Source of the DNA: Akkermansia muciniphila
GTDB lineage: Bacteria; Verrucomicrobiota; Verrucomicrobiia; Limisphaerales; JADLHS01
Length of the DNA: 33,396 bases
Assembly (NCBI GenBank): GCA_945882065.1
Contig: CAMCWI010000011.1
Span: forward strand, 1-33,396
Direction of reading: 5' to 3'
Shown here: positions 1 through 33,396 of the stretch, piece by piece
Layout: each line of letters begins with the position of its first letter
Numbering within the stretch: the stretch's first letter is position 1
Position numbers and translations under genes: made by a program
Notes under the pieces: generated by a model
What the model saw: only the letters and a program-made list of their open reading frames with translations
Databases searched by the model: none
What the model was told of the DNA's origin: nothing

Positions 1-28
1 CTAGCACACTAATAATCCAAATATAAAC

Positions 29-274
29 ATGAAGAAACTAATCATCATCGCAGTAGGTCTTGCGCTCGTGGGAAACGTGTCCGTGTTTGCAGCGAAGAAA
101 GAACCCACCGCTGAACAGAAGAAGCTCAAGGAAGAAATGGTCGCCAAGTACGACACCAACAAAGACGGCAAGGTGGACAAGGAAGAAGCTGCCAAAATCA
201 GCGATGCTGACAAGGCGAAGCTGAAGGAAGCGCACGTCTCTCTGGGCGGCGGAAAGAAAAAGAAATCCGAATAA
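29..274 (+). CDS. Small exported EF-hand protein
   Basis: An 81-residue protein. It has an N-terminal signal peptide (about residues 1-22, cleavage near VFA) and a short charged helical body. One canonical EF-hand calcium loop begins DTNKDGKVDKEE, with acidic or polar ligands at loop positions 1, 3, 5, 9 and 12 and Gly at 6. The tail is very basic (GGGKKKKSE). Single-EF-hand exported proteins of this size are common in Verrucomicrobiota and Planctomycetota, where their role is unknown; calcium binding is inferred from the loop. The ATG follows an A-rich leader with no Shine-Dalgarno sequence. The gene is followed by its own terminator, so it is probably transcribed separately from the sulfatases downstream. 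Confidence 0.85.
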   Translation: MKKLIIIAVGLALVGNVSVFAAKKEPTAEQKKLKEEMVAKYDTNKDGKVDKEEAAKISDADKAKLKEAHVSLGGGKKKKSE

Positions 275-292
275 TTTCTGATTCCAATCAAT

Positions 293-324
293 ACTGGGCC
301 GGCTTTTGCCGGCCCAGTTCTTTT
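293..324 (+). terminator. Intrinsic terminator after the EF-hand gene
   Basis: A perfect 11-bp inverted repeat (arms 293-303 and 308-318, ACTGGGCCGGC and its complement) encloses a TTTT loop and is followed by a T-rich run (TTCTTTT). It lies 18 bases after the stop of the EF-hand gene and 60 bases before the first sulfatase, separating the two transcription units. Confidence 0.85.
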
Positions 325-386
325 GTCGCCCCAAGCAAACAAATCAGCATTCCGACGTCGCAGGCGACAAGCCATAAGATAACTCT

Positions 387-1847
387 GTGCGAACTGTTTT
401 CAGATTGAAACTTTCTCCCGTTCTTCTAATCGCTTTCCTTCTTTGGCCGCTATCGGCTGTACAAGCCGCTTCACCCAAAAAGCCCAACATCATTTTCATC
501 CTCGCTGACGATCTTGGTTGGACGGATACCGCGACTTACGGCAGCAAGTATTACGAGACGCCGAACATTGACCAGCTTGCTTCGCAAGGGCTGAAGTTGA
601 AGCGGTATCACAACTGCCAGAATTGCCAACCCACGCGCGCAGCCTTGATGACCGGGCAATATGGAGCGCGCACGGGAGTTTATACCGTTGGAAACGTTGG
701 ACGATTTGAGTGGCAGAGCAGGCCGCTGCGTCCGGTGGACAATGTCGCCGAGCTTCCGCTCGACCGCTCAACGATCGCGCAACAGCTCAAGGCCGCGGGT
801 TACGCGACCGCGTTGTTCGGTAAGTGGCATCTCGGCGAAGATGCGGAACATCATCCGGCCGCGCGTGGTTTTGATGAAGCAATTGTCTCGAATGGAAAAC
901 ACTTCGACTTCAACACCAATCCCCAAACGCCGTATCCCGAAGGAACGTACCTCGCAGATTTTCTCACTGATAAAGCGGTGGACTTCATCAAGCGCAAAAA
1001 GGACGGCCCGTTCTTTCTCTACCTGCCGCATTTTGGCGTCCATGTGCCGCACCAAGCAAAGGCTGACTTGATCGCGAAGTTCAAATCCAAGTCCCCAGCC
1101 GGGGGACATCATGATCCGACTTACGCGGCGATGATTTACAGCGTGGATGAAAGCGTGGGGCGCGTGATGAAAACCCTGGATGAACTCGGCATCGCGGACA
1201 ACACCGTGGTCATTTTTTCCAGCGACAATGGCGGCGTGGGCGGTTACGAACGCGAAGGCATAAAGAATCGCGCCAGCATCACTGACAACGCGCCGTTGCG
1301 TAGCGGCAAAGGCAGCCTCTACGAAGGCGGCACGCGCGATCCGTTCATTATACGATGGCCGGGAGTCACGAAGCCCGGCACGATTTGTGACGTGCCGACT
1401 ATTCATGTAGATGTGTTCCCGACGTTTCTTGAAATTGCTGGCGCTGCAAAACCCAAGCAAGTGCTCGATGGTGAAAGCATGGTGAAACTTTTTCGCGACC
1501 CGAACGCTTCGCTCCAACGTGACGCCATTTACCAGCACTTCCCCGGTTATCTCGGTTCGAGCGAAGGCACTTGGCGCACGACGCCAGTCGGTCTCGTCGA
1601 GGTCGGCGATTGGAAGCTGATGGAGTTCTTCGAGGATGGACGGCTCGAACTCTACAATCTCAAGGACGACATCGGCGAATCCAAGAATCTCGCGCAACAG
1701 ATGCCGGAGAAGACCAAGGAGCTCCACGCAAAGATGATCGCATGGCGCAAAGCCATCCGCGCCCCGATGCCCACGAAGAACACCGACATCAAACTCGCCG
1801 GTGAAGGAAAAGCCGGGAAGCGCAAGGCCGTCAAGAAGTCCGAATAA
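387..1847 (+). CDS. Exported S1-family sulfatase (first of six)
   Basis: A 486-residue arylsulfatase-type hydrolase. These enzymes remove sulfate esters using a formylglycine made from an active-site cysteine. Visible features: a signal peptide (residues 1-27, ending VQA), the metal-binding motif NIIFILADDLG (Asp41/Asp42), the sulfatase signature C-Q-P-T-R at residues 80-84 followed by AALMTG, the sulfate-binding GKWHLG, the second metal site FSSDNGG, and a C-terminal YNLKDDIGESKNLA segment typical of the family. The start is a GTG with no obvious ribosome-binding site. The tail is strongly basic (GKRKAVKKSE). It begins a run of three sulfatases spaced 11 to 16 bases apart. The sulfated substrate cannot be read from sequence; the maturase that would convert Cys80 is not in the window. 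Confidence 0.95.
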   Translation: MRTVFRLKLSPVLLIAFLLWPLSAVQAASPKKPNIIFILADDLGWTDTATYGSKYYETPNIDQLASQGLKLKRYHNCQNCQPTRAALMTGQYGARTGVYTVGNVGRFEWQSRPLRPVDNVAELPLDRSTIAQQLKAAGYATALFGKWHLGEDAEHHPAARGFDEAIVSNGKHFDFNTNPQTPYPEGTYLADFLTDKAVDFIKRKKDGPFFLYLPHFGVHVPHQAKADLIAKFKSKSPAGGHHDPTYAAMIYSVDESVGRVMKTLDELGIADNTVVIFSSDNGGVGGYEREGIKNRASITDNAPLRSGKGSLYEGGTRDPFIIRWPGVTKPGTICDVPTIHVDVFPTFLEIAGAAKPKQVLDGESMVKLFRDPNASLQRDAIYQHFPGYLGSSEGTWRTTPVGLVEVGDWKLMEFFEDGRLELYNLKDDIGESKNLAQQMPEKTKELHAKMIAWRKAIRAPMPTKNTDIKLAGEGKAGKRKAVKKSE

Positions 1848-1863
1848 AAGTTCAAACTACCAA

Positions 1864-3195
1864 ATGAAAAGAACAATCCTGCTCCTGATCGCCGCCAGCT
1901 TTGCGTTTATTCCCTCTTCAAAAGCTGCCCAAGCAAAACAAGCAAAGCCCAACATCATCTTCATCCTTGCTGACGATCTGGGACTGGACGGCGTGAGTTG
2001 CTACGGAGCGGACAAGCGCAAGACGCCGAACATCGACAAACTTGCCGCATCAGGCACGCGTTTCGAGACCTGCTACGCCACGCCGGTGTGCGGGCCGACG
2101 CGTTGTGTATTGATGACTGGGCGTTACCCTTTCCGGACAGGCGGTCTTGTGAACCCCTCATGGCGGCCTGGCGGTCCTGGCGCGAAGTCAGCAGACGAAC
2201 ATCCGATGGCGAAGATGTTGAAGCAGGGCGGTTATGTAACAGGCGAGGCCGGCAAGTGGCGGCAGGTGGGCGAGACACCACGCGAATGGGGCTTCGACGA
2301 ATACATCACTTCCACGACGCCCAGTGGCTATTTCTGGAAAAACTCCTACATAAAAAACGGCGAGACAATCAAGAGCGACAAGGAAGAATACAATCCAGAC
2401 ATCATCCAAAACTTCAGCCTCGATTTCATCCGGCGTCACAAAGACAAGCCCTTCTTTCTCTACTACTCCATGCATCTCGTGCATGTCCCGATTCTCAAAA
2501 CGCCTGACTCGCCAAACGGCAAGACGAACAGCGAGGAGCTTTACGACGCCAACATCGCCTACATGGACAAGCAGGTGGGCGAGATTGTCGCCGAGCTGGA
2601 AAAGCTTGGTCTGCGGGAGAACACCCTCGTTATTTTCAGCGGTGACAACGGCACGGCGATGGACTTTTCTGCTCCCATCGGCGGTCGGATGATCAACGGC
2701 AAGAAAGCCTCGATGCTCGAAGGCGGTTCGCGCGTGCCGTTCGTCGCGAGTTGGCCCGGCACGACCCCGGCCGGAAAGGTCAGCAAAGACATCGTGAACT
2801 TCACCGACATGCACGCGACGTTTCTTGAACTCGCTAACGTGAAGCCGCCAACCGGATTCAAATTCGACAGCCGCAGTATCGCGCCCCAACTGCGCGGTGA
2901 AAAAGGCAATCCGCGCGAGTGGGCCTTTGTGCAATTGGGAAACACATGGTACGTGCGTGAGCAAGGTTGGAAGCTGAACGAAAGTGGTGAGCTTTTCGAC
3001 ATGAGCGATGCGCCTTTTGTGGAGAAGCCGGTTGCCGCTTCCGCCGACACCGACTTTAGTAAGGCGGCTCGAAAGCGGTTGGCTGCCGTTCTTGCCGAGC
3101 TCAATCCCGCTGGGGGCAAGATCGACATTGACGGTGACCCAAGAACCAAGAACCGAGACGGAAAAAAGAAGGTCAAACCAAACCAACGCCAGTGA
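1864..3195 (+). CDS. Exported S1-family sulfatase with altered sulfate-binding motif
   Basis: A 443-residue sulfatase. I placed the start at the ATG that opens a good signal peptide (MKRTILLLIAASF, cleavage near SKA). An in-frame GTG at 1801 lies inside the previous gene and adds an unlikely 21-residue extension. The metal motif IIFILADDLG and the signature C-G-P-T-R (Cys76 to Arg80, then CVLMTGRYPFRTG) are intact, and FSGDNGT supplies the second metal site. Where most relatives have GKWHLG, this protein reads GKWRQVG, so the usual histidine is replaced by arginine. The tail is basic (DGKKKVKPNQRQ). It sits 16 bases after the preceding sulfatase, in the same operon. The product is clear at family level; the substrate is unknown. 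Confidence 0.94.
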   Translation: MKRTILLLIAASFAFIPSSKAAQAKQAKPNIIFILADDLGLDGVSCYGADKRKTPNIDKLAASGTRFETCYATPVCGPTRCVLMTGRYPFRTGGLVNPSWRPGGPGAKSADEHPMAKMLKQGGYVTGEAGKWRQVGETPREWGFDEYITSTTPSGYFWKNSYIKNGETIKSDKEEYNPDIIQNFSLDFIRRHKDKPFFLYYSMHLVHVPILKTPDSPNGKTNSEELYDANIAYMDKQVGEIVAELEKLGLRENTLVIFSGDNGTAMDFSAPIGGRMINGKKASMLEGGSRVPFVASWPGTTPAGKVSKDIVNFTDMHATFLELANVKPPTGFKFDSRSIAPQLRGEKGNPREWAFVQLGNTWYVREQGWKLNESGELFDMSDAPFVEKPVAASADTDFSKAARKRLAAVLAELNPAGGKIDIDGDPRTKNRDGKKKVKPNQRQ

Positions 3196-3206
3196 CTTTT
3201 CCCCCA

Positions 3207-4724
3207 ATGAAAATTATTCGCGCGCTCAACTTGCTGGTCGGCGCTATCACCTTGTTTGCCGCGCCGCTGGTCAAGGCCGCGGACAAACCCAATTTCATCG
3301 TCATCAACATTGACGATTTGGGCTATGCCGACATCGGCCCGTTTGGTTCGACGCGCAATCGCACACCGAATCTCGACCGCATGGCGAAGGAAGGACGGAA
3401 GCTCACGAGCTTTTACGCCGCGCCGGTCTGCTCGCCGTCGCGCGCATCTTTGATGACGGGTTGTTATCCCAAGCGAGTGCTACCGATCGGTGGCGTGCTT
3501 TTTCCGAGTTCGGCTGTTGGACTCAGCCCGAGCGAACGCACCGTGGCTGAGTTGCTGAAGGCGGCGGGCTATACAACGGCGTGCATCGGTAAGTGGCATC
3601 TCGGGGATCAACCTGAGTTCATGCCGCGTCGTCGCGGATTTGATTACTACCTTGGCATTCCGTATTCCAATGACATGGGGCCGGCGGAGGAAGGTGCGAG
3701 GAGCAGCCTTGGCGCACCTATTCCAAAGCGTGCCACCAAGTCCGCAGGGGAAGCGAAAGAGACCGGATTACCGCTTGCCAGCGTTACGCCGATGCCACTC
3801 GTCGAAAACGAGACGGTCATCGCGCGCGTGAAGCAGGACGAGCAACAAGGCATCGTGGAACGCTACACCACGGCAGCGGTGAAGTTCATCAAGGCGAACA
3901 AAGACAAATCGTTTTTTCTCTACCTGCCGCACAACGCCGTGCATTTTCCCCTCTACCCCGGAAAGAAGTGGGCAGGCAATTCCCCCAAGGGTTTATACAG
4001 CGACTGGGTGGAGGAAGTGGATTGGAGTGTCGGTCAGGTGCTCGACATATTGCGCGAACTCAAGCTCGATGGGAAAACGCTCGTTATCTTCACCTCCGAT
4101 AACGGCGGCACACAGCGCGGACTCAACACCCCATTGCGGGGGCACAAGGGTGGCACGCTGGAAGGCGGCATGCGCGTACCGACCATCGCTTGGTGGCCGG
4201 GAAAAATCCCTGCTGGCACTTTGAGCGACGCCATCACTGGGATGATTGATGTTCTCCCGACCTTTGTGAGACTCGCCGGTGGCAAAGTGCCGACGGATCG
4301 CAAGATTGACGGCGGAGACATTTGGCCCGTGCTGGCTGGCGAGGCTGGTGCGAAATCACCCCACGATGTTTTCTATTATTTCAACGGATTACGGCTCCAA
4401 GCCGTTCGCAGCGGGCCATGGAAATTGCATTTGCCAGGCGCAGATCGGTCTGTCTCGCGCGCCGCAAAAAAAAGCGGTGATGACAAGGCCTCGTCAGCGG
4501 AAGGTCAGCTTTACAACCTCGACGCCGACATCGGCGAATCAAAGAACGTCGCCGAGGCAAATCCTGAAGTCGTGAAGCGACTCCGAGCATTCGCTGACGC
4601 GATGAAAGACGACCTCGGCCTCGACGGCATCGGCCCGGGCGTTCGCCCCATGGGGCGCGTGGAAAATCCGCAGCCGCTCATCGGCAAGGATGGAAAGATC
4701 CGCGCCGGGTTTGAACCGAAGTGA
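3207..4724 (+). CDS. Exported S1-family sulfatase (arylsulfatase A-like)
   Basis: A 505-residue sulfatase. The start is the ATG at 3207, which begins the signal peptide MKIIRALNLLVGAITLFAAP. An in-frame GTG at 3192 overlaps the preceding stop and adds only five residues. Visible motifs: FIVINIDDLGYADIG (metal ligands), C-S-P-S-R at residues 75-79 followed by ASLMTG, GKWHLG, IFTSDNGG and the C-terminal YNLDADIGESKNVAE. Residues around 175-200 form an insertion between the GKWHLG block and the LYLPHNAVH block. It is the third sulfatase of the block and is followed by a 78-base gap before the mutarotase-like gene, so a second promoter could lie there, though I see no convincing one. Confidence 0.95.
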   Translation: MKIIRALNLLVGAITLFAAPLVKAADKPNFIVINIDDLGYADIGPFGSTRNRTPNLDRMAKEGRKLTSFYAAPVCSPSRASLMTGCYPKRVLPIGGVLFPSSAVGLSPSERTVAELLKAAGYTTACIGKWHLGDQPEFMPRRRGFDYYLGIPYSNDMGPAEEGARSSLGAPIPKRATKSAGEAKETGLPLASVTPMPLVENETVIARVKQDEQQGIVERYTTAAVKFIKANKDKSFFLYLPHNAVHFPLYPGKKWAGNSPKGLYSDWVEEVDWSVGQVLDILRELKLDGKTLVIFTSDNGGTQRGLNTPLRGHKGGTLEGGMRVPTIAWWPGKIPAGTLSDAITGMIDVLPTFVRLAGGKVPTDRKIDGGDIWPVLAGEAGAKSPHDVFYYFNGLRLQAVRSGPWKLHLPGADRSVSRAAKKSGDDKASSAEGQLYNLDADIGESKNVAEANPEVVKRLRAFADAMKDDLGLDGIGPGVRPMGRVENPQPLIGKDGKIRAGFEPK

Positions 4725-4802
4725 TGGAACGAACACATTTGGTGAATGGCTTTGGAAAAAGATTTGCCGTATCACGGAACGAAAACCTAACATTAAAAAA
4801 TA

Positions 4803-6041
4803 ATGCGCCCGATCAAATGGTTACTGATGAGTCTGTCTATCTCTATGATTGCTGTGAACAACGCTAGCTCTGCTGCGGATAATAAGAAAATGCGAACACT
4901 TCACTCCCAGCCAAGTTTTGTCATCAGCACGAAACAGGTGGAACTTGGCGTCGCCGAACTTGGCGGCCACATGGCGCCGGTCACATTTTTCCGCGACAGC
5001 GACAAACCGGTGCAGCCGTATTACGTCAGCCCTTGGCAGGATGAAGCACCCTCCAAGATGCCCGTGCCGGTGCTCGTGCCATTGCGTGGCGATTTCTTTT
5101 GTCTTCCGTTCGGCGGGAATGGTCAGGAAGTCGCAGGCGAAAAGCATCCGCCACACGGCGAGGTTGCAGGATCGAAATGGAAATTCGTCGCCAACAAAAA
5201 ATCGGGCGACGTCAGCACGCTCACGATGGCGATGGACACGGAAGTTAGAAAAGGGCGCGTGACCAAGGAGCTTTCTCTCGTGGATGGCCAGAACGTCGTC
5301 TATTCCCGGAATATCATCGAAGGTTTTGCGGGGCGCGTGCCGCTGGGGCATCACGCAACATTGGCGATGCCTGAAAAGGAAGGTTCGGTCCGATATGCGA
5401 CGAGTGCATTCAAGTTTGGCATGACGTGCCCGGGTTTTTTCAGTGATCCGAAGAATCGTGAGTATCAATCCTTGTTGCCTAGCGCGAAGTGGACTGACCT
5501 CACGAAAGTGCCAACGGCGTGGAAAGAAACACCAGACGCCGATCTCACAGCCATGCCTGCGAGGTTTGGTCACGCTGACCTCGTTCAAATCGTGAATGAA
5601 CCTTGGGAAACCACCCGCGGTCCGGCGTGGAATGCAGCCACATTCACTGATGCGGGCTACCTTTGGTTTTCGCTCAAAGATCCGAGCATCTTGAACAGCA
5701 CGGTCCTTTGGATCGAGAATCATGGTCGCCATGGTCACCCGTGGAACGGCCGGAACAATTGCCTCGGCATCGAGGATGTGACGGCTCATTTTGCCGACGG
5801 CCTGTCTGCTTCAATGAACGACAACACGCTTACGAAAGAAGGCGTGACGACGACGATCGAGTTGAGCGCTAGCAAGCCAACCGCCGTGAATTACATCCAA
5901 GGCGTCGTGAAAGTTCCGACTAACTTCGGGAAGGTACAGACTCTTGAGTTCGCGCCGGGCGAGGTCACGTTTGTTTCCGCAACTGGCCAGCGCGTCAAAG
6001 CTTCGGTTCGTCACGAATTTTTGAAATCTGGCAAGCTCTGA
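4803..6041 (+). CDS. Exported protein, possibly galactose-mutarotase-like
   Basis: A 412-residue protein with a signal peptide (residues 1-24, MRPIKWLLMSLSISMIAV then NASSAA). The N-terminal part reads ELGVAELGGHMAPVTFF, which resembles the opening strand of aldose 1-epimerase / DUF4432-type beta-sandwich proteins. There is a His- and Trp-rich segment WIENHGRHGHPWNGRNN followed by LGIEDVTAHFADGL, like the late GIEP block of DUF4432 relatives. I infer a carbohydrate-binding mutarotase-like fold; no catalytic residue can be assigned. It lies between sulfatases and the sugar transporter genes, which fits a role in interconverting or binding released sugar. The family call is tentative. Confidence 0.6.
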   Translation: MRPIKWLLMSLSISMIAVNNASSAADNKKMRTLHSQPSFVISTKQVELGVAELGGHMAPVTFFRDSDKPVQPYYVSPWQDEAPSKMPVPVLVPLRGDFFCLPFGGNGQEVAGEKHPPHGEVAGSKWKFVANKKSGDVSTLTMAMDTEVRKGRVTKELSLVDGQNVVYSRNIIEGFAGRVPLGHHATLAMPEKEGSVRYATSAFKFGMTCPGFFSDPKNREYQSLLPSAKWTDLTKVPTAWKETPDADLTAMPARFGHADLVQIVNEPWETTRGPAWNAATFTDAGYLWFSLKDPSILNSTVLWIENHGRHGHPWNGRNNCLGIEDVTAHFADGLSASMNDNTLTKEGVTTTIELSASKPTAVNYIQGVVKVPTNFGKVQTLEFAPGEVTFVSATGQRVKASVRHEFLKSGKL

Positions 6042-6093
6042 TGCTTCAACATCGCCAAGCACTTATCTTATCCAACAACCACCAAACCAAATC

Positions 6094-7074
6094 ATGAAAA
6101 AACACCTCCAAACAATTCTCGCTTGCTTGCTTGCGCTATTGGCCGGCTGCGGCAAACCAGCCGATTCGTCCAACAATTCCAGTGGCGGCGAAACCTCTGC
6201 CGCGAAGGGAGCGATCGGCGTTTCATTGCTCACACTGGACAACCCGTTCTTCAAAGTCATCGGCGACAACATCACGGCTGAAGGCAAGAGGCGCGGTTAC
6301 GATGCAATCATTGTCAGTGCCGACAAAGACGTCGCGAAGCAGGGCAATCAGATCAAGGATTTCATCGTCAAGAAAGTCAGCGCCATCGTGTTGAGTCCGT
6401 GTGATTCGAAATCCATCATCCCCATCATCCAGGAAGCCAACGCGGCGGGCATTCCGGTGTTCACTGTGGACATCCCTTGCAACGAGCCCGGAGTGAAAAT
6501 CGTGACGCAAGTTGCCACGGATAACTTTGGCGGCGGCAAGGAGGCGGGTCAGGCGATGATTGAAGCGCTCGGCGAGGCAGGTGGTAAAATCGCGGTGCTG
6601 CATTTCAAGCAAGCTGAATCCTGCCTGCTCCGCGTGAAAGGTTTTCGAGAAGTCATTGACGCTCACAACGCCAGCGGCAAGGCGAAGATTGAAATCGTCA
6701 CCGAGCTCGAGAGCGGCGGTGCGAAAGACATTGGATTCAAAGCAGCTGAAGACGCGCTTCAGGCGCATCCTGATTTGCGCGGTGTTTTCGCCATCAACGA
6801 TCCCGCCGCGCTCGGCGCTCGCGGCGCGCTTGAAAAAGCAGGCAAGGCGCAGCAGGTGGTGATCATTGGATTCGACGGTCAACCTGAAGGCAAGCAGGCG
6901 ATCAAGGATGGCAAGATTTACGCCGACCCGATTCAATTCCCGGATAAGATGGGCGTGCAGATCGTGGATGCGATTGTTCGTCACTCGAAAGGCGAGACGC
7001 TTCCGCCGCAGATGCTCATCCCCACCAGTCTGTATCGCAAGGCGGATGCGCTCAAAGATCCCGAGCTCAAGTAA
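6094..7074 (+). CDS. Sugar ABC transporter substrate-binding lipoprotein (RbsB-like)
   Basis: A 326-residue periplasmic binding protein of the Peripla_BP_4 / ribose-binding class. It has a lipoprotein signal peptide with lipobox LAGC (Cys19 is the lipidated residue) and a Ser/Asn-rich linker. Family landmarks include GVSLLTLDNPFFKVIGDNI, ADKDVAKQGNQIKDFI, AIVLSPCDSKSIIPII, VFTVDIP, VATDNFGGGKEAGQAM, GVFAINDPAALGA and VIIGFDGQPEGKQAIKDG. It should deliver a monosaccharide or small oligosaccharide to the permease at 8000-9325. The intervening gene encodes an AroE-like oxidoreductase, an unusual partner. The leader is G-free and CAA/ACC-rich, without a Shine-Dalgarno sequence. Confidence 0.93.
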   Translation: MKKHLQTILACLLALLAGCGKPADSSNNSSGGETSAAKGAIGVSLLTLDNPFFKVIGDNITAEGKRRGYDAIIVSADKDVAKQGNQIKDFIVKKVSAIVLSPCDSKSIIPIIQEANAAGIPVFTVDIPCNEPGVKIVTQVATDNFGGGKEAGQAMIEALGEAGGKIAVLHFKQAESCLLRVKGFREVIDAHNASGKAKIEIVTELESGGAKDIGFKAAEDALQAHPDLRGVFAINDPAALGARGALEKAGKAQQVVIIGFDGQPEGKQAIKDGKIYADPIQFPDKMGVQIVDAIVRHSKGETLPPQMLIPTSLYRKADALKDPELK

Positions 7075-7092
7075 CAACAAATTCAAATAGCT

Positions 7093-7944
7093 ATGAGCGA
7101 AGGAAAATTCCGGCACGAACTCGTCGGTTCGATGTCCCAAGGCGCAGCGGGCAATCCCACAGTGGCGATGATTGAAGCGGCGTTTGCGCATCACAAGTTG
7201 CATTGGCGCTACGTCAACATGGAGGTCACTCCGGAGGATCTCGGCGCGGCTGTGCGCGGGGCGAGGGCCATGGGTTTCCGTGGCTTCAACTGCAGTCTGC
7301 CTCACAAGGTCACGGTGATCCAACACCTCGACGGCCTGGGCGAATCCGCAGCGTTGATGGGTGCGGTGAATTGCGTGGTGCGACGCGGTGAAAAGTTCAT
7401 CGGCGAAAACACCGATGGCAAAGGATTCTTGAAATCGCTCCAAGAGGTCATTGATACCAAGGGAAAGTCCGTCGTGCTGTTCGGCGCAGGCGGCGCGGCT
7501 CGGGCCATCGCGGTTGAACTTGGTCTCGCCGGAGTCAAACGCATCACCATCGTGAATCGCTCGGCAGCCCGCGGAACGGAATTGGTGACGTTGCTTCGCG
7601 AGAAATTGCGCGTCGAAAGCGAGTTGATTGTCTGGCAGGGAAACTACGCCGTGCCAGCCGGAACAGACATCGTCATCAACGGCACGTCCATCGGACTCTA
7701 CGATGCGAACGCGCGGCTCGCCCTGGATTTGAACACGCTGAAGCCTGGGATGGTGGTGGCTGACGTGGTGTTCAGTCCTGTGCGCACGGCTTTGCTCGAT
7801 GACGCTGCGAAACGCGGCTGTCGCGCTGTGGATGGTCTCGGCATGTTGGTCAATCAAGGCGTTGTAGGCGTGCAATACTGGACGGGGATTGACCCCGACA
7901 CTTCGGTAATGCGCAAAGCTCTCGAAGCAGCGCTGGGTGTATGA
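7093..7944 (+). CDS. Shikimate dehydrogenase-like NADP oxidoreductase (divergent AroE family)
   Basis: A 283-residue cytoplasmic protein of the AroE fold. It keeps the catalytic lysine (Lys72 in NCSLPHK), the substrate-side Asn93 (GAVNCV), the catalytic Asp108 (ENTDGKGF), the Rossmann glycine loop GAGGAAR (131-137), the NADP-type NRSAAR turn and the late LVNQGVVGVQYWTG block. The N-terminal substrate motif that in true AroE reads H-S-x-S-P is replaced by GAAGNPTVAMIEAAF, so the two serines that hold the shikimate carboxylate are missing. It sits 18 bases after the sugar-binding protein and before the permease, not with aromatic biosynthesis genes. I infer a catabolic dehydrogenase acting on an imported polyol or sugar acid. 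The name aroE should not be applied without assay. Confidence 0.85.
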   Translation: MSEGKFRHELVGSMSQGAAGNPTVAMIEAAFAHHKLHWRYVNMEVTPEDLGAAVRGARAMGFRGFNCSLPHKVTVIQHLDGLGESAALMGAVNCVVRRGEKFIGENTDGKGFLKSLQEVIDTKGKSVVLFGAGGAARAIAVELGLAGVKRITIVNRSAARGTELVTLLREKLRVESELIVWQGNYAVPAGTDIVINGTSIGLYDANARLALDLNTLKPGMVVADVVFSPVRTALLDDAAKRGCRAVDGLGMLVNQGVVGVQYWTGIDPDTSVMRKALEAALGV

Positions 7945-7999
7945 ACCAGACGCACGGCTGGCGACTTCGAGATCGTCAACGTGTGAAAAGTCCGATTGC

Positions 8000-9325
8000 A
8001 TGAAGCGCACGCTTTCCCAATTTTTTTCCGATTACGGAATGATGGTCGTGCTGCTGCTGTTGTGCGCCTTCTTCAGTGTAGTGACGCTCACCGAACAATC
8101 GCCAACCGGAGAGGCCGCCGCGAAGCAAGTTCTCGCCATTATTCAGCAACAGTCGGGCAAATCGGCTCGCGTCGTCGTCGCCGCCAGCGATCAACCTGAC
8201 GACGCAGCCTTCGCGGCAAAACTCGAGCGCGACCTTGCCGCATCCGGGGCGAGCGTGGTGACTGTCGTTAAAGGTGAACCCAAGGATGCGCGCGAAGCGT
8301 TGCAGGAAATCACCTTGTCCGGCGGCAAAGTGGACGCCATCGCTTGCACCAAAGTGACCGGTGCTTGGCTCGTGTTCGCGGACCTGAAAACGGATTTCCC
8401 GGCACTCGGCGAGCCGCGCGTCATTACCCCTCGCAGCTATCGCTGGCCAAATTTCCTGAAGACCGAAAATCTTCTGAACATCGCCAATCAGATCGCAGTG
8501 ATTGCGATTGTCGCCATCGGCATGACCATGGTCATCATCACGGGAGGCATTGATCTCTCAGTCGGTAGTCTGATCGCGCTCTCTGCCGTGCTGGCGGCGA
8601 AGTTCATCCGCGATTTTGCCGGAGGTGCAAATGCGACGCTGGTTGGGATGACGCTTGCTTGTCTCGCGGCGATTTTGATTTGCGGAATGATCGGTGCGTT
8701 CTCCGGTGGAATGATCACGCGGTTCGGCATTCCACCGTTCATCGTGACACTGGCCATGATGCTTGTTGGCAGCGGGCTGGCCTACATTCTCGCGAAGGGC
8801 CAATCCATCTACCAGATTCCTGATTCATTCGTTTGGCTCGGGCGCGGCGCGGATTTCCTTAGCCTGCCCAACGCCGTCGTGCTGATGCTCATCCTATATT
8901 TTCTGGCGCACGTGCTGATGTCGCGGACACAAATCGGGCGTTACATCTATGCTGTAGGTTGTAATCGTCAGGCGGCTCGTTACTCGGGTTTGTCCGTGCC
9001 GCGAGTGCTGATGTTCACCTACGTGGCCAGCGCACTTCTTGCCGGTTTGGGTGGAGTGTTGATGGCGTCTCAACTCAAGAGCGGCTCGGCAACTTACGGC
9101 AACATGTACGAACTCTACGTCATCGCCGCTGTGGTCGTGGGGGGGACGAGTTTGAGCGGTGGCGAAGGAAAGATGCTCGGTACTCTGACCGGCGCATTCA
9201 CCATCGCCGTGATTCAGAACGGCATGAACCTGACCAATGTCGAGAGCTATACGCAGAAGGTTGTGCTTGGACTGGTCATTCTCGGTGCAGTGTTGCTCGA
9301 CAATCTCCGACAGCGAAAGCGATAG
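8000..9325 (+). CDS. Sugar ABC transporter permease (RbsC-like) with extra periplasmic domain
   Basis: A 441-residue inner-membrane permease of the BPD_transp_2 (ribose/xylose) family. The start is the ATG opening MKRTLSQFFSDYG, directly before the first membrane helix (about residues 13-32). A GTG at 7937 overlapping the previous stop adds an implausible 21 residues. After the first helix comes a soluble stretch of about 110 residues (about 35-150: AAAKQVLAIIQQQSGKSARV through FPALGEPRVITPR) that ordinary RbsC proteins of about 320 residues lack. The family hallmark IVAIGMTMVIITGGIDLSVGS and later motifs (VGCNRQAARYSGL, VVVGGTSLSGGEGKMLGT) are intact. No RbsA-type ATPase gene lies in the window, so the transporter must borrow one. 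Confidence 0.92.
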   Translation: MKRTLSQFFSDYGMMVVLLLLCAFFSVVTLTEQSPTGEAAAKQVLAIIQQQSGKSARVVVAASDQPDDAAFAAKLERDLAASGASVVTVVKGEPKDAREALQEITLSGGKVDAIACTKVTGAWLVFADLKTDFPALGEPRVITPRSYRWPNFLKTENLLNIANQIAVIAIVAIGMTMVIITGGIDLSVGSLIALSAVLAAKFIRDFAGGANATLVGMTLACLAAILICGMIGAFSGGMITRFGIPPFIVTLAMMLVGSGLAYILAKGQSIYQIPDSFVWLGRGADFLSLPNAVVLMLILYFLAHVLMSRTQIGRYIYAVGCNRQAARYSGLSVPRVLMFTYVASALLAGLGGVLMASQLKSGSATYGNMYELYVIAAVVVGGTSLSGGEGKMLGTLTGAFTIAVIQNGMNLTNVESYTQKVVLGLVILGAVLLDNLRQRKR

Positions 9326-9384
9326 GTCTTTTCACGCGGTGTTCGGCGCAGGGGTCATTGGTGATAATTATTGAACTTTTTCTC

Positions 9385-12300
9385 ATGAAGCAAACAACCC
9401 ATCGAAGGGAACTGAACAATCCGATTACAGCATTCGCGCTCGCCGTAGCCATTCTGATTGCACCAGCGTTTGCCGCCGCGGAGGTCACGCTCCACTCGTT
9501 GATTGAGGAGATGATTGACTACGACGCGGTCGCGCGTTGGCCGCAACCGGAGTTCACCTGCAAACAGGCGAGCAGCTACGACCGCAAAAGAGTCGCCCCG
9601 GACAAACCCGACTGGTTCGCCAACCACGACCAAGGCCAGTACATCCGTGAGGAGAATAATGACGGACGCAAAGAGAACGTTATGCTCGACGCGGACGGCC
9701 CGGGATGCATCGTTCGCTTCTGGCTCACTGCGGGGAAATCCCGCAACGGCACGTTGCGCATTTATCTTGATGGAGCACCGACCCCAACGCTGGTGTTTCC
9801 GGCTTACGACCTCTTGTCTGGCACTCTGAATATCGGCGAGCCGTTAGCCTTGCCGCATCCTGGTTATGATCCGAAAGCGAATGGCGGCAACACGCTGATG
9901 CTGCCGATTCCGTATGCCAAGCATTGCAAAGTGACTTGGGAGGAAGCGAGCAGCGGCGGGCGTTATTACCAGATCAATTACCGCACTTACACACCGGGCA
10001 CTGCGGTGCAAACGTTCACGCTGGAGGCATTGGGAGCGGCCCGTCCGCTGATGGCCAAAGTGGGTAAAGCCTTGTTCGCGCCAACAGAAAACATGTCGGG
10101 CAAGTCGTTGTCTTTGAATGAAACGATCGCCGCTGGGAAGAACGCATCGCTTGATTTGACCGCTGGACCGGCGGCAGTGCGACTCTTGGAACTCCACGTC
10201 GGGGTGAGCGATTCGGCGGAATTGGAGCGCACCCTCCGTTCCACGATTGTGCAGATGCAGTTCGACGGCGAGGTCACTGTCTGGTGTCCGGCGAGCGACT
10301 TCTTCGGCAGTGGAGTGGGAATCAACGCCCTCTCAAGTTGGTATCGCACCGTGCACACGAACGGCACGATGCTCTGCCGCTGGGTGATGCCTTACAAAAA
10401 ATCTGGGCGCATCACGGTCGCAAACATTGGCGAACGTCCGATGAAGATGACGATGCGCGCCGTTACAAGTTCGTGGAATTGGGATGACCGCAGCATGCAC
10501 TTCCACAGCGCGTGGCATTACGAGGCCGACATGCAGACTCCGCCGCACCGAGATTGGAATTATGTTCGAATTGCGGGTCGCGGAGTTTACGTGGGCGATA
10601 CGCTGTCGCTCTTCAATCCCATCGCGACCTGGTATGGCGAGGGCGACGAAAAAATCTGGGTGGATGGCGAATCATTCCCGTCGCACATGGGCACGGGCAC
10701 GGAGGACTATTACAACTATTCGTATGCACCACGCGGCATCATTCAAACGCCGTTTGCGAATCAGGTACGCGTCGATGAGAAGATGACGCAGGGCCACAAT
10801 GTGCTTACCCGCACGCGCAACCTCGACGGAATTCCTTTCACCAAGTCTCTCAACTTCGACATGGAATTGATGCCGTGGAAGCCGATGAAAGTGACCTACG
10901 CGGCGACTACGCATTGGTATGCCTTTCCCGGCGCAACGTCGAACGTCAAGCCGCAGCCGAAAGAAGCGGCACTGCCTGTGCCCACACTGGCTCAGGCGAT
11001 TGTGGCGGCGGTGCGTCCTGACGTGATGATTGCCGACTTCCGGAAAACCCCTCTTCCCGAGGGTTGGAACGTCGAAGGCTATGCGTTCGGATCGCGAACT
11101 CGAGGCAGTGGTTTTCAGCAGGCAGCAGTGACCACAGAAAACCAGCGGCAATATCAATTCGGAAAAATTACATCGCCGGAGTTTACCCTTGAGCGAAATT
11201 TCATCGCGATGGAACTGGGCGGGACCTTTCATCCCGAGAAATGTTTTGTGGTGCTCAAGATTGATGGGAAGGAAGTGCGCCGGGCTTGGGGCGGGCAACT
11301 CAGCAAAGAGTGGACGAGTCTGAACGTGGATAAGTTCGCCGGCCAGAAAGCCACGTTGGAAGTGCGTGACGACCATTTCAACGGTTGGCTCTCCGTGGGG
11401 CAGGTGATCCAGACAGACGAACTAAAAGGGTCAGCGCAAAAGCGCGCTCCTCGGTGGAATGCCGCCATCTTCGAGACTCAGATCAAGGGTGACTATTTGC
11501 TGCTACCCATCGGCGATGAAAAATCTCCCATCGAAACCGTGAGCATTGAAATCGATGGCAAGCAAAAGCTCGCAATCGATGTGCCGCTGGCGATGAGCCC
11601 GACGACCAACATGCTGCCGGTTTATGACCTGCGCGGTTACCAAGGCGAAACGTTGCGCGTGAGTTATCACGAGACGCGCCGCGACATCGTCACGAAACAG
11701 ATTCAGGTCACGACCATCCCAGCTCACGCCGCCAGCGACGCGCTACCAGCGTTTCATGTTCACAATCGATTCGGCAAATTGAACGACCCGAATGGCCTCG
11801 TCTATCTCGGCGGGCAATATCACCTCTTTCATCAATACTTCATGGGCATGCGTGGAAAACTCTGGGCGCACTATGTCAGTCCAGACTTGATGCATTGGCA
11901 GGAGCAACCGATCGCTCTCTTTCCTGATGAGTTGGGTTCGATGCATTCCGGCTCGGCGGCGGTGGACTGGCTGAATACCGGCGGTTTTCAACAAGGAGAT
12001 CAACCCGCGATCATCGCAGCCTTCACCGGCTCGCGCGGATTGGGCGGGAAAGATAAAATCCAACTGCAAGCAATCGCCTACAGCACCGACGGCGGCCGGA
12101 ACTTCGCAAAGTACGGAGGCAATCCGGTGATCGGCGAGGCACATCTCAAGAAGCTGAATTCCAAAGACAGCCGCGACCCGAAGATATTCTGGTTTTCGCC
12201 AACGCGCGGGTTGGATGCCAAGGCGAAGGATGGGTTCTGGGTGATGGTTCTGTTCGAGGGCAAAGGATTGTCCTTCTTCAACTCTCATGATCTCAAAACG

Positions 12301-13083
12301 TGGGAGAAGCGCGGCAGTCTTCCGGGATTTTTTGAATGCCCGGATCTGTTTCCACTGGCGGTGGACGGCAATCCGCAGAACGTGCGTTGGGTTATTCACG
12401 GCGGCAATGGGGAGTATCACATCGGCGCGTTCGATGGTCAGTCGTTCAAGTCCGAATCGGAGAAGAAGATCAAATTCAACCACGGCGGACGTTATTATGC
12501 GGCGCAGACTTTCAACAACACGCTGGGCGAAATGCCTCGCCGCATTCAAGTGGGCTGGCAGGGCAACCAACTCTCCGTGCCCAATGAACTCACGCTGCGC
12601 ACCACCCCCATCGGACTCCGCATGTGTGTGCTGCCGGTGAAGGAGATCGCGAATCTTTACCAACGCAGCGAATCGTTTGATGGTCAGGTGTTGCGCGAGG
12701 GTGATGCGAACCTCCTGAAACAATTCAAGAGCGGTCGCTACGACATCGAGTTTGACGGACGCGTTGGCGGCGCGAAGCAGATTGAATTCACCGTGCGCGG
12801 CAAAGTCATCCGCTACGCCGTCAGTGAGCGCGAACTTAGTTGCGAGAGTTTCAAAGTCACACTCCCGGCTAACGAGGGTCGGCTCAAGCTGCGCGTGGTC
12901 GTGGACAATTGTTCGATTGATATCTACGTCGGCGATGGTGGACAGTATTTCATTCCCATGTTTTTTGATCCGCTTAAATCCAAGGAACTCGAGCTGCGTG
13001 TCCTGGGAGGAACGATCAAGCTTGAAGGCCTGAGTGTCCATGAACTCAAGTCCATCTGGAGCAATGAACAGAAAACCAATTGA
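9385..13083 (+). CDS. GH172 (DUF2961)-GH32 fusion glycosidase, exported
   Basis: A 1232-residue bifunctional enzyme. The start is the ATG at 9385 (MKQTTHRRELNN) before a hydrophobic signal ending AFAAAE; the TTG at 9358 is unlikely. Residues about 35-520 form a DUF2961/GH172 domain. WYGEGDEKIWVDGE and GTGTEDYY place Glu419 and Glu440 exactly 21 residues apart, as in the characterised alpha-fructofuranosidase of this family (Glu270/Glu291, from memory). Residues about 547-678 and 690-785 resemble the beta-domains found at the N-terminus of levanases. Residues about 790-1110 are a GH32 propeller with nucleophile Asp801 (LNDPNG), Asp931 (RDP) and acid/base Glu984 (FECPD). A beta-sandwich with DNCSIDIY closes the protein. 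GH32 cuts beta-fructofuranosides; GH172 cuts alpha-fructo- or alpha-arabinofuranosides. Confidence 0.9.
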   Translation: MKQTTHRRELNNPITAFALAVAILIAPAFAAAEVTLHSLIEEMIDYDAVARWPQPEFTCKQASSYDRKRVAPDKPDWFANHDQGQYIREENNDGRKENVMLDADGPGCIVRFWLTAGKSRNGTLRIYLDGAPTPTLVFPAYDLLSGTLNIGEPLALPHPGYDPKANGGNTLMLPIPYAKHCKVTWEEASSGGRYYQINYRTYTPGTAVQTFTLEALGAARPLMAKVGKALFAPTENMSGKSLSLNETIAAGKNASLDLTAGPAAVRLLELHVGVSDSAELERTLRSTIVQMQFDGEVTVWCPASDFFGSGVGINALSSWYRTVHTNGTMLCRWVMPYKKSGRITVANIGERPMKMTMRAVTSSWNWDDRSMHFHSAWHYEADMQTPPHRDWNYVRIAGRGVYVGDTLSLFNPIATWYGEGDEKIWVDGESFPSHMGTGTEDYYNYSYAPRGIIQTPFANQVRVDEKMTQGHNVLTRTRNLDGIPFTKSLNFDMELMPWKPMKVTYAATTHWYAFPGATSNVKPQPKEAALPVPTLAQAIVAAVRPDVMIADFRKTPLPEGWNVEGYAFGSRTRGSGFQQAAVTTENQRQYQFGKITSPEFTLERNFIAMELGGTFHPEKCFVVLKIDGKEVRRAWGGQLSKEWTSLNVDKFAGQKATLEVRDDHFNGWLSVGQVIQTDELKGSAQKRAPRWNAAIFETQIKGDYLLLPIGDEKSPIETVSIEIDGKQKLAIDVPLAMSPTTNMLPVYDLRGYQGETLRVSYHETRRDIVTKQIQVTTIPAHAASDALPAFHVHNRFGKLNDPNGLVYLGGQYHLFHQYFMGMRGKLWAHYVSPDLMHWQEQPIALFPDELGSMHSGSAAVDWLNTGGFQQGDQPAIIAAFTGSRGLGGKDKIQLQAIAYSTDGGRNFAKYGGNPVIGEAHLKKLNSKDSRDPKIFWFSPTRGLDAKAKDGFWVMVLFEGKGLSFFNSHDLKTWEKRGSLPGFFECPDLFPLAVDGNPQNVRWVIHGGNGEYHIGAFDGQSFKSESEKKIKFNHGGRYYAAQTFNNTLGEMPRRIQVGWQGNQLSVPNELTLRTTPIGLRMCVLPVKEIANLYQRSESFDGQVLREGDANLLKQFKSGRYDIEFDGRVGGAKQIEFTVRGKVIRYAVSERELSCESFKVTLPANEGRLKLRVVVDNCSIDIYVGDGGQYFIPMFFDPLKSKELELRVLGGTIKLEGLSVHELKSIWSNEQKTN

Positions 13084-13090
13084 AACATTT

Positions 13091-14962
13091 ATGAAAAATG
13101 CTCAATCCGTTCGACCTGTTCTAATCATCGCAGCCGCGCTGATGCTTGGTGGACGATCCGGACTCGCAGCCACTCCTACGAAGTCTCCTTTGGATTCAGA
13201 AGTCGGGCGGCAATTTATTCCTACAGACGTGAATTGGTCGAATGCCGTTTACCAGACCACGTTTGATGATCCTGCTGAACTGGAAAACTGGAAACTCGAA
13301 GGCGGCAAACGCATGAGCGTAGAGAATGGGAAACTCGTCCTCGAGACCACGGGCAAAGATGATCCTCTCGTGTGTTGGCTAAAGGCGGAGGCTCCGGCGG
13401 ACTTCCTGCTCGAGTTCACAGTCCGGCCGCAAAATCGAAAGCAAGGCTTGAACATCGTGTTCTTCAACGCGCGCGGAATCCACGGCGAGAGCATATTCGA
13501 TCCGGTAATGAAGCCGCGCGATGGAACCTTCAAGCAGTATACACAGGGCGATTTGAACAATTACCACATCTCCTATTGGGCCGCGGCTCGCGGCACAGCC
13601 CACGTGCGCAAGAACCCCGGGTTTGGGCAAGTCGCCAACGGCAAGGATCTAATCGCCGACGCGCCTGCAGACGCGTTCCAGGTCGTCCGGCTCTACAAAC
13701 GCGGCGGAAAGATACGACTGATGGTTGACGACATCGTCGCGGTTGCGTACGACGACGACGACGGCAAGAAGCGTGGTCCCGTGTGGACAAACTCCGGCTG
13801 GATCGGACTGCGGCAAATGGCGCACACTATCCGGTGCGAATATGACCACCTGAAGATTTTCCCACTCAAGCCGGTTGCAACCGCCGCGAACGGCGTTGCG
13901 TCGCTGGCGGCGGCGGCAAATTCACAACTACCGCAGCCGCCAAAAGTCGTTCGCTTCAAGGAGAACCCCATCATCCGGCCCGAGATGTTTTCCGGTCCGG
14001 CTAGCAACAACATCTGCTTTCCGTCATTGATTCGTGTGCCGCCCTGGCTGCCGAATCCGCTCGGTAAATACTACCTGTACTTTGCCGATCACCACGGTGA
14101 CTACATCCGACTAGCTTACGCGGAGCGGGTCGAAGGGCCTTGGAAGATTTACGAGCCCGGCACTCTAAAGATGGAGCAGGTTGTTGACACGGCCCGGGCT
14201 GCATCGCCCGGGAAAGCGGCTGCGGTCAAAGGCGGCCACATCGCGTCGCCCGATGTGCATGTGGACCATGATCGGCGGGAGATCCGCATGTATTTCCACT
14301 ATAAGATGACTCCGGCAAAGGCTTGGGGTCATCGATCGGGCGTCGCCGTTTCGCAAGACGGAATCCATTTCCAGCCTGTCGGCTCGAAGCCACTCGGCGA
14401 ACCCTACTTTCGAGTCTTTCGCCGGGATGGCTACTATTACGCCGTTGACCGCGTTGGCGCCCTCACCCGTTCGCGTGATGGGCTAGCTGATTTCGAGGCT
14501 GGCAACCCGAACTTTGCCGCTGCCGTCGGTCACAAAGTGCGGGGCACTGGACTTGGCACCATCTCGAAAAGAAACGCAATCAAGCGGGAAAAAGGCGAGA
14601 CGGAGAATCTGCCCGGAGAAATCCGGCACACGGGCTTGAAATTGGACGGCGACGTCCTGTCGGTATTCTTCAGTCGCGGGGGTGATTTACCGGAGCACAT
14701 CATGTGTGCCCAATCGGTCCTGACTGGCGATTGGAAAACGTGGCGACTCTCCCCGCCGGTGACAGTGCTGAAGCCGACGATGGACTACGAAGGCGGTAAC
14801 ATGCCACTCGAGCCAGCAAAGAACAGCGAACTACACCAGTTGCCGCGACCGCTCGCTCGAGATCTGCGTGATCCCTTTATCTTCCGCGAAGACGGGCAGA
14901 CATATCTCCTGTATTCGGTTGCTGGCGAACGTGGCATTGCCGGGGCCACTCTGCGAGACTGA
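13091..14962 (+). CDS. Exported DUF1961 domain plus five-bladed beta-propeller (GH43-like) protein
   Basis: A 623-residue protein. The ATG at 13091 lies 7 bases after the GH172-GH32 stop; in-frame GTG/ATG codons upstream (13034, 13064) overlap that gene. After a signal peptide, residues about 37-261 are a DUF1961 domain (jelly-roll lectin-like; FFNARGIHGES, LNNYHISYW, RLYKRGGKIRLMVDD, GLRQMAHT). An Ala-rich linker (about 262-295) leads to a propeller with blade motifs of the GH43/GH32 type (YYLYFADHHGDYIRLAYA, HIASPDVHVD, LRDPFIFREDGQTYLLY). Acidic residues exist at propeller-like places, but I cannot prove glycosidase activity. The DUF1961 half is nearly duplicated at 30966-31748. Out-of-frame sequence right after the stop is a relic of a GH32 C-terminus. 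Confidence 0.85.
   Translation: MKNAQSVRPVLIIAAALMLGGRSGLAATPTKSPLDSEVGRQFIPTDVNWSNAVYQTTFDDPAELENWKLEGGKRMSVENGKLVLETTGKDDPLVCWLKAEAPADFLLEFTVRPQNRKQGLNIVFFNARGIHGESIFDPVMKPRDGTFKQYTQGDLNNYHISYWAAARGTAHVRKNPGFGQVANGKDLIADAPADAFQVVRLYKRGGKIRLMVDDIVAVAYDDDDGKKRGPVWTNSGWIGLRQMAHTIRCEYDHLKIFPLKPVATAANGVASLAAAANSQLPQPPKVVRFKENPIIRPEMFSGPASNNICFPSLIRVPPWLPNPLGKYYLYFADHHGDYIRLAYAERVEGPWKIYEPGTLKMEQVVDTARAASPGKAAAVKGGHIASPDVHVDHDRREIRMYFHYKMTPAKAWGHRSGVAVSQDGIHFQPVGSKPLGEPYFRVFRRDGYYYAVDRVGALTRSRDGLADFEAGNPNFAAAVGHKVRGTGLGTISKRNAIKREKGETENLPGEIRHTGLKLDGDVLSVFFSRGGDLPEHIMCAQSVLTGDWKTWRLSPPVTVLKPTMDYEGGNMPLEPAKNSELHQLPRPLARDLRDPFIFREDGQTYLLYSVAGERGIAGATLRD
13199..13873 (+). repeat. DUF1961 coding duplication, copy A
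   Basis: These 225 codons encode the DUF1961 domain of the propeller fusion and match 30969-31640 on the opposite strand over their whole length. There is one codon difference in length (DDDD versus DDD near the end) and about four in five residues are identical by eye. Nucleotide identity is also visibly high, for instance around the RGGKIRLMVDD codons. Confidence 0.8.
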
Positions 14963-15156
14963 TTCCTCTGCGCCTCGTTATGGACAACTGTTCAATTGAT
15001 ACCTTTGCCGGCGATGGCGGACAGTATTTCATGCCTGTGCTGTTTGATCCGTTGAATTCAACAAATATCGATTCATACACTCTGAGCGGATCAATCAAAC
15101 TCGGACTCTTGAGTGTCCTTGAACTCAATCCCATCTGGGCGAAGGCGAAGCCATGA
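14953..15156 (+). pseudogene. Relic of a GH32 C-terminal beta-sandwich
   Basis: In a different frame from the DUF1961-propeller gene, an open stretch translates to ARLIPLRLVMDNCSIDTF, then AGDGGQYFMPVLFDPL and SIKLGLLSVLELNPIW. This matches the last 60 or so residues of the GH172-GH32 enzyme (GRLKLRVVVDNCSIDIY, GDGGQYFIPMFFDPL, TIKLEGLSVHELKSIW) almost block for block. There is no start or catalytic domain, so it is a tail fragment. Its TGA overlaps the ATG of the next gene (ATGA), which suggests that gene was once translationally coupled to a full GH32 gene. Confidence 0.85.
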
Positions 15157-16466
15157 AGTGGCGGATTTGTTTGACCGTTTTGACAGCCACCTCCGCATGG
15201 CGATTAATGGCGTCTACCCCAGCGGAATTGGAGGCGGTGAACGCAGAAACCATGCATGCGTTTCATGGTACAAATGTCCATGGGGTGGACGTAAGCTCGC
15301 TCACGGGAAAAGTGATGTGTGGTTATCAAGGCTGGTTCAATACTGAGGGCGACGGCGCGGGGCGCAGCTTTCATCATTGGACGAGAGACGGTGGATCACT
15401 CCGACCTGGTAATGCAAAGATTGACCTCTGGCCGGACGTCTCCGAGCTCGGTCAGGAAGAGCGTTTCCCTACGGAGTTTCGCCAAGCCGACGGGCGCATC
15501 GCGGAAGTTTTCAGTTCGTTCAAACAGACGACGGTGCTGCGGCATTGTCAATGGATGCGTGACTACGCTATTGATGGCGTGTTCGTGCAGCGTTTCATCG
15601 CACCGCTCCGTGATGCCCGAAATTTGCAGCACAACAACGTGGTGCTCGATCACTGCCGCGAAGGGGCGAACCGCTTTGGCCGCGCCTATGCCGTGATGTA
15701 TGACCTGAGCGGACTCGGCGAAAACCGGGTTTCGGAGGTTGCTGATGACTGGCGGGCGTTGCGAATTCAGATGCACATCACAGAAGATCCGGCATATCTA
15801 CGGCATCGCGAAAAGCCGGTGGTAGCCGTCTGGGGTGTGGGGTTCAACAAGGATCGCAAATACACAATCGCGGAATGTCGTCGGCTGGTGGAGTTTTTGA
15901 AAAAGGATGGATGCACGGTCATGCTTGGCGTGCCGAACGGTTGGCGCGAATTGAATCGTGATAGCGTGACCGATCCTGAGTTGCATGAGGTGTTGAAGCT
16001 CGCGGATATAGTCAGCCCGTGGACGGTGGGCCGGTATCGCACCGTGGCAGAAGCAAAACTGCATGGGGACAAGGACGTGAAACCTGATCTTGCGTGGTGT
16101 CGCGCGCAGGGTCTCGACTACCTGCCCGTGCTCTTTCCCGGGTTTAGTTGGTTCAACATGAAAGGCAAGGCGTTCAACAGCATACCGCGACTCAAGGGCG
16201 AATTCCTTTGGTCACAGTTTGTGGCGGCGAAGCAAGCGGGGGCGGAGATGATCTATGTGGCCATGTTTGACGAGGTGGACGAGGGCACGGCGATTTTCAA
16301 ATGCAAGAACGACGTGCCAGTGAGCGACAAAGACAAATTTGTGACTTATGAAGGACTTCCCTCTGACTTCTACCTCAAGCTGACGGGACAAGGCGGGCGA
16401 TTATTGCGCGGCGAAATCCAACCGTCCGGAAAAATTCCGTGTTTGCTTGCGCCGCTCGCTGAATGA
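15153..16466 (+). CDS. Exported GH71/GH99-like glycoside hydrolase family protein
   Basis: A 437-residue protein with a signal peptide (MKWRICLTVLTATSAWRLMAS). The body matches the GH99_GH71_like TIM-barrel group: KVMCGYQGWFNTEGDGAG, SFHHWTRDGG, IDLWPDVSELG, VLRHCQWMRDYAIDGVFVQR, AVMYDLSGL, KPVVAVWGVGF, DIVSPWTVGRY, YLPVLFPGFSWFN and EMIYVAMFDEVDEGTAIFK. Relatives with known activity include alpha-1,3-glucanases and endo-alpha-mannosidases, but proteins of this subgroup are mostly uncharacterised. It is sometimes annotated as xylosidase/arabinosidase. It is the last gene of the forward operon. Its start codon overlaps the stop of the GH32 relic. Confidence 0.82.
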   Translation: MKWRICLTVLTATSAWRLMASTPAELEAVNAETMHAFHGTNVHGVDVSSLTGKVMCGYQGWFNTEGDGAGRSFHHWTRDGGSLRPGNAKIDLWPDVSELGQEERFPTEFRQADGRIAEVFSSFKQTTVLRHCQWMRDYAIDGVFVQRFIAPLRDARNLQHNNVVLDHCREGANRFGRAYAVMYDLSGLGENRVSEVADDWRALRIQMHITEDPAYLRHREKPVVAVWGVGFNKDRKYTIAECRRLVEFLKKDGCTVMLGVPNGWRELNRDSVTDPELHEVLKLADIVSPWTVGRYRTVAEAKLHGDKDVKPDLAWCRAQGLDYLPVLFPGFSWFNMKGKAFNSIPRLKGEFLWSQFVAAKQAGAEMIYVAMFDEVDEGTAIFKCKNDVPVSDKDKFVTYEGLPSDFYLKLTGQGGRLLRGEIQPSGKIPCLLAPLAE

Positions 16467-16554
16467 ACACCTTTTGGCAGCATGCTAGGCGGCGACAGTC
16501 CAAACATATCCGTCGGGAAGTCAGAGCGCTGGTGGACACGGCAACGCAGGACGC

Positions 16555-17196
16555 TCAATGACGAGGTTCAGATTTATTCTGGAATTTGGCAATGGCTTCT
16601 AGGCGGCTGCGTACGTGCATCTTGTTGCAAATGCCTTTGACGTAAGTGCGCACGGTTTCGACACCGATGTTCAACTGATCACCAATCTCCTTGTAGATAA
16701 ACCCTGAAGAGAGCAATTCAAGGACTTGGCGCTCGCGCGGCGACAGATTTTCAGCGTCCGCAGACGTGGGCGCAACTGAATGGAAGTACTGGACGACTTT
16801 TTGCGCTATCGGGCTGGACATGGGCGCGCCTCCGCGATACGCGTCACGGACGGCTTCGAGCAACTGTTCGGGAGGACTGGATTTAATGAGGTAACCGTTG
16901 GCGCCCGCTTTGAGGGCTTTGAAGATGCGGTCGCTGTCTTCATAGACCGTGACCATGATAATTTGGATTTTCGGGAGCAGGCTTTTGAGTTCGCTGACGC
17001 ATTGGATGCCAGACATGCCTGGCAACTTGATGTCCATGAGTACGACGTCCGGCAGGTTTTCTGGAATATGTTTCAAAGCCTCCTCGCCTGTGGTGAAGTT
17101 TCCGATGCATTCGATGTCAGACGCGCTGCCAAGGATTTTGATGAGCTGGTTTCGCAGTCCTGAGTCATCCTCGACTATCGCAACAGTTTTCTTCAT
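16555..17196 (-). CDS. NarL/LuxR-type response regulator
   Basis: A 213-residue two-component regulator. The receiver domain (about residues 3-120) has the acidic pair Glu9/Asp10/Asp11, the phospho-acceptor Asp55 in VVLMDIKLPG, the conserved Thr in IIMVTVYED and Lys in GYLIKSS. A LuxR-type helix-turn-helix fills the C-terminus (about 147-210: LSPRERQVLELLSSG, IYKEIGDQLNIGVETVRTYV). It starts at the base next to the stop of the sensor kinase gene and is surely co-translated with it. It is convergent with the carbohydrate operon (88 bases apart), so it plausibly controls that operon or the secreted-protein genes across the divergent region. Confidence 0.95.
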   Translation of the reverse strand: MKKTVAIVEDDSGLRNQLIKILGSASDIECIGNFTTGEEALKHIPENLPDVVLMDIKLPGMSGIQCVSELKSLLPKIQIIMVTVYEDSDRIFKALKAGANGYLIKSSPPEQLLEAVRDAYRGGAPMSSPIAQKVVQYFHSVAPTSADAENLSPRERQVLELLSSGFIYKEIGDQLNIGVETVRTYVKGICNKMHVRSRLEAIAKFQNKSEPRH

Positions 17197-18927
17197 TTAT
17201 TCTTTTTGTTTGTCGGATTCACCGGCAGGGGTGTAACCATCGCGCGCCGGAAACGAGAGGGTTATCTGGATCATGGTGCCATTCGTTGGCTCGCTTTGAA
17301 GCGTGCAATTTCCCCCGATACTTTCCAGTCGCCGCTTCATGTTGGTCAGGCCGTGGCCAGCAGTGATGTTGGTCACCTTGAATCCGCGACCATTATCCTC
17401 GATGAGCACTGACAGCAAGCGGTCCGTGTAACTGGCCCGAATATTTATTTCCGAAGCATGTGCATGTTTAATGGCATTATGAACTGCCTCCTTCACGGAC
17501 AAAACGATTTGATGCCGGGTCTTACTCGAGACGCGAACGTTCTGCGGTAATCCAACCATGTCGAACCGACACCGCAATTGCGCTGACTCGCATTGTCGGT
17601 TGACCATTTGGCAGATGAAGTTGCCGAGCGCGTCGAGGTTGTCGTTTTCCGGATTGACTGACCACACCGTTTCATAAAGGGCGGCTACCAATTCCCGGGA
17701 CATGAGCGAGATGCGTTCAAAACCCGCGTGAGCCTTGTCTGGCGATGAATCGTCGGCCTGAGCCATGGCACTGAACAGAGAAATTTCGGTTACGCGAGCC
17801 CCCAAATCATCGTGGAGATCTTGGGAAATGCGCAGACGCTCTTTTTCCAACACCTGTTCTTGTTTCACCTGTGATAACTTTTCCCGAAGGTGCCGCCAAA
17901 CAAAATAACGGCTCACGCCGACCAGGAGCGCAGTCAGCAGGGTCAGTGTCGTCACCCAAAACCAGGGGTTGTGCCAAAAGACAACTGGCACACGAATCTT
18001 GACAGTGTATTCGATGCCGGTCGGATTCCCCAAGGCAGTCAGTGCTTGCAGTTGGAATGTGTAAAGCCCTGACTCTAATTTCGGATACTCAGCCAGATGC
18101 AACGCGAAATCTCCAAGATCGAAAACTTCGTTCCATTCCGCCACGATGGTATCACCAGGCGCGACGGGTTGTTCATTCTGTTTGTCGGTGCGCCAATCCA
18201 CGTATGTTTGAGAATCATCGTCCACTATCGCCAGCACCTTTGCCTTGCTGGCGCCGACAAGCTCAACTGTTTTTGCCAAAGTGCGTTTTTGCCCTGAGCG
18301 CGACCAACCGGGCGGAGAATCGCCCCCGGGACTTCCCCTGATTTCTGCATCTGACGGTGACCTGGCTAACGGCTGAATTTTTCCATCATTCGAAACTCGG
18401 GAAACCACCAAGTCTCGAACAGCCCAACTGCCTAGAGTCGGGCTGGGTCGTCCGCTGAGTATGACCGTTAGGTGGTCTGACCCAGCCGGCACAACGAGTT
18501 CCTCGCGCCGATGTCTTAGAGGTGACGTTTCAAGGCTGCCATTCCATCCTGGACTCTGCCCCTGCGTTGCAAACTCACCTCTCCCTACTTGTTCAGATGC
18601 AGCATTGTAAAATTGAAACCTAAGCAACATCCTGGCACCAGTCCCCACCTGCCAATCCTGGTCGTAGCCATCCAATTTGTAGCGGAGGCGCAGCGGTTGT
18701 TGACCGTTTGCACCCGCGAGACCAAAATCAAAAACCACACTTTTTGAATAGGCTGGCAGACGTATTTCCTGATTGGAGGAAAAGGGTACGGCTTTGTTGT
18801 CTGCAGAAATGGACCGGATCTCGAGATGATTGGTGACCGGCGCAGCCACCAGATGGTTTTTAGCACCGATTGCACAAAACCAGAATGCCAGGCACATCAC
18901 CACTGGGATTGGCCTTTGTTTGATCAC
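17197..18927 (-). CDS. Membrane sensor histidine kinase (HisKA_3, Y_Y_Y-type sensor)
   Basis: A 576-residue kinase starting at a GTG (an ATG at codon 11 is an alternative). After an N-terminal signal or membrane segment (about 8-30), a periplasmic region includes a Y_Y_Y-like beta-sandwich (PLRLRYKLDGYDQDW at 79-92, and LYTFQLQALTALG near 289-300). One transmembrane helix follows (about 322-341, FWVTTLTLLTALLVGV). The cytoplasmic part has the HisKA_3 dimerisation motif with phospho-acceptor His372 (ISQDLHDDLG) and an HATPase domain (N-box KEAVHNAIKHAHA with Asn484, DNGRGF at 511, GHGLTNM). It resembles the sensor end of polysaccharide-sensing kinases but lacks the usual Reg_prop propeller repeats. 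It pairs with the abutting response regulator. Confidence 0.93.
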   Translation of the reverse strand: MIKQRPIPVVMCLAFWFCAIGAKNHLVAAPVTNHLEIRSISADNKAVPFSSNQEIRLPAYSKSVVFDFGLAGANGQQPLRLRYKLDGYDQDWQVGTGARMLLRFQFYNAASEQVGRGEFATQGQSPGWNGSLETSPLRHRREELVVPAGSDHLTVILSGRPSPTLGSWAVRDLVVSRVSNDGKIQPLARSPSDAEIRGSPGGDSPPGWSRSGQKRTLAKTVELVGASKAKVLAIVDDDSQTYVDWRTDKQNEQPVAPGDTIVAEWNEVFDLGDFALHLAEYPKLESGLYTFQLQALTALGNPTGIEYTVKIRVPVVFWHNPWFWVTTLTLLTALLVGVSRYFVWRHLREKLSQVKQEQVLEKERLRISQDLHDDLGARVTEISLFSAMAQADDSSPDKAHAGFERISLMSRELVAALYETVWSVNPENDNLDALGNFICQMVNRQCESAQLRCRFDMVGLPQNVRVSSKTRHQIVLSVKEAVHNAIKHAHASEINIRASYTDRLLSVLIEDNGRGFKVTNITAGHGLTNMKRRLESIGGNCTLQSEPTNGTMIQITLSFPARDGYTPAGESDKQKE

Positions 18928-18985
18928 GGCATCAAACTACTCATCCGGATATGCACCCGCAATGCTTCCCGCGTGTATCACCCCT

Positions 18986-18999
18986 CCCCGCTTTCGGGG
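18986..18999. other. Short GC hairpin in divergent intergenic region
   Basis: CCCCG-CTTT-CGGGG is a perfect 5-bp stem. It lies in the 178-base region between the divergently transcribed kinase gene and the PEP-CTERM gene (18928-19105), which must hold both promoters. I could not identify clear -35/-10 boxes there. The hairpin could be an operator half-site or an mRNA leader structure, or chance. Confidence 0.3.
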
Positions 19000-19105
19000 A
19001 TACCGCAGGATTCGGGTTCGTGTTACATCTTATGCGCTCCCGTTCTCCCAGCAGGCATTTATCTGCTCGTCGAACAACCTAATCAACTAACAACTAAGTC
19101 GTAAT

Positions 19106-20251
19106 ATGAAGAAGCAAATCATGAGTTCGAAAATCGTTTTAGCTGCCTTGGCTCTGGTCTTGGCCGGTGGAACGCCCGCGTTGGCGATCACTACCGAATG
19201 GGTCGGGGTTGGCGGAACCACGACGACCGTCGGTGCGGATGTTTACGGAAACTGGACCAGTCCCGCAAACTGGACCAATGGAATTGGAATCAATGCCAGT
19301 TTGGATGTCTTCATCGGTCCAGTTGCCGCCAACGGTGGTCGTGTCCTCATGAATTCAAATGCAGACGGCTTTGGCGCGAACGAGTTCTGGGTGGGAGGGC
19401 ATAATGCTGCGATTCTCCCCAAGATACAGTCGTTGACCCTCTCCGGAGGCATTCTCCAACACACCGACGGCACAGTTAGTCAAAAAAACAGTCGGTTGGG
19501 TGATGGTGGTACCGCAGTCGACCAGGGCATCGTCAAACAGACGGGCGGGACATTTTACATGAACAAAGGTGAATTGCGTATCGGTGCAAATGTCGCTGTC
19601 GGCGGTAACGGATTATACGACATCAGTGGTGGCACTTTTTCCACTGCTGGTGGTCTGTTTGCCGGAGGCAACGTCGTTCTTGGCAGCCGGCTCAATCAGT
19701 TTCCGGCTGCTTTCGCCCGAGGTGAATTAAGAATCAGCGGAAATGCCACGGTTGATTTAGGTCTTCCGGCAACCGCACCTCAAGCTCTCGGCTTCGGTAA
19801 AGGGGATGGATCGTATGGCAGTTCTGTTCTGTCAGTCATCGGCTCTGCGGCGACGGTCAATATTGATTCCATCCAAATGGCAAACGGCGCTCCCACGTTC
19901 AACAGTGGCCTGATCAACTTTACGTTCGATCAAACCGGCGTTTCAACCATCCATGTCGCCAGATTCGCAAACTTGGCTCAGGGATTTTTGAATGTGAATT
20001 ATACCGGCCTTTCACTTGGCTACGGAGATTATTTTGATCTGATGGTCGGCGACCAAATCACGGTGAACCCTTCGTTCAACTTGGATCCCAGCGACACGAC
20101 AGACTGGCAGCTCGTCAAACTTGGAGACGGATTGGCTGGCGGCGGCACGGATACGCTCCGTCTCATCCACATTGTGCCTGAACCGACCAGCATGACTTTG
20201 TTGGGTGTCGGACTGGGCGCGGTGCTGATGGTCAAACGTCGTCGCGAATAG
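19106..20251 (+). CDS. PEP-CTERM sorted secreted protein
   Basis: A 381-residue exported protein. It has a signal peptide (MKKQIMSSKIVLAALALVLAGG, ending ALA) and a body of repeated Gly/Thr-rich beta-strand units (LTLSGGIL, KQTGGTFYM, YDISGGTFSTAGG) typical of autotransporter-like beta-helix proteins. The C-terminal sorting signal is VPEP at about residue 358, then a hydrophobic helix (LLGVGLGAVLMV) and basic KRRRE. In PEP-CTERM systems an exosortase recognises the VPEP signal and the protein is processed at the cell envelope; no exosortase gene lies here. The leader is CAA/AAC-rich without Shine-Dalgarno. It is divergent from the kinase gene and may be a surface-layer or adhesion component. 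Confidence 0.9.
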   Translation: MKKQIMSSKIVLAALALVLAGGTPALAITTEWVGVGGTTTTVGADVYGNWTSPANWTNGIGINASLDVFIGPVAANGGRVLMNSNADGFGANEFWVGGHNAAILPKIQSLTLSGGILQHTDGTVSQKNSRLGDGGTAVDQGIVKQTGGTFYMNKGELRIGANVAVGGNGLYDISGGTFSTAGGLFAGGNVVLGSRLNQFPAAFARGELRISGNATVDLGLPATAPQALGFGKGDGSYGSSVLSVIGSAATVNIDSIQMANGAPTFNSGLINFTFDQTGVSTIHVARFANLAQGFLNVNYTGLSLGYGDYFDLMVGDQITVNPSFNLDPSDTTDWQLVKLGDGLAGGGTDTLRLIHIVPEPTSMTLLGVGLGAVLMVKRRRE

Positions 20252-20348
20252 GTTTAAGAAAAAACAATGGGCGTGCATTTGATTTTCCTGGTTTTTCCAA
20301 CGATTACCCAGTGCATGTCCCCAAACCAACAACCCAACTGAAACCATC

Positions 20349-21815
20349 ATGAAAAATACACGGATTGTTCTATCAACCCTGATGCTCATGACTCTAGGCT
20401 GGGCACAAGCAACTGACGTTACGCTTTCCAACAAATGGTCATTTTTTGATCCCGAAGGTAATTCGCATTTGGAAAATCAGACCGCAACGAACTTCGATTT
20501 CTACGTCCACACCATATCGAATAACATAGTCGCGGCTGCTGCCGTATTTATCTCATCAATCACCACTAACACACCGAACGGCGGCATCTTTGTCACCGCC
20601 CAAGGTCATGGGCTAACAACCGACGGCACACCTGTATACATCAAAAATACAGGGGTGACTTCTTATGACGAGACATGGTTGAACCTGTCCCCCGTTCTCG
20701 CGAATATTGTGGATGCGAACACCCTGTACATACCTGAACTGGCTTATGCAGCTGATGCGACCAATGGAACAATCGGCACCAGCAGCCAAGCTGTAGGAGG
20801 AAATGCGGTGCGCCCGCGTGTTTACCAAATCTTCAATCCGGTGGATATGTCCGCCATCGGCGCGGCATTTAGCGTGCAATTTGACGTCCAACTATTGGGC
20901 TGGTGCCAAAGCCCTGGCGCTAACAACGCCTGGCGTTTAGTCATAGGTGACACAGTGAAAAATGCGGAGATCATCGGATTGGTGGGTATCGGACAAAGCG
21001 ATAACCGCACAGATGCCTTCAAAATTCGTCTGGACAACCAAGCCTTCAACTCCCCGCCGTACAATACTTCCAACCCATTTGAAGGTCCCATGGGTACCGG
21101 TGGACAGTCTTGGAATGTGAGGGCCATGTATCCCATGCCCCACGGCCTCGTTAACAATGTCAATCGCTTGCAGCAGCCAGGTCCCGGCGGGGGCACGCAC
21201 CGGTTTTTTATGAATCTGGTCCGGGTTTCCACCAACGAATTATCGGTGCTTCTTAAGTGGCAAATAATCGCCGATGTCGGTGGGGATGAGCACGCTGGTG
21301 ACGGGACTGAGCTTTACGTTCTTCACTATGATGAAACGACCGGCACGATCGGAGACACAGGCTTCACTGCCAGTCCCACCGACGCCTGGGCTACCGCTGG
21401 CACCAACGGATCTCTCAACCAGATCAACTTTTTTGGTATGAAGTTTGAGGTGGACAGCCCATTCGGTCAGTCGGCAGGCAATCCTTCAGGTAACGAAAAC
21501 GGCGGCGTGAAGGTCACAAACATCCGGGTGGGAACCGAGAACTACTTCAAGCCTTACACAAAAATCGTCTCTCTGACTCGCGATTCGGTGTCGGGCAATG
21601 TGAGCCTGAGTTGGGACTCGTTTCAGGACAGCAACGCGGCAGGCTCCAAGTACAATATCTCAGCTGCAAACAACGCAGATTTCTCGGACGGCACTGTGAT
21701 TGAATCTAGCATCTCGGCTAATGCATCTGGCGTCACGACCAGTTTGGAACTCAGCACCACCGCTCCAGCCAGATTCTATCGGATTGATTTGTCTCCACGG
21801 CCTTTTGGAAATTGA
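20349..21815 (+). CDS. Secreted protein of unknown function, tandem copy 1
   Basis: A 488-residue protein I do not recognise. It has a signal peptide (MKNTRIVLSTLMLMTLGWAQA) followed by DVTLSNKWSFFDPEG, a Ser/Thr/Asn-rich body, a block PVDMSAIGAAFSVQFD, and a late block RVGTENYFKPYTKIVSLTRD. The end resembles a fibronectin-type or cell-adhesion beta-sandwich (VSLSWDSF, ARFYRIDLSPRP). The overall look is beta-rich, possibly a lectin-like (LamG-type) fold. There is no PEP-CTERM tail and no transmembrane helix after the signal. The neighbouring gene is a paralogue over its full length. The upstream 97 bases end in a CAA/ACC-rich leader. Confidence 0.85.
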   Translation: MKNTRIVLSTLMLMTLGWAQATDVTLSNKWSFFDPEGNSHLENQTATNFDFYVHTISNNIVAAAAVFISSITTNTPNGGIFVTAQGHGLTTDGTPVYIKNTGVTSYDETWLNLSPVLANIVDANTLYIPELAYAADATNGTIGTSSQAVGGNAVRPRVYQIFNPVDMSAIGAAFSVQFDVQLLGWCQSPGANNAWRLVIGDTVKNAEIIGLVGIGQSDNRTDAFKIRLDNQAFNSPPYNTSNPFEGPMGTGGQSWNVRAMYPMPHGLVNNVNRLQQPGPGGGTHRFFMNLVRVSTNELSVLLKWQIIADVGGDEHAGDGTELYVLHYDETTGTIGDTGFTASPTDAWATAGTNGSLNQINFFGMKFEVDSPFGQSAGNPSGNENGGVKVTNIRVGTENYFKPYTKIVSLTRDSVSGNVSLSWDSFQDSNAAGSKYNISAANNADFSDGTVIESSISANASGVTTSLELSTTAPARFYRIDLSPRPFGN

Positions 21816-21852
21816 TTTAAACAGTTTCAATCATTCTCATTTTAAACAAAAT

Positions 21853-23292
21853 ATGAAAAAACCATGTATGATCATTTCGGCCCTGTTGCTCGTCTTGGCA
21901 GGACGGGCGCAAGCAGCCGATGTCACCCTTTCCAACACTTGGTCGTTTTTTAGTCCGGAGGGCCTGTCCCAATTGAACAACCAGTCTTCGTCGAACTTTG
22001 ATTTTGTTGTTCGCGAGATCACCAATAACGTTGCGTCTGCAGCCACGTATATCACCACCATCACCGCTGATACCACCAACATACCTAGTGGTGGAATATT
22101 GGTTTCGTCCCCCGGTCATGGTGTGCCGCCGAGCAGCACCATTTCGGCCTACATCAATCGGACCAGCGTGGAAACCTACAATACTTATTCAAACCTCACA
22201 CCGCATGTAGCAACGGCCTTGGATGCGGACACGTTCGTCATTCAAACTTTGTCCTATGTCGGCAACTCCACCGGCGGAACGATTGGAACAGGCAGTACAC
22301 CCGTGGGGTCTGGTGCGGCTCGTCCTAAGGCTTACCAAATTTTCACCCCGGTGGACATGTCTGCCATCGGCGCGGCCTTCAGCGTGCAATTCGATTTTTC
22401 ACTCCTCGGCGAATCTACAACTGATTTAAACGATGTCTTTCGCATCATCATCGGTGACACGGTGAAAAATGCGGAACTCATGGCTATGCTTGATCTGGGA
22501 AATACCATTCGCGACGATGCCATCAAGATTCGCGTGGACAATCAGGCATTCGCCACCCCGCCATTCAGCACCTCCAACCCCTATGAAGGCCCCATGGGTA
22601 ATGCGGGTCAGTCATGGAATGTGGAAGCTGAATATCCGCAACCGGGAGGACTCGCCAATCGTTTACAGACGCCCGGCGTCACGAATCGTTTGTACATTAA
22701 CTTGGTCCGTGTGTCGGCCACGGAGTTGTCAGTGCTTTTCAAGCTGCAAGTCATAAGCGGCGCCAATGCGGGTCACGGCACCGAGCTTTACGTTCTGCGA
22801 TATGATGAGACAACTGGAACTATCGGGGACACAGGCTTTACGGCCACTCCTTCGGATGCTTGGGGTAACGTCGGCACACCCGGAGCACTCAACCAAATCA
22901 ACTTCTTTGGAATCCACTTTTTTACCGATAACCCTTTCGGGTTCTCCGCAACCAATCCAAACGGGACTACGAACGGCGGAATAAGGGTCACCAATCTGCG
23001 TGTGGGCACGGAGAATTATTTCAAGCCTTACACAAAGGTCATCGGACTTACTCGTGACACAAACACTGGAGATGTAGGCCTCTCTTGGAATTCCTTCCAA
23101 GACGGCACCTCGAGCGGATCCAGATACAATGTGACTGCGGTGGACGATCTTGCGGATTTCGCTACAGCCTTGCCTTTCACAAGCGGTGTTTCGGCCAGCT
23201 CCTCAGGGACCAATACCATCACTGAATCTGGCACAACCAGTCCGGCACGTTTCTATCGCGTCAATTTGTCTCCGAGACCGACAAACGATTGA
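21853..23292 (+). CDS. Secreted protein of unknown function, tandem copy 2
   Basis: A 479-residue paralogue of the preceding gene. I chose the ATG at 21853 because it opens a clean signal peptide (MKKPCMIISALLLVLAGRAQA); upstream in-frame codons lie inside the neighbour. Shared blocks run in the same order: DVTLSNTWSFFSPEG, PVDMSAIGAAFSVQFDFSLLG, IIIGDTVKNAELMAML, LVRVSATELSVLFK, TELYVLRYDETTGTIGDTGFTA, LNQINFFG, RVGTENYFKPYTKVIGLTRD and the end ARFYRVNLSPRP. The central parts differ by small insertions and deletions. Function unknown. The pair arose by tandem duplication, with 37 bases between the genes. Confidence 0.87.
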   Translation: MKKPCMIISALLLVLAGRAQAADVTLSNTWSFFSPEGLSQLNNQSSSNFDFVVREITNNVASAATYITTITADTTNIPSGGILVSSPGHGVPPSSTISAYINRTSVETYNTYSNLTPHVATALDADTFVIQTLSYVGNSTGGTIGTGSTPVGSGAARPKAYQIFTPVDMSAIGAAFSVQFDFSLLGESTTDLNDVFRIIIGDTVKNAELMAMLDLGNTIRDDAIKIRVDNQAFATPPFSTSNPYEGPMGNAGQSWNVEAEYPQPGGLANRLQTPGVTNRLYINLVRVSATELSVLFKLQVISGANAGHGTELYVLRYDETTGTIGDTGFTATPSDAWGNVGTPGALNQINFFGIHFFTDNPFGFSATNPNGTTNGGIRVTNLRVGTENYFKPYTKVIGLTRDTNTGDVGLSWNSFQDGTSSGSRYNVTAVDDLADFATALPFTSGVSASSSGTNTITESGTTSPARFYRVNLSPRPTND

Positions 23293-23325
23293 CCCGGTTA
23301 AAACTTCTACCCGCAACCGAAAAAA

Positions 23326-24165
23326 GTGAACGACCGTATTTCGACCCAAAAATGTAGAACCGGTTTCACCTTAATTGAACTGCTGGTGGTGATTGCCATC
23401 ATTGCCATCCTAGCGGCGATGTTGTTACCCGCGTTGAGCCGGGCCAAGGCGAAAGCGCGGGCTGTAAACTGTGCGTCAAACCTCAAACAATGGGGGATCA
23501 TCTGGACGATGTACTGTCAGGATCATAATGAATCTTTCAGCACGGGCACCGGCGTGAGTTGGGCTCGGGGCGAATGGTTGGTGAGTCTTCAAAATTATTG
23601 GGGAAAGAAACCCAGCTTATTGCTGTGTCCCGAAGCCACAAAGCGCAGAGGACCGGGTGTAACAGAGGCGTTAGTTTCGGAAAATACCCCGACCGCAGTC
23701 AATAACGGTGGACCGAGATCGGCGACGATGTTTAAGATAACCGACCCCGATGCTCCACCGGGATTTCCATCAAACATAATTGCCAGTTACGGCGAGAATT
23801 GCTGGAACTATAATGCACCGGCAGGCATGACGGATATTCAAGGACGAGCCACAAGCAAGAATTGGAGAAAGCTCACTGCTTCACCTAAACCCACTGAAAC
23901 TCCATTTTTTGGCGATTGCATGTGGCGCGGGGGCGGCCCCGATTGGAATATGAGTCCGCCCGCATTTAACGGGCAATGGACCGGCGCGAGTTCTGACTTC
24001 AATCATTTCGCCATGAAGCGTCACGGAAGAGGCACACAACTGGTTTTCTTTGATGGCTCGGCGCGCCGCATCCGAGTGCCGGATCTTTGGCGATTGAAGT
24101 GGCACAAGGAATATCCCATTGATTACGCCTATCCCAACGCATTTTTCCCCGCGTGGACGCAGTGA
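23326..24165 (+). CDS. Pseudopilin-like protein with H-X9-DG motif (copy 1)
   Basis: A 279-residue protein starting at a GTG. It carries a type IV prepilin / type II secretion N-terminus ([25 protein letters not shown]) where the prepilin peptidase would cut after the Gly and methylate the Phe. The globular part contains the C-terminal H-X9-DG signature ([13 protein letters not shown]). This family is greatly expanded in Planctomycetota and Verrucomicrobiota; its role is unproven, perhaps surface fibres or a dedicated secretion machine. Its last 13 bases overlap the start of the next gene, which encodes a second family member. Confidence 0.92.
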
Positions 24166-24989
24166 GTTTGGTGGGAAAAGAAGGATTTCTGAAAGCAAAC
24201 TTTTTGATACGACGCTCCGCGTTTACCCTCATCGAACTGCTTGTGGTCATCGCCATCATCGCGATCCTGGCGGCGATGCTTTTGCCTGCGTTAAGCAAAG
24301 CCAAACTCAAGGCGACTCTGGCAGTTTGTCTAAGCAACCAGAAGCAGATCGTCACGGCTTTCACCATGTATTCGGGCGACAGCGACGACCGGTTGATGCC
24401 AAGCCCTAGCGGCGGAGGTTGGTATGATCCTCCCAACTTTGCGGGGGTCGCGCCGGACAGAACAGATCTGGCTGAAGGAATTGTTGTCGCGCAAATCCAG
24501 AAGTCATTGCTGTTTCCCTATGCCAAGCACGCCGCTGTGTTTCATTGTCCCGGAGATCTCCGCTACAAACTCCGCATGGTGGGCAGCGGTTGGGCTTACG
24601 AGAGCTACTCAAAGTCGGATTGCATGAACGGTAAGTCTGGACCGCCATTCACAAAATTTTCCCAGATCAAAACCCCCACGGAGTCCGCAGTGTTCATCGA
24701 AGAGGCGGATTCGCGTGGTTATCAAAACGGCACCTGGGTGATGAAGCGAAAAGGATGGACCGATCCGTTCGCCATTTTTCACGGAGTCGTCAGTGACTTT
24801 TCTTTTGCCGATGGTCATGCTGAACAACACAAGTGGCTTGACTCCCAAGTGATCAGAGCCGCCACCGATTCAGCGAAGGCAATTGCGAAATTCAACTGGC
24901 CCGGCGGTGGAGAAGGCTCTGGCAACCCAGACTTTTATTGGATGTGGAGCAAGTATCGCTACCCTGACTGGACGCCGATCCAATTCTAA
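24153..24989 (+). CDS. Pseudopilin-like protein with H-X9-DG motif (copy 2)
   Basis: A 278-residue protein from a GTG at 24153; GTG codons at 24162 and 24171 are equally possible starts and would shorten the leader. The leader is basic, followed by [22 protein letters not shown], the prepilin cleavage and methylation region. The residue before Phe is Ala, not the usual Gly. The signature is [13 protein letters not shown] (His, nine residues, Asp-Gly). It overlaps the preceding pseudopilin gene, showing translational coupling, and is followed 13 bases later by the lyase-like gene, so it may share the transcript with the second carbohydrate block. Confidence 0.9.
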
Positions 24990-25002
24990 ATCGAACATAT
25001 TG

Positions 25003-26472
25003 ATGAAAATCCAAAACCTAGTGCGTCGCGCTGCAAAAGTTTTTCTAGCATCCGCTATTCTTACAGGTCCTGTAGCTAGGGGTGCTAACGTGGATTATTT
25101 CGCCGATAATGGATTTGGGAAACCGCTTTCCACATTGCAGCATCCAAGTGGAGAGCATTTCAAAACCACGACTTACATCGCCTACCAAGGCCCGCATGAA
25201 GACGCCTATGTAGCGGCATACAACCACTCCACCAAAAAATGGTCCGGGCCGGTGCTCGCCGGAGTTAGCCCGATGGGGAAAACGCCCGATCCCGTTGATA
25301 ACAACGAAGTGGATAACCACGGCAAGCCCGCCATGATGGTGGACAACAAAGGTTACATTCATCTGGTCTTTGGATCTCATGGAGGAAATCCGAATCTCGG
25401 CAAAAACAAATTCGGCACGCCCGCTGGTTTTGGCCATGGGGGGAAACAAACGCATATCGTTTCCAAGAATCCTGAAGACATCACATCGTGGCGGGTTGTG
25501 GATAATATCTCTCCCTTCGGCACGTACCCGCAGTTTGTGCAGATGGACGACGGCGACATCTACCTGTTCTACCGGCACGGTTCGCATCAGAGCGATTGGG
25601 TGTATCAGAAGTCTTCCGATGACGGCCTAACTTTTTCGTCGCCGGTGTCCGTGATCAAACACAAACTCCAAGCCGAAGGAAAATTGCATGATGCCTGGTA
25701 TGCATGGTTTGCCAAAGGCAAGGGCGACACGATCACTGCTTCCTACATTTACCATCCCTGCTCGTATCCCAACCATACGAAGGATCGGTTGAACGTCTAT
25801 TACATGAAGATGAATTGCGCAGACGACTCATGGGAGAATGCTGTCGGAGAAAAGCTGGCCATATCAGTCACCAAGGAATACGCAGATCAAAAGACCCTCG
25901 TCTTAAACTCCGGAAAGGGCCGATGCAATCACGGCACGTGCCGCGTGGATCAGGAAGGTCATCCGCACCTCCTGTTCCGTTACGAGGCAGGGCAAGTCCG
26001 TTACACACGCTGGACCGGTAACGCTTGGACTGAACCCGTGGCCGTTATTTCTGATGGCTCGGAAAATGGACAAGATGGCGACATGATTGTGGAATCTCCC
26101 ACCAGTGTGCGGATGATTTTAACTCGAACTATTGACGGAAAAAACGAAGTGGCTTGTTGGAAGACGGAGGACGGCGGGAAGACTTGGGCGAAAGAGCCAT
26201 CAATCTTTTCCAGACCCGGCGGCGGATTTGACATTGGGGCACTGATCGAAAACCACACAGCCGAGGCCATGGTCGTCGTCAGCGAAGGCCGAGTCCCGGA
26301 GCATCTTTATCGCAAGATGGTGCTGTTGGGAAAAGACGGCCCACTCCAGCGCCCGGAAGCCGAGACGTCCTATATTCAGAAGCAATTGGAGATTCTGAAG
26401 AAGTCAGGGGTCAAGCCGACGCCGAAAGAGGAACGCAAAGCCAAGAAGGCGAAAACTGGCGATGACGAATAA
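25003..26472 (+). CDS. Exported BNR_4-type seven-bladed propeller, candidate ulvan-type polysaccharide lyase (PL24/PL25-like)
   Basis: A 489-residue protein. The start is the ATG opening MKIQNLVRRAAKVFLASAIL; a longer frame from 24883 lies inside the previous gene. BNR/Asp-box-like repeats are evident (SSDDGLTF, TEDGGKTW). The PL24/PL25 pattern is visible: His106 (DNHGKPAMMVD) and His126 (LVFGSHGG) 20 apart, Tyr175 (GTYPQF) and Arg191 (LFYRHGS) 16 apart, and Tyr233 (DAWYAWF) 42 after the Arg. From memory, the PL25 lyase PLSV_3936 uses His123, His143, Tyr188, Arg204 and Tyr246, which have the same spacings. These enzymes cut uronic acid-containing sulfated ulvan by beta-elimination. The tail is Lys-rich. 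It heads a block with an esterase and two sulfatases. A non-lyase BNR_4 role remains possible. Confidence 0.8.
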   Translation: MKIQNLVRRAAKVFLASAILTGPVARGANVDYFADNGFGKPLSTLQHPSGEHFKTTTYIAYQGPHEDAYVAAYNHSTKKWSGPVLAGVSPMGKTPDPVDNNEVDNHGKPAMMVDNKGYIHLVFGSHGGNPNLGKNKFGTPAGFGHGGKQTHIVSKNPEDITSWRVVDNISPFGTYPQFVQMDDGDIYLFYRHGSHQSDWVYQKSSDDGLTFSSPVSVIKHKLQAEGKLHDAWYAWFAKGKGDTITASYIYHPCSYPNHTKDRLNVYYMKMNCADDSWENAVGEKLAISVTKEYADQKTLVLNSGKGRCNHGTCRVDQEGHPHLLFRYEAGQVRYTRWTGNAWTEPVAVISDGSENGQDGDMIVESPTSVRMILTRTIDGKNEVACWKTEDGGKTWAKEPSIFSRPGGGFDIGALIENHTAEAMVVVSEGRVPEHLYRKMVLLGKDGPLQRPEAETSYIQKQLEILKKSGVKPTPKEERKAKKAKTGDDE

Positions 26473-26517
26473 TTGTTTGGTGCATCGCGCAGACCAAAGT
26501 TGTTTAATAGTCGTTCC

Positions 26518-28056
26518 ATGAACAAATTCATTTCAACCCTATTTCAATGCGGCTTCGTCATGCTCATCACCGGAGTCAGTTCGGTGAACGCCGCTGAGTT
26601 CAAGCTCGCTAGTGTTTTCACCGATCACGCCGTGCTACAGCGCGACGCGAAAATTCCAATCTGGGGTTGGGCTGATGCGGGTGAGAAAGTGACTGTCGAA
26701 TTCGCAGGTCAAAAGAAAACCGCTATCGCGGATGCAACGGGCAAATGGATGGTGAAACTTGATACGCTCACGGCCAGTGCCGAGCCGCGAACGCTCACGG
26801 TGACTGCCGCTCATTCAACAACAACCATCGTGCTTAACGACATCCTTGTTGGTGAAGTGTGGCTGGGCTCGGGGCAATCGAACATGGCGTTCCCGGTAAA
26901 TAGGTGTAACGACTTTGAAAAGGAAAAGAGCGCGGCGAATCTTCCGGTCGTGCGGATGTTCAAGGAGGAATCCGGTCCTGCCGGCACCGCGCGACCCGAT
27001 AGCAAAGGCAGCTGGACGGTTTGCACGCCCGAGACGGTGGGCGAATTTTCTGCGACCCTGTTTTTCTTCGGGCGAGAACTTCACAAGTCATTAGGCGTGC
27101 CCGTGGGGCTGATCGACTCGTCCGTGGGCGGCACGCCCATCGAGCGATGGATCGCGCCTGACGCTCAACGCGAAACGCCGGCGCTCGCACCATTGTTCAA
27201 AGCGCTTGACCAGCCCGCTCATGATCCATCGCTCGTTGCTGAGGATAAGTACGACGAAGCGCTGGCCCGTTGGAAAGAAGCCGCAAAAAAAGCTCGTGCA
27301 GAAAATCAACGAGTTCCCACCAAGCCACGGAAGCGATCCGTTGAGGAGGCGAGCAAGGGCAATCTCGGCGCCCTGTTCAACGGAAAGATTGCGCCGCTGA
27401 TTCCTTATCGCATTCGCGGGGCGATCTGGTATCAGGGCGAGGCCAACACGAAGGGTGCGAAGGCTCAATACTACCAGCATCAATTGCCGCTGCTGGTGAA
27501 AGATTGGCGTGCGCGTTGGGGATACGACTTTCCTTTCGCGTGGGCGCAGTTGCCCAACTTCGGCGCCGAAGGCAATGATTGGCCAGCCGTTCGCGAAGCC
27601 ATGCTTAAGACGCTCGCGTTGCCCAAGACCGGCATGGGCATCAACATTGACATCGGCGAAGAGAAGAACATCCATCCGAAGAACAAGCAGGAGGTGGGTC
27701 GCCGCTTGTCGCTATGGGCGCTGGGCACGGTTTACAAACAGAAGGTCGCGAGCACCTCCGGGCCTTTGCCTGCGGGTCACAAAGTTCGCGGCAGCGAGGT
27801 GATCTTGAGTTTTTCCCACGCGGACGGCGGACTCGTTGCGAAAGACGGCGAGTTGAAAGGATTCGTCATTGCTGGCAAAGACAAACAATGGCACCCCGCC
27901 ATAGCGCGTATTGCAGGCGACAAGGTCATCGTCTCAAGTCCCGACGTGACGAAACCTGTCGCCGTTCGCTACGCCTGGGAAAATTTCCCGATCTGCAATC
28001 TTTACAACGGCGCTGGTTTGCCGGCGTCACCGTTCCGCACGGATGATTGGAAATGA
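26518..28056 (+). CDS. Exported sialate O-acetylesterase-family carbohydrate esterase
   Basis: A 512-residue SASA/SGNH-type esterase. The ATG at 26518 begins the signal peptide (MNKFISTLFQCGFVMLITGV, cleavage near VNAA). Landmarks: LASVFTDHAVLQRDAKIPIWGWA, nucleophile Ser121 in LGSGQSNM, SSVGGTPIERW, the conserved GAIWYQGEAN block and the C-terminal IHPKNKQEVGRRLSLWAL with the catalytic His386. The position before I-H-P, often Asp in relatives, is Asn384 here. Family members deacetylate sialic acid or plant and algal polysaccharides; with sulfatases and a lyase around it, polysaccharide deacetylation is the likelier role. A charged insertion (about 245-280, ending RVPTKPRKRSVEE) interrupts the SGNH fold. 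Confidence 0.92.
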   Translation: MNKFISTLFQCGFVMLITGVSSVNAAEFKLASVFTDHAVLQRDAKIPIWGWADAGEKVTVEFAGQKKTAIADATGKWMVKLDTLTASAEPRTLTVTAAHSTTTIVLNDILVGEVWLGSGQSNMAFPVNRCNDFEKEKSAANLPVVRMFKEESGPAGTARPDSKGSWTVCTPETVGEFSATLFFFGRELHKSLGVPVGLIDSSVGGTPIERWIAPDAQRETPALAPLFKALDQPAHDPSLVAEDKYDEALARWKEAAKKARAENQRVPTKPRKRSVEEASKGNLGALFNGKIAPLIPYRIRGAIWYQGEANTKGAKAQYYQHQLPLLVKDWRARWGYDFPFAWAQLPNFGAEGNDWPAVREAMLKTLALPKTGMGINIDIGEEKNIHPKNKQEVGRRLSLWALGTVYKQKVASTSGPLPAGHKVRGSEVILSFSHADGGLVAKDGELKGFVIAGKDKQWHPAIARIAGDKVIVSSPDVTKPVAVRYAWENFPICNLYNGAGLPASPFRTDDWK

Positions 28057-28086
28057 TGCCATCTCTGACAGTTCAAAAAAGATTTT

Positions 28087-29472
28087 ATGAAAACACTCCG
28101 CTTTTTGCCGGGCTTGCTGGCACTGTCGCTCTTCGCAACTCAAGCGGTCACCGATTCATTCGCTGCTGACCGCAAGCCGAACGTCCTCGTCATCCTCGCT
28201 GACGATCTCGGCTATGGTGAGTTGAGTTGTCAGGGTTACACCAAAGAGATTCCCACGCCGAACATTGACAGCATTGCCAAGAACGGGGTGCGCTTCACGA
28301 GCGGCTATGTCACCGGGCCGTATTGCAGTCCGACACGCGCGGGTTTTATGACGGGGCGCTATCAGCAGCGATTCGGACACGAGTTCAATCCTAGCGCGGC
28401 GCAAAACACGCCTGACACCCTTGGCCTCTCGCTCAAGGAAAAGACCATCGGCGACCGATTTAAGGAGATCGGTTACGCGACCGGCTGGATCGGCAAATCG
28501 CATCTGGGCTACGCACCGCATTTCCATCCGCTCAAGCGCGGCTTTGATGAGTATTTCGGTTTTCTTGGCGGCATGCACAGTTATCTCGACGCCGAGGCGG
28601 ATCAGAAAAACCTCATCTATCGCGACACGACTCCGATCAAGGAAATTGATTACACCACCGACGCGTTTGGTCGCGAAGCGGTGAAGTTTATCGAAAAACA
28701 GAAGGGCAAACCTTGGCTCTGCTATCTGGCATTTAATGCGGTGCACATGCCGCTTGAGTCGCCGGAGAAATACCTCGCACGCTTTCCAAACATCGCGGAC
28801 AAGAAACGTCGCACTTACGCCGCGATGCAATCCGCCTTGGATGATGCGGTTGGCAGTGTGCTTACTAAAATTCGCGAGCTAGGCCAGGAAGAGAACACGC
28901 TGATTTTCTTTTTCACTGACAACGGCGGGCCGACGCCCGGAAATACTTCTGGCAATGGACCATTGCGCGGCTTCAAGTCGCAGACTTGGGAAGGCGGCAT
29001 CCGCGTGCCGTTCATGATGCAATGGAAGGGGAAAATTCCTGGTGGCAAAGTGGACGACCGGCCCGTGGTCCAACTCGACATTCTCCCCACCGCCCTTGCA
29101 GCCGCAGGTGTCGCCGCGAAACCGGAATGGAAACTCGACGGAGTAAATCTGCTGCCCTACCTGACGGGTAAAAAAGCCGGCGCACCACACGAGACGCTTT
29201 ACTGGCGGTTCGGTCAGCAAATTGCGTTGCGCATGGGCGACTGGAAACTCGTGAAAGCACCCATGAACGAAGAAGAAGCCAAAGTGCGCGGCGGCAAGGG
29301 CACGACGGATGGCGCGCACATCTACAATCTCAAAAACGATATCGGCGAACAGAACAACCTCGCGGCCAAGAATCCCGAGATATTGAAAGAGTTGTCTGCT
29401 ATGTGGAACAAGATCAACAGCGAGATGGTTGAACCTGCATGGGGACACCACGCTGGCGTTCCGACAAAATAA
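28087..29472 (+). CDS. Exported S1-family sulfatase (fourth)
   Basis: A 461-residue sulfatase. Signal peptide MKTLRFLPGLLALSLFATQA, metal motif NVLVILADDLGYGELS (Asp39/Asp40), signature C-S-P-T-R at residues 80-84 followed by AGFMTGRY, sulfate-binding GKSHLG (Ser in place of the common Trp), FFTDNGG as second metal site, and C-terminal YNLKNDIGEQNNLA. Length and layout fit arylsulfatase A-like enzymes. It lies 30 bases after the esterase gene and 11 bases before the next sulfatase, so these are one unit. Confidence 0.95.
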   Translation: MKTLRFLPGLLALSLFATQAVTDSFAADRKPNVLVILADDLGYGELSCQGYTKEIPTPNIDSIAKNGVRFTSGYVTGPYCSPTRAGFMTGRYQQRFGHEFNPSAAQNTPDTLGLSLKEKTIGDRFKEIGYATGWIGKSHLGYAPHFHPLKRGFDEYFGFLGGMHSYLDAEADQKNLIYRDTTPIKEIDYTTDAFGREAVKFIEKQKGKPWLCYLAFNAVHMPLESPEKYLARFPNIADKKRRTYAAMQSALDDAVGSVLTKIRELGQEENTLIFFFTDNGGPTPGNTSGNGPLRGFKSQTWEGGIRVPFMMQWKGKIPGGKVDDRPVVQLDILPTALAAAGVAAKPEWKLDGVNLLPYLTGKKAGAPHETLYWRFGQQIALRMGDWKLVKAPMNEEEAKVRGGKGTTDGAHIYNLKNDIGEQNNLAAKNPEILKELSAMWNKINSEMVEPAWGHHAGVPTK

Positions 29473-29483
29473 ATTTGTTCAGC

Positions 29484-30950
29484 ATGAAATTTCTTCGGCC
29501 ATGGATTGCTTTGGGTTTGATCACAACTTCGGTGGCGGCTGCCGAGCCAACCACTAAACCAAACATCGTCCTCATTCTCGCGGACGATTATGGTTGGGGC
29601 AGCGCGGGGTGTTACGGCGCGATGGGAGTGAAGACCCCAAATATGGATAGGCTCGCGCGAGAAGGGCGACGATTCACCCAAGCGTATGCTCCTGGCTCGG
29701 TCTGTTCGCCGTCCCGTTATGGCTTGATGACTGGCCGTTATTACTGGCGCACATCCATCAAGGACGGCGAGGTGCTTTCGCCGAATGCGCCATTGCACAT
29801 CGAGACCAATCGCCTCACGCTCGCATCGCTTTGTAAAAGCCAAGGCTATCGCACCGCGGCGTTCGGCAAGTGGCATCTCGGCATGACCCGTAGCAACGTG
29901 ACCGATTGGAGCAAGCCCCTCGCGCCCGGGCCACGGCAGGTTGGCTTTGACCATTACTTCGGCATGGCGGCCAACCTCGGCAACGGACCGCATAGCTTTA
30001 TTGATGATGAAGAAATCACCGAACGCATCCCGGGCGAACAGGTTTTAGTAGGGGAGGACAAAAAGACTACAGGCATTCGCAACGCATGGAAGCCTGACCG
30101 CGTCATGGAAACGCTCACCACGAATGTGACGGGTTGGATCGAAGCGAATCGTGATCAGCGGTTCTTCGTATATTTCGCGCCGAACGCAGTCCACGGACCG
30201 ATCGTGCCGAGCCCACGTTTCGCCGGCAGTCCCGCTGGCAATTACGGCGATTTCATCAATGAGCTGGACTGGAGTGTCGGCCAGGTGCTAGTGACTTTGG
30301 ACAAACTGAAGCTGGCGGAAAACACGCTTGTCATTTTCACGAGCGACAACGGCGGGGTCATTGATCCGAAAAGCGAAAGCTCCGCGACCGCCATCAAAGC
30401 AGGACTTGCCATCAATGGCACTTTGCGCGGCGGCAAACACAGCGAGTGGGAAGGCGGCTTCCGTGAACCATTCATCGTGCGCTGGCCGGGCAAAGTTCCA
30501 GCCAATACGGTGAGCGACCACGTCATCTGTCTCACCGATATGCTAGCAACGTTCGCCAGCGTGCTGAAAGTTCCGCTCTCCAAGGGTAATGCTGAGGATA
30601 GTTTCGATGTGCTGCTGGCTTTCACCAAAACCCAAACGGGCTCGCCGGCGCGCGACCACGTCATCCTTCAGGCCTCCGATGCCACGTATGCCATTCGGAT
30701 GGGCGACTGGAAATTCGTCGAGCGTGCCAAAGCGCCCAAGTTTTCTCCTGATCGAAACAAACGAACCGCGGAAGCAGCAGAGAAGAAGAAAACCGCAGGC
30801 CCAAAGCGCGACGAGTTGTTCAATCTCAAACAAGACCCGTCCGAGACGCAGAACTTGTGGACGGCGAACAAGGACAGGGCGGTGAAGATGGAAAAGTTTT
30901 TGGACGAATCGCGTGCTCGCGGCTTCACGCGACCGGGCGCGGGAGAATAA
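29484..30950 (+). CDS. Exported S1-family sulfatase (fifth)
   Basis: A 488-residue sulfatase. The ATG at 29484 opens MKFLRPWIALGLITTSVAAA; a GTG at 29439 lies inside the previous gene. Motifs: NIVLILADDYGWGSAG, signature C-S-P-S-R at residues 74-78 then YGLMTGRYYWRTS, GKWHLGMTRSN, IFTSDNGG and a C-terminal FNLKQDPSETQNLW. A Lys-rich stretch near residues 415-445 precedes the final strands. It ends 15 bases before the stop of the convergent DUF1961 gene with no visible terminator between them, so transcripts may overlap. Confidence 0.95.
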   Translation: MKFLRPWIALGLITTSVAAAEPTTKPNIVLILADDYGWGSAGCYGAMGVKTPNMDRLAREGRRFTQAYAPGSVCSPSRYGLMTGRYYWRTSIKDGEVLSPNAPLHIETNRLTLASLCKSQGYRTAAFGKWHLGMTRSNVTDWSKPLAPGPRQVGFDHYFGMAANLGNGPHSFIDDEEITERIPGEQVLVGEDKKTTGIRNAWKPDRVMETLTTNVTGWIEANRDQRFFVYFAPNAVHGPIVPSPRFAGSPAGNYGDFINELDWSVGQVLVTLDKLKLAENTLVIFTSDNGGVIDPKSESSATAIKAGLAINGTLRGGKHSEWEGGFREPFIVRWPGKVPANTVSDHVICLTDMLATFASVLKVPLSKGNAEDSFDVLLAFTKTQTGSPARDHVILQASDATYAIRMGDWKFVERAKAPKFSPDRNKRTAEAAEKKKTAGPKRDELFNLKQDPSETQNLWTANKDRAVKMEKFLDESRARGFTRPGAGE

Positions 30951-30965
30951 ACAACGCGATAACGG

Positions 30966-31748
30966 CTACGGCTTGAGCGGGAAAACTTTCAGTTGGTCAT
31001 ATTCGCAACGGACGGTGTGCGCCATCTGCCGGAGCGCAATCCAGCCGAAGTTTGTCCATACAGAGCCGAATTTCTTGCCATCGTCATCGAACGCCACCGC
31101 GACGACGTCATCAACCATCAGCCGAATTTTTCCGCCGCGTTTGTAGAGCCGGACAACTTGAAACTTATCGGCGGGAGCGTCTGCGATGAAGTCCTTGCCG
31201 CCAGCCACCATCGTGAATCCTGGGTTCTTGCGAACGTGTGCTGTGCCGCGCTCGCCTGCCCAATATGAAATGTGATAATTGTTCAGATCGCCGCTGTGAT
31301 ACTGCTTGAAATCCCCGTCGCGCGGCTTCAACGCCGGATCGAAAACGCTTTCGCCATGAATGCCGCGCGCGTTGAAGAACATGATGTTAAGACCCTTCTT
31401 CCGATCTTGAGGCCGGACTGTAAACTCGATCAGAAAATCTGCGGGCACTTCCGTCTTCAACCAGCACACGAGATGGTTGGTTTCACCATCGCTCTCTAGG
31501 ATAAGCTTTCCGCTCTCGACGCTCATGCGCTTGCCGCCTTCGAGTTTCCAGTTTTTCAACTCAGCAGGATCGTCGAACGTGGTCTGGTAAACCACATTCG
31601 ACCAATCCACATCGGTTGCAATGAATCGCTGGCCGACCTCGGGATGCTCCTTGAGTTCGGGTTTGGCAGCTGCAAAACAGGAATGGGAAATCAAGGTCGC
31701 TACGACCAAAACAAAAACAACAGACAGAACACGTCGGGGATTTTGCAT
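30966..31748 (-). CDS. Exported stand-alone DUF1961 protein
   Basis: A 260-residue protein with a signal peptide (MQNPRRVLSVVFVLVVATLI, cleavage near CFAAA) and one DUF1961 domain (about residues 37-260). It is nearly identical to the N-terminal half of the propeller fusion at 13091-14962 (shared blocks YQTTFDDPAEL, NWKLEGGKRMSVE, FFNARGIHGES, LNNYHISYW, RLYKRGGKIRLMVDD). DUF1961 has a jelly-roll/concanavalin-like fold and is common in polysaccharide loci; its activity is unknown, possibly carbohydrate binding. It follows the HEAT-sulfatase gene by 37 bases and is probably co-transcribed with it. Confidence 0.9.
   Translation of the reverse strand: MQNPRRVLSVVFVLVVATLISHSCFAAAKPELKEHPEVGQRFIATDVDWSNVVYQTTFDDPAELKNWKLEGGKRMSVESGKLILESDGETNHLVCWLKTEVPADFLIEFTVRPQDRKKGLNIMFFNARGIHGESVFDPALKPRDGDFKQYHSGDLNNYHISYWAGERGTAHVRKNPGFTMVAGGKDFIADAPADKFQVVRLYKRGGKIRLMVDDVVAVAFDDDGKKFGSVWTNFGWIALRQMAHTVRCEYDQLKVFPLKP
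30969..31640 (-). repeat. DUF1961 coding duplication, copy B
   Basis: These 224 codons match 13199-13873 on the other strand, as an inverted dispersed duplication about 17 kb away. The match covers the whole domain but not the signal peptides or the downstream propeller. Confidence 0.8.
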
Positions 31749-31785
31749 GGCATTCGGTTGGTTTGCGATTGGGGCTTTTATCCAA

Positions 31786-33396
31786 TCACGGTTTTTTCTT
31801 CGCCCTTTTTTTCGTTTTGATAGTCGCGTTCTCGGACTCAGAGCTCATTTCACCTAAACCTCTCAGCACGTCCTGTTGCAGGCGGCTAACATATTCATTA
31901 GCGCGGGCTGGGGCTTTTGGATCCTTCGTTGGCATCGTTTCGACGAATTGTCGCAGGCTTGCCGCCTTGGGGCCGAGTGCGTCTATAACATTCATCGCGG
32001 CAGTGCTGGCATATGCGCTCGTCTTCGTCGGATCGGCAGCCTTCTTGAGCGCGCTTAGAGCCTTCTCCAAGTCGGCGTCCGTTCCAAACTGTCCAAGCGC
32101 CTCGGCAGCGGCCATGCGGACGCTCGGCGAAGCGTCGTTGAGTGCGGCTAACATCTCTGTGCTTGCCGCTGCCACAGTGCTTTTGCCGCGCATGAGGATT
32201 CCCATCGCACCCCAGTAACGCACTCCGCTGTCGGCATCCTTCAAATATTTTTTTAGTTCAGGCAACGCCTCGGGTTTCAGCAACGTTGCCAATTCGGCTG
32301 CGGCCATGATTCGCGAGAATGGATACGTTTCATCGCCGCTCAAAGCGTCACGTGGCGACAACTTGCCCGATCGCGCATGAACTTCCGCCTCAGGCAGAAA
32401 TCCGGTGTCACGAATCTTCACGGCCAGTGCTTGTTGCGCCTCACGAAGTTTATTCAGAATCGGCTGATGCTCTGGTGAGTTGGCAAGGTTGTGGACTTCG
32501 TCGCGATCGGTTTGCTGATCGTAGAGTTCTTCCGGCGCTTTGGGTGTCTTCCAGAAAATGGATTGCGCTTCGTTGAGTTTGCCTTCATCGAATAGCTTCC
32601 GCCAAACGACTGTTGTCGGCGTCACGAACTGATAGTTCACATGCTGGCCTTGCGAGAGATGCGGCATGTAGTTCCGCAGATAAACGTAACGTCCGTCCGT
32701 CACGCTGCGCACCATGTCGTAACGCTCGTCCATGCGCCCGCGAAAGCCGTAGATGAACGGCTGTGGTGGCTCGATGAACTTGCCGAGAAACGCATGGCCT
32801 TGCATCCACGCGGGCGGCTTCACGCCGGTGAGGCTGCACATCGTCGGTGCAAAATCCACAAAGCTCACGAGCCGTTCGGACTTGCCGCCGGGTCGGTATT
32901 CGGGCGGGCGAAGGTCCTTGAACTTTTCCGGGATGTAAACCACGAGCGGCACTTGCAGTCCTGAATTGCACGGCCAACGTTTGTTGCGCGGCATGCCTGA
33001 GCCGTGATCGGCCCAATAGAACACAATCGTGTCCTCTGTCAGTCCGGCGTCTTCGAGTTCTTTCAGTCGCTTGCCCGCGAGCGCATCCACTTGGCTGACA
33101 ATGTCATAATATTGCGCCCAGTCCCGTCGCACTTCAGGCGTGTCGGGATGATATGCGGGGACGCGGACTTTCGCAGGATCATGGATTTGGGTGTGGGGGC
33201 GGACGCGGATCTTGCTCTCGTGGCTTTGTTCCTGGTTGAAAACGGAGAAGAATGGTTGACCAGCGGGACGATTCTTCCAATGCGCAGTGCCTGAAGATTC
33301 GTCCCAGACCGCGCCGGGTTTTGTGAGGTTGTAATCTTCCTTCGCGTTGTTGCTGCAATAGTAACCCGCTTCGCGCAGTAATTGCGGAAACATCTT
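31786..33396 (-). CDS. S1-family sulfatase with C-terminal HEAT repeats (5' end outside window)
   Basis: Partial: the frame runs off the window edge, so the signal peptide, first metal motif and formylglycine cysteine are not visible. The visible 536 or so residues begin within the sulfatase fold (QLLREAGYYCSNNAKEDYN). They continue with FFSVFNQEQSHES, ADHGSGMPRNKRWPCNSG (metal site and substrate loop) and YDQQTDRDEVHNLA, which resemble N-sulfoglucosamine sulfohydrolase-type sulfatases. After about residue 360 come helical HEAT-like repeats (FSRIMAAAELATLL, DADSGVRYWGAMGILM, DASPSVRMAAAEALGQFG). The tail is highly basic (KTKKRAKKKP). The repeats may be a protein- or glycan-binding scaffold. 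Family certain; substrate not. Confidence 0.92.
   Translation of the reverse strand, partial: KMFPQLLREAGYYCSNNAKEDYNLTKPGAVWDESSGTAHWKNRPAGQPFFSVFNQEQSHESKIRVRPHTQIHDPAKVRVPAYHPDTPEVRRDWAQYYDIVSQVDALAGKRLKELEDAGLTEDTIVFYWADHGSGMPRNKRWPCNSGLQVPLVVYIPEKFKDLRPPEYRPGGKSERLVSFVDFAPTMCSLTGVKPPAWMQGHAFLGKFIEPPQPFIYGFRGRMDERYDMVRSVTDGRYVYLRNYMPHLSQGQHVNYQFVTPTTVVWRKLFDEGKLNEAQSIFWKTPKAPEELYDQQTDRDEVHNLANSPEHQPILNKLREAQQALAVKIRDTGFLPEAEVHARSGKLSPRDALSGDETYPFSRIMAAAELATLLKPEALPELKKYLKDADSGVRYWGAMGILMRGKSTVAAASTEMLAALNDASPSVRMAAAEALGQFGTDADLEKALSALKKAADPTKTSAYASTAAMNVIDALGPKAASLRQFVETMPTKDPKAPARANEYVSRLQQDVLRGLGEMSSESENATIKTKKRAKKKP

Follow-up and report, generated by a model that had tools for sequence, protein, structure and literature searches.

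The fusion gene and its surroundings

The window, by which we mean the whole stretch of DNA analysed (33,396 nucleotides), is one complete contig (C11) of a 3.86-Mb MAG in 348 contigs. A run of co-directional genes in the window includes a gene that joins two glycoside hydrolase families in one reading frame:

387..16466, forward strand: co-directional gene run that includes the fusion; largest gap 190 bp
9385..13083, forward strand: GH172::CBM-like::GH32 fusion gene, 1232 aa, from the open reading frame and Pfam
9385..9480, forward strand: putative Sec signal peptide MKQTTHRRELNNPITAFALAVAILIAPAFAAA, assigned by eye from the sequence
9481..10095, forward strand: additional jelly roll at the N terminus that duplicates the first one of DUF2961 (the "1.5 DUF2961" build), from Pfam and hhalign
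10234..10923, forward strand: DUF2961/GH172 catalytic core, residues 284-513 (Pfam E 5e-62; model pLDDT 92)
11005..11022, forward strand: junction of the GH172 and GH32 modules (GH172 end LPVPTLAQA..), from alignment with unfused GH172s and the other two fusions
11020..11454, forward strand: CBM-like jelly-roll domain, residues 546-690, of a kind frequent N-terminally in related GH32 proteins
11467..11685, forward strand: DUF4980-like domain, residues 695-767 (Pfam, below cut-off)
11755..13041, forward strand: GH32 catalytic propeller and C-terminal sandwich, residues 791-1219, from Pfam and structure match

The run encodes three S1-type sulfatases, a protein without a Pfam match, RbsB-like, AroE-like and RbsC-like proteins, the fusion, a DUF1961 protein and a GH99-like protein, and we infer that it is an operon. 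All three sulfatases, which lie upstream of the fusion, have intact C-x-P-x-R motifs; since sulfatases are widespread in the phylum, they are by themselves weak evidence on the substrate. Directly upstream of the fusion are importer genes for an RbsB-like binding protein and an RbsC-like permease, flanking a gene for a shikimate-dehydrogenase-like (AroE-like) protein (6094-9325), and a motif scan of the window found no ABC ATPase. The Pfam-less protein (4803-6041, 412 aa) has a signal-peptide-like N terminus and is perhaps mutarotase-like. Directly past the run, the reverse strand encodes a LuxR-type response regulator and a histidine kinase (16555-18927), a possible regulator.

The open reading frame of the fusion is unbroken from the ATG at 9385 to the stop at 13083 on the forward strand, and the Pfam domains DUF2961, Glyco_hydro_32N and Glyco_hydro_32C all score above their curated cut-offs, which bears out the proposal of an earlier note that GH172 and GH32 are carried by one chain. 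Given the putative signal peptide, the protein would be exported. The two-half layout described in that note accounts for both enzymes but passes over the CBM-like and DUF4980-like domains between them.

Folds and catalytic residues of the two halves

Residues 33-545 and 546-1232 were folded separately, because the full-length alignment misplaced single-domain GH32 rows. The positions on which the comparison with characterised enzymes turns were all placed by alignment, those of the altered pocket with 23 relatives:

10639..10641, forward strand: Glu419 in GEGDE, equivalent to alphaFFase1 Glu270 (acid/base)
10702..10704, forward strand: Glu440 in GTGTEDY, equivalent to alphaFFase1 Glu291 (nucleophile)
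11776..11778, forward strand: Lys798, Trp in most relatives (altered pocket)
11785..11787, forward strand: Asp801, GH32 nucleophile position (NDPNG)
11944..11946, forward strand: His854, Phe/Tyr/Trp in nearly all relatives, FSGS motif (altered pocket)
12175..12177, forward strand: Asp931, GH32 RDP aspartate
12334..12336, forward strand: Glu984, GH32 acid/base (ECPD)

The GH172 half matches DUF2961 (PF11175) with 209.9 bits against a gathering cut-off of 27. A second, partial PF11175 match at 9742-9993 falls in the extra jelly roll, which aligns with the first DUF2961 jelly roll at an hhalign probability of 92% (E 5e-7). The model of this half has a double jelly-roll fold with a mean pLDDT of 92.3 and matches all four GH172 entries of the PDB (8ic8, 8ah3, 4kq7, 7v1v) with Z scores of 33.8-34.5; viral double-jelly-roll capsid proteins gave a weaker structural match, a relation of the DUF2961 fold that has already been published (PMC8812541). 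The acid pair named in the earlier note was numbered correctly: Glu419 and Glu440, 21 residues apart, occupy columns that are invariant among 44 relatives from the phylum and align with Glu270 and Glu291, identified in alphaFFase1 as acid/base and nucleophile (PMC8605356). From the fold match and the residue alignment, both glutamates are predicted to face one pocket.

The best-understood point of comparison, alphaFFase1 (BBDE_2040 of Bifidobacterium dentium, 7V1V), is a difructose anhydride I (DFA I) synthase/hydrolase that interconverts DFA I and inulobiose and is encoded in an operon with GH32 and an ABC transporter (PMC8605356). It shares with the window protein the DUF2961 fold, both glutamates and a gene neighbourhood of GH32 and ABC transporter genes. 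Unlike the fusion, it is single-domain and intracellular, stands apart from GH32 and has no extra jelly roll, and its identity to the window GH172 is about 25% over the aligned core. As to its residues at subsites -1 and +1, Trp267 is kept as W416, Trp298 is replaced by Y447 and Tyr187 aligns with T356; Glu85' and Lys147' lie beyond the sequence alignment, from which second-protomer residues cannot be judged. Since Trp298 has become Tyr447 and identity to the solved members is only about 21-25%, the specificity of alphaFFase1 cannot be carried over.

The majority of GH172s characterised so far are D-arabinofuranosidases, and DgGH172b of Dysgonomonas gadei, a protein of 1.5 DUF2961 domains that is a dimer in solution, acts on D-arabinan, with weak activity on some substrates (PMC10115798). 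By its published description DgGH172b shares the duplicated-jelly-roll build of the window GH172, with no GH32 fused to it, and is the nearest characterised enzyme of this build, from which a dimer would be predicted for the window protein too. A difructose anhydride substrate is therefore one option among several.

In the C-terminal half, Glyco_hydro_32N (PF00251, residues 791-1064) scores 164.9 bits against a cut-off of 22.1 (E 4e-48) and Glyco_hydro_32C (PF08244, residues 1091-1219) 31.2 bits against 21.9 (E 3e-7). The model of this half (pLDDT 84.8) gave Z scores of 42.7 to the Aspergillus ficuum endo-inulinase 3sc7 and 41.2 to the exo-inulinase InuAMN8 (8i12), so that structure prediction, as proposed in the earlier note, places both halves with solved members of their families. 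A PDB sequence search with the CBM-like domain of a canonical relative returned no match. In another locus the same kind of domain splits the GH32 match within one 1016-aa frame (L096:8583-11630).

The inulinases share with the window half the five-bladed propeller, the C-terminal sandwich and the triad, and the residues Asp801, Asp931 and Glu984 named in the earlier note are present exactly as numbered. The further statement that both catalytic sets are intact holds for the catalytic residues but not for the GH32 pocket, which is non-canonical. Conserved GH32 aromatics line the sugar pocket. These aromatics are absent from the window half, with Lys798 and His854 in their place, and the NPxGWxWGN loop is shortened (HQYF-MGMRGKLWAH), which sets the window half apart from the two inulinases; the aromatics and the full loop are common among relatives but are not formal family criteria. 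Ordinary beta-fructofuranosidase activity thus cannot be assumed for the GH32 half. The branch leading to this half is long (1.38) in the tree. Elsewhere, a GH32 clustered with a close relative of the window GH172 (L075:6303-7616) has Val for the acid/base Glu and no NPxGWxWGN loop.

Recurrent fusion and linkage of GH172 to GH32

The earlier note knew of no described enzyme with this pairing. It had in fact been listed: the domain combinations given in a 2022 PNAS survey (Krupovic et al., PMC8812541) include DUF2961 with GH32 (PF00251) and GH43, among others. That listing concerns the same two families in one chain and gives architecture alone, with no function tested, and the titles and abstracts of the open-access GH172 literature that we found mention no assay of a GH172::GH32 fusion. 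The architecture of the window protein is thus a known one, though the protein itself is uncharacterised. What is new are two further fusions, the evidence from them that GH172 and GH32 were joined on at least two occasions at one common junction, and a clade of GH172 linked to GH32.

The 320 genomes of the window's order yielded no other such fusion among hits with an E value of 1e-60 or better, and a search of the contigs of its own genome with the whole fusion returned distant GH32 relatives only. The same architecture does occur elsewhere: a class-wide search found two GH172::GH32 fusions (L094 and L095, in G562 and G608) in another order, with uninterrupted reading frames 1087 and 1083 codons long, and these were the sole ones found among 213 genomes of that order. 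They have the domain order of the window fusion and its GH172 end point (LPvPTLA.A), but they are without the CBM-like domain, have a canonical GH32 pocket and are of separate origin. The GH172 tree places them as sisters of the unfused GH172s from G239 and G245 (100/99), apart from the window. A single clade of fusions is rejected by the AU test for the GH172 halves (p 0.001) and for the GH32 halves (p 0.00016), which argues for at least two independent welds at the same junction, with the caveat that the window GH32 half sits on a long branch. The independent appearance of such a join in a second bacterial lineage suggests that both halves act on the same sugar.

The window GH172 belongs to a clade of 14 members (support 100/99). 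Of the 14, 10 are fused to GH32 or lie within 5 kb of one, as against 0 of 46 other GH172s examined in similar stretches; the Fisher p of 1e-8 is too strong a figure, because the clade was noticed before counting and its members are related. No GH32 is nearby at the remaining four clade loci, one of which (L076) is on a 4.6-kb contig. Among the genes that neighbour clade members are those for sugar porters, for PfkB kinases and for a prokaryotic ketohexokinase. In the window's own genome, another locus (C45) carries a GH172 gene that adjoins two GH32 genes and a PfkB kinase gene; in this GH172 (L034:3964-5583) Gly replaces the acid/base Glu. Joint action of the two halves on a fructose-containing glycan is plausible in view of the clade's linkage to GH32, the recurrent fusion and the fructose-type kinases and transporters nearby. 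In B. dentium and Streptomyces davawensis, GH172 and GH32 are separate neighbours for which sequential action on DFA I has been proposed (PMC8605356).

Proposed function and competing readings

Our preferred reading, to which we give about even chances, is that the fusion is a single exported polypeptide working as a two-step exo-furanosidase, with both halves acting on one fructose-containing glycan. The GH172 half would remove terminal alpha-D-furanosyl residues, most likely alpha-D-fructofuranosyl, by a retaining mechanism with two glutamates, and the GH32 half would take beta-D-fructofuranosyl residues off the same glycan or off the product of the first step. The CBM-like domain between the halves probably tethers the chain to its substrate. 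The weld would stand in for the neighbouring GH172 and GH32 genes of related bacteria. The RbsB/RbsC-like importer genes just ahead of the fusion fit this reading, and the B. dentium operon is a precedent for it.

The altered GH32 pocket and the D-arabinan activity of a GH172 of the same build keep two other readings alive. The GH172 half may be an exo-alpha-D-arabinofuranosidase, with the GH32-fold half cutting a different furanosyl bond of one shared glycan that is not a fructan, such as D-arabinan or a sulfated furanan. This would fit the predominance of D-arabinofuranosidases among characterised GH172s, the 1.5-domain build of DgGH172b (PMC10115798), the atypical GH32 pocket and a window dominated by sulfatases instead of fructan enzymes; fructose-type kinases and canonical GH32s nevertheless recur beside the clade, and we consider this reading rather unlikely. 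It also seems unlikely to us that catalysis is due to the GH172 half alone, the GH32 half being by now weakly active or carbohydrate-binding. The long branch, Lys798, His854 and the shortened loop are what such decay would look like, and the loss of the acid/base Glu in L075 indicates that degeneration occurs in such a setting, but the window GH32 has a complete triad, a frame open throughout the domain and a predicted fold near that of active inulinases.

More speculatively, and in our view improbably, the fusion could be part of a new system for degrading a furanoside polymer that carries charge, for instance as sulfate. The sulfatases would then desulfate the polymer, alpha- and beta-furanosyl units would be taken off in alternation by GH172 and the Lys/His-lined GH32 pocket, and the RbsB/RbsC-like proteins would import the sugar. 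If so, GH32 would have acquired a specificity beyond those described for it.

An assembly chimera or sequencing error that welded two neighbouring genes is very improbable: the window fusion was seen in one MAG only, itself in 348 contigs, and GH172 and GH32 genes are adjacent in relatives, which makes a lost stop codon conceivable, but each domain stops at its natural edge and the domains abut there, the reading frame is continuous and GC even across the junction, third-position GC is similar on its two sides (0.70 in the GH172 part, 0.66 in the GH32 part), and fusions with the same junction exist in two other genomes. The junction alignment shows no remnant of a signal peptide ahead of the GH32 module, which likewise speaks against an artefact and for which reason simple stop-codon loss was also set aside as the origin of the fusion.

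Few enzymes of the young family GH172 have been characterised, and a clade tied to GH32 and fructose-type kinases, with at least two fusions to GH32, points to fructose-containing furanosides as a concrete substrate hypothesis for many DUF2961 proteins that lack annotation. As natural two-domain enzymes, the fusions also provide a system for asking whether alpha- and beta-furanosidases cooperate.

Enzyme fusions of other kinds are plentiful in the window's order and class. One locus encodes GH172::GH123_N (L072:5614-9879) and another a frame of similar length (L073:4640-8926); GH10::GH172, DUF6786::GH172, GH95::GH32, sulfatase-sulfatase-GH32 and GH172::GH172 fusions also occur (further fusion loci L069:4099-7458, L053:257-3145, L041:1488-5756, L040:4888-9999 and L102:7326-11072). 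In G122, a 1621-aa frame (L070:6558-11420) combines GH172 with an Ig-like domain and histidine kinase domains (HisKA_3, HATPase_c); its product may be a sensor kinase whose outer portion resembles an enzyme.
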